A stretch of 64,000 nt of DNA from Lysobacter enzymogenes (lineage in GTDB: Bacteria > Pseudomonadota > Gammaproteobacteria > Xanthomonadales > Xanthomonadaceae): positions 1 to 64,000 of the forward strand of contig NZ_FNOG01000004.1 in assembly GCF_900106525.1 (NCBI RefSeq). The letters run 5' to 3'. Below are positions 1-64,000 of this stretch, piece by piece. The position numbers and the translations under genes were made by a program. Numbering within the stretch: position 1 is the first letter of the stretch; the number at the start of each line of letters is the position of its first letter. Under the pieces are notes generated by a model. It did not search any database and was not told the origin of the DNA. It worked only from the letters and a program-made list of their open reading frames with translations.

Positions 1-1023
1 CTTCGGGTTCGCCACCGCGGCGCGATAGCGGTACTCGCTGGCGATCTCGACCTGGCACGGCAACCCGGCGATGGCCTCGATCCAGTAGCGCGCGGTCAGG
101 CCGGCGTAATAGCTGGTGCCGCAGGCCAGGATCTGCACGCCCTCGACGCCGGCGAACACTTCGTCGGCCTTGGCGCCGAACAGCGACGCGCTGAAGCCGT
201 TGTTGTCGATCACCGCCTCGATGGTGTCGGCGATCGCGCGCGGCTGCTCGTGGATTTCCTTCTGCATGAAGTGGCGGTATGGGCCCAGCTCCAGCGAGGC
301 CAGCGACACGTCGGACAGATGCACTTCGCGCTCGATCTGCGCGCCGTCGATGTCGAACACCCGCACCGCGGCGCGGGTGACCTCGGCGGTGTCGCCTTCT
401 TCCAGGAAGATCACCCGGCGCGTAGCCTGCACGATCGCCGACACGTCGCTGGCGACGAAGTTCTCGCCCTCGCCCAGGCCGACCAGCAGCGGGCAGCCCA
501 TGCGCGCGGCGATCAAGCGGCCCGGCTCGTTGAGGCTCACCACCGCGATCGCGTAGGCGCCGACCAGCTCGCGCACCGCCGCCTGCACCGCCGCGAGCAG
601 GTCGTGGCCCTGCTTCAGATAGGAGTGAATGAGGTGGGCGATGACTTCGGTGTCGGTCTGCGATTCGAACGCATAACCGGCCGCACGCAACCGCTCGCGC
701 TGCTCGTCGTGGTTTTCGATGATGCCGTTATGCACCACCGCCAGTTCGCCGAAGCTGATGTGCGGGTGCGCATTGGCCTCCGTCACCCCGCCGTGGGTCG
801 CCCAGCGGGTGTGGCCGATGCCGATCTGCGCACTGAACGCCTCGGCCTGGGCCGCGTTCTCCATCTCCGCCACGCGCCCGGTCCGGCGCACCCGGCGCAG
901 CTGCGCGCCGTCGAACACGGCGATGCCCGCCGAGTCGTAACCGCGGTATTCCAACCGCTTCAAGCCGTCGATCAGGACCGGCACCACATCGCGATCGGCG
1001 ATCGCGCCTACGATTCCGCACAT
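1..1023 (-). CDS. glmS: glutamine--fructose-6-phosphate aminotransferase, C-terminus outside the window
   Basis: GlmS converts fructose-6-phosphate and glutamine to glucosamine-6-phosphate, the first committed step toward UDP-GlcNAc for peptidoglycan and LPS. The visible 341 residues begin [12 protein letters not shown], so the Cys2 nucleophile of the class II glutaminase domain is exposed after Met removal. Further markers are [21 protein letters not shown] and HNGIIEN. From about residue 290 the first SIS domain starts ([11 protein letters not shown]). The family is about 610 residues, so roughly 270 lie beyond the left edge. It is downstream of, and co-directional with, the secreted metalloprotease gene but separated by 311 bp, so it probably has its own promoter. 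No glmS ribozyme-like structure is evident, as expected outside Firmicutes. Confidence 0.97.
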
Positions 1024-1334
1024 GCTGAAAAACTCCGGGGGAAGAGTGTGCGCTAGTCTATCCGCGCAACCCGCCGCCCGTCGCGACTTGCGTCGCCACG
1101 CTGCTTCGCTCGTCGCAAATCGTCAGCTGCGGTTCAAGCATCGTCGCCGCAGGGTGCGCAAGACGCCGCCACAGTTGCCTGCCCGCATACCCGCCCCGAG
1201 CCCGCGGCTGTGAACTGAATCGGCATCCGCCCTGCCCTTGCCTGGCGAATCCAAGCCGCCTCGGCATGCGGCAAGAAGCGGGACCGCGCGCCCGCCGCCG
1301 CGCAGCGCGCGGTCGCACGGCCCCTGGCCACGCA
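1024..1334. other. intergenic region between the metalloprotease gene and glmS
   Basis: About 310 bp without a convincing gene. Open frames across it show shadow-type arginine-rich composition. It presumably contains the glmS promoter on the minus strand, but I see no clear -35/-10 pair and no strong hairpin followed by a T tract. Confidence 0.5.
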
Positions 1335-3545
1335 CTACGGCGCGATCGGCGCGCCGGTGAACACCGTCCAGCCGGCCGGATAATTGCGATAGAACGAACC
1401 CGACGAATCGGAGGGGAAGCCGTAGACGCTCGTGGTGTTGTAGTTCGCGCCGGTGCCGTCGTTCAACGACATCCACATATCGCGCAAAATGCCGCTGGTC
1501 CACAGCATGCTGGCGGTGGCGCCGCCATAGCGATCCACCGCGATCGGGCTGTGCAGCAGTTCGAGCAGCGGACCACTGACCGATTGCGTGCCGATCCTGC
1601 CGCCGCCGTCCATGGTCCACACGGTCGCCGCCGACAGCAGCAAGGCGTTGGTGTCGAAAGCCAGATCGGCCTTGTTGTCGTTGTTGAAATCGCCGCTGCC
1701 GACCAGCGTCCAGCCCTGCGGGTACTGCAGCCCAGTCTGGACGATGGTGAACGTGGTATTGCCGTTGTTCTTCCAGTACTCCAGGCGGCGGTCGGCGTTG
1801 GCCCACATCAGATCGATCAGGCCGTCGCCGTCGAAGTCGCGCGCGGCGACGACCCGGTAACCCGCAGTGATGTCGAAACACTTGACCGATGCAGTGCTGG
1901 TTCCGTTCATCACCCACACGCGCAACTGAGTTTCGCCGGGTTTGGTGAACAAGATGTCGCTTTTGCCGTCGCCGCTCAGGTCCGCCGCGCCGATCACGTC
2001 CCAGGACGTGACCGACTTGGCGGTCGTCTGGAAGGTGTAGTCGGCTTGCGCGGTCCATATCTGCGGCTCGCGGGCGTCGCTGTTCCAAACGAAATCGGTT
2101 CGGTGGTCGCCGTTGAAATCGCCGGCGGCGACGAGGCGGAAGCCCGCGCCCATCGTCTGCTTGCCACCGTAAGCGGCGTAAGTACCGCGATACAGGATGA
2201 AGGCCATCGCGCCGTCGTTCTGCAGCACCAGGTCGGCCATGCCGTCGCCGTCGATGTCGATCAACGGGTCCAGCGGCTGATTGAAGGCCGAGGCCACGCG
2301 CAAGGTGGTGCGCAGAGCCCGCGCTTGGTTGGCGGTGCCGGCGTCGCCGCAAGGCTGGCCCTTGCACAGATAGATGTCTGGGTTGGAGTAATAAGGCGCG
2401 GGCGATTGGCCGGAAGAGCCGTAGGCCATCAGGGTGTAGAAGCCGCCACCGGGAAGATCGCGTTTCCAGCCGAACGTATAGGGAAACGGCCCAGGCTTAT
2501 CGCTGTTGGCCGAATCGTGGACCAAGCCCCAATTGTGGCCGAGCTCGTGACTGAACGTGGTGTCTTTGCAGTAGGTCGTGCTGTTGTCGTCCGTGCCGTC
2601 GCTGATCGCGGCGTTCGCGCCGCCGCCGGATGCCGTGGTGTAGGGCCCCAGATTGCTGCCGTTGACCGTCGCCAAGCCGCAATTGCCGTGTTCCGGCGTC
2701 AGGAACGGACGCACGATGGTAAGCATGTCGGCGCCGGAGGCACGACGCGCGTCGCGCAGCACCTGCAACGGCCCCACCCCGCTTCGGTCGCCGAGCGCAT
2801 CGAGGGTTGCCGAGTTGGTTTCGGTCTCCGGGTAGGCGACCTGCTTGGTGCCGACCAAACGCAGAGTGGCATCGACTTGACTATCGATGAACGCTTGGTT
2901 GGTAACCGAAACCAGATAATTGATCCGGGTCAGCGCCGCCGATTGCGAACCGTAGCGCGTCACCAACCCTGGCGTGTAGCCGACGAACACGTCCACCACC
3001 GGACCGGCGGTCTTGGCCAGCGCGATCTTGGTCCGCAACGCGTCCTTGGCGCTTGCCAGCATCGGCTGCGCCTCGATGAAGTCGGGCGACGCTTTGAGGC
3101 CTTTCGCGGCGCTGATGCGATCCGCGTCCTGCATGGGGTCGGGCACGATCAAATAGGTCGCGCCCTTGCGCGTGTCGAGTTTCAGCGGCGAACCGTCTTC
3201 GGCGACCAGCGCGCCGAACGACGCGTCCTTGCCGCTGGCGACCATGACCGTGCGCTCGCTTGCGTCCTTGAGCCGGACCTTGCCCACCCACAGCAAGGTC
3301 CCGTCGGGCAGGAACTGGTGGCGCGAGGTGCGGGCGAACACACGCTGGCCCGAGGGCGTGGCGATCCACATCCCGCGCTCGACGATGGCCTGTTCCAGCG
3401 CGTCGGGATTGAGCGTCACCCGTTGCTCGCGAACGGCGGCGGCCGCGATTTTCTGCAGCGGCGGCGATTGGAACAGCGACGGCGGCGCGGCGACGGCCGG
3501 CGCGGCGATCGCCATGGAAAGGGCCAGCAACGACAACTTCGACAT
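1335..3545 (-). CDS. secreted metzincin metalloprotease with C-terminal FG-GAP/VCBS repeats
   Basis: A 736-residue precursor with a signal peptide (MSKLSLLALSMAIAAPAVAA). Its central metzincin zinc site reads HELGHNWGLVHD (HExxHxxGxxHD), followed about 30 residues later by the Met-turn YTLMAYG. This matches reprolysin-like (M12-type) secreted proteases. The region before it is probably a propeptide. The last ~300 residues hold at least five calcium-binding FG-GAP/VCBS-type repeats, for example DIDGDGMADLVL, DFNGDHRTDFVW and DLSGDGKSDILF, expected to form a beta-propeller. A GGGAG-type Shine-Dalgarno lies about 8 nt before the ATG. It ends a co-directional run of surface-protein genes and may process or partner them (inference). 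Substrate unknown. Confidence 0.88.
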   Translation of the reverse strand: MSKLSLLALSMAIAAPAVAAPPSLFQSPPLQKIAAAAVREQRVTLNPDALEQAIVERGMWIATPSGQRVFARTSRHQFLPDGTLLWVGKVRLKDASERTVMVASGKDASFGALVAEDGSPLKLDTRKGATYLIVPDPMQDADRISAAKGLKASPDFIEAQPMLASAKDALRTKIALAKTAGPVVDVFVGYTPGLVTRYGSQSAALTRINYLVSVTNQAFIDSQVDATLRLVGTKQVAYPETETNSATLDALGDRSGVGPLQVLRDARRASGADMLTIVRPFLTPEHGNCGLATVNGSNLGPYTTASGGGANAAISDGTDDNSTTYCKDTTFSHELGHNWGLVHDSANSDKPGPFPYTFGWKRDLPGGGFYTLMAYGSSGQSPAPYYSNPDIYLCKGQPCGDAGTANQARALRTTLRVASAFNQPLDPLIDIDGDGMADLVLQNDGAMAFILYRGTYAAYGGKQTMGAGFRLVAAGDFNGDHRTDFVWNSDAREPQIWTAQADYTFQTTAKSVTSWDVIGAADLSGDGKSDILFTKPGETQLRVWVMNGTSTASVKCFDITAGYRVVAARDFDGDGLIDLMWANADRRLEYWKNNGNTTFTIVQTGLQYPQGWTLVGSGDFNNDNKADLAFDTNALLLSAATVWTMDGGGRIGTQSVSGPLLELLHSPIAVDRYGGATASMLWTSGILRDMWMSLNDGTGANYNTTSVYGFPSDSSGSFYRNYPAGWTVFTGAPIAP

Positions 3546-3605
3546 GACGGTATCTCCCAGTGAAGGAACACCAATCCCCTGTTCGGTGGCGCGCGCGGGT
3601 TCGCG

Positions 3606-3929
3606 TTACGCCCGGCGCGGACCGCAGTGCGTGGCGTCCGCGCACGGCGATGCCTGGAGGTCTTCGCTGGTTTCCGCCACCGGCCAGGATTCGCCGGCGC
3701 GCCGCATCTGCGCGCGCTCGCATTCCTGCTCGAACCAGAACCCGACCCAGTAGACGACGCTGCGGCTGGGCTTGAAGCGCAGGTACTCGGGATGCGTGCG
3801 TTCGATCCAGGCATAGAAATCGTCGAAGCGGCCGGGATCCAGCGGCTTTCCGACCTCGCACACGGCCAGCGCCCACTGCCGGCACAGCTCGCGCACTTTC
3901 GCCTCGCACACGGCCCGTAGCGTCCTCAT
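3606..3929 (-). CDS. small hypothetical protein (107 aa)
   Basis: Unrecognised. The product is rich in Trp, Cys, Arg and aromatic residues (FDDFYAWIERTHPEYLRF, VVYWVGFWFEQECER), with no signal peptide or clear membrane segment, so probably a compact cytoplasmic protein. A GGAG motif sits 5 nt before the ATG. It lies 49 bp after the MbcA/ParS-like gene and 60 bp before the metalloprotease, all on the same strand. That arrangement suggests co-transcription and perhaps a two-gene unit with its upstream neighbour. It shows no RES-toxin signature. Coding status rests on codon composition, RBS and operon position. Confidence 0.6.
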   Translation of the reverse strand: MRTLRAVCEAKVRELCRQWALAVCEVGKPLDPGRFDDFYAWIERTHPEYLRFKPSRSVVYWVGFWFEQECERAQMRRAGESWPVAETSEDLQASPCADATHCGPRRA

Positions 3930-3978
3930 GCGCGCGCTCCGGGCCGCCCCGCGCGCGGTGGGCCGCGGCGATCCGCGC

Positions 3979-4338
3979 TCAGCATCGCTGCGTCGCCAGG
4001 CATTCGAGCACGTCCGCGGCGCGCCCTTGCGCGCAAAGCTCGGCCGGCGTGCGGTAGTCGCACGGCGCGATCGGACAGTTCTTGAACCAGAACACCAGCT
4101 GCCGCTCGTCGTCGAAGCGGTCGTAGGCGGCGCCGAGCACCCGCACCAGCTCGCGCAGCGAAAGCTGTACCTGCGGCGACATCGGCGCCAGCCGGAAACG
4201 CTCCGGACGCAGCCGGCACATGTCCGCCAACTCGCGGCGTTTGATCCCCAGCAACTCGCACAGGCGTTCGCTGGAGAAATGCGGCGAATCCTCGTACTGC
4301 AGCGCCGCGAAAAAATCGGTGAATTCGCGTTGCGTCAT
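3979..4338 (-). CDS. MbcA/ParS/Xre-type toxin-binding domain protein (DUF2384-like)
   Basis: A 119-residue protein. Its N-terminal half looks like a degenerate helix-turn-helix (LCELLGIKRRELADMCRLRP). The C-terminal half follows the DUF2384 antitoxin pattern: a helix ELVRVLGAAYDRFDD, then a Trp/Phe segment, then TPAELCAQGRAADVLECL, comparable to the family's TPxELLxxGxxxxVxxxL ending. Such proteins normally neutralise RES-domain toxins, but no RES gene is adjacent. The next gene downstream encodes an unrelated 107-residue protein. It starts 21 bp after the stop of the CshA/GEVED protein, so it is probably in the surface-protein operon, where it could be a regulator. Family assignment moderate; role unknown. 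Confidence 0.62.
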   Translation of the reverse strand: MTQREFTDFFAALQYEDSPHFSSERLCELLGIKRRELADMCRLRPERFRLAPMSPQVQLSLRELVRVLGAAYDRFDDERQLVFWFKNCPIAPCDYRTPAELCAQGRAADVLECLATQRC

Positions 4339-4359
4339 CGCAAGCCCGCCTCCGCGCCG

Positions 4360-6366
4360 TCACTGCACGACGCAGTCGAACTGCAGGGTCAGGCTCGCGC
4401 CCACCGCCAGCGTCCCCAAGGTCACGCCGGTTCCCTGCAAATCGCCGACGGTCGCCGTCGTGGCCGGACAGGCGCCGGCCGCGCCGGTGCAGGTCACCGC
4501 GTTGGCGGTCGGGCAATCCAACCCGGCCTGGGCCGGGTCGGTGACGACCGCACCGATGGCGGTGCCCGGGCCGTTGTTGGTCACGGTCACGGTGTACTGA
4601 CTCGCCTGCCCGTGTTCGCTGGCGGTGCGGTTATTGGTCTTGGCGATCGCCAGGTCCGCCTGATTGGGCGTGTTGGTGATCGTGCAGGTCAGGTCGTTGC
4701 CGTTGTTGAAGGTGATGCTCCAGTCCGCCGGCCCGGTGCCGGTGGGGCCGGTGGGCGTGGGTACGGCGCCGGTGCTTCCGGCATTGGCCACGCAGGTCAG
4801 GCTCGGCGTGTACCGCAGCAGCGCCGATCCGCCGGCATTGGCATCGCGCAGGGTGTAGGGCCCGGTCACGTCCACCGGCAGTTCGCCGGTGGTCGCGGTG
4901 AGCGCGGTGCCGGCCGTGGTCGCCGTACCGATCGAGGTGGCTCCGTCGAAAACGCCCACGGTGAATTGATCGGTGGCATCGATGCGCGAGACGATCCGCT
5001 TGTTCAAGATCACCTTGGCCGGCGCGAGCGCGGTGATGAGGTAATCCTCCACTTCGCCATCGGCGGCCGCGCCGGTTGGAGTAGCGATCTGCGCGGCCAC
5101 CGATGCGGTGCGGATGCGCATGTAACTGCGCCCCTGCGCGGCATTGGCCGGTACGTCCCAGTTCAAAGCCACGGTCCCGCTGCCGTTCGGCCCGCCCGGA
5201 CACACCGGGCTGTTGTTCGATACCTCGCCAGGATCGTTGAAATCGCCGTCGCGGTTGAAGTCGATCCAGCCGCGCACGACACCGCCACCACTGCAGGCGA
5301 TGAGCGGCGGGGTGTAGGTCGCGCCCGGCACTGCGACCACCACGCCCAAGGGCGCGGTGAAACCGTCTTCGTCGTCTTCGCCGAGGGTGTCGTCGCCATC
5401 GGCATTGGCGCCATGGCTGGCCTCCAGTTCGGCATCGACCCGGCTGCCCAGCCGCGCAGTCGGCTGGACTAAGTTGGCTAGGGTCATGCTGTGCAATTGG
5501 GTGGTGGAATTGGGCGCTAGGTCGCCGCCCGACCACGAAGGCTGCGCGTCGTGGGTCGGATTGCCATAGCTCGCCGGCGCATCGCCGAAGTCGGTGGTGA
5601 AAACCACCATCGCGCCAAGCGCAATGGCCGATTGTCCGCCGCCTTTCAACACGACCTCCGCCGTGGTCGTACCCTCCATGAAGGCCACCCCTATGGGGCC
5701 CGATTGGCAAAGGGAGGGGGCACCGTTCATCCGCAGCGCGCTTTGGCCGGCGCTGTCGGTCCGGACCAGCGGCGTATCCGTCGTCGTGCAATTGCGGAAG
5801 CGGTCGATCATCCGCCACGTCGTGCCGGCGCTGCTGATCGTGCCTTGGGTGTATTCGTTCTGCCCAGCCGCGTTCTGGGATTGTTCGGCATCGGCGAACA
5901 CCAGACCGGAGAGCGGATAGGCCGACGGATTGGGATCGCTAGGCGCTCCCAATGTAGCGGAGCAAGCGAAAGTGAAGGTGATCGTCGCTCCGCCGGGGGA
6001 ACTAACCAGTCCGATATCCATCGTGTTTGCGGCGCCAACGCCGCCGACGTTGTACAGGTCGTCCAGTCCGTCGCCGCCGAAGTCGCCCGGCTGCTTGATG
6101 AACATGTTGCCGACCTTGTTGCTGATCGAGCAGGTCATGCGCAGCGCCTGACCCGACGGCGTAGCGAACGTGTTGGTGACCGTCGTGCCTGCCGCCGGAA
6201 TGGTGGCGCCTCGGTCGCCCCAATCGAACCAGAAGATCTGCGACTTGAAGCGTCCGCTGCCACCTGTGGCGAACTGCGCCTGCGCGGGGACGCTCGTCAA
6301 CGCGAGAAACGCCAGAACACACAGCCGCTTCGAAAGCGTCGGCGAAAGATTCTTTTTCGTGGACAT
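4360..6366 (-). CDS. secreted CshA-type / GEVED / DUF11 surface protein
   Basis: A 668-residue exported protein with a signal peptide ending VPAQAQ. Residues ~30-260 resemble the non-repetitive CshA/CshB fibrillar-adhesin domain (FWFDWGDRGATIPAAGTTVT near the start). Residues ~270-450 contain a GEVED domain, with NPTHDAQPS before it and GWIDFNRDGDFND then AADGEVEDYLIT inside it. A short Ig-like segment follows. The final ~100 residues are a DUF11 domain (ADLAIAKTNN, YTVTVTNNGPGTAI). AAGGAG lies 6 nt before the ATG. It is the third gene after the DUF11 giant and the beta-barrel protein, only 16 bp behind the barrel stop, so the three are very likely one transcript. Probably a surface adhesin or scaffold; no sortase or anchor motif is visible. 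Confidence 0.82.
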   Translation of the reverse strand: MSTKKNLSPTLSKRLCVLAFLALTSVPAQAQFATGGSGRFKSQIFWFDWGDRGATIPAAGTTVTNTFATPSGQALRMTCSISNKVGNMFIKQPGDFGGDGLDDLYNVGGVGAANTMDIGLVSSPGGATITFTFACSATLGAPSDPNPSAYPLSGLVFADAEQSQNAAGQNEYTQGTISSAGTTWRMIDRFRNCTTTDTPLVRTDSAGQSALRMNGAPSLCQSGPIGVAFMEGTTTAEVVLKGGGQSAIALGAMVVFTTDFGDAPASYGNPTHDAQPSWSGGDLAPNSTTQLHSMTLANLVQPTARLGSRVDAELEASHGANADGDDTLGEDDEDGFTAPLGVVVAVPGATYTPPLIACSGGGVVRGWIDFNRDGDFNDPGEVSNNSPVCPGGPNGSGTVALNWDVPANAAQGRSYMRIRTASVAAQIATPTGAAADGEVEDYLITALAPAKVILNKRIVSRIDATDQFTVGVFDGATSIGTATTAGTALTATTGELPVDVTGPYTLRDANAGGSALLRYTPSLTCVANAGSTGAVPTPTGPTGTGPADWSITFNNGNDLTCTITNTPNQADLAIAKTNNRTASEHGQASQYTVTVTNNGPGTAIGAVVTDPAQAGLDCPTANAVTCTGAAGACPATTATVGDLQGTGVTLGTLAVGASLTLQFDCVVQ

Positions 6367-6382
6367 CGTCGTCTCCTTCGCC

Positions 6383-9300
6383 TCAGTACTTGCCGACGAC
6401 GTTAAGGAACACGCCGCGATGGTCGTAGTCGAAATCGGTCAGGTCGTCGCTGAACTCGGTAAAGTTGTAGCCAAGCCCGATGCGGAAGTTTTCGCCGAGA
6501 TCGCGGTCGATGCCGAGCAGCACGCCACGCTTTTCGCCGCCGTCCTTCACCCCGAGCCAGCGGTACTCGGCCAGCGCGTGCCAGACGCCGGCGAACTCGT
6601 AGCGCACCTGCCCGGCGGCGAAGGTCGCGGCCGAATCGGCCCATTGCCCTTGCAAGCGGCCGTAACGCACCTCGCCTTCGCGGCGCATCAGCTTGAGCGC
6701 GTATTCCCAGCGCTGCTCGGGCTGGTACACGCCTTCCAGCGACAGCACCTGGCTGCGTTGGTCGTAGAAGGCGACGTTGGGGCCGTCCTGCTCCAGCGCC
6801 GACAGGTCGTACAGATAGGTGTACTTGCCCAGCAGCGCCCAGGCGGTACTGTCGAACGGCCGCCAGGCGAAACCGAGATTGGCTTCGATGAACTTCGCGC
6901 CGGCGGCCGACAACTGCTTGTCCTGGGTCTTGGAGTAGTTGATGCGCGCGGCGATGCGGAAGCTCTCGTTGAACTTGTGCAGCAGGCGATTGGTGCTGAC
7001 CCACTGCTCGCGCCGCTCGGCGCCGGAGTCGCGACGCCATTCCAGCTTGCTCTGCCACTGCGTGTCGGCGTTGGTGCGGCCACCGCTGAGGCTGATCGCG
7101 TCGCGGTCCACCTGCCCCGCGTCCTTGTCCAATTGCGCCGATTGCAGGGTGAAGCCGAGGTTCCAGTTGTCGCCCGGATAGAAATCCATGCCGAAGGTAT
7201 GGGCGAGGCCGGACGCGTCGGGTTCCTTGAGGAACTGGCTCTCGTTGAACAGGTTGACCTGGTTCGACAGGCGCCAGCGCTGGCCCAGGGTCCAGCCCGG
7301 CGTCTGCCGGCGGTTGAACAAGGGGTCGTACTCGCTGCGGTCGGTGGAATGGGTGTAGGCGGCGTAGACGCTGTGGTCCGGCGTGAGCCGGTACTCGGCG
7401 TTGACCTGGGCCGCATCGCCGCGGTCGCCGGTGGTGACTTCGGCGCCGACGCTGGACAGATCGCCGAACAGGTACTTGCCGCCGAGGGTCAGCGCGTCGT
7501 TGTCGCGGTACTTGCCGTGGTCGTCGTCGAAGGTCTTCTGCGCGGTGCCCGACCATTCCCAGCTCGTGCCGACCCGGCGCAGATAGCGCAAGGCGGCCAG
7601 GCTGCCGACCGCATCGGCCGACGGCCCGCCGGCGCGCGCTTCCTCGACCCGGCGCAGCTCAGCGCTGAGCGTGTTGTCCTCGTCGATGCGCCACTCGCCG
7701 GTGAGCTGCGCCTGGGTGAACGACTCTTGCCCGCGTTCGGCCTTGCTGTAGCGCGAGTACAACTGGAAGCGTTGGCCGATCATGCCGATCAGCTCGGCGC
7801 CGCGCTCTTCGATGTCCTGGCCCTGATCGAAACGGCTGATCGAATAGCCTGCATCGACCTTGCGCCACCACGCGCCGACCGCCCAGTCGTCGTGGGTCCA
7901 GCCCAATTCCTTGAAGTTGGCCCGCGCCTCGACCGCACGGGCGCTGCCCTGGCGCGCGCCGAGCGCGGCGTTGCGCTGGACGAAGCTCAGGCCGCCGTTG
8001 CCGGAGAAGAACACCGGCGCGCTGGTGGCCTGGGTGCGGCTGTGCTCGAGTTTGAGGTAAGTGCCGCGCCCGGCCTGCAGGGTCACGTCCGCGCCCTTGA
8101 GCGTGTAGTCCTCGCCGGAACGGTTCTCATCGACGTAGGTCGCGCCGACCGCGACGTGCTGGCCGAACCAGTGCTTGCCGCGCACACCGAGGGTGACGTC
8201 GTCGGGGTCGAAGCCGCGCGGGACGTACTCGTAATCGACCAGCAGCACCTGGCTGAGGCCGTCGAGCGGCGTGTCGATGGTCAGGCGCGGCAGATTGGCG
8301 CGGTCGGCGCGGGTCAGCAGCGGTCGCGACAGTTCCAGCCGGCCCTGCAGCTCGTTGATGGTGTAGTCGGCGCCGCGGTGCAGTTCGATCCGGTTCTCGA
8401 CCCGGCCGGTGGTGTCGTCGCGCACTTCGATCGTCAGCCGTTCCGAGCCCGGCAACACATCGGTGTGCTTGAGGTAGTACAGGCTGCCGCCGGTGCCGAG
8501 GAATTCGCTGTGGCCGGGCGCGGTCTGCGCTTGCGAGCCGAACGCGCGCAGCGTGGTGCCCGCCTCGCCCAGATTCGTGGTGCGCTGCGAACGCCACTCG
8601 AACGCGCCGCCGTACAGCGCGCGCGAGTACTGGCCGTACTCGGTGCCGGTGATGCCGGTATTGAAGTTGCCCCACAGCGCCTGGTTCTTGTCCCAGTCCA
8701 CGCGCAGGTACAGCCGGCCCATCGTGTCGACGTCGCGGTAGACGGTGGAATCGTCGCCGTAGACCGGGTAGTACAGGTTCGGGTCGAGGCGGCGGAACAC
8801 GTCCTGCGGGTCGGCGTCCCAGAAGCCGCTGAACAGCTCGCTGATCTCGCGTTCCTGGGTGTCGGCCTGGGCAGTGACCAGATACTTGCCCTTGAACTTG
8901 CCCTTCAGATAGAACGCCAGGCGGCCGTCGACCAGCAGGCTGTCGTCCAGCCGCTCGGCATCGGCGCCCAGCGCTTCGACCGAACCCGACGCGCTGTTCT
9001 TCGACACGGTCACGTCGGCCAGCGCGATCGCGAACAGGTACTTGCCGCTGACGTCGACATCGAGTTCGCGCTGGAGCGAGCCGTCCTTGCCGTCGACGGC
9101 GATGTCGAAACGGTGGCGGCCGACCGGCACCAGGTATTCGGCGGCGAGCTTGCCTTCCAGGTCGACCGGCTGCGACTGGCCGTTGATGGTCACGCTGGCG
9201 TTTTCGGGCAGGTTGCGGCCCTGGATGCGGATGCGCGAGCCGTAGATGCGGATGTTCTGCTGGCGCAGGCCGTTTTCGCCGAAGGCCTGGTCGATCAGGC

Positions 9301-10027
9301 TGCGCTGCTGGGCCTGTTCGGCGCTCAAGGCATCGCCGTAGCGCTGTTCCACCGCGCGGCGCAGTTGCTGCGCGCCGCGTTCGGCCTCTTCGGGCCGCAC
9401 CAGTTGCAGCTTGCGCGGATAGGTTTCGTCGAACGCGCCGTCTTCGCCGTAGGCACGCACGAGGTAGACCAGTTCGTCGCCGGCGCGCGCTGCGAAGTTC
9501 GCCGGCAGTTCGCCGTTCCACTGCGCGCTGGCGGTGGCACCGGCCGGCAGCGGCACTGTCGCCAGCGGCTCGACCAGATCGCCGTCGCTGGCGCGGTAGA
9601 TCAGCACCTCGGCGCGGCGGATGAAGGCCGCGTAGTTGTTCTGCAGGTAGAACTGCACCGGCGCGACCACCTTGCGCCCGTCGAAGGACACCAGGCTCGG
9701 CGCGGACACGTTGAGTTCGGGCTGGCCGAGGTTGGGATCCTCGGTGGCCCAGATCACCCCGCCCGCCGGCAGGCGCGCGCTCCACTGGCCGGTGGCGGCG
9801 GAGCCGCGGGCCGGTGCGAGCGGCGCGGCGGAGTTCGCGTTGACGGCGGCGGCGGCCGCAACGGCCGGCGCCATTGCTTCGGTGCGCGCGGCATTGTCCG
9901 CCGCCGCGCGCGCCACTGCGCCGGCGGCGAACGGCGAAGGCGCGGCGCCTTGCGCCCACACCTGGAGCGGCAAGCCGGCGATCGCGCACAGCAGGGAGTA
10001 ATCGAGCAGCTTCAGTTTCAGGCTCAT
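6383..10027 (-). CDS. large predicted outer-membrane beta-barrel protein of the DUF11 cassette
   Basis: A 1214-residue exported protein. The start is the ATG in the TGATG overlap with the upstream gene, with AGGAGAGG just before it; an apparent reading frame extending further upstream is a shadow of the DUF11 gene. A signal peptide (LPLQVWAQ) is followed by an Ala-rich linker and Ig-like beta domains to about residue 380 (RIRIQGRNLPENASVTING). Residues ~390-1214 are alternating amphipathic strands rich in Tyr, Trp, Asp and Arg, ending NVVGKY with a terminal aromatic as in outer-membrane barrels. No TonB-dependent plug or OmpA peptidoglycan-binding domain is seen. Translational coupling to the DUF11 protein suggests it displays, exports or anchors that protein (inference). 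Family not recognised by name. Confidence 0.8.
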   Translation of the reverse strand: MSLKLKLLDYSLLCAIAGLPLQVWAQGAAPSPFAAGAVARAAADNAARTEAMAPAVAAAAAVNANSAAPLAPARGSAATGQWSARLPAGGVIWATEDPNLGQPELNVSAPSLVSFDGRKVVAPVQFYLQNNYAAFIRRAEVLIYRASDGDLVEPLATVPLPAGATASAQWNGELPANFAARAGDELVYLVRAYGEDGAFDETYPRKLQLVRPEEAERGAQQLRRAVEQRYGDALSAEQAQQRSLIDQAFGENGLRQQNIRIYGSRIRIQGRNLPENASVTINGQSQPVDLEGKLAAEYLVPVGRHRFDIAVDGKDGSLQRELDVDVSGKYLFAIALADVTVSKNSASGSVEALGADAERLDDSLLVDGRLAFYLKGKFKGKYLVTAQADTQEREISELFSGFWDADPQDVFRRLDPNLYYPVYGDDSTVYRDVDTMGRLYLRVDWDKNQALWGNFNTGITGTEYGQYSRALYGGAFEWRSQRTTNLGEAGTTLRAFGSQAQTAPGHSEFLGTGGSLYYLKHTDVLPGSERLTIEVRDDTTGRVENRIELHRGADYTINELQGRLELSRPLLTRADRANLPRLTIDTPLDGLSQVLLVDYEYVPRGFDPDDVTLGVRGKHWFGQHVAVGATYVDENRSGEDYTLKGADVTLQAGRGTYLKLEHSRTQATSAPVFFSGNGGLSFVQRNAALGARQGSARAVEARANFKELGWTHDDWAVGAWWRKVDAGYSISRFDQGQDIEERGAELIGMIGQRFQLYSRYSKAERGQESFTQAQLTGEWRIDEDNTLSAELRRVEEARAGGPSADAVGSLAALRYLRRVGTSWEWSGTAQKTFDDDHGKYRDNDALTLGGKYLFGDLSSVGAEVTTGDRGDAAQVNAEYRLTPDHSVYAAYTHSTDRSEYDPLFNRRQTPGWTLGQRWRLSNQVNLFNESQFLKEPDASGLAHTFGMDFYPGDNWNLGFTLQSAQLDKDAGQVDRDAISLSGGRTNADTQWQSKLEWRRDSGAERREQWVSTNRLLHKFNESFRIAARINYSKTQDKQLSAAGAKFIEANLGFAWRPFDSTAWALLGKYTYLYDLSALEQDGPNVAFYDQRSQVLSLEGVYQPEQRWEYALKLMRREGEVRYGRLQGQWADSAATFAAGQVRYEFAGVWHALAEYRWLGVKDGGEKRGVLLGIDRDLGENFRIGLGYNFTEFSDDLTDFDYDHRGVFLNVVGKY

Positions 10028-13000
10028 CACGGCGTCCTCTCCTGGCTGCGCGGCGTCGGCGCGCTCGCATCGCGTGGGTCCTGCGGCGCGGTCGGCGCGG
10101 CTCCCGCCTTGGCGTCTGGAGCCGGCCCGGGCGGCGCTGGAGCTCGCGACGGCTCCTGCGGCGGCAGCTTCGCGCCGAAGTCGAAGCGCACCGGCAGGCC
10201 CGGAGTGATCCGGCGCAACAGCGGATTGGCGGTGGTCAGCACCGTGCCCGGCGGCAAGGTCGCCGGATCGACCTTGAGGATGAAGTTGCGTCCGCGCTCC
10301 CACGCGCCGCCCGGAACGCCTTCGAGGTGATATCGGCCGAACGGATCGGTCTCGATCAGCAGGCCTTCGACCGAGGCGATGCGCACGCCGGGGATGCCGC
10401 GTTCGTCGACGCCATCGTTGTAGATCGCGTACTCCACCCGCACTCCGCCTTCGACCTGGGCGACGCGGCGCTCCACGCGCGGCGCGGCGGCGTCCAGGCC
10501 CTTGCCGGCGCGGCCGCTGCGCTGCACGGTGTTGCGGCCGTCGGCGTCCATGCGCAGTTCGACGCCGTCGCCGCCGCTCAGGGCGAAATCGCCGGTGAAG
10601 CGCGGTTCGCGCAGGGTCTGGGCGATCGTCACCAGCGGTGCCGGATCGGCGTCGGAAGCGCGGCCCGGCAAGCGGCCCAGGTCGATGCCGTGCAACAGCG
10701 GCGCGCTCGCATCGCTGAGCGGCTTGGGGCCGTCGCCGCGGTCGATGGTGGTGGAACCGGGCACGTAAGCCTCGGGCGCGAAGCCGCCGCGCACGTGCAC
10801 CTTGTCCAGCGTGGCGGCGTCCTGCCAACCGTCGCTGTCGCGGTCGTCGAACACCGTGCCGAGGATCAGCGATTCGTCCAGCAGCGGATCGGCGACCAGG
10901 CGCACTTCGGCCTGGGCGGTGTTGGACACGGTGGCGCCGTTGTCCTGGGCGATGGCGCGGTTGACGTGCGTGCCCGGCCGCACGCCGGCGCCGACCCGCA
11001 GCAGGTAGGCGATGGTGGCGCGTTCGCCGCGGGCGATGTCGATCCGGTCGACCCGGATCGGATAGTTGCCGGTCTGGCGTCCGGCGCCGTCGCGGTCGGC
11101 CACGCTCAGCGAACCGGACACGTAGCTGAAGCCCGGCGGCGGCGTGTCGATCACGGTCGCATCGACCGCGTCGGCGTCGCCGACGTTTTCGATGCTCAAG
11201 GTGTAGCGCACCAGATCGCCGATGCGCACGTCGCGCGGTTGCGCGGTCTTGACGATGCGCAGGCGCACGTTGCCGAGGATGTTGGCGCGCACCGTGGTCG
11301 GATTCGAGCGCAGGCCGGTGGTGTCGGCGACGCTGTACTGCACCGGCGTGGCCTCGCCGATGAAGCCCGGCGCGGGCACGAAGGTCAGCGTGCCGTTCGG
11401 ATTCACCGTCCACACGCCCTCGCCCGGCACCGTCAAGGTCTTGCCGTCGCCGCTGACGCCCGCGCCGACCAGCAGGACCGACGCCGGATCGATGTTGCCG
11501 TCGGGATCGGTGTCGTTGCCGAGCACCGCGATCACCAGCGGTTCGCCGGCACTGCCGGTGGCGACATCCTCGTTGTCGGGATTGGCGACCGGCGGGCTGC
11601 CGGTCACGCGGATCGTCGCGGTCGCGGTGTCGCACACCGGCGTCGGCGTCGAATGGTCGCAGACCTGGTAGACGAAACTGTCGTCGCCCAGATAGCCCGG
11701 GGTCGGCGTGTAGGTCACCGTGCCGTCGGGATTCAACACCACCGTGCCGTGCGCCGGCGGCGTCGGGAAGGTCACCGAGGCCGGATCCAGGGGCGCGCCG
11801 GTGGTGGTGTCGTTGCCGAGCACCGGGATCGGGCGCGGCGTGTTGGCCGGCGTGTCGATGACGTCGTCGGTCGCCGTGACCTGGTTGGGCTGCACGGTCA
11901 CCGTCACCGTGGCGGTGGTGCAATTGGCCGGATTGAGCGTCTCGCAGACTTGGTAGGTGTAGGTGTCGGTGCCGGAGAAGTTCGGATTCGGCGTGTAGGT
12001 GATGGTGCCGTCCGGGTTGACCGTCACCGTGCCGTGGGTCGGCGGCGTCGGTACGGTCAGCGTGACCTTGCTCGGGTCGATCGGCTGGCCGTTGAGGGTG
12101 TCGTTGCCCAGCACCGGCGTGACCACCGGGGTGTTCTGCGGCGTGGTCGCGGTGTCGGGCGTCGCGACCAAGGGCGCGGCGGTGACCACGACGGTGGCCT
12201 GACTGGTCGAGCAGTTGGTCGGGTTGAGCACCTCGCACACCGTGTACGGATAGGTGTAGGTGCCCGCTGGCGTGCCCACCGCGACGGCGATGGTGCCGTC
12301 GGGGTTCATGCTCAGGCCCGGGTTCGGGCTCGTGCCCGGCCTCAGCGTGGCGTTGCCGCCGCTGCCGACGGTGATCGGCTGGCCGTTGATGGTGTCGTTG
12401 CCGACCACCGACGGCGTGCGGCCGCCGCTGCCGCCGTTGATCGGCGTGCCGGTGTAGTCGTCGGGATTGGCGACGATCGGCGCGGCGCCGACCACGACGG
12501 TGGCGGTGGTGGTGCGGCAGTTGCTCGGGTTGAGCCGCTCGCACACCGTGTACGGATAGGTGTAGGTGCCTGCCGGCGTGCCCGGGGCGACGGCGATGGT
12601 CCCGTTCGGGTTCATCGTCAGGCCCGGATTCGGGCTCGCGCCCGGCGTCAGCGTGGCGTTGCCGCCGCTGCCGACGGTGACCGGCTGGCCGTTGATGGTG
12701 TCGTTGCCGAGCACCGAGGGCGTACTGCCGCCGCCGGCGCCGTTGATCGGCGTGCTGCTGTAGTCGTCGGGGTTGGCGACCAGGTCGGACGGATTCACCG
12801 TCACCGTGGCGTTGGTGGTCGCGCAGTTGGTCGGGTTGGCGACTTCGCAGATCGTGTACGGATAGGTGTAGGTGCCCGCCGGCGTGCCCGGCGCGACCGT
12901 GATGGTGCCGTTGGCGTTCATCGTCAGGCCCGGATTCGGGCTGGCGCCCGGCGTCAGCGTGGCGTTGCCGCCGGCGCCGACGGTGACCGGCTGGCCACCG

Positions 13001-14778
13001 AGGGTGTCGTTGCCGATCACGGTGGCGGTGGTGCCGCCGCTGCCGCCGTTGATCGCCGGCGGCGTATCGGGATTGGCGTTGATCGGGCGCGCGCCCGCGG
13101 TGGCCGGCGCATCGTCGCTGTTGTTGCCGGGCACCGGATCGGTGGTGCCGGCCGGCGCGGTCGTTGTCGCGGTGTTGTTGAACGCGCCGCCAGTGGCGCC
13201 GACCGTCGCGGTCACCGTGACCGTGGCGCTGCCGTTGACCGGGATGCTGCCCAAGGTGCACGGGAACGCCGTACAGCCGGCGCCGCTGACCGCGGTGATG
13301 GCGATGTTGCCCGGCGTGTCGGCGAGCACGAAGCCAGTCGCGACCGACGGGCCGTGGTTGGTCGCCACGATCTGGTACGTCACGCTCTGCCCGGCGACGA
13401 TCACGCCGGCGGTGGTGAGGGTTTTCTGCACCGCGACATCGGCGCTCGGCAAGGCGGTCGCGGTGACGGTGCCGGTGTTGTTGCCCGGCGTGGGATCGGT
13501 CTGTCCCGGCGGCAGGGTCGCGGTGGCGGCGTTGGCGAAACTGCCGTCGGTGCCGATCGTGCCGGCGACGGTGATCGTCGCCGACGCGCCTGCGGCGAGG
13601 TTGGCGATCGTGCATGGCAGCGCGCTGCAGGCCCCGCTGACCGCGCCGAGGGTGAGGTTGGTCGGCGTGTCGGCCACGGCGATGTTGCTCGCCGGCGACG
13701 GGCCGTTGTTGGTGACCACGATATTGAACGACACCGTCTGCCCGGCCCGATACGGCCCAGCCGTGGTCAGGGTCTTGGTCGTGGCGATGTCCGCCGACAC
13801 CGACGGCGTCACGGTGACGCTGCCGAAGTCGTCGCCGCCGCCGTCGCCCGGGGTGGAATCGGGATCGCGCTGGTCGACGCTGCTGACTTCGGCGTTGTTG
13901 ACGTGCGAGCCGGCCGCGTTGACGGTGGCGACGATGCTGCGGGTGGCGTTGGCGCCTGCCGCGATCGTGCCGATCACCCAGGCGCCGGTGCCGGCGGTGT
14001 AGGTTCCCGCGCCGGTCGAAGAGACGAAGGTGAAGCCGGCCGGCAGCTGGTCGGTGACGATCACGTTGCTGGCGTCGGACGGTCCGGCGTTGTCGACCCT
14101 CAGGGTGAACGTGACGTTGGACCCGATCGCCGCGCTGGCGTTGTCGACGGTCTTGGTCAGCGACAGATCGGCCGCGCCGTTGACCTGGGTCGGGTCGCTG
14201 GCGCTGCAACGCGCCGCTGGCGTACCTGGCGCGGCAGGACAGGTCGGATCGTTGCCTCCACTGGCCCGCGCGGTATTGGTTGCGGTGCCGATAGCGGCGT
14301 TGCCGACCGAAACCGTCAGCGTCACCGCGCTGCTGGCGCCGACGGCGATCGGCGTGGTGCTGGTGCAGGTCACGGCCTGGCCGCTGGCGCTGCAGGCCCA
14401 GCCGCTGCCGGTGCCGGAGACGAAGCCCAGGCCGTTAGGCAGCGTGTCGACGATAGTGACGGTGCCGGAGGTCGCCGCGCCGTTAGCGGCGGTGCTGGTG
14501 TTGCTCACCGTCAGCGTGTACGTGCCGTTGGTGCCGACGGTGAAGTTGCCGGTGTGGCTCTTGGCCATCGTCAACTGCGGCGCCAGCACCGTATCGGTGT
14601 CGGAAGCGCTGTTGTTGGCGGGCGTCGGATCGGCGCCGTTGGCGGGTGCGGACACCGTGGCGGTGTTGGTCACGGTCTGTGCGCCGGCCGGCAGGCCCGC
14701 CAGCGCCATGACGCACAGCAGCGTGCGCAGCATGCATCCGAACCACCTACAAGGCTTGCCGACAGCGTTCGAATTCAT
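10027..14778 (-). CDS. giant secreted DUF11 / Ig-like repeat protein
   Basis: A 1583-residue exported protein. I chose the ATG at 14778 because it has AGAGGG about 9 nt upstream and opens a signal peptide (MNSNAVGKP...LPAGAQ); the frame upstream is not signal-like. Four DUF11 repeats occupy residues ~67-560 (each like YTLTVSNTS or FNIVVTNNGPSPASN). Ig-like repeats of 102 residues follow to ~870, each with a VxGNDT motif and a TYTYPYT motif. Further Ig-like units carry TYTPxPxxxG motifs. A fifth DUF11 domain lies near 1185 (YTLSIENVGDADA), an SdrD-B/carboxypeptidase-like unit at ~1310-1500 (GTVFDDRDSDGW, GRYHLEGVPGG), and the tail is Pro/Ala-rich. Most likely an extended surface fibre or adhesin. 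Its stop overlaps the barrel start by one base. Confidence 0.86.
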   Translation of the reverse strand: MNSNAVGKPCRWFGCMLRTLLCVMALAGLPAGAQTVTNTATVSAPANGADPTPANNSASDTDTVLAPQLTMAKSHTGNFTVGTNGTYTLTVSNTSTAANGAATSGTVTIVDTLPNGLGFVSGTGSGWACSASGQAVTCTSTTPIAVGASSAVTLTVSVGNAAIGTATNTARASGGNDPTCPAAPGTPAARCSASDPTQVNGAADLSLTKTVDNASAAIGSNVTFTLRVDNAGPSDASNVIVTDQLPAGFTFVSSTGAGTYTAGTGAWVIGTIAAGANATRSIVATVNAAGSHVNNAEVSSVDQRDPDSTPGDGGGDDFGSVTVTPSVSADIATTKTLTTAGPYRAGQTVSFNIVVTNNGPSPASNIAVADTPTNLTLGAVSGACSALPCTIANLAAGASATITVAGTIGTDGSFANAATATLPPGQTDPTPGNNTGTVTATALPSADVAVQKTLTTAGVIVAGQSVTYQIVATNHGPSVATGFVLADTPGNIAITAVSGAGCTAFPCTLGSIPVNGSATVTVTATVGATGGAFNNTATTTAPAGTTDPVPGNNSDDAPATAGARPINANPDTPPAINGGSGGTTATVIGNDTLGGQPVTVGAGGNATLTPGASPNPGLTMNANGTITVAPGTPAGTYTYPYTICEVANPTNCATTNATVTVNPSDLVANPDDYSSTPINGAGGGSTPSVLGNDTINGQPVTVGSGGNATLTPGASPNPGLTMNPNGTIAVAPGTPAGTYTYPYTVCERLNPSNCRTTTATVVVGAAPIVANPDDYTGTPINGGSGGRTPSVVGNDTINGQPITVGSGGNATLRPGTSPNPGLSMNPDGTIAVAVGTPAGTYTYPYTVCEVLNPTNCSTSQATVVVTAAPLVATPDTATTPQNTPVVTPVLGNDTLNGQPIDPSKVTLTVPTPPTHGTVTVNPDGTITYTPNPNFSGTDTYTYQVCETLNPANCTTATVTVTVQPNQVTATDDVIDTPANTPRPIPVLGNDTTTGAPLDPASVTFPTPPAHGTVVLNPDGTVTYTPTPGYLGDDSFVYQVCDHSTPTPVCDTATATIRVTGSPPVANPDNEDVATGSAGEPLVIAVLGNDTDPDGNIDPASVLLVGAGVSGDGKTLTVPGEGVWTVNPNGTLTFVPAPGFIGEATPVQYSVADTTGLRSNPTTVRANILGNVRLRIVKTAQPRDVRIGDLVRYTLSIENVGDADAVDATVIDTPPPGFSYVSGSLSVADRDGAGRQTGNYPIRVDRIDIARGERATIAYLLRVGAGVRPGTHVNRAIAQDNGATVSNTAQAEVRLVADPLLDESLILGTVFDDRDSDGWQDAATLDKVHVRGGFAPEAYVPGSTTIDRGDGPKPLSDASAPLLHGIDLGRLPGRASDADPAPLVTIAQTLREPRFTGDFALSGGDGVELRMDADGRNTVQRSGRAGKGLDAAAPRVERRVAQVEGGVRVEYAIYNDGVDERGIPGVRIASVEGLLIETDPFGRYHLEGVPGGAWERGRNFILKVDPATLPPGTVLTTANPLLRRITPGLPVRFDFGAKLPPQEPSRAPAPPGPAPDAKAGAAPTAPQDPRDASAPTPRSQERTP
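12170..13085 (-). repeat. three in-frame tandem repeats of exactly 306 bp inside the DUF11 gene
   Basis: The anchor GTGTACGGATAGGTGTAGG recurs at 12242, 12548 and 12854, exactly 306 bp apart (102 codons). The units stay alike at nucleotide level over most of their length, including the segment encoding NPGLxMNxxGTI. More divergent related units flank them. Near-identical DNA repeats of this kind can expand or contract by recombination, changing the length of the surface protein. Confidence 0.9.
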
Positions 14779-15019
14779 GATGTGATCCCTCTTTTTTCCA
14801 CGCACAGACACGCCGCGCAGCGGTCGCGCAGCCCAGCCATCGTTGTCTTCGGTGCACACGCCCACGGGTCCGCGCGCCGGTCGGACGCATCGTGTCGGGA
14901 TCCCGTTTTGCCGCAACACCCGCACTTAAGCGGGACGGCGGAACTGCAAGTACTTCGTCACTCCACCGACGCGTCCGCTACCGCCGAACGCAACCGCCCC
15001 TGTGACTCAAGTAGTTAAC

Positions 15020-15042
15020 GCAACTGAATCAACGTCAGTTGC
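15020..15042. promoter_or_regulatory. inverted repeat, candidate operator upstream of the surface operon
   Basis: Perfect 8-bp arms GCAACTGA and TCAGTTGC separated by 7 bp. It lies about 240 bp upstream of the DUF11 gene start, in AT-richer sequence with no T tract beside it. An operator fits better than a terminator. The binding protein is unknown. Confidence 0.45.
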
Positions 15043-15072
15043 AGAAAAAATATCTACAGAAATTCGCCTGTC

Positions 15073-15103
15073 AAGCATGCGAATACTCACCGCCGGCATG
15101 CTT
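15073..15103. promoter_or_regulatory. second inverted repeat, candidate operator
   Basis: Perfect 8-bp arms AAGCATGC and GCATGCTT separated by 15 bp, so arm centres are 23 bp apart, about two helical turns. Each arm contains the self-complementary GCATGC. This fits a dimer or tetramer of a regulator, but chance cannot be excluded by eye. Confidence 0.4.
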
Positions 15104-15827
15104 ATGCGACATCCGGCAAAGATCGATGGATCGTTTGTGTGCCTAAAAAGCACCGAAAAAATCGCAGTCGAAAGCGATTATCAAATCGCGGGAGCGCCAA
15201 TGCCGCCCTCGACGTTTCGCGGCATCGGTCGGCCGCTCAAAGGCTTACCGCGAGACAATCGCACATCAAATACTCACTTAATGAGTACTGTTGGCATCCA
15301 CCTCCGCAGCACATCGCAAGAGCGCCGCGCGGAATCCAACGGCGTTTCTTATACGTAATTTTTATAAGCAAAAAGCTACGCAACTCGTGATGCCGATCCA
15401 CTCAAATTCGCGCACTGAAGCACCAAGAGCGACCATGCTTCCGCGCCGCTCAGGGTGCGAAACACATGATTTACGCTCATTTTTTGCGTAGTTTTTCCGC
15501 TTCAGCGCAGGCGCTTGCCAAGAGGCGGCGCTACTTGGACGCAACCCCGTCCATGCAGCGGCGCCGGCAGCGAGGCTTATCGGCGCGAAAATCGGCAGCG
15601 CGATGCATTCGGCCGCGTGCGCCGAACAGTCCGACGGGACTTATGCGCCGTGCTCATCAGCGCCTAACTTCCAAGCCGTTCGCGATTGCGCAGGAGAAGC
15701 CGGCGGACAATGCCATCGGCGGACGGGCCGCACTGTCCTGCGTCAGCTAGGCTCGACGAGGCCCGCCGCGGGATCATTAGGCGTGAGGTGGCGACCTGTC
15801 CGGCCGCAGGCAGGACACGATGCGCAG

Positions 15828-17549
15828 CTACAGCGCTTCGCGATGCACGACGATCAGCTGCACCGCTTCGCCGCCTCGATAATCGTCGGGCTCCAGTCGG
15901 TATGCGATGCGCACCCACGGCGGCGGCTTGTTGCCGTCCCAGCCGCCGAACTCGATGGCGTTGAGCCGGCGCCCTTCGCAGCCCAGCTCCAGCTTGAGGT
16001 GGCGCTCGCCGATCACCCGCCACGACAGCACTTCGAACTCGCCGTCGAATTGCGGCTCGGCGAAGCCCTGCCCCCACGGCCCGCCGTCGCGCAGCGATTC
16101 GGCGTGGCCGCGGTCGAACTCGGCCGGCGCCAGCGCTCCGTCGCTGAGCACGTCGGCCTGCAGCAGTTCCGGCGTCAGCGCCGCGCGCGCGACCGCGTCG
16201 AAGGCGTCGCGGAACGGTTCGAATGCGTCGCGGTGCAGCGACAGGCCCGCGGCCATGGCGTGGCCGCCGAAGCGTTCGATCAACTCGGGATGGCGCGAGG
16301 CCACGTCGGCCAGCGCGTCGCGGATATGGAAGCCGGGAATCGAGCGCGCCGAGCCGCGCAACTGCGCGCTGCCGGGCTCGGCCGGCGCGAACGCGATCAC
16401 CGGGCGGTGCAGGCGTTCCTTCATCTTCGATGCGACCAGCCCAACCACGCCGGGATGCCAGTCCGGGTCGAAAAGGCACGGCGCCAAGGGCGCTGCAGCC
16501 GGATCGAACGCCACGCGCGCGAACGCGCGCTCGGCCACGTCGGTCATCTGCTGCTGCACCGCGCGGCGTTCGGCGTTGATGTCGTTGAGCGTGGACGCGA
16601 TCTCGCGCGCCTGAGCCGGGTTTTCGGTCAGTAGGCACTCGATGCCCAGCGCCATGTCTTCCAGGCGCCCGGCGGCGTTGAGCCGCGGCGCCAGCGCGTA
16701 GCCGATGTCGGCCGCGGTGAGGCGGCGGTAATCGCGCTGCGCGACCTCGATCAGCGCGCGCAGGCCTGCGCCGCCCTGCCCCGAGCGCAGCCGGCGCAGG
16801 CCGGCGGCGACCAATGCGCGGTTGTTGGCGTCGAGCGGAACCAGGTCGGCGACGGTGCCGACCGCGACCAGATCGAGCAGCTGGCTGAGGTCGGGGCCGT
16901 TGTGGCCGGCGCCGAACGCGCCGGCTTCGCGCAAGCGCCGGCGCAATGCCAGCAGCACGTAGAACATCACCCCGACGCCGGCCAGCATCTTGCTCGGGAA
17001 CGCGTCGCCGGGCTGGTTCGGATCGACGATGGCGTCGGCCGGCGGCAGCGTTTCGCCGGGCAGGTGGTGATCGGTCACCAGCACCTGCCAGCCGCGCGTG
17101 CGCGCCGCATCGATGCCGGCGTGGCAGGCGATGCCGTGGTCGACGGTGACGAGCAGATCCGGTTGCAGCCGCGCCAATTCTTCCACCAGCGCCGGCGACA
17201 AACCGTAACCGTGCACGATGCGATTGGGCACCGCGTGCGAGACCCGCTTCGCGCCGAGCATGCGCAGGCCGCGCACGCCGACCGCGCAGGCGGTGGCGCC
17301 GTCGCAATCGAAATCGCCGACCACCAGGATGTGGCGGTCGTCGGCGATGGCCGCGGCCAGCAGTTCGGTGGCCCGGTCCAGGCCGAGCATGCCGTCGGGC
17401 GGCAGCAGTTGGGCGAGCTTGGGCTGGGCTTGTTCGATGCAGGTCGCGCCGCGCGCGGCGTAGATGCGCTGCAGCAGCGGCGGGATCGAGTCGGGCCAGT
17501 GCCCGTCGGCCGCCGGCTCGCGCCGGCGCAGGCGCGCGGCGGGCTTCAA
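15828..17549 (-). CDS. recJ: single-stranded-DNA-specific exonuclease RecJ
   Basis: A 573-residue DHH-family 5'-3' single-strand exonuclease acting in RecFOR recombination, mismatch repair and base excision repair. Metal-binding motifs are visible: DFDCDGATA near residue 80, TVDHG near 137 and the DHH motif TDHHLPGE near 160. The DHHA1 part contains GCEGRRLNAIEFGGWDG near the C-terminus. Length is normal for the family. It follows rpfE by 37 bp on the same strand, and greA-rpfE-recJ looks like one operon, as around the rpf region of xanthomonads. Downstream lies the AT-rich spacer, so the gene order usual after recJ in Xanthomonas (prfB, as I recall) is not seen here. Confidence 0.96.
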   Translation of the reverse strand: MKPAARLRRREPAADGHWPDSIPPLLQRIYAARGATCIEQAQPKLAQLLPPDGMLGLDRATELLAAAIADDRHILVVGDFDCDGATACAVGVRGLRMLGAKRVSHAVPNRIVHGYGLSPALVEELARLQPDLLVTVDHGIACHAGIDAARTRGWQVLVTDHHLPGETLPPADAIVDPNQPGDAFPSKMLAGVGVMFYVLLALRRRLREAGAFGAGHNGPDLSQLLDLVAVGTVADLVPLDANNRALVAAGLRRLRSGQGGAGLRALIEVAQRDYRRLTAADIGYALAPRLNAAGRLEDMALGIECLLTENPAQAREIASTLNDINAERRAVQQQMTDVAERAFARVAFDPAAAPLAPCLFDPDWHPGVVGLVASKMKERLHRPVIAFAPAEPGSAQLRGSARSIPGFHIRDALADVASRHPELIERFGGHAMAAGLSLHRDAFEPFRDAFDAVARAALTPELLQADVLSDGALAPAEFDRGHAESLRDGGPWGQGFAEPQFDGEFEVLSWRVIGERHLKLELGCEGRRLNAIEFGGWDGNKPPPWVRIAYRLEPDDYRGGEAVQLIVVHREAL

Positions 17550-17586
17550 CGCCGCGGCTCCGAACGCGCGATGGGCATGGCGGCGT

Positions 17587-18528
17587 TCAATCCAGCAGCG
17601 AACGCAGCGGCTTGCGCCAGAACCGCCAGCGCTGCGAACGCGCCAGTTCGAAGCGTTCGCCGTCGGCGCACAGCACCGCCACGCGCGCGAGCGCGCCGCG
17701 GTCGAGCGCCTGCGCCAGCGGTTGCAGCCAGTCGCGCTGGATCAGCGCGAGGTCGCGTTGCGCGCGCAGGTCGAACAGCGCCGCGCCTTCGAACGCAGGC
17801 GCGCTCCAGTTCGGCGGCAAGGCGCCCGCGGCAATGCCGGCCTGGGCGCCGAACGCGGTCAGCGCTTCGTCGTCGCTGTAGACGCCGGCGTAGCCGCTGC
17901 GCACGTGGTCCGGCAGCGCGCCCGCGCCCCAGAACCACAGCGAATTGATCGGCGCCAACCCGGCGGCGGCGCGCGCGGCGTTGTGCGGATGGTTGTGCAG
18001 CACCACCTGCGCCTCGCTCAGCAGCGCGCGCCAGCGGCGGCCTTCGGCGCCGTCGCCTTCGGGCAGGTGCTGGAACATGTCCTCGCCCAGCGCCTGTTCG
18101 GGCGAAACGAAGCGCGGCAACCGGCTTTCGCGCGGCAAGGCGATGTACCAGCGATCCGGCGCCGGCGCGTCGATCGGAAACCCGGCGTCGCCGAACAGCG
18201 GTTTGAGCGCCGGCAGCAAGGCGGCGCTGTCGCGTTCGCTCAGCGACAGGGCACGGCCGTAGGCGAGCAGGCGCGCGCCGTTGATGTCGGGCCGCACATA
18301 CACCGGATCGGCGCGCAGCCAGGCGCCGTGCGCGGCGTCGCCGGCGTCGCGCTGGCGGGTCGCCGCGGCCACCGGCCAGCCGCGCGGCAGGATGTCGAAC
18401 GCGCGCGCGGCGAAATCGGCCGCCTCCACCGTGCGGTCGGCACGGCCGAAGCGACGGGCCAGCTCCTCGCCCAGGCGCTGGCCGCCGAAGCGTTCGCGCG
18501 CGGGCAGCAACAGGTCGACGCGGTTCAT
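17587..18528 (-). CDS. rpfE: RpfE-like protein, phosphoglycerate mutase-like fold
   Basis: A 313-residue cytoplasmic protein. It resembles the conserved protein called RpfE in xanthomonads, related to the alkaline-phosphatase/cofactor-independent phosphoglycerate mutase superfamily. Supporting segments are LRADPVYVRPDINGARLLAYG, a typical superfamily stretch, and APINSLWFWGAGALPD. The gene sits between greA and recJ, 30 bp after greA, which is the position of rpfE in the Xanthomonas rpf region. No diffusible-signal synthase or sensor gene (rpfF, rpfC, rpfG) is in this window, so a role in quorum sensing cannot be inferred from context. Symbol assigned by synteny and length; biochemical function not established. 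Confidence 0.65.
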   Translation of the reverse strand: MNRVDLLLPARERFGGQRLGEELARRFGRADRTVEAADFAARAFDILPRGWPVAAATRQRDAGDAAHGAWLRADPVYVRPDINGARLLAYGRALSLSERDSAALLPALKPLFGDAGFPIDAPAPDRWYIALPRESRLPRFVSPEQALGEDMFQHLPEGDGAEGRRWRALLSEAQVVLHNHPHNAARAAAGLAPINSLWFWGAGALPDHVRSGYAGVYSDDEALTAFGAQAGIAAGALPPNWSAPAFEGAALFDLRAQRDLALIQRDWLQPLAQALDRGALARVAVLCADGERFELARSQRWRFWRKPLRSLLD

Positions 18529-18558
18529 GGCGGCCGGATCGGTGCGGATGGGCGCGGC

Positions 18559-19035
18559 TCAGCCGTTGTAGCTGACGCCGACGATCTCGTACTCGCGGGT
18601 GCCGCCCGGCGCTTCGATGACGACGGTGTCGCCCTCGTTCTTGCCGATCAGCGCGCGCGCCACCGGCGAGGAGATCGCGATCAGGCCCTGTTTGATATCC
18701 GCTTCCAGGTCGCCGACGATCTGGTAGCTCTTTTCCTCGTCGGTCTCGGTGTCGGCCAGCTCGACGGTGGCGCCGAACACGACCTTGGAACCGGCGTTGA
18801 GGGTGCTGGTGTCGATGATCTGCGCATGCGACAGCTCGGCTTCGAGCTGCTTGATGCGGCCTTCGATGAAGCCCTGCTGCTCGCGCGCGGCGTGGTACTC
18901 CGCGTTTTCCTTGAGATCGCCGTGGGCGCGCGCTTCGGCGATCGCGTTGATCACGGCCGGGCGCTTGACCGACTTGAGTTCGTCCAGTTCGGCGCGCAGG
19001 CGCAGCGCGCCCTTGGCGGTAATGGGTGCTCTCAT
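18559..19035 (-). CDS. greA: transcription elongation factor GreA
   Basis: A 158-residue protein, the standard length, beginning [17 protein letters not shown]. The N-terminal coiled coil (to about residue 75) carries the conserved acidic tip, [19 protein letters not shown]. The C-terminal FKBP-like domain includes [16 protein letters not shown] and ends near VGVSYNG. GreA enters the RNA polymerase secondary channel and stimulates cleavage of backtracked transcripts. The ATG at 19035 is preferred over in-frame extensions upstream, which run into a palindromic repeat. It heads a probable greA-rpfE-recJ operon; carB lies 285 bp upstream on the same strand. Confidence 0.97.
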
Positions 19036-19169
19036 TCCTTGGTTCCTCTGCAAAGTACGGCGCCGGGCGGTTCTCGGGCCCGGCGCGGATGTTACGAAGC
19101 GGTGTCTGAGGGGCATTGTGCCGGGGAAGTCCGGCGGAAGACAGCCCTTGAAAACGGCGGGGACAAACC

Positions 19170-19285
19170 GTGGGAGGGCCTTCAGGCCCGACGCTTTCCG
19201 GTCAGATCGTCGAGACCTGAGACAAAAGCACCGGACCTGAAGGCCCTCCCACAGAAAACATCGGGCCTCAAGGCCCTCCCGCACA
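19170..19285. repeat. palindromic repeat family 1 between carB and greA
   Basis: An inverted pair built on GGGAGGGCCTTCAGGCCC, with arms at 19170-19200 and 19230-19253, followed by a further half copy to 19285. Related copies lie at 33145, 38281-38537 and 44006. It is REP-like and intergenic, and transcribed copies could form a long hairpin. Confidence 0.85.
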
Positions 19286-19320
19286 AAGCGACGCGGCCGA
19301 AGCCGCGCCTTGGGCTGCGC

Positions 19321-22566
<3,246 letters not shown>

Positions 22567-22573
22567 GAGGTCC

Positions 22574-23053
22574 TCAGTAAAGTCGGTCCTGCCACGTCTC
22601 GGGGGCGCGCCAGGTGATTTGCTCGGGCGATCGTGCGTCGATCGCGCCGTGGTCGACCGCGGCGCGAACCTCGCGCTGCATCGCGGTCCAGGTCGAAGCG
22701 GCGGCGCCGATGCGCGCGCCGATCGCGTTGTTGTGGGCGTCCATGGCCCGGCTCGCATTCCCTTCCCCGCCCCGCTCCATCACCGCGGTCACCCACTCGA
22801 CGCAACGCGGCGACAAGGTGTAAGCGACGACGGCGCTGGCCAGGCTGTGGCGGTACGCATCGGCGGGGCCGTTGCGTCCGCCGGGGAGTTGCGCGGTGAA
22901 CCATTGCGAGTACACCGCGATCATTACGAAGGCGGGATACGCGCCGAACGCTAGCGCGGCCCAGGCGCCTGCCCGAAAAAAACGCGCAGCGTTTTTGCGG
23001 GCAGGCGCTGCGTGGCCGACACGGGCGGTCACGACTGCGGCGTCTCCAGGCAC
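22574..23053 (-). CDS. hypothetical membrane-associated protein between carA and carB
   Basis: A 159-residue protein of unrecognised function. One hydrophobic segment ([20 protein letters not shown], residues ~30-49) suggests a signal anchor. The rest carries a motif seen in small bacterial proteins of unknown function: [20 protein letters not shown] followed by [13 protein letters not shown], which recalls DUF6973-type sequences. The start overlaps the 3' end of the preceding gene by 25 bp and the stop is 7 bp before carB, so it is almost certainly co-transcribed and coupled with the car genes. It may be a secreted or periplasmic protein simply inserted in the operon. Confidence 0.65.
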
Positions 23054-23583
23054 TGCCGCACGATTTCGTCCCGCGCCGGCCCCACCGCATCGGTTATACC
23101 GATGCTGCCGAAACGAGCCATGACCCGGCCACCTTCGGCGCCGAGAAACTTCATCGCCACGGCCTTGTCGGATTCGCTCATGCTCCGATCAAGCGCCTTG
23201 CCGTCCGGTTCCGGACTGCCGGAATAGGCCGCGCGCGTTTTAGCGGCCAGATACTGCAACGTAGGCGGCCCGGCCTTGGTTCGCGAGAACCGCTTCCACG
23301 CATCCAGCTCGCTACGATGCACGAAAGCCTGCTCCACCATCGCGTCGACATTGGTGTTGAGCGCCTCGGTCAGGCGGTCGCTGAGGCAATCGCGTTGCTG
23401 CTGACTCAGCCGCGGAGCCGCCTTGAGTTCCTCGACCCGGGTGCGGACCCAAGGATCGAACTGTGCCCTGCCGACACCGAGCAATTCGCGCGCCTGAGCG
23501 AGCTCCGCCCGGTCGAGTTCAGTCGCGGCCGCAGCGCCTGAGCACGCCAGGACGAGCACCGCGAGCAGCGCGCGCGCTTTCAA
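23029..23583 (-). CDS. hypothetical exported protein between carA and carB
   Basis: A 184-residue protein with a signal peptide ([20 protein letters not shown]) and a helical, charged mature part containing [15 protein letters not shown] and [21 protein letters not shown]. The latter resembles DUF2059-like periplasmic proteins, a weak match. The start codon is TTG inside the TTGA overlap with the carA stop (TTG start, TGA stop), a classic translational-coupling arrangement, and no other start fits the signal peptide. Its 3' end overlaps the next gene. Function unknown; it is unusual to find it within the car operon. Confidence 0.68.
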
Positions 23584-24704
23584 CGAGCGCTCTCCATTGA
23601 GGCGACGAAGCGGTCGAACAACGGCGACACATCGTGCGGGCCGGGGCTGGCTTCCGGGTGACCCTGGAAGCTGAAAGCCGGCGCGTCGGTCAGCGCGATG
23701 CCCTGGTTGCTGCCGTCGAACAGCGAGCGGTGGGTCACCCGCACGTTGGCCGGCAGCGAGCTTTCATCGACCGCGAAGCCGTGGTTCTGCGAGGTGATCA
23801 TGACCCGGCCGGAATCGAGATCCTGGACCGGATGATTCGCGCCGTGATGGCCGAACTTCATCTTCAGCGTCTTCGCGCCCGAAGCCAGGCCGAGCAACTG
23901 GTGGCCGAGGCAGATGCCGAAGGTCGGAATCTTCTGGGCGATGAATTGCTTGATCGCCGCGATCGCGTAGTCGCACGGTTCCGGGTCGCCCGGGCCGTTG
24001 GACAGGAACACGCCGTCGGGCTTCAGCGCCAGCACGTCCGCGGCCGGCGTCTGCGCCGGCACCACGGTGATGCGGCAGCCGCGCTCGGCGAGCATGCGCA
24101 GGATGTTGAGCTTGACGCCGAAGTCGTAGGCGACGACGTGGAAGCGCGGCTCGGCGTTGACGAAGGCGTTGCGGTCGAGGTCGAGCTGACCTTCGGTCCA
24201 CTCGTAGCGCTCGCGCGTGCAGACTTCCTTGGCCAGGTCCATGCCCTTGAGGCCGGGGAACTTGCGCGCGGCTTCCAGCGCCTTGTCGACGTCGATGTCG
24301 CCGGCCATCAGCGCGCCGTTCTGCGCGCCGGTGTCGCGCAGCAGACGGGTCAGCTTGCGCGTGTCGATGTCGGCGATGGCGACCACGCCGCGATCGGCCA
24401 GCCACTGCGGCAGGGCGATCTGGCTGCGCCAGTTGCTGGGACGGCGCGGCACGTCGCGCACGATCAGGCCGGAGGCCCAGACCTGGCGGGCTTCGTCGTC
24501 CTGGTCGGTCACGCCGGTGTTGCCGACGTGCGGATAGGTCAGGGTCACCAACTGACGCGCGTACGACGGGTCGGTGAGGATTTCCTGGTAGCCGGTGATG
24601 GCGGTGTTGAATACGACTTCGCCGACGCTGAGGCCGGGCGCGCCTACGGAAACGCCCTCGAACACGGTGCCGTCTTCGAGAGCGAGGATTGCGGGTTGGG
24701 TCAC
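23580..24704 (-). CDS. carA: carbamoyl-phosphate synthase small (glutaminase) subunit
   Basis: A 374-residue class I glutamine amidotransferase subunit that supplies ammonia to CarB. I place the start at the GTG at 24704 ([14 protein letters not shown], the family N-terminus, with AAGG about 8 nt upstream); an in-frame ATG 66 bp further upstream adds a non-conserved segment. The amidotransferase triad region is visible as [16 protein letters not shown] (nucleophilic Cys) and the C-terminal [13 protein letters not shown] (His and Glu). The N-terminal CPSase domain has [14 protein letters not shown]. The stop overlaps the start of the next gene. Confidence 0.97.
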
Positions 24705-25100
24705 GGGGGTCGCCTTGGCTGCCGGAGGAACTGATCCCGTTGCGGCTACGGCAAAACGCAGTTGCAGCAAAGCGCGGACGCGGTGCTGGACCGGTCCGGC
24801 GTTGGGATTCAGGCGAGCCGGAATTCTATCTGCGATGGGGCCCGGACGCCAGTATTAATGTGGCCGGGAGATGACGATCCGGCGGGGTCGGCGGCGCGGT
24901 TGGCTGAACGGAATCGGGCGCGGCGGGACCGGATTGGCTGAATGCAGCGCGTGGGGTGGCGCCTGAATCGGGCGGACGCGGCGGCGGGCGGGTTCGCGGT
25001 CGCGGCTTGCGCCGCTCCTACAGGGGCCCAGGCCGGTTTCGCGCGAGCCGCGACGCGACATCTCCCCGCCTGGCGCGACCGCCCTACCCGGCCGAACCGC
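24705..25100. other. intergenic region between dapB and carA
   Basis: About 400 bp without a supported gene. It contains a single half copy of palindromic repeat family 2 (24995-25026). On the minus strand there is a TAATAC hexamer at 24852-24857 that could be a -10 for carA, but the matching -35 is poor. No pyrimidine- or arginine-responsive leader could be identified by eye. Confidence 0.45.
24995..25026. repeat. palindromic repeat family 2, single half copy
   Basis: Contains CGCGGTCGCGGCTTGCGCC followed by GCTCCTACAGG, the same core found as a perfect inverted pair at 40146-40216 and again near 53468-53640 and 57169-57297. Intergenic, upstream of carA. Confidence 0.75.
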
Positions 25101-25838
25101 TCACAGATTCGGGAACATCAGCTCCGCCAGCCCGTAGCGCCCCGGCGCCTGCTGCGCCACCCGCGCCGCCGCCTCCAGCGCGCCGCGGGCGAAGATGTCG
25201 CGGTTGCTGGCGCGGTGGATCAGCTCCAGCCGCTCGCCGGGCGCGGCGAACTGCACGGTGTGCTCGCCGACGATGTCGCCGGCGCGCAGGCTGGCGTAGT
25301 GCGGCTCGCTGCCGCGGCCGATCGCCACCGCCGCGCCCAGGTGCAGCGCGGTGCCCGAGGGCGCGTCGAGCTTGCGGGTGTGGTGGGCCTCGACCACGTC
25401 GCAGTCCCAGCCCGGCAGCGCCGCGGCGGCGCGGCGCACCAGTTCGGTCAGCACCGCAACGCCCAGGCTGTAGTTGGCCGCCCAGACCACGGCGATGCCG
25501 GCCGCGGCGTCGTTGATCGCCGCGTTCTGCGCCGAGGACAGCCCGGTGGTGCCCGACACCAGCGCCTTGCCGCGCGCCGCGCACAGCGCCAGCACCGGGT
25601 CGAAGCCGTCCGGCAGGCTGAAGTCGACGGCGACGTCGAAATCCGGCGCGCCGCCCAGTTCGGCGGCGGCGAACTGCGGCACTTCGTCTTTCACCCGCTG
25701 CGCCGGTTGCGAGCGCGAATAGGCGGCGACCACGCGCACGTCGTCGCGCTCGCGCGCCAGCCGCAGCAGGGCCTGGCCCATGCGCCCGCTGGCGCCGTGG
25801 ACGAGGAGTCGGATCGGGGTCTTGGCGGTGTCGTTCAT
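25101..25838 (-). CDS. dapB: 4-hydroxy-tetrahydrodipicolinate reductase
   Basis: A 245-residue NAD(P)H-dependent enzyme of the diaminopimelate/lysine pathway that reduces HTPA to tetrahydrodipicolinate. The nucleotide-binding motif is VHGASGRMGQALLRLA at the N-terminus. The substrate and catalytic region is EAHHTRKLDAPSGTAL, with the HH pair and the KxxxPSGT signature. VFWAANYS-like WAANYSLGVAVL is also conserved. Slightly short but within family range. It is co-directional with carA, 396 bp away, and is followed upstream by the DUF3857 gene 148 bp away. Confidence 0.96.
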   Translation of the reverse strand: MNDTAKTPIRLLVHGASGRMGQALLRLARERDDVRVVAAYSRSQPAQRVKDEVPQFAAAELGGAPDFDVAVDFSLPDGFDPVLALCAARGKALVSGTTGLSSAQNAAINDAAAGIAVVWAANYSLGVAVLTELVRRAAAALPGWDCDVVEAHHTRKLDAPSGTALHLGAAVAIGRGSEPHYASLRAGDIVGEHTVQFAAPGERLELIHRASNRDIFARGALEAAARVAQQAPGRYGLAELMFPNL

Positions 25839-25986
25839 GCGCGCAGGCTAAGGCCGCGCTTCGCGCCGCACAAGCGCTGTGGCGCGACAACGTGCGAACG
25901 CGCTGAATCCAGCGCCTGAACGACGCGCGAGCCGCCGGTCGGACGGCTCGCGCCTTCAGCAAGCAACCCCGCCGGCGCGGGCGCGC

Positions 25987-27948
25987 TTACTGGTAAATCA
26001 CCTGCGCCTTCAGATTCGGCAACACCTTGCTCGCGAATTCCGAATAGCCGCGGTTGTATTCGCCGCTGCACACCGGCCCGACGGAAACGTCTTCGATGAC
26101 CCGGTGCGCGTGCAGTACATTGCCTTCCAGGCGATAGCTGGCCTCGTAGCGCGAGCCGTTGGATTCCAGTTTCAGATCCTGCGGCTTGGCCAGCACTTTG
26201 ACGGTCTTGGGAAACTCGATCCGGTAGGTCTCTTCCGAGCGGCCACCGATGCACAAGCCCTCACCTTCGTCCTTGATCTGCGAGGCCGCGCCGCTGCCGA
26301 CCAGCGCGGCGACCGGCAAGGGCGTGGTGAAGAACGCGCCCAGGGCGAACGCGCCGGGCATCGGCACCGCCTGCTTGGCCTCGATATCGACCTGGAAATT
26401 GTGGCGGCTGCGCAGCGGCTTGGGATCGTCCTGGCGGAAGCTGCCGATGGCCTGGATGCCGCCGTTCTCGTAGACCTTCTTGACCAGTTCGCCGGCGTCC
26501 TTGTCGCTGAGGTCGCGCAGCCCGGCGCGGAACTCCATCGCCGGCTGGCCCGCGAGTTCGACCGTCATCGAGCCCTTGATGCTGCCGTCCTCGGACACCG
26601 TCAGCTGGGTCTTCATGCTCTGGCGATTGGCCAGCCTGGCCGGCGCCGGCGTGCGCGCCTGCAGGTCCGGACGGTCGACGCGCAGCACCGGCTTGCCGGC
26701 CACGCTCCACGGCAGCTCGCCGAAGGCGATGCCCTTGGCGGTGGCGTCCAGGTACAGGTCCAGGCCCGGCAGGTAGTTGAGCACGTGGTTGACCGCCGAG
26801 GCCACCGGCACCGGCGCCAGCGTGTAGCTGGTGCCGGAGTTGATCAGCGCCTGGGTCGCCTCGATGCCCTTGGCCGCGAGCAGCGCCTGCAGCAGGGTCG
26901 CGTGGTCCTTGCAGTCGCCGATGCGGTTGTCGAGCACGAAGTCCTGGTCGCGCGGCACCACCGCGCCCAGGCCGATGCAGTTGCCGGCGTAGTTGATGTT
27001 CAGCGACACCCATTCGTACAAGGCCTGGGCGACCTCGCGCGGGGCGGTCTTGCCGGCGGCGATTTCGTCGGCGAGTTTGCGCACGCGCTCGGTCGGCACC
27101 GCCTTGGGCAGCGCGCGCTCGCCGTAGACGCGGGCGATGTCGCCGTAGCTGGCGAAGGTGGAGACCGAGGCGCCGTTGCTGCGGGTCAGGTCGAACGGCG
27201 GCGTGGTGCGCAGCTCGGCCTTGCGCGGCTGGCGGTTGCTGAAGCTCCACTCGACGATGCGGCGATCGCCAACGACCTCGTCGCGCACGGTCTTGAGGCC
27301 GCCGTAGGCTTCCTTGCGGATCTTCATCGACGCCGGCAGGTCGTACTTGAGCTTCAGGTCGCCCATGTAGGCATAGTCGCTGAAGCTGCTGGTGTCGGAG
27401 AACTGGCCTTCGAACATCGGCTGCTTGCCGACCAGGCGGTAGTTCAGCACCACGGTGTCGCCGACGGCCAGGTCGGGGAACACCAGGCGGGTGGTGGCGA
27501 TGTCGGAGAACGCCGGGCCGCCGTTGCCGCGGCCCTGGTTGGTCTGCACCTGGTAGTTGGACTTGGGCACCGCGATGCGGCGGCCGTCGGGCTTGAGCGT
27601 GTAGGCCTCGGCCACGTCCAGGGTCTGCAGGCTGGCGCTGTAGCCGATCGACGCGTACTTGGCCTGTTCGACCGCTTCCTCGCGCAGCACCTTCAGCGCC
27701 GACTCGCGCTGCTCGGTGTAGGTGCCGTCGGGCTGCACGGTGTAGGTGTAATGCAGGCGATCCAGGCGTGCGGGCTGCTCGTCGGCGGACTCGTCGGCCG
27801 CGCCTTGCGGCGCCGCGCTCTGGGCAGGCGCGCTCTGGGCGGCAGGTTTCTGCGCGGACGGTGGCTGGGCGAACCCGGCCTGGGCGGCGAGCGCCGCGGC
27901 CAGCGCCAGAGACAGTGCGGCCCAACGCCGCGGCATGACGATGCGCAT
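25987..27948 (-). CDS. exported DUF3857 / transglutaminase-like protein
   Basis: A 653-residue precursor. The start at 27948 has an excellent GGAGGAAAGAAAGG leader directly before ATG. A signal peptide (LALAAALAAQAGFAQ) is followed by a Gln/Ala/Pro-rich linker and a DUF3857 domain at ~75-240. A transglutaminase core lies at ~290-390 with the catalytic Cys in NRIGDCKDHATLLQALL and a following His/Asp region. The C-terminal ~200 residues are beta-rich (DUF2569/3858-like position) and contain two Cys. The family is periplasmic or outer-membrane associated in Xanthomonadaceae and Bacteroidetes; its enzymatic target is unknown. It is not obviously in an operon; a bidirectional hairpin lies 100 bp upstream. 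Confidence 0.88.
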   Translation of the reverse strand: MRIVMPRRWAALSLALAAALAAQAGFAQPPSAQKPAAQSAPAQSAAPQGAADESADEQPARLDRLHYTYTVQPDGTYTEQRESALKVLREEAVEQAKYASIGYSASLQTLDVAEAYTLKPDGRRIAVPKSNYQVQTNQGRGNGGPAFSDIATTRLVFPDLAVGDTVVLNYRLVGKQPMFEGQFSDTSSFSDYAYMGDLKLKYDLPASMKIRKEAYGGLKTVRDEVVGDRRIVEWSFSNRQPRKAELRTTPPFDLTRSNGASVSTFASYGDIARVYGERALPKAVPTERVRKLADEIAAGKTAPREVAQALYEWVSLNINYAGNCIGLGAVVPRDQDFVLDNRIGDCKDHATLLQALLAAKGIEATQALINSGTSYTLAPVPVASAVNHVLNYLPGLDLYLDATAKGIAFGELPWSVAGKPVLRVDRPDLQARTPAPARLANRQSMKTQLTVSEDGSIKGSMTVELAGQPAMEFRAGLRDLSDKDAGELVKKVYENGGIQAIGSFRQDDPKPLRSRHNFQVDIEAKQAVPMPGAFALGAFFTTPLPVAALVGSGAASQIKDEGEGLCIGGRSEETYRIEFPKTVKVLAKPQDLKLESNGSRYEASYRLEGNVLHAHRVIEDVSVGPVCSGEYNRGYSEFASKVLPNLKAQVIYQ

Positions 27949-28048
27949 CCTTTCTTTCCTCCGAATCCTTGGATCGACCTGGGTCGGCGCCGCCTCGGCG
28001 CCGGTCGCGATTTTCTATCACATCGCTGCGGCGACTGTGCGCGGGCGC

Positions 28049-28083
28049 AAACAAAAAAGGAGCCGAAGCTCCCTTTTTGTTTG
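28049..28083. terminator. rho-independent terminator, probably bidirectional
   Basis: Stem with GGAGC and GCTCC around a CGAA loop, extended by an A tract (AAACAAAAAA) on the left and a T tract (TTTTTGTTT) on the right with one mismatch. It lies 170 bp downstream of the TonB-domain gene on the minus strand and separates it from the DUF3857 gene. Confidence 0.85.
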
Positions 28084-28252
28084 TAATTCCCATCCGAACC
28101 GATGCGCTGGAGCGGCGATGCCCGGAACCCGAGCGCGCGTCAAACCCCTCGCCGCTCGACGCCGATGCCGCCGTCCCTGTCGCGCGGGCCCGGCGGTCGA
28201 TATCCGGCGCGGCCTCGACGGCGCACGTTCCGCCGCCCGCCGCGCCGCGCCG

Positions 28253-28819
28253 TCACTTGCGCGCCTTCCTGTCTTGCAGCCACTGCGCCAATTCGAAGTC
28301 GATCCTGAGCGTGTACTCCTGTTTTACCGCCATGCCCGAGTCCTGCGCCGGCCGCCAGGGCGGCATGTTCCGCACCAACCGCTCCGCTTCCGCGCCGCAG
28401 CCGCCGCCGATGTCGCGCAGCAGATTGATGTTCTTGAGCGTCCCATCGACATCGACGTCGAACCTCACGACCACCACGCCTTGCGTTTGCGCTTTCCGCG
28501 CCTGGCTGGGGTATTGCAGATTTTCCCTGAGATACGCCCTGAGCGAGGCTTCGCCTCCGGGAAACTCGGGCGGCGCGATCGCACGAAACCCAGTCGGGCG
28601 CTGCACCTCGATCGGAGGCCGCGGCGCACCCGGGCCCGGCACGCTGCCCGGCTCCGGCGGTTCGACGAGCTCGACCTGCACGACAGGCTCGCGCTCCTGC
28701 GCACCGGCGCCGGCATCGCCCGCGCGCACCTTGTCTTGCGCGTCAGCAGCGGTGAAGCACAGGCACAGCAGCGACAGCCACGCTGCGTTTGCGTGAATCG
28801 CGAGCGTTCCGTTTCTCAT
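28253..28819 (-). CDS. periplasmic TonB C-terminal domain protein
   Basis: A 188-residue protein. The N-terminus reads as a cleavable signal (LSLLCLCFTAADAQ) rather than the cytoplasmic-plus-anchor N-terminus of classical TonB. A Pro/Glu-rich linker follows (VELVEPPEPGSVPGPG). The C-terminal ~90 residues are a TonB_C domain: LQYPSQARKAQTQGVVVVRFDV, NINLLRDIGGGC and MPPWRPAQDSG. Soluble TonB_C proteins of this kind cannot obviously couple to ExbBD, so it may have a different periplasmic role. No exbB or exbD gene is nearby. A terminator follows downstream. Confidence 0.8.
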   Translation of the reverse strand: MRNGTLAIHANAAWLSLLCLCFTAADAQDKVRAGDAGAGAQEREPVVQVELVEPPEPGSVPGPGAPRPPIEVQRPTGFRAIAPPEFPGGEASLRAYLRENLQYPSQARKAQTQGVVVVRFDVDVDGTLKNINLLRDIGGGCGAEAERLVRNMPPWRPAQDSGMAVKQEYTLRIDFELAQWLQDRKARK

Positions 28820-28960
28820 CGCTAGTCCTTGTGTGGGTCGTCGAAGCGGAAAATCGTCGCCGCTCTGCGGCGATCCCCGCCGATTCTGCGTTCTTGCCGC
28901 CGACGCCGGCCCAGGCAGGGATCACGATACTCGTGATCTGCGCTCGCCGCCGGCAGCGGC

Positions 28961-28987
28961 CGGCGCCCGGCGCCCGGCGCCCGGCGC
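28961..28987. repeat. 7-bp simple-sequence tandem repeat
   Basis: The unit CGGCGCC is repeated three times and followed by a partial fourth, in the spacer between the dnaJ terminator and the TonB-domain gene. It is non-coding and probably slippage-prone. Confidence 0.8.
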
Positions 28988-28992
28988 ATACG

Positions 28993-29022
28993 AAAAGGCC
29001 CCGACCGTCAGGTCGAGGCCTT
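28993..29022 (-). terminator. dnaJ terminator
   Basis: On the minus strand, an AAGGCCTCGACC arm and a GGTCGGGGCCTTTT arm form a stem around TGAC with one mismatch, ending in TTTT. It begins 36 bp after the dnaJ stop and closes the hrcA-grpE-dnaK-dnaJ cluster. Confidence 0.82.
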
Positions 29023-29058
29023 CGTTCCGCGAAGCGCAGCGTTACCGCTGCGCCGGGT

Positions 29059-30198
29059 TCACGAGGTCATGCGATCCCAAAACCCCTTGACCCCGTCGAT
29101 GAAGGTCGAAGAGCGCGGCGAATGCTTGCGCGCGCCCTCGCCGACGAAGGTGGCTTCGAACTTTTCCAGCAGTTCGCGCTGCTCGGGGGTGAGGTTGACC
29201 GGGGTTTCCACCGCCACTCGGCAATACAGGTCGCCGGGCTTGCGGCTGCGCACCGACTTGACGCCCTTGTCGCGCAGGCGGAACAGCTTGCCGCTCTGGG
29301 TCTCGGCCGGAATGCGCAGCTCGACTTCGCCGCCGAGCGTGGGCACGCGCACTATGTCGCCGAGCGCGGCCTGGGAGATGCGGATCGGCACTTCGCAGTG
29401 CAGGTCGTCGCCGTCGCGCTGGAAGATCTCGTGCTCGCGCACGCGCACTTCCACGTACAGGTCGCCCGGCGGCGAACCGGTCGGGCCGGCTTCGCCTTCA
29501 CCGGTCAGGCGGATGCGGTCGCCGTTGTCGACGCCGGCGGGGATCTTGACCTGCAAGGTCTTGGTCCGCTCGACCCGGCCCTGGCCGTGGCAGTCGCCGC
29601 AGGGGTTGGCGATGGTCTGGCCGCGCCCGTTGCAATGCGGGCAGGCCTGCTGCATCGAGAAGATGCCGCGCTGGAACCGCACCTGGCCGCGGCCGTTGCA
29701 GGTGGTGCAGGTTTCGATCTTGCCGTCGGCCGAGCCCGAGCCCTTGCAGGTCTCGCACTCGTCCAGGGTCGGGATTTCGATCTGCTTTTCGACCCCGCCG
29801 ACCGCCTCTTCCAGCGACAGCTCCATCACGTAGCCGATGTCGGCGCCGCGCCGCGGACCGCGCGCGCCGCCGGCTCCGCCGCCGCCGAAGATGTTGCCGA
29901 AAATGTCGCCGAAGATATCGCCCATGTCGGCGAAGCCGGGGCCGGGACCGCCGGCGCCGCCGCCCATGCCGTGCTCGAACGCGGCGTGCCCGTGCTGGTC
30001 GTAGACCCGGCGCTTGGACGCATCGGCCAAGACCTCGTAGGCCTCCTTGCACTCCTTGAACGAGGCCTCGGCGGCCGCGTCGCCGGGATTGCGGTCCGGG
30101 TGGAACTTCATCGCGCAGCGGCGATAGGCCTTCTTCAGGTCGTCGTCGCTGGCGTTGCGTTGCACGCCCAGCACTTCGTAGTAGTCGCGTTTGCTCAT
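29059..30198 (-). CDS. dnaJ: chaperone protein DnaJ
   Basis: A 379-residue Hsp40 that delivers substrates to DnaK and stimulates its ATPase. The J domain (1-70) includes the HPD motif in [12 protein letters not shown] Gly/Phe-rich linker covers ~75-130. The zinc domain has four CxxCxGxG repeats: [24 protein letters not shown] and CGDCHGQG. The C-terminal substrate-binding region is complete. It lies 134 bp after dnaK on the same strand and is followed by a terminator. Confidence 0.98.
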
Positions 30199-30332
30199 CG
30201 GCGGGAATCGGGAACCAAGAGTGGAAATCGTTGAATCGAAAGCTGCGAATACGAGAACGGGGAACCGGGTGTGCGACAGGCCGCGATCGAGCTGCGCCTA
30301 CCTTCCCGATTCCCCATCCCCTCTTCCCGCTC

Positions 30333-32254
<1,922 letters not shown>

Positions 32255-32322
32255 GTGGTGCTCCCTCTCTCAATGCTGGAATGTGGGGGCGGCGCGGAAC
32301 GCTGCGGGCCGCCGATGTTCGC

Positions 32323-32352
32323 TATTTGGGGCCCGGTGCCGGGCAGTTCAAG
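32323..32352 (-). promoter_or_regulatory. sigma-32 (RpoH) heat-shock promoter for dnaK
   Basis: On the minus strand: CTTGAA (32352-32347), 15-bp spacer, CCCCAAATA (32331-32323). This matches the RpoH consensus CTTGAA ... CCCCAT. It ends 71 bp before the dnaK ATG, inside the grpE-dnaK spacer, so dnaK-dnaJ can be transcribed separately from grpE. Confidence 0.8.
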
Positions 32353-32453
32353 CGCCCGTGCCCTGCCCCTGATCGGTTCGAAACGCTCGCTCAGGCCCGG
32401 TTGCGCACGCCGTTCGCGCGGCCCCCGCCGCGGCGCGCGCCGGACCGGCCGGC

Positions 32454-32963
32454 TCAGTCCTGGGCGACCACGACTAGGGCCGGGCGCAGCAGGCGCTCGT
32501 TGAGCAGCCAGCCCTTCTGGTAGACCTGGACCACATGGTTCGGCGCCACGCCCGCGGCCGGCACCATGCTCATGGCCTGGTGGTGCTCGGGATTGAACGG
32601 CTGGCCGGTCGGATCGACCGCGACCAGGCCGTTGTCGCCGGCGACCTTGAGCAACTGCCTCAGGGTCAGCTCCATGCCCTGGCGCAGCGCGCTGGCATCG
32701 CCGCCGGCCGCGGCCAGGCCGGCTTCCAGGCTGTCGATCACCGGCAGCAGGTCGCCGAGCAGGCGTTCGTTGGCGAACTTGCGCGCCATGTCGATATCGC
32801 GGGCCACGCGCTTGCGCTGGTTGTCGAGCTCGGCGCGCTCGCGCAGCGAGTCCTCGCGCAGCTTAGTCAGCTCGGCGCGCAGCGCCTCGACCTCGGACAA
32901 GCCGGCGCCGGCCGGGTCCTGGGGTTCGAGGTTCAGATCGGGGTTGGGATCGTTTTGGCTCAT
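32454..32963 (-). CDS. grpE: nucleotide exchange factor GrpE
   Basis: A 169-residue protein with an acidic, Pro/Asn-rich N-terminus. A long coiled coil at ~30-85 contains [20 protein letters not shown], and the C-terminal beta domain contains [20 protein letters not shown] and [16 protein letters not shown]. It promotes ADP release from DnaK. The start MSQNDPNPD is preferred over an in-frame upstream ATG that would lie at the heat-shock promoter. It is placed between hrcA and dnaK on the same strand. Confidence 0.97.
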
Positions 32964-32997
32964 GCTGGTTCCTTGCGGTCGTCCGCGACAGGGCCAG

Positions 32998-33025
32998 CTA
33001 TGGGGCCGTGGGAACGGCATTCAAG
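32998..33025 (-). promoter_or_regulatory. sigma-32 (RpoH) heat-shock promoter for grpE
   Basis: On the minus strand: CTTGAA (33025-33020), 14-bp spacer, CCCCATAG (33005-32998). This is close to the ideal RpoH consensus and 35 bp upstream of the grpE ATG. It also decides the grpE start, because the longer in-frame start would fall within the promoter. Confidence 0.85.
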
Positions 33026-33144
33026 AGGCGGGCGCCGCACAACGGCCGCGATCTGCGCCGATCGTGCGGGATCGGCGCGCAGCGTCGGGGTTCGGGCGTG
33101 GTTTTGGGACAATCCGAGCGGGGATCGCGGCCGGCCGGAGCCGC

Positions 33145-33229
33145 TGTGGGAGGGCCTTCAGGCCCGATGCCTTCCGGTCAGATCGCCGCGACCGGGCCGG
33201 AAGGCATCGGGCCTGAAGGCCCTCCTACA
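33145..33229. repeat. palindromic repeat family 1, nearly perfect long inverted pair
   Basis: Left arm from 33145 (TGTGGGAGGGCCTTCAGG...) and right arm ending at 33229 (...CTGAAGGCCCTCCTACA) match over more than 30 bp, around a short GATCGCCGCGA-like centre. It lies between hrcA and grpE, so a read-through transcript would form a very stable hairpin. Confidence 0.9.
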
Positions 33230-33243
33230 CCCAAACGCCCGGA

Positions 33244-34296
33244 CTACTCGCCCTCGCCCGCCTGGAACGCATCGCCGAGCGCATCGGCGGCCGCCTGCAC
33301 CACCGGGATCACCCGGTCGTAAGCCATCCGGGTCGGCCCGATCACCCCGAGCACGCCGAGCACGCGCCCGCCCGAGGTGTACGGCGCAGTCACCAACGAC
33401 ACGCCTTCCAGCGGCGCCAGCCCGGTTTCCTCGCCGATGAAGATGCGCAGGCCCGGCGCGCTCACCGTGCGCTCGAGCAATTGCAGGATCTCGCGCTTGC
33501 GGGCGAAGGCCTCGAACAGCTCGCGCAGGCGGTCCAGGTCGGCCAGCTCCTGCACGCCCATCAGCCGGGTCTGCCCGGCCAGGACCATGTCGTCGCCGTC
33601 CGGCGCCAGCGCCTGCTCGGCCAGTTCCACCGACTGTGCCAGCAGCGCCTGCATCTCCGACTGGGCGTTGCGCAGCTCCCGCAGCAAGGTCGCGCGGATC
33701 TCGGCCACCGGGCGGCCGGCGAAGTGGGCGTTGAGGTAGTTGCCGACCCGCTCCAGCTCGCCGGCCTCGAACGGACGGCGGGTCTGGATGATCCGGTTCT
33801 GCACCTCTTGATCGGCGAACACCAGGATCGCCAGCACCCGCTGAGCGTCCAGCGGCACGAACTCGATCCGGCGGAACGCGAACTGCTCGCGCTTGGGCAC
33901 GCTGACCACGCCGACGAAGTGGGTCATCGCCGACAGCAGCTCCGAGGCGCTGCCGAGCAAGGCCTGGGTGCCGGAGCCCGAGGGCAGCTCGCTGCGCAGC
34001 CGCGCCACCTCGCCGTCGGGCAGCGGCCGCACCTGCAGCAGCGAATCGACGAACAGGCGGTAGCCCTGGGCGGTGGGGATGCGCCCGGCCGAGGTGTGCG
34101 GCGCGCTGAGCAGTCCGGCCTCTTCCAGGTCGGACAGGATGTTGCGGATCGTCGCCGCGCTGACATCGAGCCCGGCATGCCGGGCCAGGGTCTGCGAACC
34201 GACCGGCTCGCCGCTGTGGATGTAGCGGCCGATCAGCGCGCGCAACAGCTGGCGCGCGCGCGGGTCGAGGGCGGGGTCGTTGGGGCGGCGGTTCAT
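33244..34296 (-). CDS. hrcA: heat-inducible transcription repressor HrcA
   Basis: A 350-residue repressor of class I heat-shock genes. The N-terminal winged helix includes QLLRALIGRYIHSGEPVGSQ and SAATIRNILSDLEEAGLL, followed by HTSAGRIPTAQGYRLFVDSLL, the family's signature. A GAF-like middle and the C-terminal GVIGPTRMAYDRVIPVV are present. It usually binds CIRCE inverted repeats with help from GroEL. No CIRCE element is visible in front of hrcA, grpE or dnaK, so its targets (for example groESL) are probably elsewhere. The ATG has no Shine-Dalgarno and lies just 6 bp behind a -10 hexamer. Confidence 0.97.
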   Translation of the reverse strand: MNRRPNDPALDPRARQLLRALIGRYIHSGEPVGSQTLARHAGLDVSAATIRNILSDLEEAGLLSAPHTSAGRIPTAQGYRLFVDSLLQVRPLPDGEVARLRSELPSGSGTQALLGSASELLSAMTHFVGVVSVPKREQFAFRRIEFVPLDAQRVLAILVFADQEVQNRIIQTRRPFEAGELERVGNYLNAHFAGRPVAEIRATLLRELRNAQSEMQALLAQSVELAEQALAPDGDDMVLAGQTRLMGVQELADLDRLRELFEAFARKREILQLLERTVSAPGLRIFIGEETGLAPLEGVSLVTAPYTSGGRVLGVLGVIGPTRMAYDRVIPVVQAAADALGDAFQAGEGE

Positions 34297-34302
34297 GGGG
34301 GC

Positions 34303-34331
34303 GATATATGCGCGCGGAGGGCTGGGTGCAA
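34303..34331 (-). promoter_or_regulatory. sigma-70 promoter for hrcA, predicted leaderless
   Basis: On the minus strand: TTGCAC (34331-34326), 17-bp spacer, TATATC (34308-34303), then GCCCCC and the ATG. Transcription would start at or within a base or two of the start codon, consistent with the missing Shine-Dalgarno. Confidence 0.6.
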
Positions 34332-34373
34332 GCGGCGGGGTGGGTTTGGAGGTGGGAAGTGGGAAGTGGGGCT

Positions 34374-34430
34374 TAGGGGGTTGGGCTTGGGGGTTGGGCT
34401 TGGGGGTTGGGCTTGGGCGTTAGGCGTTGG
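34374..34430. repeat. G-rich tandem tract with G-quadruplex potential
   Basis: Successive copies of GGGTTGGGCTTGG give many closely spaced runs of three or more G on the plus strand. It could fold as a G-quadruplex or expand by slippage. Confidence 0.75.
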
Positions 34431-34468
34431 AGGCCTGAGTGCGGCCAGGAGCCGCCGCGCCCCTACCT

Positions 34469-34557
34469 ACCGTCATCCCCGCGAAGGCGGGGATCCAGAG
34501 ACTTCAGAGTCATGTCGCGATAAAGCCCTGGATCCCCGCCTTCGCGGGGATGACGGT
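34469..34557. repeat. REP-like family 3, perfect 30-bp inverted pair
   Basis: Arms 34469-34498 and 34528-34557 begin and end with ACCGTCATCCCCGCGAAG and its complement, with about 29 bp between. The core CGTCATCCCCGCGAAGGC is, from general knowledge, a widespread intergenic repeat in Xanthomonadaceae. Confidence 0.9.
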
Positions 34558-34816
34558 CGGGAAGGAACTCAATCGCCCCTTGCCCCAGAGCAGCCCCACC
34601 CGCTCGAAGCCGCCTTTCGCTCAAAGCCCCTCTCCCGCTCGCGGGAGAGGGGTTGGGGTGAGGGCCGAGCCCCCGCGCGCCCTCATCCCCCCCTGCGGGG
34701 CACCTTCTCCCGCCAGCGGGAGAAGGAAAAGTCGACGCGGGTCCGAAGCACCCCGGCCGTCGCGCCGGGTCGCTGCGACCGCACGTCATCCGCCGCGATC
34801 ATACTGATGCCCCTAC

Positions 34817-34864
34817 GCTCCACGGCTCCACGGCTCCACAGCTCCACGGCTCCTCCGCTCCTCC
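34817..34864. repeat. 8-bp microsatellite
   Basis: Six consecutive 8-bp units based on GCTCCACG, the last two reading GCTCCTCC. Non-coding, upstream of recN. Confidence 0.8.
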
Positions 34865-35020
34865 GCTTCATCGCCTCATCGCTCCACCCCCCCCCACCGC
34901 CCCAACCCAGAACCACCACCCGCCCCAGCGTCTCACCTCCTGATCCACCCTCCCCTTACGCTCGCTCACGCCGCGCGCCCATTCCCAGGCGCCGCCCCGC
35001 CCAGGCACAATCGCCGCCGC

Positions 35021-36703
35021 ATGCTCGCCCATCTTTCGCTCAAGCAATTCGCCGTCGTCACCGCCGCCGAACTCAGCTTCGGTCCGGGTCTCACCGTCAT
35101 CTCCGGCGAAACCGGCGCCGGCAAGTCCTTGCTGGTCGACGCGCTCGGCCTGCTCGGCGGCCTGCGCGCCGACAGCGGCGTGGTCCGCCACGGCGCCGAC
35201 CGCGCCGAGCTGGTCGCCGATTTCACCCTCGACGACGCCCCGCTCGCCGCGGCCTGGCTGGCCGAGAACGAACTCGACGAAACCGGCGACGGCGACGCCC
35301 CGGTCTGCCAGATCCGCCGGGTGATCCGCGCCGACGGCGGCTCGCGCGCCTGGGTCAACGGCCGCCCGGTGACCTTGAGCCAACTGGCGGACCTGACCTC
35401 CCGCCTGGTCGAGATCCACGGCCAGCACGAACACCAGGCCCTGCTCACCCGCGCCAGCCAGCTCGACCTGCTCGACGCCTACGGCCGCCACGAGGCCGTG
35501 CGCGAGCCGGTCGCCGCCGCTGCGCGCGCGTGGAGCGCGCTGCTGCGCGAGCGCGACGGCCTGGTCGCCCAGGGCGACGTCTCCGACCGCATCGGCTGGC
35601 TCGAACACCAGCACGCCGAACTCGAACGCGAGGCGCTGGAACCCGACGCCATCGCCAAGCTCAACGCCGACCACCGCCGCCACGCCCACGCCGCCGGCCT
35701 GATCGCCGCCTGCGAGAGCGCGTTCGCGCGCATCGGCGGCGACGAAGGCCCGTCGCTGACCCGCACCCTGCAACAGGTGCGCGGCGACCTGCAGCGCGTG
35801 GCCGAGCACGAGCCGCGCCTGACCGAGGTCGACGCCATGCTCGACAACGCCGCGATCCAGATCGACGAAGCGCTGAGCCTGCTCGACCGCGTGCGCGACG
35901 ACCTCGACCTGGACCCGTCCGAATTCGAACGCATCGAAGCCAAGCTCGGCCGCCTGCACGAGCTGGCGCGCAAGCACCGGGTCGCGCCCGAGCAACTGGC
36001 CGCCACCCGCGACGGCGTCGGCGCCGAGCTGGAACAACTGCGCGGCGCCGGCGAGCGCCTGGACAAGCTCGACGGCGAGATCGACCTGGCGCGCAAGCAG
36101 TGGCGCCAGGCCGCCGACGCGCTCGGCCGCGTCCGCCGCGAGGCCGCCGCCTCGCTGTCGGCGCGCACCACCGAACTGATCGGCGAACTCGGCATGGGCG
36201 GCGGCCGCTTCGCGGTCGAGATCGAACCGCAAGACCAGGACCGGCCCGACCCGAACGGCGCCGAACGCGTCGAGTTCATGGTCGCCGCCAACCCCGGCCA
36301 ACCGCCGCGGCCGCTGCGCAAGGTCGCCTCCGGCGGCGAACTCTCGCGCATCTCGCTGGCGATCGAAGTGGCCGCGTTCGGCCTGGACGCGGTGCCGACG
36401 ATGGTGTTCGACGAAGTCGACACCGGCATCGGCGGCGCCGTGGCCGAGATCGTCGGCCAGAAGCTGCGCGCGCTCGGCGGCAGCCGCCAGGTGCTGTGCG
36501 TGACCCACCTGGCCCAGGTCGCGGCCCAGGGCCACGCCCACTATCGGGTCGCCAAGGCCGCCAGCGAAGGCGTCACCCAAAGCGCGGTGCAGGTGCTGGA
36601 AGCCAAGCAGCGCGAGGAAGAGCTGGCGCGCATGCTCGGCGGCGTCGAGCTGACCAAGGAAGTGCGGGCGGCGGCGCGGCGGCTGTTGGCCGACGTGGTC
36701 TGA
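35021..36703 (+). CDS. recN: DNA repair protein RecN
   Basis: A 560-residue SMC-like ATPase for double-strand-break repair, normal length. The N-terminus MLAHLSLKQFAVVTAAELSF leads to the Walker A GETGAGKS. Two coiled-coil arms span ~150-350. The C-terminal ATPase half has the signature VASGGELSRISLAIE and the Walker B MVFDEVDTGIGG. It is the first plus-strand gene after the heat-shock cluster. No LexA-type box was noticed immediately upstream. Confidence 0.97.
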   Translation: MLAHLSLKQFAVVTAAELSFGPGLTVISGETGAGKSLLVDALGLLGGLRADSGVVRHGADRAELVADFTLDDAPLAAAWLAENELDETGDGDAPVCQIRRVIRADGGSRAWVNGRPVTLSQLADLTSRLVEIHGQHEHQALLTRASQLDLLDAYGRHEAVREPVAAAARAWSALLRERDGLVAQGDVSDRIGWLEHQHAELEREALEPDAIAKLNADHRRHAHAAGLIAACESAFARIGGDEGPSLTRTLQQVRGDLQRVAEHEPRLTEVDAMLDNAAIQIDEALSLLDRVRDDLDLDPSEFERIEAKLGRLHELARKHRVAPEQLAATRDGVGAELEQLRGAGERLDKLDGEIDLARKQWRQAADALGRVRREAAASLSARTTELIGELGMGGGRFAVEIEPQDQDRPDPNGAERVEFMVAANPGQPPRPLRKVASGGELSRISLAIEVAAFGLDAVPTMVFDEVDTGIGGAVAEIVGQKLRALGGSRQVLCVTHLAQVAAQGHAHYRVAKAASEGVTQSAVQVLEAKQREEELARMLGGVELTKEVRAAARRLLADVV

Positions 36704-36747
36704 ACGACGGCGCCCGACGGCGGACGAGTCTTACAGGGGGAACATCG

Positions 36748-37131
36748 ATGAGCGCGACACCGCCCAAGCCTTATAAGCCCGCGCCGCGCGACGGCCTGTC
36801 CTACACCGCCGGCCTGCTCGCCATCGGCGCCGGCGCGCTCGGCCTGTGGCTGGCCTACGAGGCGCTGGAATCGGCCGCGCGGCACATGGACGCGATGTTC
36901 TACAACGGCAAGTTCACCGTGATCGCGCCGGCGTTCGCGTTCGCCGGCTTCAACATCCTGATCCGCGGCCCGGAGGGCATCAACCTGCTCGACCGCCCCG
37001 GCACCGGCAAGGTCAGCACGTTGAACGCCGTATTGCTCGCGCTGAGCATGGCCGCGGGCCTGGCGATAGCGTTCTATGTCGACTGGCAATTGCGCGCCCT
37101 GGGCTACGAGCGCGGCTCGATCTTCTCCTGA
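36748..37131 (+). CDS. small multi-spanning membrane protein
   Basis: A 127-residue protein with a Pro/Lys-rich N-terminus. Likely membrane helices lie at ~22-40 (AGLLAIGAGALGLWLAYEAL), ~55-75 (IAPAFAFAGFNILI) and ~95-115 (NAVLLALSMAAGLAIAFYV). An AGGGGG Shine-Dalgarno lies 9-10 nt before ATG. It begins 44 bp after recN and ends in front of a bidirectional terminator shared with fur. Function unknown. Confidence 0.78.
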   Translation: MSATPPKPYKPAPRDGLSYTAGLLAIGAGALGLWLAYEALESAARHMDAMFYNGKFTVIAPAFAFAGFNILIRGPEGINLLDRPGTGKVSTLNAVLLALSMAAGLAIAFYVDWQLRALGYERGSIFS

Positions 37132-37153
37132 TCGGCGCCGGTCGGCCGCGCAC

Positions 37154-37180
37154 AAAAAAGCCCGCATACGCGGGCTTTTT
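37154..37180. terminator. bidirectional rho-independent terminator
   Basis: Stem AAGCCCGC / GCGGGCTT flanked by A and T tracts on both sides, between convergent genes (membrane protein on plus, fur on minus). Confidence 0.92.
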
Positions 37181-37219
37181 CGTTGCAGCGCCGCGACGCC
37201 GAAGCGCCGCGCCCGCGGA

Positions 37220-37621
37220 TCAGCGCTTCTTGCGCACGTACAGCACCAGCGAATGCTCTTCGATCAGGTAACCGTGCTCGGCGGCGATCTTGCGCTGCAG
37301 CTCTTCGATCTCGGTGCTTTCGAACTCGATGATCTTGCCGGTGTCGATGTCGACCATGTGGTCGTGGTGGTGGCCGCGATCGAGCTCGTAGACCGACTGG
37401 CCGGCCTCGAAGTTGTGCTTGAGCACCAGACCGGCCGACTCGAACTGGGTCAGCACCCGGTAGACCGTGGCCAGGCCGATGTCCTCGCCCTTTTCCAGCA
37501 GCATCCGGTAGATGTCTTCCGCGGTCATGTGGCGCGGCTTGGCGCTTTCCAGCAACTCGAGGATCCGCATGCGCGGATGGGTGACCTTGAGTCCGGCGTT
37601 GCGCAGGTCCTGAGATTCCAT
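37220..37621 (-). CDS. fur: ferric uptake regulator Fur
   Basis: A 133-residue iron-responsive repressor. The N-terminal winged helix carries GLKVTHPRMRILELL and GLATVYRVLTQFESAGLV. The metal-binding hinge is ELDRGHHHDHMVD, and the C-terminal dimerisation part ends HSLVLYVRKKR. Unusually, the protein has no cysteine at all: the CxxC zinc pair of E. coli Fur is replaced by VDID after HHHDHM. It is divergent from bamE, the same arrangement as omlA-fur in Xanthomonas, so the two share a 211-bp control region. Confidence 0.97.
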   Translation of the reverse strand: MESQDLRNAGLKVTHPRMRILELLESAKPRHMTAEDIYRMLLEKGEDIGLATVYRVLTQFESAGLVLKHNFEAGQSVYELDRGHHHDHMVDIDTGKIIEFESTEIEELQRKIAAEHGYLIEEHSLVLYVRKKR

Positions 37622-37764
37622 GAGGGCGTTGTCCCTTCGATAACGTGGGCCGGTGGAGCCGGCCCGGGTGGAGACCGGCTGGCCGTCGCCGCGAAGGGCG
37701 TACAGGGCGGGCGGGCCGGAATGGCGGATGAACGCGAGGGGCCGCCCCGCGCCGCGATCCGCCC

Positions 37765-37792
37765 TTGGTGGAGTCGCCCTTCAGTGTATCAT
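37765..37792 (+). promoter_or_regulatory. bamE promoter
   Basis: TTGGTG (37765-37770), 16-bp spacer, TATCAT (37787-37792), about 40 bp upstream of the bamE ATG, in the shared fur-bamE spacer. Confidence 0.5.
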
Positions 37793-37832
37793 CGGGCCCG
37801 TTGCCTTCGACTGCCGCCGACACTCCTATCCG

Positions 37833-38228
37833 ATGCGTAAAGTCCTGCTCGTTCTCTCGCTCGCCCTGGTCACCTCCGGCTGCGGCATCATCTACAAGCA
37901 GCCCATCTACCAGGGCAATCTGCTGGAGAAGACCGCGGTCGACCAGCTCCAGGCCGGCATGAGCAAGCAGCAGGTGCAGGTGCTGATCGGCACGCCGTCG
38001 ATCGAAGACCCGTTCCACCAGAACCGCTGGGACTACACCTCGACCCAGCGCGTCGACCGCCTCGGCCACACCTCGCGCAAGAACCTGACCCTGTGGTTCG
38101 AGAACGACGCCCTGACCAAGTGGGAAGGCGACTACTTCCCCGAGCAGGACAAGGAAATCGCCGCCGCCTCGGTCAAGCAGTTCGGCCGCAACCTGGCCAA
38201 GGAAAAGGACAAGAAGAAGCGCCGCTGA
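37833..38228 (+). CDS. bamE: outer membrane protein assembly factor BamE (OmlA/SmpA lipoprotein)
   Basis: A 131-residue outer-membrane lipoprotein of the Bam complex. The signal peptide MRKVLLVLSLALVTSGC ends in a lipobox with Cys17 as the lipidated residue. The SmpA/OmlA fold follows: LQAGMSKQQVQVLIGTPSIEDPFHQNRWDY. The Lys-rich C-terminus (KEKDKKKRR) is typical of xanthomonad OmlA. The ATG is fixed by the signal peptide; an in-frame extension upstream overlaps the promoter. A strong terminator follows within 25 bp. Confidence 0.95.
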   Translation: MRKVLLVLSLALVTSGCGIIYKQPIYQGNLLEKTAVDQLQAGMSKQQVQVLIGTPSIEDPFHQNRWDYTSTQRVDRLGHTSRKNLTLWFENDALTKWEGDYFPEQDKEIAAASVKQFGRNLAKEKDKKKRR

Positions 38229-38249
38229 GGCGCCGCTCTCGTCCCGCGA

Positions 38250-38276
38250 AAACAGCCGCCGAAAGGCGGCTGTTTC
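38250..38276 (+). terminator. bamE terminator
   Basis: AAACAGCCGCC, GAAA loop, GGCGGCTGTTT: an 11-bp perfect stem ending in T residues 22 bp after the bamE stop. Confidence 0.9.
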
Positions 38277-38280
38277 GTTT

Positions 38281-38537
38281 GTGGGAGGGCTTTCGCTCCC
38301 GACGCCTTCCGCTCTTGTGGGAGGGCCTTCAGGCCCGATGCCTTGCGCTCAGATCGCAGCGCCCCACCCGTCGCCCGCCGCGCAGACCCGCGCCAGCCAA
38401 CACATGCGACTCTGTGGCAGGACCTCCAGGTCAGGACAAGCCGCTCTTGTGGGAGGGCCTTCAGGCCCGACGCTGTTGGATCCGGGCATCGCGACCTGGC
38501 ACAAAAGCCTCGGGCCTGAAGGCCCTCCTACAAGAGC
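38281..38537. repeat. cluster of palindromic repeat family 1 copies
   Basis: Two successive half copies at 38281-38345, then an inverted pair at 38444-38537 (CTCTTGTGGGAGGGCC ... GGCCCTCCTACAAGAG). It fills the space between bamE and the convergent rnfH gene. Confidence 0.88.
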
Positions 38538-38555
38538 CGCGCCTGAGCCAGGCAA

Positions 38556-38825
38556 TCACTTCTTCTTGAGCGGCCGCTCCTCGGCCCGTCGCCGCCGCGC
38601 TTCCTTCGGGTCGATCTGCAGCGCCCGCAGCACCTCGACCCGGTCGCCGTCGCGCAGCACGGTCTCGACGCCCGCGCGCACGCCGAACACGGCGTAGCCG
38701 GTCGTCTCGGCATCGTCGGCGAAGCCGGCCGCGGCCACGGCCTGGGCCAGCGTCGCGCCCTCGTCGAGGTCCAAGGCCATCGCTTCGAACCGGCGCGGCC
38801 AGGCGCGGACCACGTCGATCTTCAC
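38556..38825 (-). CDS. rnfH: RnfH/RatB family ubiquitin-like protein
   Basis: An 89-residue UPF0125 protein with a beta-grasp (ubiquitin-like) fold. It starts at GTG ([20 protein letters not shown]), within a GTGA overlap with the stop of ratA. The C-terminal half has GDRVEVLRALQIDPKEARRRRAEE, the family signature. The gene pair ratA-rnfH next to smpB is conserved in gammaproteobacteria. Function is not settled; it is often called the antitoxin of RatA by position only. Confidence 0.9.
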   Translation of the reverse strand: MKIDVVRAWPRRFEAMALDLDEGATLAQAVAAAGFADDAETTGYAVFGVRAGVETVLRDGDRVEVLRALQIDPKEARRRRAEERPLKKK

Positions 38826-39313
38826 GCAGGCGTCTCGCCCGACGCCGGGCCGGCCGCGGCCGGGCTCGGCACCGGAGCCGCCGGCTCCGCGCCACGATCG
38901 GCGACGCGGACGAAGTCGTCGACCATGCGGTCGGCCAGGCTCTGGAACCCCAGCGCCATCGCCGGCCCCAGCAGCTTCAGCGCCGGCTCGAACTCCAGGG
39001 TCAGCGTGACCTTGCACGCCGACTCGTCCAGCGCATGGAACTCCCAGCGCCCGCCGAGCTTGCGGAACGGCCCGTCGACCAGCTTGAGCTCGATGTGGCG
39101 CGGCGGCGACAGCGTGTTGTGGGTGGTGAACCAGGTGCGCAGCGCGCCCAGGCCCAGGTCCAGCCGCGCGACCATGTGCGCGTCGTCGGCCTCCAGCACC
39201 TGCGCGGCCTCGCACCAATCGAAGCGGCGCGGATAGGCGGCGACGTCGTTGACCAGCGCGAACATGCGCGCGGCGGAGTGTTCGACCAGGGCGGAGCGGC
39301 GGATGGTAGGCAT
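38822..39313 (-). CDS. ratA: RatA family START-domain protein
   Basis: A 163-residue SRPBCC/START-like protein (COQ10/RatA family). The start [24 protein letters not shown] is the family N-terminus; an in-frame upstream ATG adds a non-conserved Arg-rich piece. Other conserved parts are [28 protein letters not shown] and [17 protein letters not shown]. In E. coli the homologue was reported to block 70S ribosome association; in mitochondria the relative binds ubiquinone. It is divergent from smpB and overlaps rnfH by 4 bp. Confidence 0.92.
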
Positions 39314-39509
39314 CGTGTTCGCTAATTGGGATCGCAGCGCGGGATTCAACCGGGTCGTACCGGGACGGGGCCGGGCCGCCCGCATCGGCAACGACCCTGC
39401 GCGTTTCGCGCCGATTTTGCGGCGTTTCGGGCCGGCGCGCGCCCGCTCCGCCGTTGCCGCCCCGCCGGCCGGCTACTCAAACCGCCTCCGGATCGGAGAC
39501 AATCGCCGC

Positions 39510-40019
39510 ATGGCCAAGACAAACAACAAGACCGCCAAGGATAAAGGAAAGGGCGGCGCTGGCGGCACCATCGCGCAGAACAAGCGCGCCCGCCACGAAT
39601 ACCACCTGGAAGAGAACTTCGAGGCCGGCCTGTCCCTGCAGGGCTGGGAGCTCAAGTCGATCCGCGCCGGACGCGCCAACATCACCGACGCCTACGCGGT
39701 GGTGCTGCACGGCGAGATCTACTTGATCGGCGCCCAGATCGTCCCGTTGATTTCCGCCTCCACCCACGTCGTCGCCGACGAACGCCGCAGCCGCAAGCTG
39801 CTGCTGCACCGGCGCGAGATCGACACCCTGATCGGCCGGGTCCAGCGCGACGGCTACACCGTGATTCCCACTTCGCTGTACTGGAAGGGCAACAAGGTCA
39901 AGGCCGGGCTGTCGCTGGCCAAGGGCAAGCAGAGCCACGACAAGCGCGAAGCCAGCAAGGAGCGCGACTGGGAACGCGAGAAGCAGCGGGTCATGCGCCG
40001 GCACAACCGCGACGCGTGA
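39510..40019 (+). CDS. smpB: SsrA-binding protein SmpB
   Basis: A 169-residue tmRNA-binding protein required for trans-translation. The start [12 protein letters not shown] lacks a strong Shine-Dalgarno (CGGAGA about 13 nt upstream). Family markers: [44 protein letters not shown] and the C-terminal tail [15 protein letters not shown]. Its RNA partner ssrA is only 4.2 kb downstream. Confidence 0.97.
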
Positions 40020-40145
40020 CGGCGGTTGCCGCATAACGCGGCGGCGGTGGGGATATCGGCAGGCTCGGCAGCCGCGGCGCGGGAGACGCGTGCGCCGCGG
40101 CTTGTGCGTGCGCGGGCCTTCGGCGACAGGTTCGCGGTAGACGAT

Positions 40146-40216
40146 TGTCGCGGTCGCGGCTCGCGCCGCTCCTACATGGGCTACCTGTAGGAGCGGCGCG
40201 AGCCGCGACCGCGACA
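40146..40216. repeat. palindromic repeat family 2, perfect 31-bp inverted pair
   Basis: Arms 40146-40176 and 40186-40216 are exact reverse complements (core GTAGGAGCGGCGCGAGCC) with a 9-bp loop. It lies between convergent smpB and the histidine kinase gene, so it may act as a terminator for both, though it has no T tract. Confidence 0.93.
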
Positions 40217-40253
40217 CCGCAAACCCCGGCGCCGCTTCACCCGAGCCGCGCCC

Positions 40254-42485
40254 TCACCCGCCCCCAGGCAGCGTGAAATAGAACACCGCCCCCTCGCCCT
40301 CATGCCCCTCGGCGCGGATCGTGCCGCCGTGGCGCTCGACGATGCGCTTCACCGACGCCAGCCCGATCCCGTGGCCGGCGAAGTCCTCGACGTTGTGCAA
40401 ACGCTGGAACGGCCGGAACAGCTTGTCGACGTAGGCCTGCGGGAAACCGGTGCCGTTGTCGCGGACGAAGAACTCGCGGCCGCCGCCGGGCGCCTCGGCG
40501 AGGCCGAACTCGATCCGCGCCGGCGCGCTGTCGCGGGTGAACTTCCAGGCGTTGCCGAGCAGATTGCCGAGCAGGTTGCGCAGCAGCGACGCATCGCCGA
40601 CCACCTTCAGCCCCGGCTCGATCCGCACCTCGACCGCGCGCTGCGGCTCGCCCATGCGCAGCTCCTCGATCAGCTCGCCGGCGAAGCGGCTCAGATCGAC
40701 GTTCTCGTGCTTGAGCTCGCTGCGGGTCAGGCGCGACATCTTCAACAACGCGTCGATCAAATCGCCCATGCGCGCGGCGGCCTTGCGCACCCGCGCCAGA
40801 TAGCCGCGGCCGGATTCGTCGAGCCGGTCGGCGTACTTCTCGCCGAGGATCCGGCTGAAACCGTCGATCGCCCGCAGCGGCGCGCGCAGGTCGTGCGAGA
40901 CGCTGTAGGCGAACGCCTCCAACTCCTGGTTGGCCTGGCTGAGCTCGCGCGTGCGCAGCGCCACGCGCGCCTCCAGGGTGCGGTTGAGCGCATGCACGCG
41001 CGCTTCCGCGCGCAGGCGTTCGGTCACGTCCTCGACCTGGACCAGGCCGGTGATGTCCTGGCCGACCTTGCCCGGCACCGGCGAATAGGTCAGCTGCACC
41101 TGCCGCGCCACGCCGTGCTGGCGCAGCAGCCGGCGGGTGGCGCGGTGCACGCCGTCCTCGTCGGTGCGCGCTTCCAGCGGCTGTTGCGCCTCGCCTTCCT
41201 CGTCTTCGAGCAGGCTGTCGAAGCGCTGGTCCAGCAACTGCGCGCGCGACAGGCCGACGATGTTGGCCAGCGCCGGGTTGGCATCGACGATGCGGCCCTC
41301 GCTGTCCAGCAGCGCCTTGCCGATCGCCGAATACTGCATCGCGCTGCGGAAGCGCGCCTCGGAGCGACGGAAATCCTCGGTCATGCGCAGCGCGATCTGG
41401 CGCGCGCGCGACTCGGTGTGCGCCAACACCAGGGCGATGCCGTACAACAGCAGCGCGGTGAAGATGCCCAGCGCGAACATGTTGCGCAGGCCTTCCATGC
41501 GCGGCACCGCCTGCTCGATCGGCGGCGATTCGTATTCGATCCGCCAGGTGCGGCCGTAGACCTCGAAGGTGGTCTTGTGCAGGAACGCGGCCGGCTGCGC
41601 CGGCTTGGGCCCCGCGGTTTCGAACAGCAAGGTCTCGTTGCCGCCGCTTTCGTCGAAGATGCGGAAACGCAGGTTCTTGTGGCCTTCGGCCAGCGAAGTG
41701 TCGACGAACTTCTGCAGCCGGAACGGCACGTACACCCAGCCCTGCATCTCGGCCCGGCGCAGGCTCGGGCTCTGCGGCCGGCCGCCGCCGAGATAGACCG
41801 GCAGCACCAGCAGCAGGCCGGTGCTCTCGATGCCGTCGTGCTTGTCCTGCAGCAACTGGATCTTGCCCGACAGCCGCGCCTGCCCCGACTCCAGCGCCGC
41901 CTCCATCGCCGCGTGGCGCACCGGCTCGGCGAACATGTCGTAGCCGATGACCTCGACATTGGCCGCGGTCCGGGGCTCCAGATAAAGAATCGGGCCGTAC
42001 ACCTCGCGCTGGCCGAACGGACGCACCGTCAGCAAACCGTAGCCGGCGTCGCGCCACTCGTTCTGCAACTGCACCAGCAGGCGCTGCGGCACATAGCCGG
42101 TGAAGCCCAGGCCAAGGGTCGAGGGAAACCGCCGCTGCAGGTTCATGCCCTCGACATAGGCCTTCCACTGCGCCGCAGTCGGCCGCTGCACCGAGGCGAA
42201 CAAGGACACGCCGCCGCGCGCGACCAACTCGAAATTGACCATGCGCTGCTGCAGCAGCTCGGTCACCTGGGCGGTGCGGCCGATGAATTCGATCTGGGCC
42301 GAACGCTGCTCGCGATCGCGCGCCACCCGCCAGGCGGTGAACACCAGCACCAGGGCGACGATGAACACGATGAACGCCAGCACATAGCCGCGCCGCGGCA
42401 TCAAACCGGAGACATCGGCGAAATCCGGCACGGGGTCCGGTTCGTTCGGCGGAGCGGCACGGGCGGCCGGATCGGTCGTCGTCAT
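40254..42485 (-). CDS. CHASE/PAS hybrid-free sensor histidine kinase
   Basis: A 743-residue inner-membrane sensor kinase. TM1 is at ~33-52 (GYVLAFIVFIVALVLVF). A periplasmic CHASE domain spans ~85-300 (FPSTLGLGFTGYVP, VIGYDMFAEPVRHAAMEAA). TM2 is at ~335-355 (LGIFTALLLYGIALVLA). A PAS domain at ~370-490 (AIGKALLDSEGRIVDANPALANIV) is followed by a coiled-coil. The HisKA domain has the phospho-accepting His at about 530 (SVSHDLRAPLRAI). The HATPase has NLLGNAWKF, RDNGTGFP and GHGIGLASVKRIVERHGG. There is no receiver domain and no response-regulator gene beside it, so its partner is elsewhere. The ATG at 42485 is preferred to one 12 bp upstream. Confidence 0.92.
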   Translation of the reverse strand: MTTTDPAARAAPPNEPDPVPDFADVSGLMPRRGYVLAFIVFIVALVLVFTAWRVARDREQRSAQIEFIGRTAQVTELLQQRMVNFELVARGGVSLFASVQRPTAAQWKAYVEGMNLQRRFPSTLGLGFTGYVPQRLLVQLQNEWRDAGYGLLTVRPFGQREVYGPILYLEPRTAANVEVIGYDMFAEPVRHAAMEAALESGQARLSGKIQLLQDKHDGIESTGLLLVLPVYLGGGRPQSPSLRRAEMQGWVYVPFRLQKFVDTSLAEGHKNLRFRIFDESGGNETLLFETAGPKPAQPAAFLHKTTFEVYGRTWRIEYESPPIEQAVPRMEGLRNMFALGIFTALLLYGIALVLAHTESRARQIALRMTEDFRRSEARFRSAMQYSAIGKALLDSEGRIVDANPALANIVGLSRAQLLDQRFDSLLEDEEGEAQQPLEARTDEDGVHRATRRLLRQHGVARQVQLTYSPVPGKVGQDITGLVQVEDVTERLRAEARVHALNRTLEARVALRTRELSQANQELEAFAYSVSHDLRAPLRAIDGFSRILGEKYADRLDESGRGYLARVRKAAARMGDLIDALLKMSRLTRSELKHENVDLSRFAGELIEELRMGEPQRAVEVRIEPGLKVVGDASLLRNLLGNLLGNAWKFTRDSAPARIEFGLAEAPGGGREFFVRDNGTGFPQAYVDKLFRPFQRLHNVEDFAGHGIGLASVKRIVERHGGTIRAEGHEGEGAVFYFTLPGGG

Positions 42486-42643
42486 CCGCCCAAGCATACA
42501 AGCCGTACCCGGACAGGCACATCGCAGCGACGCAACATCACCTTCGTTGCGCCCAACTGCGGCCGCCCGGGCCGTGGCGATCCGGCCGCAGCGCGGCGCG
42601 TGGCGCCGCGCTGCATCGCCGGCGAGCCCAGCGCGGCACGGCG

Positions 42644-42994
42644 CTAGCGGCGCATCGAATCCTCGATCATCAGCCGATTGATGCACTCCAGATGATCGAG
42701 CGCCGCCTGCCGGCACAGCCGCGGCCAATGCGCCTGCACCCACACCGCCGCGCCGCCGGCGCGCTGCTGCCACAGATGCATCTCGATTTCGTCGGCCAGC
42801 TCCAGCAGCGCCCGGCCGTTGCGGTCCGCACGCGCAGCCAGGCGCGCGCGCGAGGCGCAGCGCGCGCCCCACAGCCAGCCGGCGAGCGCGGCGAGCGCGA
42901 ACAGCGCCGCCGCCAGCGCCATCAACCACCACCACGCGCCCGCCGGCCATGGCGCCGCGCCCCACGCGGTGGCAGCCACCGCGACCGCGCTCAT
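42644..42994 (-). CDS. small hypothetical membrane protein
   Basis: A 116-residue protein with one strong hydrophobic stretch at ~18-45 (GAWWWLMALAAALFALAALAGWLWG) and a soluble Arg/Leu-rich C-terminus (ARADRNGRALLELADEIEMHLW). Its ATG overlaps the stop of the upstream HTH gene (ATGA), so it is translationally coupled to that regulator. It could be a membrane-bound partner or a phage-type holin-like relic; no family recognised. Confidence 0.62.
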   Translation of the reverse strand: MSAVAVAATAWGAAPWPAGAWWWLMALAAALFALAALAGWLWGARCASRARLAARADRNGRALLELADEIEMHLWQQRAGGAAVWVQAHWPRLCRQAALDHLECINRLMIEDSMRR

Positions 42995-43428
42995 GGCGGC
43001 GCCCCCGCGTCCAGCAGCGCCAGATCCAGCAGTTCCAGGTCCAGCAGCTCCGCCGCGCTCAGCCGCAGGTCGCAGGCGCGCGCCATGCGCAGCGCGCGCT
43101 GCCGGGTCGAGACATAACCGCGCGAACGCATCCGCCGCAGCATCGCGGTGGACACCCCGGCCGCCTCCGCAGCCGCGCGCACGGTCGGGAAACAGGCGAT
43201 ATAGCGTTCGATCGGATTGGGCCGGGAACTCGGCGGAGCCCGCCGTCGATCGCGACCGTTATCATCCCCAGAGCTGTTTTCCACCGCACTTTCGACCTGC
43301 GATTCGAGCGCGTTCGTGACGCGGCTTCCGTTTTGCGGATCTTGTCGCGAAGCCGTGCCCCGCTGCGCCGCACCGCTGCGGCGCGCTTGTTCCCAGGTAT
43401 TGCCGTTGCTGCGATTCAGCCGTTCCAT
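42991..43428 (-). CDS. YdaS/Cro-like helix-turn-helix protein
   Basis: A 145-residue protein. The first ~80 residues are low-complexity and polar. The C-terminal ~65 hold a helix-turn-helix (TVRAAAEAAGVSTAMLRRMRSRGYVSTRQRALRMA), similar to YdaS/Cro-type phage regulators, although the fused disordered N-terminus is unusual. The ATG at 43428 has GAGAAAGGGG immediately upstream; an in-frame ATG 42 bp further up has no RBS. It is divergent from a CI-like gene across 193 bp carrying two palindromes, like a lambdoid cI-cro switch. Confidence 0.66.
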   Translation of the reverse strand: MERLNRSNGNTWEQARRSGAAQRGTASRQDPQNGSRVTNALESQVESAVENSSGDDNGRDRRRAPPSSRPNPIERYIACFPTVRAAAEAAGVSTAMLRRMRSRGYVSTRQRALRMARACDLRLSAAELLDLELLDLALLDAGAPP

Positions 43429-43494
43429 GGCCCCTTTCTCCCGTGCATCCGTGCCAGGAAAAATTACCATCGTAAATTGCTCTTTTCAACAAGC

Positions 43495-43512
43495 AAAAAG
43501 AGTGATCTTTTT
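43495..43512. promoter_or_regulatory. 18-bp palindromic operator candidate 1 of the CI/YdaS pair
   Basis: AAAAAGA, GTGA, TCTTTTT: perfect 7-bp arms. It lies in an AT-rich stretch between the divergent regulator genes, 28-29 bp centre-to-centre from the second palindrome. Confidence 0.55.
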
Positions 43513-43523
43513 ACGCGAGAATA

Positions 43524-43540
43524 CGCAACAATGAGTTGCG
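43524..43540. promoter_or_regulatory. 17-bp palindromic operator candidate 2 of the CI/YdaS pair
   Basis: CGCAAC, AATGA, GTTGCG: perfect 6-bp arms with a 5-bp centre, the size of classical CI/Cro operators. It does not share sequence with candidate 1, so the two may serve different regulators. Confidence 0.55.
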
Positions 43541-43621
43541 CTCTCTTTTCCGCTCCGGCCCGCTGCCGGCCCGGACCCTGGCGCCCACGTTCTAGCCCTG
43601 CAGGATGCTCCGGCGAGACCT

Positions 43622-43993
43622 ATGACCAACGCGCCCCATCAAGAATTCGCCAACCGGCTGCACCAGGCCCTGGATTTTTCCGGCTTCGCCAAGGGCCGCG
43701 CCCGCACCGGCGCCCTGTCCGCCTACTACGACGTCAGCCGCGAGACCGCGCGCAAATGGCTGGTCGGCCTGGCCCTGCCCGAACTGGAGCGGATGCTGCA
43801 GATCGCCGTGCAGCAGCACGTCAGCTTCGAATGGCTGGCCACCGGCCGCGGCACCATCGAAGGCAAATCGCTGTCGGTGCGCGAGAACGCCGCCAAATAC
43901 AGCGATCCCGACGAACTGCGGCTGATGGGCCTGATGCGCAAGCTCTCGCGCAAGAAGCGCCGTGCGCTGATCGAGCTGCTCGACGGCAACTGA
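43622..43993 (+). CDS. CI-like / XRE repressor
   Basis: A 123-residue protein. Its N-terminal ~70 residues resemble the phage CI repressor helix-turn-helix domain (FANRLHQALDFSGFAKGRARTGALSAYYDVSRETARKWLVG, then LALPELERMLQIAVQQHVSFEWLATGRG). The WLATGRG end is characteristic of that family. It lacks the S24 peptidase domain, so it is not a self-cleaving repressor. The last ~35 residues are Lys/Arg-rich (GLMRKLSRKKRRALIELL). No other phage structural genes are nearby, so it appears domesticated. Confidence 0.75.
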   Translation: MTNAPHQEFANRLHQALDFSGFAKGRARTGALSAYYDVSRETARKWLVGLALPELERMLQIAVQQHVSFEWLATGRGTIEGKSLSVRENAAKYSDPDELRLMGLMRKLSRKKRRALIELLDGN

Positions 43994-44005
43994 AGCGCTG
44001 CGCTG

Positions 44006-44094
44006 CTTGTGGGAGGGCCTTCAGGCCCGACGCTCTTGTTCCAGATCGCGCCGCGATCGGGCACGAAAGCATCAGGCCTGAAAGCCCTCCCGCA
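44006..44094. repeat. palindromic repeat family 1 between the CI-like gene and ssrA
   Basis: Inverted pair with arms starting CTTGTGGGAGGGCCTTC and ending CTGAAAGCCCTCCCG; the right arm has one substitution in the core. Same family as copies at 19170, 33145 and 38281. Confidence 0.85.
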
Positions 44095-44193
44095 TCGCCC
44101 CCACCTGAGCGCCGCCCCACCGTCGTCCACCGCGGGCTTGAGAACCGGCGCGCAACCCCTATACTGAACACGTCAGCGAAACACGCAGTTCCC

Positions 44194-44547
44194 GGGGGTG
44201 CACTGGCTTCGACGGGGGTCGCAAAATCGCTTGGCGCATGCCGAGGGGGTAGCTTTCCTCGTAAATCCAGCTGCAAAACTCTAGTTGCCAACGACGACAA
44301 CTACGCTCTCGCCGCTTAAGGCGTAAGCCCCGAAACTGCTTGTGTCCGTGCTCGCAGCGTAGGGTCACTATCACGGAATCGCCGGGAGCGGCCGCCTGCC
44401 AGCTCCCGTTCAACCTATAGCAGGCTGGTCCTTGGATGCGCTTCGCGCGCCGTGCTGTCCCGGGACGAGATCTAACGGAGCGCTAAGCATGTAGTGCCGG
44501 GGATGGAGTGCCTTCGGACGGCGGTTCGATTCCGCCCACCTCCACCA
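44194..44547 (+). ncRNA. ssrA: transfer-messenger RNA (tmRNA)
   Basis: A 354-nt one-piece tmRNA that rescues stalled ribosomes with SmpB. The acceptor stem pairs GGGGGTG (44194-44200) with CACCTCC (44537-44543, one G-U), then A and the encoded CCA end (44545-44547). The 5' part has the conserved GCACTGGCTTCGACGGGG, and the T arm is GGTTCGATTCC. The tag reading frame runs 44287-44319: GCC as resume codon, giving ANDDNYALAA then TAA, with the usual ALAA degradation signal. The 3' end is the target of the integrase-bearing element that follows. Confidence 0.97.
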
Positions 44548-44573
44548 TCAGTTGATCCGCAAGGGTCCGAAAC

Positions 44574-44616
44574 AGGCCGGGAATACCTTGATTTCAAGGG
44601 TTTCCGGCCTTTTTTG
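44574..44616 (+). terminator. ssrA terminator
   Basis: AGGCCGG ... CCGGCCT stem with internal pairing, followed by TTTTTT, 27 bp after the tmRNA CCA. Confidence 0.85.
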
Positions 44617-44710
44617 TGTCCGTCGTAGTCTGGCTTAGTCCTACATAGGACGTGCGACTTTGGGGGTATATGTTGGGGTACCTGACCCCATGCCCGAGCA
44701 AGCACCCCCA

Positions 44711-45330
44711 ATGCCCCTGACGGATTTGGCAATTCGCAAGGCCAAGCCTGGCCCGAAGCCCTTCAAGCTCTTCGACTCCGGCGGCCTCTACCTGCCGATC
44801 AAGCCAGCCGGGTTCCGATATTGGCGCTGGAAGTACCGCTACGCCGGCCAGGAAAGGCTCATGGCCTTTGGCGTTTTCCCCGAGGTCTCGCTCACCAACG
44901 CGCGTAAGAGGCGCGACGAGGCGCGGCGCGTCCTCGCCAACGGCATCGATCCCGGCGAGCACAGGAAAGCGGCACGCGCCGCCCGCGGCACTCTGGATGC
45001 CGGCTCCTTTCAGGTCATTGCCCGGGAGTGGCTGCCGCTTCGCGACTGGGTGCCGGCCTACCGGGTCAAGGTCGAGGCCTGGCTCGAGGTCAACGTGTTC
45101 CCCTGGATCGGCGCCCGGCCGGCCGCTGAGCTGACCGCGGCGGACTTCCTTGCCCTCGCACGCCGGATCGAGGCGCGCGGCGCCTTGGAGTCGGCGCACC
45201 GGATCATGCAGAAGTGCGGCGAGATCATGCGCTTCGCGGTGGCCACCCAGCGCGCGCCGCGCAACCCGGTGGCCGACTTGAAGGGCGCCCTAGCGACGCC
45301 GCCGGAGCGGCACCTCGCCGCAGTCACCGA
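44711..45330 (+). pseudogene. truncated tyrosine recombinase (P4-type integrase)
   Basis: The N-terminal arm-binding domain (DUF4102: PLTDLAIRKAKPGPKPFKLFDSGGLYL, FGVFPEVSLTNARKRRDEAR) and most of the core-binding domain (FQVIAREWLPLRDW, TAADFLALARRIEARGALESAHRIMQKCGEI) are intact. Homology stops near PPERHLAAVTDA, where the catalytic domain should begin. The frame then runs into unrelated sequence overlapping a minus-strand gene. The R-H-R-Y catalytic residues are all missing, so this cannot be an active integrase. Its position just after ssrA is typical of tmRNA-targeted genomic islands. Confidence 0.88.
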
Positions 45331-45374
45331 CGCCAGGTCGGGCACAGGGCTCAAGGCGTCTAGCGGGGAAACCA

Positions 45375-45665
45375 TCAACCTTCGATCTCACGCACCGAGA
45401 ACTCGACGCCGACGTAAACCACGTCCTCGAACGTGCAGTTCTCGTTGTCCAGCGTGGCAGCGACGTCGACCGTGCGGTTGGTGGCGTCGACGAACGTGCT
45501 GCGGAGGATCTCGACCTTCTTCTCGCCGCATTGCTGGGCGAGCTCGATGCGGACTCGGGTGGTCGTGGTTGCTCCAGAAATGGAAAGCCCCGCGATTGCT
45601 CGCAGGGCCTGGATGCCTTGGTCAAACAAATAAATCGTCGCAGCAAACAGAATCCAGCGTCCCAC
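45375..45665 (-). CDS. small membrane-anchored protein behind the TIR gene
   Basis: A 96-residue protein, GTG start, with a hydrophobic N-terminus (WILFAATIYLFDQGIQALRAIAGL) that is probably a membrane anchor or signal. A beta-rich C-terminal part follows (RVRIELAQQCGEKKVEILRS, RTVDVAATLDNENCTFEDV) with two Cys that could pair. It starts 36 bp after the TIR gene stop on the same strand, suggesting co-transcription. Shine-Dalgarno weak. No family recognised. Its 3' end abuts the deletion point of the integrase. Confidence 0.6.
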   Translation of the reverse strand: MGRWILFAATIYLFDQGIQALRAIAGLSISGATTTTRVRIELAQQCGEKKVEILRSTFVDATNRTVDVAATLDNENCTFEDVVYVGVEFSVREIEG

Positions 45666-45701
45666 GCTAGATGAAGCGACTTGTGCTAATTGCGGGAGAG
45701 C

Positions 45702-46514
45702 CTAAGTAGTACCAAAGAAATGTGAGACGATAAAACCTGCCGTGACCTCGTCCACAAATTTCATCGCTGCGGACATAGCGCTGTTCTTCGACGCGCCTTC
45801 AGCAGCCAATTTGCTGACCTCTTCGAATGCTCTCTTCACTGCCGCGGCCTCAGGTGCCTCGTCATTTCGCTGTACTGGAGACGGCGTCGAAGGCGAGCCA
45901 AACAAGTTGCCGGCTCGCCTACTCATTGTTGACTCAATTCGACCAACTCGACGGGAGAGAGCTCTCGTTGCAGCCAGTATCTCATTCAGAACGTCGTCTT
46001 CAGGACCAATCTCCTTGTTTGGCTGAGAGACCGTGTTCGCAATAATTGCCTTGAATTTCTGATCGAACTGCGAAAAATACGTCTCAAAGACCTGTTCAAG
46101 GACTCCCTGCTCCAATCCTTTCTCCCCTAACGCGCCGTTCAAAGTTCGAACGAGAGAAAGCATGCTCTCTCTAATTGGAAACGTGTGATTGAATTGACTT
46201 AATGGCTCGCGAACGTCGCCAGGCTGAAGATCAATGAGAAGAGTGCACACCCGTGCGGTTGAAAGCCCTTTAGCAAGCGCCCCCGCCTCAAAGAGTATCC
46301 AAGGACGTTCTTTGTTCTCTTGAGTGAGGCAGATTATGCCGACCGCAGTGTCTTGAAGTTGCCCAGAAATCTCACCAAACCAAAGGGCACCTCTGTCAAT
46401 GTCTCGCGTGGAGACCCAAGGTTTCACAGCTTGGATTACGCATGACAACCAATCTCGCAGTAAATCTGCTACCTCTCGGCTCCGGTCACCTGACCAGCTA
46501 ATGAAGACCTTCAT
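45702..46514 (-). CDS. TIR-domain protein, candidate anti-phage effector
   Basis: A 270-residue protein. The start MKVFISWSGDRSREVADLL is preferred to one 36 bp upstream because AGGGAG lies 7-8 nt before it and it opens directly with the TIR box 1 strand. The TIR-like fold continues with VSTRDIDRGALWFGEISGQL (Glu48 is a candidate catalytic residue of NAD-cleaving TIRs, inference), GIICLTQENKERPWILFEAGALAKGL and a segment ending around residue 115. Residues ~120-270 are helical with no recognised domain and a hydrophobic end. Base composition is markedly AT-richer than the host, pointing to transfer. No sirtuin-like (ThsA) or STAND partner is nearby; the only co-directional neighbour is the small membrane protein. 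Confidence 0.78.
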   Translation of the reverse strand: MKVFISWSGDRSREVADLLRDWLSCVIQAVKPWVSTRDIDRGALWFGEISGQLQDTAVGIICLTQENKERPWILFEAGALAKGLSTARVCTLLIDLQPGDVREPLSQFNHTFPIRESMLSLVRTLNGALGEKGLEQGVLEQVFETYFSQFDQKFKAIIANTVSQPNKEIGPEDDVLNEILAATRALSRRVGRIESTMSRRAGNLFGSPSTPSPVQRNDEAPEAAAVKRAFEEVSKLAAEGASKNSAMSAAMKFVDEVTAGFIVSHFFGTT

Positions 46515-46738
46515 CCCCCCGCTCCCTGTCCCTGGTAGAAGCCCAATCATGCTGCGGATTCACTGATCGACGCAATGGAGCGGCTGCGACACGACCCAGA
46601 ACGGCGAAGCCCCGGCTTTCGCCAGGGCTTCAGGGACAATTCTTGACTGTGGCCAAATCTTCTCGCTGCGAGTGCAACTTGTCAACCACGTGGTCAACTG
46701 CTCCGATAAGACTCCGTCCACGCAGGGAGCAATCTACG

Positions 46739-46948
46739 ATGGCAATGGTATTGCACATAGATGAGGCAGCAATTCGCACGGACAAGGTAGTCATGATTGG
46801 TCGGATTCGGAACGTAGGTGGCCGGCCAGGCGTTGTCGGGGTGCAGATATTGCTGGAGGGAGGCCATACCCACTCGGTCCACTTCCCATCCGAAGAAAGA
46901 GCAGACGAACTCTTCGCTCAGCTTGCGGAGCTGATGGGAAAGTACTAA
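46739..46948 (+). CDS. small hypothetical protein (69 aa)
   Basis: AGGGAG lies 9 nt before ATG and the product MAMVLHIDEAAIRTDKVVMIG... is a plausible small beta-rich protein (VGVQILLEGGHTHSVHFPS) with an amphipathic C-terminal helix (RADELFAQLAELMGKY). A longer in-frame start at 46643 lacks an RBS. Its stop overlaps the end of the convergent gene by 4 bp. Unrecognised; probably island cargo. Confidence 0.5.
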   Translation: MAMVLHIDEAAIRTDKVVMIGRIRNVGGRPGVVGVQILLEGGHTHSVHFPSEERADELFAQLAELMGKY

Positions 46949-47208
46949 GCAACGGCACTTCGTCCGCCTAAGAAGTCCATTACCCGCTGAAGTTCTCGGC
47001 GGTACTGCCACACCGAGAATCGACCGCCGTACAAAGCCTCGACGGCGGCCGCTTTTTCAACTTGGGTACCGGATTCGCAAAACTCATGTCGGAGCACCAT
47101 TGCGCGAACCGGCGTAGATCGCGACAACTCCGACACCGCTCGATCGATCCAGCGAAGATGGTCTGGTGGCCGACTTGGCAATCCGGTTTCTACATGCTCC
47201 CGACTCAA
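46945..47208 (-). CDS. phage-type small protein (87 aa)
   Basis: TTG start immediately after an in-frame stop, so the start is forced. The sequence has the pattern of small conserved prophage proteins of xanthomonads: HVETGLPSRPPDHLRWIDRAV, then VRAMVLRHEFCESGTQVEKA and WQYRRELQRVMDFLGGR. Such genes often lie near antitermination or late-control regions, but the function is not known. It overlaps the barstar-like gene on the other strand by 15 bp. Evidence that the element contained phage modules. Confidence 0.6.
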   Translation of the reverse strand: MSREHVETGLPSRPPDHLRWIDRAVSELSRSTPVRAMVLRHEFCESGTQVEKAAAVEALYGGRFSVWQYRRELQRVMDFLGGRSAVA

Positions 47209-47484
47209 CTACAAATCGATCTTCGACACGCAAAGAATGCCCTTTTCGTCCGGCAGACTGTCGCTGTTGCCTTTGGACTCAAATTGGATCGTGAGTTCAC
47301 GTGGGACGGACTCACTAGCCTGGTTTGTGGCCTTGAAGACGCCGAACTTCCGGCAAAGATCCTCGTTTACGGCAGAACTGGACTCGGCATTCGAGTGCCT
47401 GGCGAGGACCAAAAGCTAAGCGCTTTCTTTGATGCATTACGCGCCAGGCGCCCCGATATCGAGATCCTCATTCGTATCCTCTAG
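47194..47484 (+). CDS. barstar-like protein without a barnase partner
   Basis: A 96-residue protein beginning MLPTQLQIDLRHAKNALFVR. It follows the barstar pattern: an IDLR strand, a helix leading to FGLKLDREFTWDGLTSLVCGLEDAELP (compare the family's F..nWDaL.d.L), a strand KILVYGRTGL, a final helix KLSAFFDALRARRPD and the last strand IEILIRIL. Barstars inhibit secreted or effector RNases such as barnase. No ribonuclease gene is next to it, so it is an orphan immunity gene, or the toxin was lost when the island decayed. The longer in-frame start would overlap most of the opposite-strand gene. Confidence 0.68.
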   Translation: MLPTQLQIDLRHAKNALFVRQTVAVAFGLKLDREFTWDGLTSLVCGLEDAELPAKILVYGRTGLGIRVPGEDQKLSAFFDALRARRPDIEILIRIL

Positions 47485-47724
47485 CTAACGCGCGGCACGA
47501 GCGGCATGGCGCCATGCCGGGGTTGGTTAACCGCGCGTCTAGTTGACGGGGTTAAGATCGGCCCAGGCCACATCCGGGCTCAGCCATGCTCCTCTCGACC
47601 CGACGGGAGAAGGCCGCGCAGCAGTTGTACGCGACGCTCTGGAGGTCGCAGAGGCCTGGGAATCGTCGGACTTCGAGCGCGCCTTCAATCAAGAAGCGCT
47701 GCGGGCTTAATAGAGTTAACTGCG

Positions 47725-48090
47725 ATGGAAGATGGTGCAAAAAATTCGGCGGTGCGGCGAATAGATGCGCTTGTTCGTGCCGGATACAAAGTCGAACCCT
47801 GCACCGTCGAAGCACTGAATTTCGTGCACCCAGCCCACCGTGAGTTCAAGCACGCGCGCCTGATGATGCTCGATGATGGGCTGATAGTCGGCGGCCTGAT
47901 CGACGACAAACACGAACTACGCATTCTGGCGGCAGATGAAGAGAAATTCTCAGCATTTCTTCGATCCATCCCCAGACCGACCAGTTGGCAAATCCACCGA
48001 GACAAGTTTTATTTTGTCGTTGCGTGGACCATCGGCATTGGGTTCTGGAGCGTGATCGTGATCATGTGGAAAGCCGCTATCGACAAATAG
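47725..48090 (+). CDS. hypothetical tail-anchored protein
   Basis: A 121-residue protein. The soluble part (MEDGAKNSAVRRIDALVRAG, then FKHARLMMLDDGLIVGGLIDDKHELRIL) is followed by a single C-terminal membrane helix (FYFVVAWTIGIGFWSVIVIMW) and a short charged end, a tail-anchored topology. No Shine-Dalgarno is obvious and the codon use is AT-richer than the chromosome. No family recognised. It could be effector- or defence-related given the neighbourhood, but nothing in the sequence proves it. Confidence 0.5.
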   Translation: MEDGAKNSAVRRIDALVRAGYKVEPCTVEALNFVHPAHREFKHARLMMLDDGLIVGGLIDDKHELRILAADEEKFSAFLRSIPRPTSWQIHRDKFYFVVAWTIGIGFWSVIVIMWKAAIDK

Positions 48091-48093
48091 CTT

Positions 48094-48420
48094 TTCAAGA
48101 CGAAGCTCGACGACCTGAAGCGCTCGGAGCTGAAGCCGCGGGACTCGCGGATCTCCCCCCCTTGGTGCCGCCGATCGTCTGGGAGGATGGCCGGCGCGCA
48201 ATCCAATTCATGCGCTACCAGTGCCGGCTTCCGGGCTGGAACGAGAAGACCGAGCGCCAATACCAGGGCACGTACAACGCCTGGCGCGACAAGCTGGAAT
48301 CGTCTTGGTCGAAGCTCTTCGGCTACCGCCACGGGATAATCCTGGCGGACGCCTTCTACGAGCACGTGCTGCGCCACAACCTGGAGCGCCGCGACCTCGA
48401 CGCCGGCGAGACGGAAGAGG
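48094..48420 (+). pseudogene. remnant of an SRAP-family (YedK/HMCES-like) gene with a frameshift
   Basis: Two frames must be joined: FKTKLDDLKRSELKPRDSR in one, then VPPIVWEDGRRAIQFMRYQCR and YQGTYNAWRDKLESSW, with LFGYRHGIILADAFYEHVL, in another. They meet at a run of seven C (48155-48161), so a one-base change broke the frame. The order matches the SOS-response-associated peptidase family, whose members crosslink to abasic sites through Cys2. The N-terminal Cys2 region and the C-terminal third are absent. It marks the right part of the decayed island. Confidence 0.75.
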
Positions 48421-48594
48421 CCACAGCTTCCGCGCTCATCCGCGCGACCTGGCCCCATCGCCCCCTGCATGAGCCGCTTTCCCCGCGCCCTGCGAGTCCA
48501 TCATCGGACCGCCGCATCCGATCGCGGCTGCGGCCCGAGGTCCGTTCTGGCGCAGGCCCGGTCGCGATCGGGCGCACTCTAAAAGGAAGACGGT

Positions 48595-49005
48595 ATGAAA
48601 ATGGGATCGGCGCTGTTGGCGCTGGCGGCTGCGTTCGCGTGTTGCCCGGCCGCTTATGCGGGACATCAGTACTACGACGGCGAAGTGTCGATCTATCTGC
48701 CCGGGCGCGGCGCCGCGGGTACCTTGAACGTGGCGCGCCGCAGCGCGGATCCGAACGCACAGATCGGTTGCACGATCAAATACGGCGTCCCCACCTCGAC
48801 CTATCCCTACCCCGGCCTCACCCAGGTCTACGTCACCTGCGTGGCGCGCAACTCGCAAGGCCGGGTGGATTGCATTTCGGTGGACCCGGCCGTCATCGAC
48901 ATCGCTCGCACCATCGTGCCGACCTCGTTCGTGGCGTTCTCGGCCAACGAGAGCGGCCTGTGCGTGCGGCTGAGCGTGAGCAACGACTCGGCCTATCTGC
49001 CTTGA
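48595..49005 (+). CDS. small secreted cysteine-containing protein
   Basis: A 136-residue precursor with AAAAGGAAG before the ATG and a signal peptide (MKMGSALLALAAAFACCPAAYAG). The mature part is beta-rich (YYDGEVSIYLPGRG, TYPYPGLTQVYVTCVARNS) with four Cys, likely forming disulphides. GC content returns to the chromosomal level, so this is probably outside the island. A strong terminator follows. No family recognised. Confidence 0.72.
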   Translation: MKMGSALLALAAAFACCPAAYAGHQYYDGEVSIYLPGRGAAGTLNVARRSADPNAQIGCTIKYGVPTSTYPYPGLTQVYVTCVARNSQGRVDCISVDPAVIDIARTIVPTSFVAFSANESGLCVRLSVSNDSAYLP

Positions 49006-49028
49006 ACGATGGGTGGGTCGCAACAACG

Positions 49029-49054
49029 CAAAGGCCGGCAAACGCCGGCCTTTG
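49029..49054. terminator. bidirectional hairpin terminator
   Basis: AAAGGCCGGC, AAAC, GCCGGCCTTT: a perfect 10-bp stem between convergent genes, with short A and T ends. Confidence 0.8.
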
Positions 49055-49084
49055 CGGTTCCAAGACGATGGCGCGGGCGCGGAC

Positions 49085-49306
49085 TTACTGGTCCTCGTCT
49101 TCCTCTTCCTCGTCGCCTTCTTCTTCGTCCTCGTCTTCTTCGTCCTCATCCTCGTAAGGCAGGCCCATCGAGTACCGCAGCCACGGCTCGCCGCCGGCCT
49201 TGGTGCCGGGGGCCACGGCGAGGACGACCCAGCCGTCCTGCAGGCGCTGGTTCACTTCCTGCACGTCGTCGATTTGCACCACTTCACCGATCGTTTCCAG
49301 ATCCAC
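49085..49306 (-). CDS. small protein with a long acidic tail
   Basis: A 73-residue protein, GTG start with AGGAG about 10 nt upstream. The first ~50 residues look folded (DDVQEVNQRLQDGWVVLAVAPGT, PWLRYSMGLPY). The last ~22 are almost only Asp and Glu (EDEDEEDEDEEEGDEEEEDE), encoded by GAA/GAG/GAC triplet-repeat DNA that could vary in length. Conserved-looking in the family by general impression; role unknown. An acidic tail suggests interaction with basic proteins or nucleic-acid mimicry (inference). Confidence 0.68.
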   Translation of the reverse strand: MDLETIGEVVQIDDVQEVNQRLQDGWVVLAVAPGTKAGGEPWLRYSMGLPYEDEDEEDEDEEEGDEEEEDEDQ

Positions 49307-49390
49307 GTGTCTTTCGCTCCTGGGTGGGAGCGCGAAGCATACGGCAGGCGGCGGCGAGTGATAAGGCGGCCGGCGCGGCGTGCGCGCGGT

Positions 49391-49879
49391 CTATGCGCCG
49401 GCGATGGGCGCGGACGCCGGCGTGCGTTCGCATTCGCGTTTGAGCGCGGCCAGGGCCAGCTCCCAGTAGTAATTCAGATGGCCGTAGACGGCGTAGTCGG
49501 ACAGGTTGCTCAGGCTCAACCGCAAGTGGGTGCCAGCGCCGTCGGGTTCGAGTTCGAACGCGAACACGGCGTGGTGTTCGGGCGTGTCGGGCAGCGCGCG
49601 GCGCGACAGCGAGCTGTAGTGGGTGTATTCGAGCCGGCGCGGCGGGTCGAAGGCGCGCACGTGGCCGGTGTTGGCGAACCGCAAGCGGCCGTGCAGCGTG
49701 CCGCTGACCCGGATCGGGCCGCCGATGCGCCAGTCGGTGTCGATCGTCAGCGGTTCGTCGGACATCCAGCGCGGTGCGAGCGCGGGGTCGGTCAATGCGC
49801 GCCACACCGCATGCGGCGCGGCGGCGATGTCGATGCGCTTGACGACCGGGTCGGGGTAATCGGCGGGCGTAGCTGGCAT
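49391..49879 (-). CDS. SRPBCC / AHSA1-like domain protein
   Basis: A 162-residue cytoplasmic protein of the START-like superfamily, AHSA1 type. Typical parts: VVKRIDIAAAPHAVWRALTDPALAPRWM, the strand pair DTDWRIGGPIRVSGTLHG, then FDPPRRLEYTHYSSLSR and a C-terminal helix YYWELALAALKRECE. Such proteins bind hydrophobic ligands; the physiological ligand is unknown. It stands alone, 84 bp upstream of the acidic-tail gene. Confidence 0.82.
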   Translation of the reverse strand: MPATPADYPDPVVKRIDIAAAPHAVWRALTDPALAPRWMSDEPLTIDTDWRIGGPIRVSGTLHGRLRFANTGHVRAFDPPRRLEYTHYSSLSRRALPDTPEHHAVFAFELEPDGAGTHLRLSLSNLSDYAVYGHLNYYWELALAALKRECERTPASAPIAGA

Positions 49880-50029
49880 GCGCGGCCAATGGCGGGACGG
49901 TCGCTCATCTTGCGCCGATGCGTGCGGCCGGCAAGTGTCGCGTTTCCGGATCGATGCGTTCGTGGCCGGATTGTCGAAACCGACTCACCCGCAATCGCGT
50001 TTCCAGCCTGCCGCCACCCTGCCCCGCGG

Positions 50030-51049
50030 CTAAGTCTTCGCGCAGCTCTCGCCTTGCTTGTCGGCATACCAGATCGCGCGTCGCGCGCGGTCGTAGGCCA
50101 TGTCGGCCGAGCGCGGCAGCAGTTGCTGGGCGTTGACCGGGTCGGCGCCGCTGGCGTAGGCGCGCTCGATCCGCTGCAACTCGTCCAGGCCCGACAGCGC
50201 CGGCGCCAGCCATTGCCGCAGGCGCTCCATCCCGCAGCTGCGGCGGCGCGTTTCCAGCTCGCCGATGGCCGCGCGGATGCGCGCGCTGGCGTCGCCCTGG
50301 AGGCCGGGCGCGCGTTCGAACGCGATCGGCGCGGCCTTGTAGGCATCGCCGGTGGCCTCGCTGCCCAGATCCGAGGGGCGCTCGTGATAGGCCGGATTGA
50401 AGCGCACCGGCGGCGGCGGCCGCGCGACGACTTCCTGGGTCTGTTTGCGCCCCGGCAGTTTGTCGACGATTTTCTTCAGGCGCTTGTTGGCGTTCTCCAT
50501 CAGCGCTTCGCCGAGGGTGCCCTCGCTGGCGAAGCCGCCGAAGCCGCTGCCTGGGAAAGGCAGCGCCGGCGGTGCGCGCTCGAACGCATTCCTGACCTTG
50601 TTCGCGTTGGGATCCTCGTCGCTGCCCGGGATGTAGGTCTTGCGCTTCATCGGGTTGAAGTCGGGAGTCACCGGCACCGCGACCAGGCCTTCGGAGTTGT
50701 ACAGGCGCGCGGACGGCGCGCTGGGATGCGGCGCCGTGCGCGGCGCGGATGCAGCGGGTGCGACCGGCGCGGCGGCAGCTCGCGCCGCACGCGCGGACGG
50801 CGGCGTTGCGCTGCGTGGCTTCGGTTCGGCGTCGGCCGCAACGGGAGCGGACTCGTCGGGTGCAGGCTCAGGCCCGGCGCGCGGCACCGGCACGATGCGT
50901 TCGACCAGCACCAGCTCGACGTCCGGCGCGAGCGGCAACGGCGGCGGGATGCGCATCAACAGCCAGACCATGAACGCCGTCGACGCCAACGCCAGCGCAG
51001 CGGCGCCCAGGCGTAACGGCAATTCGGGCGATGACTCGTCTGCGCGCAT
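50030..51049 (-). CDS. hypothetical membrane-anchored Pro/Ala-rich protein
   Basis: A 339-residue protein. The ATG at 51049 gives a short cytoplasmic N-terminus and one membrane helix at ~15-32 (LGAAALALASTAFMVWLLM). A Pro-rich stretch PPPLPLAPDVELVLVERIVPVPRAGP follows, reminiscent of the TonB N-terminus (a membrane helix then Pro linker), but the C-terminal half (RIRAAIGELETRRRSCGMERLRQWL, SADMAYDRARRAIWYADKQG) is helical and not a TonB_C domain. Probably periplasmic; function unknown. Confidence 0.68.
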   Translation of the reverse strand: MRADESSPELPLRLGAAALALASTAFMVWLLMRIPPPLPLAPDVELVLVERIVPVPRAGPEPAPDESAPVAADAEPKPRSATPPSARAARAAAAPVAPAASAPRTAPHPSAPSARLYNSEGLVAVPVTPDFNPMKRKTYIPGSDEDPNANKVRNAFERAPPALPFPGSGFGGFASEGTLGEALMENANKRLKKIVDKLPGRKQTQEVVARPPPPVRFNPAYHERPSDLGSEATGDAYKAAPIAFERAPGLQGDASARIRAAIGELETRRRSCGMERLRQWLAPALSGLDELQRIERAYASGADPVNAQQLLPRSADMAYDRARRAIWYADKQGESCAKT

Positions 51050-51526
51050 GCATCCTGCTCGGAAAAACGCCGCGTGCGTGCGCGCTGCGATGCGCGCGGG
51101 CTTGCGTGCGCTCGGCGAAGCGTGGCGGTTGCGGCGGAACGGGCGCGGAGCGCGCATGGCGCGATCCGCGGTCCCGAAGCGCGGCGAAGCGGAGCGCGGC
51201 GGATCGCCGGAGCGCGGCGGCCGCCAGCGCGGACGACGCGGCTGCGGCCATCACCCGGGCGATATCGGCGACATCGCGTAGGTGAACCTCGCGCGCGCCC
51301 AGTGCGCCCGCGAAACCGCGCCGGCGATGCCGGCGGCTCGCTGCGCGCGCGGATCGGGTCGAGGCGACGATAACGAGGAGCGAGGGCGCAGGAGAATTAA
51401 ATTTCCGTTGCTGACGCCGCAAGGGCGAGAACGGTGTAGCTCGCGTTCACGAACCGGCGACGCGTGCGGCCGCACGCATGCGCGAACGCGGGCCGCGCGC
51501 GTCGCGCGGCCTGCGCGCGGCGGCGC
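51050..51526. other. intergenic region, no supported gene
   Basis: About 480 bp of Arg/Ala-shadow open frames. On the minus strand TTGCGG followed 16 bp later by TTAATT (around 51391-51418) could be a weak promoter for the membrane-anchored protein gene. Nothing else is evident. Confidence 0.4.
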
Positions 51527-51985
51527 TCAGCGCCTGCGGAACGCCGGCACCAGCGCGCCTTCGGCGAGCTTGCCGTTGGCCCGCCACACCACCGTCCCGG
51601 GCGGGAACTCTTCGCTGCGCGCGAAGGCCGCGGCTTGCGCGGCCAGCACCTTGATCGCGCCGGCGCTGGACGGGTTCCAGGCGAACACGCCCTGCTTGCC
51701 GTACCACACCACCGGCGTGGTGGTGTCCAGGCGGGTGTCGGGGCACAGCACATAGCCGCGCGACTCCAGCACCTTGAGCGCCGCGGCCGGCACCGCGGCC
51801 ACGCCCGGACGGGTGCGCGCGTCGGAATGCTCGGGGCAGGTCTCGGCCGAACGGGCCATAGCGGCGGCATGGGTCGCGTTGTCTTTCGCCGGCGGCTGCG
51901 CGCGCCGCTTCTGCGCGTCGGCGTGCGGGGCGAGGATGAGCAACAGCCCCAGGCTGGATCCGAGGATGCGCGACTTGCAGTTCAT
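51527..51985 (-). CDS. hypothetical secreted protein
   Basis: A 152-residue precursor with a signal peptide (MNCKSRILGSSLGLLLILAPHADAQ). The mature part has two Cys (AETCPEHSD, YVLCPDTRLDTTT) and a Trp-containing segment VWYGKQGVFAWNPSS. The start at 51985 is fixed by the signal peptide; an upstream in-frame ATG is not convincing. Function unknown. It is divergent from the Xre-RES pair, 286 bp away. Confidence 0.68.
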   Translation of the reverse strand: MNCKSRILGSSLGLLLILAPHADAQKRRAQPPAKDNATHAAAMARSAETCPEHSDARTRPGVAAVPAAALKVLESRGYVLCPDTRLDTTTPVVWYGKQGVFAWNPSSAGAIKVLAAQAAAFARSEEFPPGTVVWRANGKLAEGALVPAFRRR

Positions 51986-52233
51986 GACGACTCCGAAAAC
52001 GAAACGTGAGGGCTCGATAAGGCGGCGCGGGCGCGGCGGCGGACGGACGGCGCGCTGTTCAGCCGCGCAGCATAGCAACCAAAAGTGTGCCATTTCGTGT
52101 CGACTGCCGGCTCTGCCAGGGGCGCGGCGGCGGCCATGCCGAGACAGTGTCCCAGGTCAGGGTCGCAGGGTCCGCGACCACGCGCGGTGAAGCTGAATCC
52201 GGACGGGACGGCTTGCATCGACCGTATCGTTTT

Positions 52234-52245
52234 GAGCTATAGTTC
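52234..52245 (+). promoter_or_regulatory. candidate autoregulated -10/operator of the Xre-RES operon
   Basis: GAGCTATAGTTC is a near-palindrome (arms GAGC/GTTC) wrapped around a TATAGT -10 hexamer, 27 bp before the antitoxin ATG. The best -35 is TTGCAT with a long 19-bp spacer. An Xre antitoxin binding here would block transcription. Confidence 0.42.
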
Positions 52246-52271
52246 GTCCAAATCAAGACGGATTCAGCGCC

Positions 52272-52910
52272 ATGAGCAAAGCCACCAAGCCGTCCGCCCC
52301 GGCCAAGGGCGCCGCCAAGACCGTCGCCAAGCCGGCCAAGCCGCTCGCGCGCGGCCGCGCCGACGCGCAGGCCGGCCAACGCCTCGTCCACGACGCCGCC
52401 TACGCGCCGCCGCTGGCCAAGCGCAGGCTGGCTGTGCGCGATGCGCCGCCCGCCCCACCCGCACCGGCCACGCTCAACGGCTACGTCGACTACCTGCGCG
52501 AAGCCACGCCGCTGCAGCGGGTCGAGGCCGAACGCGAAGGCGTGCCGGCGCGCATGGTCAAGCACATGGCCAGCGACATGGACCTGCCGGCGGTGCGCAT
52601 GTTCGACATCCTCGGCATCGCCAAGGCCACCGCCGAGGCCAAGGCCGCGCAGCAGGCGCACATCACCGGCGCCAGCGGCCAGGCCGCGCTGGGGCTGATC
52701 CAGTTGCTCGGCATCGCCCGCGACATCGTCGCCGACAGCACCGATCCGGCCGCGGCCGACTTCGACGCCGCGCGCTGGCTGGGCCAATGGATCGAGCAAC
52801 CGCAGGCCGCGCTGGGCGGACAGCGGCCGGCCGACCTGCTCGACACCCCGACCGGTCTGAGCGTGGTCGCGCGCCTGCTCGGCGCGCTGGCCAGCGGGGC
52901 CTACCAGTGA
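52272..52910 (+). CDS. Xre/MbcA/ParS-type antitoxin
   Basis: A 212-residue antitoxin of a RES-Xre system. A disordered Lys/Ala/Pro-rich N-terminus (to ~70) precedes an Xre-like HTH (YLREATPLQRVEAEREGVPARMVKHMASD, then VRMFDILGIAKATAEAK). The C-terminal toxin-binding DUF2384 domain contains LGLIQLLGIARDIVADSTD, RWLGQWIEQPQAALGGQRPADLLDTPTG and a short C-terminal helix. Its gene lies 31 bp before the RES toxin gene on the same strand. Confidence 0.87.
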   Translation: MSKATKPSAPAKGAAKTVAKPAKPLARGRADAQAGQRLVHDAAYAPPLAKRRLAVRDAPPAPPAPATLNGYVDYLREATPLQRVEAEREGVPARMVKHMASDMDLPAVRMFDILGIAKATAEAKAAQQAHITGASGQAALGLIQLLGIARDIVADSTDPAAADFDAARWLGQWIEQPQAALGGQRPADLLDTPTGLSVVARLLGALASGAYQ

Positions 52911-52941
52911 CCCGGCGCGGCGCAGGCACGGAGCCGTGCCG

Positions 52942-53421
52942 ATGACCAAGCTATGGCGTATCGCCGGCGAGACCCGCGCCTACCGCGCCGACGACATGAG
53001 CGGCGCGGGCGCGGCCAAGTTTCCCGGACGCTGGAACGACGAAGGCCAGCGCGTGCTCTACACCGCCACTTCGCTGGCGCTGGCGGCGCTGGAGACGGCG
53101 GCTTACGTCGACGCGCACGGTTTGCCGTTGAACCGGCACGTGGTCTCGATCGAGGTGCCGGCGTCGGTGTGGAAGGCGCGCATCCAGTTGGCCGTCGCCG
53201 ACCTGCCCGGCGGCTGGGACGCGGTGCCGGCCGGCCTGGCCAGCGTGCGCATCGGCGCGCAGTGGCTGCGCGGCGGCGACTCGGCGATCTTGCTGGTGCC
53301 GTCGGTGATCGTGCCGGAGGAGTACAACGCGCTGATCAATCCCGAGCATCGCGATGCGAAGAAGCTGCGCGCGGTGGCGGGGCGGAAGTTTCAGTACAAC
53401 GTGGTGTTTCGGGCGCCTTGA
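52942..53421 (+). CDS. RES-domain toxin
   Basis: A 159-residue toxin of the RES family, which kills or stalls cells by degrading NAD+. The conserved set is visible: WRIAGETRAYRADDMSGAGAA (first Arg/Tyr), GRWNDEGQRVLYTATSLALAALE (the R and E positions) and ILLVPSVIVPEEYNALINP, the conserved Ser being replaced in context by ...GDSAILLVPS. ATG at 52942 with GGAG upstream; a GTG 6 bp earlier is also possible. The toxin and antitoxin together form a complete-looking module. Confidence 0.87.
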   Translation: MTKLWRIAGETRAYRADDMSGAGAAKFPGRWNDEGQRVLYTATSLALAALETAAYVDAHGLPLNRHVVSIEVPASVWKARIQLAVADLPGGWDAVPAGLASVRIGAQWLRGGDSAILLVPSVIVPEEYNALINPEHRDAKKLRAVAGRKFQYNVVFRAP

Positions 53422-53467
53422 GCGGGCGGCGCTGGTTTCGCGGGTTTGCGCCGCGAGTTTGAAGCTT

Positions 53468-53640
53468 CGCGGTCGCGACTTGCGTCGCTCCTACAGGGGG
53501 TGGGCGTGGATTGCGCAGGCATTCGTTTGCCGCGAAGCGCTTCCTGTAGGAGCGGCGCGAGCCGCGACCGCGTGGTCGCAGGTTCGCGCCGCAAGCTCGA
53601 TGCCCCGCGGTCGCGACTTAAGTCGCTCCCGCAGGTAGCC
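53468..53640. repeat. cluster of palindromic repeat family 2
   Basis: Three related segments at about 53468-53504, 53546-53573 and 53600-53640, alternating in orientation, with cores GCGGTCGCGACTTGCGTC, GTAGGAGCGGCGCGAGCC and GGTCGCGACTTAAGTCG. They fill the space between the convergent toxin and DUF4166 genes. Confidence 0.82.
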
Positions 53641-53672
53641 GTCCGTGGCGTGCGCGCGATCGCAACAGCGCA

Positions 53673-54377
53673 TCAGCCGCGCATGCGCTGGAACCGGCCT
53701 TCCTGGTGGAACAGCGGGCCGAACCAGGAGTGGACGACGTCGATGCTGACTTCGAACTGCTCGGCGTCCAGGTCGCGGTGCACCAGCACGAACCGGCCCG
53801 GCGACAGCAGCCTGGGCAGCGGCAGGCGCAGGCCGCGCCAGTGCAGGAAGAAGCCGTCGTCGACGAACACCAGCCGGTTCGGCAGCACTTCCAGGCGCAC
53901 CCGCATGCCCAGGCCGCCGCCGAAGTGTTCCAGCAACTCGCCATCGGCGCCCAGGGTCATGCGCGAGCGGAAGCTGAAGATCTCCTGGGCGAAGTGGTAG
54001 GTGCGGGTCTTGAGCCAGCCCAGTTCGCGCCGCAGCGGTTCGACGTCGAAGCGGAACGGCACGTTGTCGGCGTTGTGGTGCGGCAGCACCCGCGCGTAGC
54101 GGATCAGCCGCGCGAACAGCGCGCCCAGGCGGGTGCAGCGCACCTGGTGCATGTCGCCGACGTATTCGGCCTGGGCCTGGCCGTCGGCGAGCCCGAAGCG
54201 CGCCTGGATATGCGGATGCAGCAGCGCCCAGCGCGGTCCCAGCGCGGCCTTGAGCAGTTCGGTCAGGTCGTGCGCGGGAGCCGCTCGGCCGGCCGCGGCG
54301 GGAAGATCCGCCGCCGCGGGAGCGACGGCGCGGTCGCCGGCGGGCGCCGGCAGGTCAATGCGTTGCAACAGTTCCAT
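53673..54377 (-). CDS. DUF4166 family protein
   Basis: A 234-residue protein. The DUF4166 domain covers ~45-234: ALGPRWALLHPHIQARFGL, VPFRFDVEPLRRELGWLKTRTYHF, FSFRSRMTLGADGELLEHFGG, MRVRLEVLPNRLVFVDDGFFLHW. The start MELLQRIDLP (ATG) is preferred to a GTG three codons up; both overlap the end of the SDR gene by about 25-30 bp, showing translational coupling. DUF4166 often appears next to SDR or saccharopine-dehydrogenase-like genes; biochemical role unknown. Confidence 0.85.
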   Translation of the reverse strand: MELLQRIDLPAPAGDRAVAPAAADLPAAAGRAAPAHDLTELLKAALGPRWALLHPHIQARFGLADGQAQAEYVGDMHQVRCTRLGALFARLIRYARVLPHHNADNVPFRFDVEPLRRELGWLKTRTYHFAQEIFSFRSRMTLGADGELLEHFGGGLGMRVRLEVLPNRLVFVDDGFFLHWRGLRLPLPRLLSPGRFVLVHRDLDAEQFEVSIDVVHSWFGPLFHQEGRFQRMRG

Positions 54378-55875
54378 GTCCCTCACCCGGGTGTCCTACA
54401 CCCACATAGTCAGAACGGGGATCGATCGCCAAACCGGCGCGCGCGCCGCCCAAGGCGCTGGCGAGCACGGGGTGGACGAAGGCGAAGCGCTGGTCGGTCA
54501 GGCGCTGCGGCGCGACGACGGGGCCGTCGAGCAGCATCGTCGCCATCTCGCCCAGCAGCAGCCGCAGCGGCGCGGCCGGCATCGCCAGCCACGCGGGGCG
54601 ATGCAGCGAGCGCGCCAGCTCGCGGGTGAACTCGGCCTGGCTGCAGCCGCCCGGCGCGACCAGGTTGTACGGGCCGCGCACGCCGGCGTGTTCGACCGCG
54701 TGCTCGACGAAGCGCAGCACGTCGTCGAGATGGATCCAGGCGAACCACTGCTTGCCGTCGCCCAGGCGCGCGGCGCCGCCGAGCGCGGCCGCCAGCGCCA
54801 GCATCGGCAGCAGGCCGCCGCTGCGGTGCAGGACCAGGCCCAGCCGCAGCGTGGTCAGGCGCACGCCGTGTTCGCCAACCGGCGCGGCGGCGCGTTCCCA
54901 GGCCGCGCACAGTTCGCTGGGGAAGTCGCCGCGCACCGGCGCGACCTCGCGCAGTTCGGGCGCGCTGCGCGCCTGCGCGCCGTACAGCCCGACCGCGCTG
55001 GCCTGCAGCCACAGCGCCGGCTTGGCGCTGGCGCGATCGCACCAGGCGCGCAAGGCGTCGGTGGTGCCGACGCGGCTGGCCAGCAGCGCGCGCTTGCGCG
55101 CCGGCGACCAGCGCGGGCCGACCACCGGCGCGCCAGCGAGATTGACCACTACGTCGATGCGTTCGTCGTCGCGCAGTTCGGCGGTGTCGGCGATGCAGCG
55201 TGCGCGGCCGCCGAAACGCAGCGCGGCGCGGCGCGGATCGCGGCTGAGCACAGTGATGCGATGGCCGCCGGCGAGCAGGCCTTCGACCAGCGCGGTGCCG
55301 ATGAAGCCGGTGCCGCCGCTGACCAGGAAATGCTGCTGCGGGTGCTGCGCCAGCAGCGGCCGCGGCGTGGGCTCGGCGGCGTTGGCGCGCGCGGCCAGGC
55401 CGTCGCGCACCGCGCTGACGGCGATGCCCAGCGCGGCCGCGGTCAGCGCCCACGACATCCAGCCATGCGCCGCCACCACCAACGCGCTCGGCAGCGCCCA
55501 GTCGCTGCGCGTGGCCAGCGCATACACCGCGAACATCGCGCCGCCGTTGACCGCCAGGATGGTGTGCAGCACACGCTCGGTGTTGGGCAGCAGGCGGGTC
55601 GCGTCTTCGACCACGAAGTCCCACAAGGTGATGCCGACTTCGATCAGCACCAGCGCCCACACCGCCGCCAGCCACAGCCCTTGCGGGCGGATCCAGGCGA
55701 ACACCAGGAACAGGAAGCCGTAGACGAAGCCGCGCGCCGAATGCAGCTTCAGCTCCAGCGCGGCGCTGCGGCGGTTGGCCAGCTTCTCCATCACTTCGTG
55801 GTGGGCGACGGTGTCGAGCGCGCCCATCGCGATCTGCAGCAGCAGCAAGCTCAGGAACAAGGTGTGCAGGTCCAT
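54355..55875 (-). CDS. TIGR01777-family epimerase-like SDR with an N-terminal membrane domain
   Basis: A 506-residue protein. Residues 1-170 hold about four membrane helices (LFLSLLLLQIAMGALDTVAHHEVMEK, GFLFLVFAWIRPQG, LWLAAVWALVLIEVGITLW, ALVVAAHGWMSWALT). Residues ~185-490 form a TIGR01777/YfcH-type SDR: NAD(P) motif VSGGTGFIGTALVEGLL, DVVVNLAGAPVVGPRW, QASAVGLYG, FAWIHLDDVLRFVEH and the C-terminal PAAPLRLLLGEMA. The fusion of both parts in one chain is the notable feature. It lies 10 bp after the DCC gene. Confidence 0.87.
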   Translation of the reverse strand: MDLHTLFLSLLLLQIAMGALDTVAHHEVMEKLANRRSAALELKLHSARGFVYGFLFLVFAWIRPQGLWLAAVWALVLIEVGITLWDFVVEDATRLLPNTERVLHTILAVNGGAMFAVYALATRSDWALPSALVVAAHGWMSWALTAAALGIAVSAVRDGLAARANAAEPTPRPLLAQHPQQHFLVSGGTGFIGTALVEGLLAGGHRITVLSRDPRRAALRFGGRARCIADTAELRDDERIDVVVNLAGAPVVGPRWSPARKRALLASRVGTTDALRAWCDRASAKPALWLQASAVGLYGAQARSAPELREVAPVRGDFPSELCAAWERAAAPVGEHGVRLTTLRLGLVLHRSGGLLPMLALAAALGGAARLGDGKQWFAWIHLDDVLRFVEHAVEHAGVRGPYNLVAPGGCSQAEFTRELARSLHRPAWLAMPAAPLRLLLGEMATMLLDGPVVAPQRLTDQRFAFVHPVLASALGGARAGLAIDPRSDYVGVGHPGEGHGTVATH

Positions 55876-55885
55876 GGCCGCTTCC

Positions 55886-56332
55886 TCAGTAGTGGGTGGG
55901 GCAATGGCCGTCGTCGCAGCGCGGCGCGGGGTCTTCGCCGGCTTCGCGAAAGCCCAGCCAGCGCGAGACGCGGTGGCGGTTCGGCGCGATCCAGCGGTAG
56001 GCGCGCGCGGCGGCGCGGCCGGCGCCGGGCACGCGCAGTGGCCAGGTCAGCCAGCCCAGGCCGACCGCGCGGTAGGCCTCGGCGATGCCGGGCACGCCGA
56101 TCCGCCACTGGCCGTCGGCGCCGCGCACGTGCAGGGCGTTGCGCAGCGCGTCGAGCGGGAAGCCCCACTGGGCGGGGTCGAAATCGTCGGCGGCGATGTC
56201 GACCAGGCGCAGCCGGCCGTGGCGGTCGCGCGCCTTGAGCCGATGCATCTCGCTGCGGCACAGCGGGCAGGCGCGGTCGTACAGGGCCACGACCGGTTCG
56301 ATGGGAAGGCGGGTGACAGGATCGTTCTTCAT
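55886..56332 (-). CDS. DCC-family (DUF393) thiol-disulphide oxidoreductase-like protein
   Basis: A 148-residue protein with the DCC redox motif YDRACPLCRSEMHRLKARD near the N-terminus (CxxC at residues 22-25) and WIAPNRHRVSRWLG at the C-terminus. The family is called DCC for a DxxCxxC signature; substrate unknown. It follows the GbsR-type regulator gene by 59 bp, with a copy of the 18-bp palindrome between them, and heads the DCC-SDR-DUF4166 genes. Confidence 0.85.
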   Translation of the reverse strand: MKNDPVTRLPIEPVVALYDRACPLCRSEMHRLKARDRHGRLRLVDIAADDFDPAQWGFPLDALRNALHVRGADGQWRIGVPGIAEAYRAVGLGWLTWPLRVPGAGRAAARAYRWIAPNRHRVSRWLGFREAGEDPAPRCDDGHCPTHY

Positions 56333-56351
56333 GATCGACTCCTACGGTTAT

Positions 56352-56369
56352 TTCGGTAATTACAGAAAT
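56352..56369. promoter_or_regulatory. 18-bp operator candidate, copy 2 (before the DCC gene)
   Basis: TTTCGGTAATTACAGAAA matches the pattern TTTCnGTnnnnACAGAAA shared with the copy at 57086-57103. It sits 20 bp upstream of the DCC start, in the only AT-rich stretch of this spacer. Confidence 0.7.
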
Positions 56370-56391
56370 AGATCGGCAAAAAAGGGCGCGC

Positions 56392-57072
56392 TCAGCTCGG
56401 GCCGTTGCCGCGCGGTGCCGCGGCGCCCGCGTCGGCCTGGCCCGTCGCAGCGCCCTCGCCCGCCTCGTCCTCATCGGCGAACAGCACGCCCACGGCCTGC
56501 GCCTGCGGTTCCGGCAGCGGCTTGATCGGGCCGCGCACGAACTGCTGGATGCGCGCGCCCATCTTCAGCAGCTTGATCAGGGTCTTGGGATCGAGCCGGT
56601 TCATCTCGTCGATCCAGCCGGTGCCGGTCTCCATGAATTCCAGCACCTCGCGCATGCGCGCCAGGGTCAGGCGATCGCGCGGGTCGGTCGGATCGGGCGA
56701 CACCGCGGCGTTGTCGCCATCGAGCACGGCGGTGCGCAGCATGCTCAGGGTCGGTTCGATCTCGCGCCGGCGCCGCTCCTGGACCACGGCGCGAAAGATG
56801 TCCCACACGTCCTTGTAGGTCTCGAAGTGGTCGCGGCGGTCGCCGAGCACATGGGTGACCCGGGCCAGGTTCCAGGACTGCAGCTCGCGCAGGCTGGTGC
56901 TGACGTTGGACCGGGCGAGGTTGAGGGTTTCGCAGATCTCGTCGGCGGTGATCGCGCGCTCGGACAGGAACAGCAGCGCGTGGATCTGGGCGACGGTGCG
57001 GTTGACGCCCCAACGGCTGCCCATCTCGCCCCAGTGGAGGATGAAGCGTTCTTGCAGGGGGCTGAGGGGCAT
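56392..57072 (-). CDS. GbsR/MarR-type transcriptional regulator
   Basis: A 226-residue regulator. A winged helix covers ~10-90: GEMGSRWGVNRTVAQIHALLFLSERAITADEICETLNLARSNVSTSLRELQSWNLARVTHVLGDRRDHFE, the arrangement of the GbsR family. The ~60-residue hydrophilic C-terminus ends GAAAPRGNGPS. The ATG at 57072 is preferred to longer in-frame starts, which would cover the 18-bp palindrome. It precedes the DCC-SDR-DUF4166 genes on the same strand and is probably their repressor and its own. Confidence 0.86.
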   Translation of the reverse strand: MPLSPLQERFILHWGEMGSRWGVNRTVAQIHALLFLSERAITADEICETLNLARSNVSTSLRELQSWNLARVTHVLGDRRDHFETYKDVWDIFRAVVQERRRREIEPTLSMLRTAVLDGDNAAVSPDPTDPRDRLTLARMREVLEFMETGTGWIDEMNRLDPKTLIKLLKMGARIQQFVRGPIKPLPEPQAQAVGVLFADEDEAGEGAATGQADAGAAAPRGNGPS

Positions 57073-57085
57073 GATCGTTCTCTTG

Positions 57086-57103
57086 TTTCTGTTTAGACAG
57101 AAA
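57086..57103. promoter_or_regulatory. 18-bp operator candidate, copy 1 (before the GbsR-type gene)
   Basis: TTTCTGT, TTAG, ACAGAAA: perfect 7-bp arms, 14 bp upstream of the regulator's ATG. Same pattern as the copy at 56352-56369. Likely the autoregulatory site of the GbsR-type protein. Confidence 0.7.
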
Positions 57104-57168
57104 TTAATGAAGAGACCGTAGACCGTCAATAGGCTCCAGCGCCGTTCGTCGGCGCTTCCCGCCAGCCG

Positions 57169-57297
57169 CTGTAGGAGCGGCGCGAGCCGCGACTGCGGAC
57201 CGGCATGATCGCGGCGCGGTTTTGGTATGTAGCGCAGGCACTTACGGCGCGATCTTGATGCCACGCGGTCGCGGCTTGCGCCGCTCCTACAGGGGTG
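57169..57297. repeat. palindromic repeat family 2, inverted pair
   Basis: GTAGGAGCGGCGCGAGCC at the left (57169-57199) and CGCGGTCGCGGCTTGCGCC with GCTCCTACAGGG at the right (57262-57297), about 60 bp apart, between the divergent GbsR-type and lexA genes. Confidence 0.82.
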
Positions 57298-57400
57298 CTG
57301 CGTCGCAGTCGCTGCGACTGGGGGCGCTCAATCTGCGCCGATCCTCCACTTCCCGTCCGTCGGCCGCGCCTGCCCTGGCTTACCGGCGTGCCTGGATTAT

Positions 57401-57414
57401 TACTAAAATTAGTA
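57401..57414 (+). promoter_or_regulatory. LexA box overlapping the lexA promoter
   Basis: TACTAA, AA, TTAGTA: perfect 6-bp arms, close to the TTAG...TACTA-type box of xanthomonad LexA. It ends one base before the lexA ATG. A possible -10 TAAAAT (57404-57409) lies inside it and TTACCG (57380-57385) could be the -35 with an 18-bp spacer. Confidence 0.75.
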
Positions 57415-57415
57415 C

Positions 57416-58093
57416 ATGAGCCTGACCGACCTCCGCCGCGCCCTGCTCGCCTTCCTGCACGAGCGCCTCGACGCCGACGGCCTGCCGCCATCGCAGCAGG
57501 AAATCTGCGCGCGCTTCGGCTTCCGCCAGAACCGCTCCGCCGGCTACCACCTGCAGGCGCTGCGCGAGGACGGGCTGATCGAACTGTTGCCGGGCCGCGC
57601 GCGCGGCATCCGCCTGCGCCCGGCCGGGGTGCGCGAAGCGCTGGCCTGGCGCGCCGAGCGCGAAGGCCTGGACCTGCCCGCGTTCGCCGCGCGCGGCGGC
57701 TACGACGACGCGCGCGAAGCGCTGCCGATCCTCGGCCGGGTCGCCGCCGGCGCGCCGATCGGCGCCGACGCCGAGACCGAAGCGCACGTGCTGATCGACC
57801 GCACGCTGTTCTCGCCGCGGCCGGATTACCTGCTGCGGGTCAAGGGCGATTCGATGCGCGAAGACGGCATCTTCGACGGCGACCTGGTCGCGGTGCACCG
57901 CACCGCCGATGCGCGCAGCGGCCAGGTGGTGGTCGCGCGCCTGGGCGATGAAGTCACCATCAAGCGCCTGCGCATCGACGCCGACGGCATCGCCCTGCTG
58001 CCGCGCAATCCCGATTACGCGCCGATCCGCGTGCCCGCCGATGCCGACTTCGCCATCGAAGGCCTGTACTGCGGCCTGGTGCGCAGCGCCTGA
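57416..58093 (+). CDS. lexA: LexA repressor of the mutagenesis cassette
   Basis: A 225-residue SOS repressor. The N-terminal winged helix contains PPSQQEICARFGFRQNRSAGYHLQALREDG, with the wing LPGRARGIRL. The S24 peptidase domain shows the cleavage site Ala111-Gly112 (GRVAAGAPI), catalytic Ser146 (KGDSMREDG) and Lys183 (DEVTIKRLRID). Its own operator abuts the ATG and no Shine-Dalgarno is visible, so the mRNA is probably leaderless. Xanthomonads often carry two lexA genes; this is the one linked to imuA-imuB-dnaE2. Confidence 0.95.
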   Translation: MSLTDLRRALLAFLHERLDADGLPPSQQEICARFGFRQNRSAGYHLQALREDGLIELLPGRARGIRLRPAGVREALAWRAEREGLDLPAFAARGGYDDAREALPILGRVAAGAPIGADAETEAHVLIDRTLFSPRPDYLLRVKGDSMREDGIFDGDLVAVHRTADARSGQVVVARLGDEVTIKRLRIDADGIALLPRNPDYAPIRVPADADFAIEGLYCGLVRSA

Positions 58094-58103
58094 GCGGCCG
58101 GCG

Positions 58104-58934
58104 ATGAGCACCCCGCCCGTATCGCTGGAAGGCCTGCTCGGTTCGCGCCGGCTGTGGCGCGGCCAGAACGCGCAGATCGCGCCGTCCGCACAGCCCACCG
58201 GCCACGCCGCGCTCGACGCCGCGCTGCCCACCGGCGGCTGGCCCGAAGCCGCATTGACCGAACTGCTGCTGCCGCACGCGGGCGTGGGCGAACTGCGCCT
58301 GCTGTGGCCGGCGCTGGCGCGGCTGTCGCGCGCGGCGCCGGAGCACGAGGCGGGGATGATCGTCCTGGTCGACCCGCCGCTGCTGCCGTATGCGCCGGCC
58401 TGGCGCGACGCCGGCGTGGCGCTGTCGCGCTTGCAGGTGGTGCGCGCGGGCGGCCGCGATGCGCTGTGGGCGGCCGAGCAATGCCTGCGCTCGGGCGCCT
58501 GCGCGGCGGTGCTGTGCTGGCCGCAACGCGCCGACGACCGCGCCTTGCGGCGCCTGCAGGTGGCGGCCGAAACCGGCCAGTGCCTCGGCTTCGCCCTGCG
58601 CGAGGCGCGCGCCGCGCTCAACCCCTCGCCCGCCGCGCTGCGCATCGCCATCGACGCCGCGCCGGCGCAGTTGCGCGTGCTCAAGTGCCGCGGCGGCAAT
58701 GCGCCGACGCGGGCGATCGCGTTCGCGCCGGAATCCTCCGCCGTTGATCGCAACCCGATCCAGATACCGCGGCCGCTCGTGCGCGAACCCGAGGTCGGCG
58801 GCGCCGTCGTTCCGCTTCGCGCCAAGGCCGCCAGGCCCGAGACAGTGCGCGCCGATGCCGCGAACGATCCGCCCGCCGCGGTCGAAGCTGTCGCAGCGCG
58901 CACGGTCGCGACGCTGCCGCCGCTGCAGCGCTGA
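58104..58934 (+). CDS. imuA: ImuA, translesion synthesis accessory protein
   Basis: A 276-residue RecA/SulA-like protein of the mutasome. Recognisable parts: SLEGLLGSRRLWRGQ and HAALDAALPTGGWPEAALTELLLPHAGVGEL at the N-terminus (family signature), and LSRLQVVRAGGRDALWAAEQCLRSGACAAVLCW in the middle. ATG 10 bp after the lexA stop; longer in-frame starts overlap lexA. The C-terminal ~60 residues are disordered. It works with ImuB and DnaE2. Confidence 0.92.
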   Translation: MSTPPVSLEGLLGSRRLWRGQNAQIAPSAQPTGHAALDAALPTGGWPEAALTELLLPHAGVGELRLLWPALARLSRAAPEHEAGMIVLVDPPLLPYAPAWRDAGVALSRLQVVRAGGRDALWAAEQCLRSGACAAVLCWPQRADDRALRRLQVAAETGQCLGFALREARAALNPSPAALRIAIDAAPAQLRVLKCRGGNAPTRAIAFAPESSAVDRNPIQIPRPLVREPEVGGAVVPLRAKAARPETVRADAANDPPAAVEAVAARTVATLPPLQR

Positions 58935-58944
58935 TTCCGCCGCC

Positions 58945-60393
58945 ATGCGCTGGGCCTGCCTGCTGCTGCCGCAATTGGCGATGGACGTGGTCCTGCGCCA
59001 ACACCCCGATCCCGACCGCCCGCTGGTCCTGGTCGAAGGCCCGCACGCGCGCCGTCGCCTGCACTCGGTCAACGCCGCCGCGCGCGCGCTCGGATTGCGG
59101 CCCGGACTGTCGCTGGTCGCCGCGCAGGCCATCGCCGACGGCGTGCAGACCGCCGAATTCGACCCGCAGGCGGCCGAGCGCGCGCGCCAATTGCTCGCCG
59201 CCTGGGCCTATCGCTACAGCTCGCAGGTCAGCGCCGATTTCGCCCACGCCCTGGTGCTGGAAATCGCCGGCAGCCGGCGCCTGTTCGGCGCCTGGCCGCA
59301 ACTGCGCCAGCGTTTGAACGCGGAACTGGCCGAACTCGGCTTCCGCCACCGCATGGCCGCCGCGCCCAACCCGTTCGCCGCGCGCGCGCTGACCAATGTC
59401 GGCGACGGCCTGTTCTTCGACGACGACCTGCTGCTGCCGGCGCTGGCCAAGCTGCCGATCGAGCGCAGCGGCCTCGACCCGGCCACGGTGCAGGCGCTGC
59501 AACGCATGGGCCTGCGCAAGCTCGGCGCGGTGTTCTCTCTGCCGCGCGCGCCGCTGGCGCGCCGCTTCGGCCCGGACCTGCTGCTGCGCCTGGACGCGCT
59601 GCGCGGCGCGGCCGAGCCGCCGCTGAGCTTCTACCAACCCCCCGACGCCTTCGATGCGCGCATCGAGCTCGGCCACGAAGCCGAATCCAGCCAGGCGCTG
59701 CTGTTCCCGCTGCGCCGCCTCACCGCCGACCTGGCCGCGTACCTGTCCGGCCGCGACGGCGGCGTGGCCCGGTTCAAGCTGCTGCTCGAACACGAGCGCC
59801 ACAGCCACCGAGAGCAGCACCCGCCGAGCGAAATCGCGGTCGGCCTGCTCGCGCCGGAGCGCGAAGCGGCGATGCTGTTCGAACTCGCGCGCGGCCGCCT
59901 GCAGCACGCGCAACTGCCGGCGCCGGTGGTGGCGCTGCGCCTGCTCGCCGAAGAACTGCCGCCGTTCGTGCCGGCCGCGCGCGACCTGTTCGACCCGCGC
60001 CCGCAACAGGCGCTGCCGTGGGCGCAGTTGCGCGAGCGCCTGCGCGCGCGGCTGGGCGACGAGCGCGTGCATGGGCTGGCCGCGCACGCCGACCATCGGC
60101 CCGAACGCGCCTGGCAAGCCGTGCTGGGCGATGCGCCGGCCGCGCGCGGCAAAGCGCCGCCGCCCGCGCAACCGCCACCGCGCCCGGGCTGGCTGCTGGC
60201 CGAACCCGAACCGCTGCGCGACGCGGTCGCGCGCATCCTCGCCGGGCCGGAGCGGATCGAATCGGGCTGGTGGGACCAGGACGAAGTACGCCGCGACTAC
60301 TACCTGGTAGAAACCGCGCGCGGCCAACGCGCCTGGGCCTACCGCGACGCCGGCGGCGACGGCGCGCTGACCGTGCACGGCTGGTTCGCATGA
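58945..60393 (+). CDS. imuB: ImuB, catalytically inactive Y-family polymerase homologue
   Basis: A 482-residue Y-family-like protein. The start [19 protein letters not shown] is 10 bp after imuA. The catalytic acidic residues of active DinB enzymes are not found in the corresponding motifs (LLLPQLAMD instead of the usual DMDAFF-like stretch, and [13 protein letters not shown] instead of SIDEAYLD). This fits ImuB's role as a beta-clamp-binding hub that recruits DnaE2. A Pro-rich segment ([16 protein letters not shown]) precedes a C-terminal domain with [16 protein letters not shown]. Its stop overlaps the dnaE2 start by ATGA. Confidence 0.94.
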
Positions 60394-63300
60394 GCGCGTC
60401 GACGCCCGCCCGCGACGCGCGCGGCGACGCCGCGCTGCCCGACTACGCCGAACTGCATTGCCTGTCGGCCTTTAGTTTCCAGCGCGGGGCGTCCATTGCC
60501 GACGAGTTGTTCGACCGCGCCCACGCGCTGGGCTACCGCGCGCTGGCGATCACCGACGAATGCACGTTGGCCGGGATCGTGCGCGCGTGGCAGGCGGCGC
60601 GGCGCACCGGCCTGGCCTTGATCGTCGGCAGCGAGATCCGCATCCACGACGGGCCCAAGCTGGTCCTGCTGGTCGCCGACAGCGCCGGTTATGCCGATCT
60701 GTGCGGATTGATCACTCAGGCACGGCGGCGCGCAGCGAAGGGCGAATACCTGAGCCTGCGCGAGGATTTCGACGCGCGCAGCGATCATCTGCTGGCGCTG
60801 TGGGTGCCCGACGGCGACGCCCACGACGAGGAACACGCGCAATGGCTGCGCGCGCGCTTCGGCGACCGCCTATGGCTCGCAGTGGAACTGCACCGCGGCC
60901 CCGACGACGACGCGCGGCTGGCCGCATTGACCGCGCTGGCGCGCCGCCACGGCCTGCTCGCGGTGGCCGCCGGCGACGCGCACATGCACGAACGCGCGCG
61001 CCGGCCGCTGCAGGACGTACTGACCGCGGTGCGCCACCGCACCACCGTGGCCGAGGCCGGAGCCAAGTTGTTCCCCAACGGCGAACGCCATCTGCGCATC
61101 CGTCGCGCGCTGCAGGCGATCTATCCGACGCCGTTGCTGGTGCAGACCGTGCGTATCGCCGACTTGTGCGCGGGCTTCGACCTCAAGCGCGGCATCGATT
61201 ATCAATACCCGCACGAGTTGGTCCCGGCCGGGGAGACGCCGAAAAGCTGGCTGCCCAAGCTGGTCGCCGAAGGTGCGGGCAAGCGCTGGCCGCGAGGCGT
61301 GCCGGCCGACTCGCAGCGGCAGATCGAACACGAACTCGACATCATCGGCCGGCTCGACTACGAATCGTATTTCCTCACCGTGCACGACATCGTGCGTTTC
61401 GCCCGCGAGCAGAACATCCTGTGCCAAGGCCGCGGCTCGGCGGCCAATTCCACCGTCTGTTTCGCCTTGGGCATCACCGAGATCGACCCGACCCGAATGG
61501 GCATGCTGTTCGAGCGCTTCATGTCGGTCGAGCGCAACGAGCCGCCCGATATAGACGTCGATTTCGAGCACGAGCGGCGCGAAGACGTCCTGCAATACGT
61601 ATTCAACCGCTACGGCCGCGACCGCGCCGCGCTGACCGCGGTCGCGATCAGCTATCGCGGCCGCAGCGCCGTGCGCGATGTGGCCTCGGCGCTGGGCATG
61701 CCACAGGACCAGATCGCCGAACTGGCGCGTACGCTCGACCGCTGGAGCCAGGACGTGCCGCTGGCCGAACACATCCGCGAACGCGGCATGGACCCCGACT
61801 CGCCGCTGCTGCGCAACATCCTGGCGTTGAGCCTGATCCTGGTGCAGCAGGCGTTTCCGCGCCATCTTTCGCAGCATCCGGGCGGCTTCGTCGTGTCCGA
61901 GCGGCCGCTGCACACGCTGGTTCCGGTAGAGAACGCGGCGATGGACAACCGCACCATCGTGCAATGGGACAAGGACGATCTCGATGCGATGGGGCTGCTG
62001 AAAGTCGACTGCCTCGCGCTGGGCATGCTGACGGCGATCCGCAAAGTGTTCGCCCTGCTCGACGCGCACGGAGTTCATGGGCTGGACATGCCGAGCATCC
62101 TGGAAAAGCCCGACGACAGCGAGGTCTACGACATGATCTGCGACGCCGACACCATCGGCGTGTTCCAGATCGAATCGCGGGCGCAGATGTCGATGCTGCC
62201 CAGGCTCAGGCCGCGCAAGTTCTACGATCTGGTGATCGAGATCGCGATCGTCCGGCCAGGGCCGATCCAGGGCGACATGGTCAATCCGTATCTGCGCCGC
62301 CGCCAGGGCCTGGAGCCCATCGAGTATCCGTCCGCGGAGCTGGAGACCGTGCTCAACCGTACCTTCGGCGTGCCCTTGTTCCAGGAGCAGGTCATGCAGA
62401 TCGCAATGGTCGCCGCGGACTACACGGCCGGCGAGGCCGACCAGTTGCGCCGCTGCATGGCGGCCTGGAAGCGACACGGCGGCCTCGAACCGCATCGCGA
62501 CAAACTGTTCGCCGGAATGATGAAGAACGGCTACAGCGAAGACTTCGCCCACCGCATCTTCGAACAGATCAAAGGCTTCGGCAGCTACGGCTTCCCGGAA
62601 TCCCACGCCGCCAGTTTCGCCCTGCTCGCCTACGTCAGCTGCTGGCTCAAGCACTACCACCCCGCCGCCTTCGCCTGCGGCATCATCAACTCGATGCCGA
62701 TGGGCTTCTACACCCACGGCCAGATCCTTCACGACGTGCGCCGCAAGGGCGTCACCATCCTGCCGGTGGACGTGCGCTACAGCGATTGGGACTGCACCCT
62801 GGAAGCCCTGCCCGGCCGCGGCGAACGCAAGCACCCGCACGCGATCCGCATGGGCCTGCGCCTGGTCAACGGCTTCGACGAGGCCTCCGCCGACCGCATC
62901 AGCGACGCGCGCGCGCAGGCCTCGTGGCGCGATGTCGACGACCTGTGCGAGCGCGCCGGGCTGGACGCGCGCGTGCGCGCCGTGCTCGCCGATGCCGGCG
63001 CGTTGCGCGCGTTGGCCGGGCATCGCCATCGCGCGCGCTGGGCGGTGGCCGGGGTCGACACGCAACTGCCGCTGTTCGCCGGCGTCGCCCGCGCCGAAGC
63101 GCAGGTCGCGCTGCCGCTGCCGAGCGCCGGCGAGGACGTGCAGGCCGACTACGCGCTGCTGGGCACCACGCTCGGCCCGCATCCGCTGGCGCTGCTGCGC
63201 AGCGCGCTGCACGCGCGGCGCTGCCGGCGTTCCTCGCAGCTCAAGAGCGTCGAACACGGCCGCAACGTGCGTTTCGCCGGGCTGGTGACGGTGCGCCAGC

Positions 63301-63542
63301 ATCCGGAGACCGCCAGCGGAGTGACCTTCCTGAGCCTGGAAGACGAGGACGGCATGGTCAACGCAGTGGTCTGGCGCGATCTGGCCCAACGCCAGCGGCG
63401 GGTGCTGGTGGAAGCGCGGCTGATGGCCATCGACGGCAAGCTCGAACGCGTCGATGGCGTGCAGCACATCGTGGTGTCGCGGATGGAGGACCTGACGCCG
63501 CTGCTGGGCTCGCTGGCGACGCATTCGCGCGATTTCCATTGA
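60390..63542 (+). CDS. dnaE2: error-prone DNA polymerase DnaE2 (ImuC)
   Basis: A 1050-residue C-family polymerase for SOS-induced translesion synthesis, normal length. The PHP domain begins [17 protein letters not shown], with [17 protein letters not shown]. The polymerase core has the paired catalytic aspartates in [16 protein letters not shown], and [20 protein letters not shown]. Later markers: [16 protein letters not shown]-like [36 protein letters not shown] and the C-terminal OB fold ([35 protein letters not shown]). The ATG lies in the ATGA overlap with imuB. Confidence 0.97.
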
Positions 63543-63810
63543 GGCCGCGTCCGACGCCCGATCCAAGCCGGGCGCATCCAATCGCGCCGCGCTGCATCGA
63601 GCCGAATCGAATGCGGTTGGAACGGCTCGAACGCTGCGCGCCGAGCCGTGGCAACCATGAAAGACATGCAAACAATGCAATAAGACATGCACAGGCACAT
63701 TCAATACGTGCGAACGCCGATAATCTTTTCCGCGCTCACTTGAATTTAACCCGCGCCCGTTTCGCCGCGGCTAGGATGCCCGAACACCACGAACACAAGG
63801 ACCCGAGTTC

Positions 63811-64000
63811 ATGAAGAAGTTCCCCTGCCTCGCTCTAGCCGCGCTCATCCTCGTCGCCAGCGCCCCCGCACTGGCCGAAGTCGGCAACCTCAACAACACC
63901 GGCTACGGCGCGACCAAGGCCGATGCGGAAGCCAAGGCCAAGAAGAATCTCGAAGAAGCTTGCCGCTCGCGCAACGGAAAGATCGTCGAGGGCTCGTTCA
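63811..64000 (+). CDS. small secreted protein, C-terminus outside the window
   Basis: The first 63 residues are visible: a signal peptide (MKKFPCLALAALILVASAPALA) and the start of a Lys/Ala/Asn-rich mature region (NLNNTGYGATKADAEAKAKK, then CRSRNGKIVEG). The preceding 268 bp after dnaE2 hold no other gene; they are AT-richer near the start and should contain this gene's promoter. Function unknown. Confidence 0.7.
   Translation, partial: MKKFPCLALAALILVASAPALAEVGNLNNTGYGATKADAEAKAKKNLEEACRSRNGKIVEGSF

Follow-up and report, generated by a model that had tools for sequence, protein, structure and literature searches.

The window, a 64,000-nucleotide stretch of Lysobacter enzymogenes DNA, carries on its minus strand three adjacent genes, A, B, and C (Table 1), whose products probably form one surface-display unit in which B anchors and likely exports the fibre protein A, and C acts as a clip-on tip. 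The model as a whole is inferred from sequence and predicted structure: the gene coupling, the fusions, the association of a docking domain with the barrel, and the complementary ends of A and C are read from sequence, and the barrel and its size are predicted. The A stop codon and the B start codon share base 10027 (TGATG), and 16 bp separate B from C, in the gene order A, B, C. The three-gene layout given in the preliminary description, with its 1-base A/B overlap and with C within 16 bp, is borne out by these coordinates and by the Pfam domains.

Table 1. Features of the A-B-C locus and of the genes beside it (positions in the window)
Feature	Position	Strand	Description
A gene	10027..14778	-	1583 aa; giant secreted fibre (stalk) protein, DUF11/CLIPPER and Big_9/cadherin-like repeats
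A residues 34-58	14605..14679	-	orphan last DUF11 strand (tag); Asn38 at 14667-14665
Tandem repeat in A	12173..13055	-	2.9 copies of 306 bp, ~102 residues each
A residues 1165-1583	10030..11286	-	conserved C-terminal region: DUF11, further beta domains, docking domain, Pro-rich tail
Docking domain of A	10149..10422	-	~85 aa; the part of A that accompanies B
B gene	6383..10027	-	1214 aa; outer-membrane barrel protein (predicted)
B residues 78-328	9044..9796	-	N-terminal soluble, probably periplasmic domains
B residues 329-1214	6386..9043	-	predicted ~40-strand transmembrane barrel
C gene	4360..6366	-	668 aa; secreted tip-type protein, CshA_NR2, GEVED, SpaA_3, and truncated DUF11
C residues 571-668	4363..4656	-	C-terminal DUF11 lacking the last strand (catcher); Lys576 at 4641-4639, Asp610 at 4539-4537
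119-aa protein	3979..4338	-	weak Xre/ParS-antitoxin resemblance; probably outside the A-B-C system
107-aa protein	3606..3929	-	without Pfam family; adjoins the A-B-C system in L035 only
Secreted protease	1335..3545	-	M12B reprolysin-like, with FG-GAP repeats; adjoins the A-B-C system in L035 too

Sequence searches with the B protein of the window did not return any match in Pfam, NCBIfam, PHROG, or PDB. Membership of a named family was also sought with a family profile, which retrieved six PDB sequences with E-values of at least 0.46, taken as chance. As it has no Pfam match at all, B contains neither a TonB plug nor an OmpA match, in agreement with the earlier claim that the barrel is neither TonB-dependent nor OmpA-like. 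Two relatives of B score above Pfam barrel cut-offs, with OMP_b-brl (43.5 bits, cut-off 28.7) in a chain fused to A (L111) and with Porin_4 (35.9 bits, cut-off 27) in another locus (L207). The AlphaFold2 model of B (pLDDT 78.5, pTM 0.73) comprises 43 strands of at least 6 residues; it was derived from 74 sequences, its loops are poor, and its closure and strand number are approximate. With the C-terminal ~885 residues predicted as barrel-like strands and the two relatives above Pfam barrel cut-offs, the proposed C-terminal barrel withstood the check. The alternation of hydrophobic residues is the same in barrel and soluble strands (0.35 vs 0.36) and was discarded as a proof of membrane strands. 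When the barrel model was compared with the listed structural families by VIA-align, part of it resembled ushers, which top the list, with other barrels following within a few Z units. There is at most a weak sign of internal duplication in the barrel (47% probability over 53 columns, between two thirds of it), and a relationship between the A tail and the N-terminal domains of B was rejected (1.4% probability).

The B family is widespread yet unnamed. It is present in 27 out of 60 genomes (that of the window included), in 53 out of 369 genomes of a class sample and 59 out of 398 of a phylum sample, the latter two having some genomes in common. In a species collection, at least 551 of 593 candidate (pattern-matched) stretches encode B relatives, and the best 80 of these at least 551 stretches were used to read loci. 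Among the matches listed, most of the best named ones come from Lysobacter and other Xanthomonads; relatives of B also occur in Variovorax, Acinetobacter, Colwellia, Kangiella, Hydrogenophaga, a Campylobacteraceae, and a Desulfobulbaceae bin. The 6.26-Mb genome of the window itself encodes two more copies of B (identity 69% and 58%). Plasmids carry the family as well: 22 plasmid records match B, and the three plasmid loci inspected have, directly upstream, a large gene annotated as OmpA family, DUF11, or SdrD-like. A-B pairs were seen on plasmids of Alpha- and Betaproteobacteria (L229, L230, and L231; NZ_CP011453, NZ_CP029209, and NZ_CP106953), with barrels annotated as hypothetical protein, TonB-dependent receptor, and OmpA family protein.

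We compared 139 B loci, namely the window, 59 from 60 fetched stretches, and 79 of the best 80; one locus consisting only of an upstream extension (L110) and one in which the gene caller missed B (L186) were left out. These loci are not independent, as the stretches were picked from hit lists and many genomes contribute more than one. Protein A is encoded directly upstream of B on the same strand in 111 out of the 139 loci and is fused to B in another 18. B homologues thus adjoin or fuse with DUF11 proteins in 129 out of 139 loci, which exceeds chance, as expected if the partnership suggested from the window is conserved. Among the 111 split pairs, 48 overlap and 51 are spaced by 0-15 bp. The idea of a "fixed stoichiometric coupling" was not retained, since gene overlap does not set a protein ratio. 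The ten other loci include three in which the contig ends before any upstream gene (L164, L206, L221), one where all that precedes B is the truncated end of a gene with OmpA (L216), two with the order B-OmpA-A (L051, L052), one where a small ORF separates A from B (L137), two with A downstream of B (L142, L226), and a true orphan B with no DUF11 gene in 21.6 kb (L192). All 18 fused chains have the same order, DUF11, docking domain, OmpA where found, and the barrel last. One of these fusions lies in a single open frame of 11,777 residues that ends in an OmpA domain and a barrel (L109/L110, G170:C2), with 31 and 16 DUF11 matches in the two stretches read.

The A protein itself comprises five DUF11 stretches together with Big_9, cadherin-like, and CshA repeats, as reported by Pfam. 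Its N-terminus exhibits a hydrophobic leader (by eye) followed by a tandem-repeat stalk, a layout fitting that of Gram-negative fibrillar adhesins, and the leader and the five DUF11 stretches agree with the previous assignment of A as an exported DUF11 repeat protein of 1583 residues. Pfam does not detect any CshA_NR2 or GEVED adhesive domain in the A chain, both being found in C instead. The AlphaFold2 model of A residues 1165-1583 has a mean pLDDT of 86.7, falling below 50 for the last ~40 residues. The strictest conservation in the alignment of A falls on its ~85-residue C-terminal docking domain, which accompanies B closely: 52 out of 53 matches of this domain in the 60 genomes lie at most 6 kb from a B, and the 53rd (G015) lies at the beginning of a contig that carries a B at its opposite end. 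Conversely, a docking domain is nearby for 52 out of 56 B rows (out of 68 in total, 12 short fragments, mostly from the broken-up copies of G017 and G004, being left out). The four others are the G015 case, two contig ends (G009 and G033), and one G004 copy that is not accounted for by a contig end. The docking domain is found in 111/111 split A proteins and 18/18 fused chains, counts that hold partly by construction, as some of these rows belong to the profile and the profile that recognises A contains the docking domain. One relative (G004:C1) displays six places matching B, five of them with docking domains of identical score, several being broken, shortened, or frame-split; this is a recent amplification and decay of the cassette. 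That A and B form one functional unit is strongly supported, and the coupling in 129 out of 139 loci, the fusions, the docking domain, and the barrel prediction favour the dedicated display or secretion pair that had been proposed.

A further component of many of these loci is an OmpA domain that changes place. It was seen in 107 out of 129 A-B loci, at the C-terminus of A (76), at the N-terminus of B (12), in the next gene (6), inside a fused chain (9), or beside one (4), and was not seen in 22; these counts come from our own profile, which is looser than that of Pfam, and the match in L111 is not confirmed by Pfam. With the Pfam model of this peptidoglycan-binding domain, OmpA is found at the C-terminus of a paralogue of A (L033), ahead of B (L045), within fused chains (L224 and L228, the latter with one extra match ahead of the docking domain), and as a separate gene (L048 and L049). 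A C-terminal OmpA anchor is absent from the A protein of the window and from its ortholog (L035). A pair of Cys near the N-terminus of B accompanies OmpA on A in 69 out of 74 loci, as compared with 1 out of 7 without it (81 out of 111 split loci being readable). The occurrence of the same OmpA module in different places argues that the fibre, the anchor, and the barrel work as one object with a periplasmic base.

The C protein and the start of A appear to share a single DUF11 domain. Pfam assigns CshA_NR2, SpaA_3, and GEVED domains to C, as well as a DUF11 match reaching only profile position 82 out of 114. With our own profile, C ends at model position 86, and A residues 30-52 match positions 87-108, the start of mature A being placed from the leader. 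Taken alone, the tag match of the window A is not significant (E-value 1.4), and the case for complementarity rests on the family. The isopeptide bond of the structure 9IFR links Lys715 and Asn806 (PMC12617251), which map to model positions 6 and 95; the bonding Asn thus sits in the strand that is missing from C. Asn38 of A occupies this position 95, so that Lys, Asp, and Asn are found at the bonding positions of the A-C junction, as judged from positions only. Of note, Asp748 is printed in PMC12617251, and our reading of the sequence at this point is Asn748-Asp749.

Such truncated domains are widespread in these loci. Among the DUF11 proteins that are neither A nor B, 63 out of 74 end in a truncated domain, with the Lys kept in 60/63 and the Asp in 60/63. 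A DUF11 domain located at the very C-terminus of non-A/B proteins stops by position 93 in 64 out of 65 cases, as compared with 11% of 890 other domains, the profile being built partly from these same proteins. The independent Pfam DUF11 model ends at positions 80-88 out of 114 in six of the nine truncated-domain proteins scanned; in the three others, it stops at 56 (L261), returns no match (L260), or matches an internal domain only (L149). On the side of A, 66 of the 129 N-termini run off the stretch, 7 are without a leader, and 56 are readable. The tag strand motif immediately follows the leader in 30 of the 56, and a neighbour with a truncated DUF11 is found for 22 of these 30 as compared with 2 of the 26 others (Fisher p = 5e-7), or for 18/25 and 1/20 in unfused loci; as the loci are related, p-values are indicative only. 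Eight tag-bearing A proteins are thus devoid of such a neighbour, and two such neighbours go with an A lacking the tag. The regular expression used for the tag also hits 15% of shuffled windows and overlooks some look-alikes; by profile score, the tag strand is found in 28 of the 56 readable A proteins, 3 out of 90 B proteins, and 7 out of 358 other genes. Some A proteins without it start with another head, such as the Acinetobacter silvestris protein (NR2 and GEVED).

A tag-like profile score is also reached by eleven out of 53 truncated-DUF11 proteins, seven of them convincing by eye, so that the partner of a truncated domain need not be A; these seven could polymerise. The C protein of the window is not among the tag-bearing ones listed by profile score. 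Five more matches to a C-type ending are found elsewhere in its genome (weakest E-value 3.6e-4), four stopping at about the same point and one being of a second type. These proteins (L258-L262, on contigs C9, C22, C12, and C16 of G000) include one with a polysaccharide-lyase domain and two with CshA_NR2. The A copy on contig C2 starts with a tag-like strand of the second type, by eye.

In the mechanism that we propose, B would be an outer-membrane barrel that holds the fibre A and most likely exports it. The docking domain of A would remain at B, either within the pore or on its periplasmic side, and the repeats of the N-terminal part would extend outside; in most relatives, the OmpA domain would also tie the base of the fibre to peptidoglycan, and fused relatives would gather the fibre, the docking domain, OmpA where present, and the barrel in one chain. 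The C protein would be a tip adhesin at the free end of A, both this position and its adhesive role being presumed. The first strand of mature A would fill the last DUF11 (CLIPPER) domain of C by donor-strand complementation, which would put Asn38 of A, together with Lys576 and Asp610 of C, in the places where the covalent isopeptide bond forms in such domains, and the C-A junction may perhaps be covalent. The predicted pore is wide, with a backbone of about 70 Å for 40 strands, so that folded domains could pass, tip first. Export of A by B would be the most secure of these points, the tip position of C the next, and a covalent junction the least. Considering the three copies of B and the six C-type endings of this genome (C included), one fibre set could carry different adhesins or enzymes, possibly through matched tag/catcher classes among fibres and tips. 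More tentatively, the system might represent a separate class of outer-membrane export, with a ~40-strand barrel passing folded, isopeptide-locked fibres tip first and bearing exchangeable covalent tips.

B might alternatively be a mere anchor, a static tether on which A docks after reaching the surface by another route, such as type II secretion. The gene coupling, the docking domain, and the placement of OmpA fit anchoring equally well, and tips of the C type must in any case be exported separately. However, the fused chains would require giant N-terminal repeats to be exported before or during barrel insertion, and a ~40-strand barrel would far exceed the needs of a tether, which makes this reading rather unlikely. 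Another scenario is that of an usher, in which several strand-lacking DUF11 proteins are assembled on B into a fibre by donor-strand exchange and A is only the base. Yet hhalign does not detect a sequence relationship between the barrel and the ushers of related genomes (0.4% probability, with a shallow usher profile), and the Pfam usher model PF00577 matches two other places in the genome of the window, not B. Moreover, no chaperone domain is found among the seven window proteins scanned, the C protein of the window does not figure among the listed tag-bearing proteins, and A by itself is already a giant stalk. We hold this scenario to be quite improbable.

Finally, B could be an uptake channel or porin, with A and C forming a receptor-like capture layer around it, as the name "TonB-dependent receptor" given to several plasmid homologues in public records and the weak porin-type Pfam matches, one over its cut-off, may suggest. 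Against this, Pfam reports no TonB plug domain in the window B or in seven relatives, and A-B fusions and peptidoglycan anchors are unlike the layout of a receptor, making a channel of this kind very improbable. The reading that we favour remains that of a barrel that holds and likely exports its fibre.

The genes following C appear less tied to this unit. The "MbcA/ParS-like" label of the 119-residue protein stems from one sub-threshold match (17.6 bits vs a cut-off of 90). This gene, the 107-residue one, and the protease gene are found again in 1 out of 20 loci compared (L035), and in 12 further genomes with a ParS-like relative, the gene lies apart from B matches, the nearest being 17 kb away (G019). 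The ParS-like gene is thus not supported as a regular partner, contrary to its suggested membership of the unit; the secreted protease, for which membership was likewise suggested, adjoins A-B-C in L035 as well, one locus out of 20. The six-gene block from A to the protease (1335-14778) is intact in this second genome (G018), with different flanking genes, and looks as if it had moved as one. Between positions 1000 and 18600, no structured RNA is reported at Rfam gathering scores. The promoter scan returned 1 site, with 1.3 expected by chance, and 16 terminator-like sites were found, with 10.0 expected. Further along, a tmRNA gene is followed by a 2-kb step with a GC content of 55% (44194-48000; other 2-kb steps, 62-75%), possibly an integration site. 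The tRNA-Val call made by ARAGORN at 18379-18474 lies within a 313-residue ORF on the same strand and is probably false.

An unnamed, conserved barrel that is coupled or fused to such adhesins in many genera is a tangible candidate for the means by which they cross the outer membrane. It also matters for the public records that label the barrel TonB-dependent receptor, OmpA family, or hypothetical protein. Should the split domain form its bond, nature would have an equivalent of the engineered tag/catcher pairs, and the display of different heads on one stalk would be accounted for. To the preliminary description are added here the fusions into one chain, the conservation of the docking domain, the OmpA domain that changes place, and, with the split DUF11 domain, a reason for the third gene.

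DUF11-stalked fibrillar adhesins anchored by OmpA have been described, OmpA being the anchor of those of Proteobacteria (PMC12617251, PMC10952558); fibrillar adhesins are also the subject of PMC9210967. The Acinetobacter silvestris protein B9T28_05395 has the same types of head (CshA_NR2/GEVED), stalk (DUF11/CLIPPER), and anchor (OmpA) domains (PMC12617251; also PMC10952558), and its published length of 2129 residues, with Lys715 and Asn806 (PMC12617251), agrees with the A protein that we find directly upstream of a B gene in strain ANC 4999 (L197; 2129 residues, K715 and N806). The window differs from these adhesins in two respects: its head is encoded separately, as C, and it has no OmpA anchor. 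The term "outer membrane" is absent from the main texts of PMC12617251, PMC10952558, and PMC9210967, as are "barrel" from those of PMC10952558 and PMC9210967 and "beta-barrel" from that of PMC12617251; a barrel partner is thus not discussed in those words in these main texts. A search of the open PubMed Central literature (DUF11 with OmpA, barrels, autotransporters, adhesins, and split isopeptide domains) returned no description of the barrel pair or of the clip. OmpA-anchored DUF11 adhesins are known, and the barrel partner and the clip were not found in print.

As in type V secretion, the passenger comes first and the barrel last when fused, and the two are encoded by neighbouring genes when split. 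Type V barrels comprise 12 (autotransporter) or 16 (two-partner) strands, as compared with ~40 predicted strands in B, which has no autotransporter or POTRA Pfam match. The single chain of type Va is found in 18 out of 139 loci, the window having two genes; neither the 12-strand barrel or autotransporter domain of type Va nor the POTRA and 16 strands of type Vb are seen in B, the strand number being predicted. Moreover, the split passenger here bears a conserved element at its C-terminus, and OmpA often lies between passenger and barrel. No sequence link was seen with the type IX translocon SprA, in the absence of any PDB sequence match. In chaperone-usher pili (FimD/PapC), donor-strand exchange takes place, the N-terminal strand of the next subunit completing its neighbour; the likeness would be a strand-lacking tip domain completed by the N-terminal strand of the next protein. 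The system described here differs by the lack of a detectable sequence relationship, no chaperone being seen, a giant one-chain stalk, and a possible covalent bond. Lastly, split isopeptide domains of the SpyTag/SpyCatcher type, in which a strand with one bonding residue is split from the Lys-carrying domain, are engineered, whereas the A-C junction would be a natural split within a CnaA-like DUF11 domain shared by two separately encoded secreted proteins.
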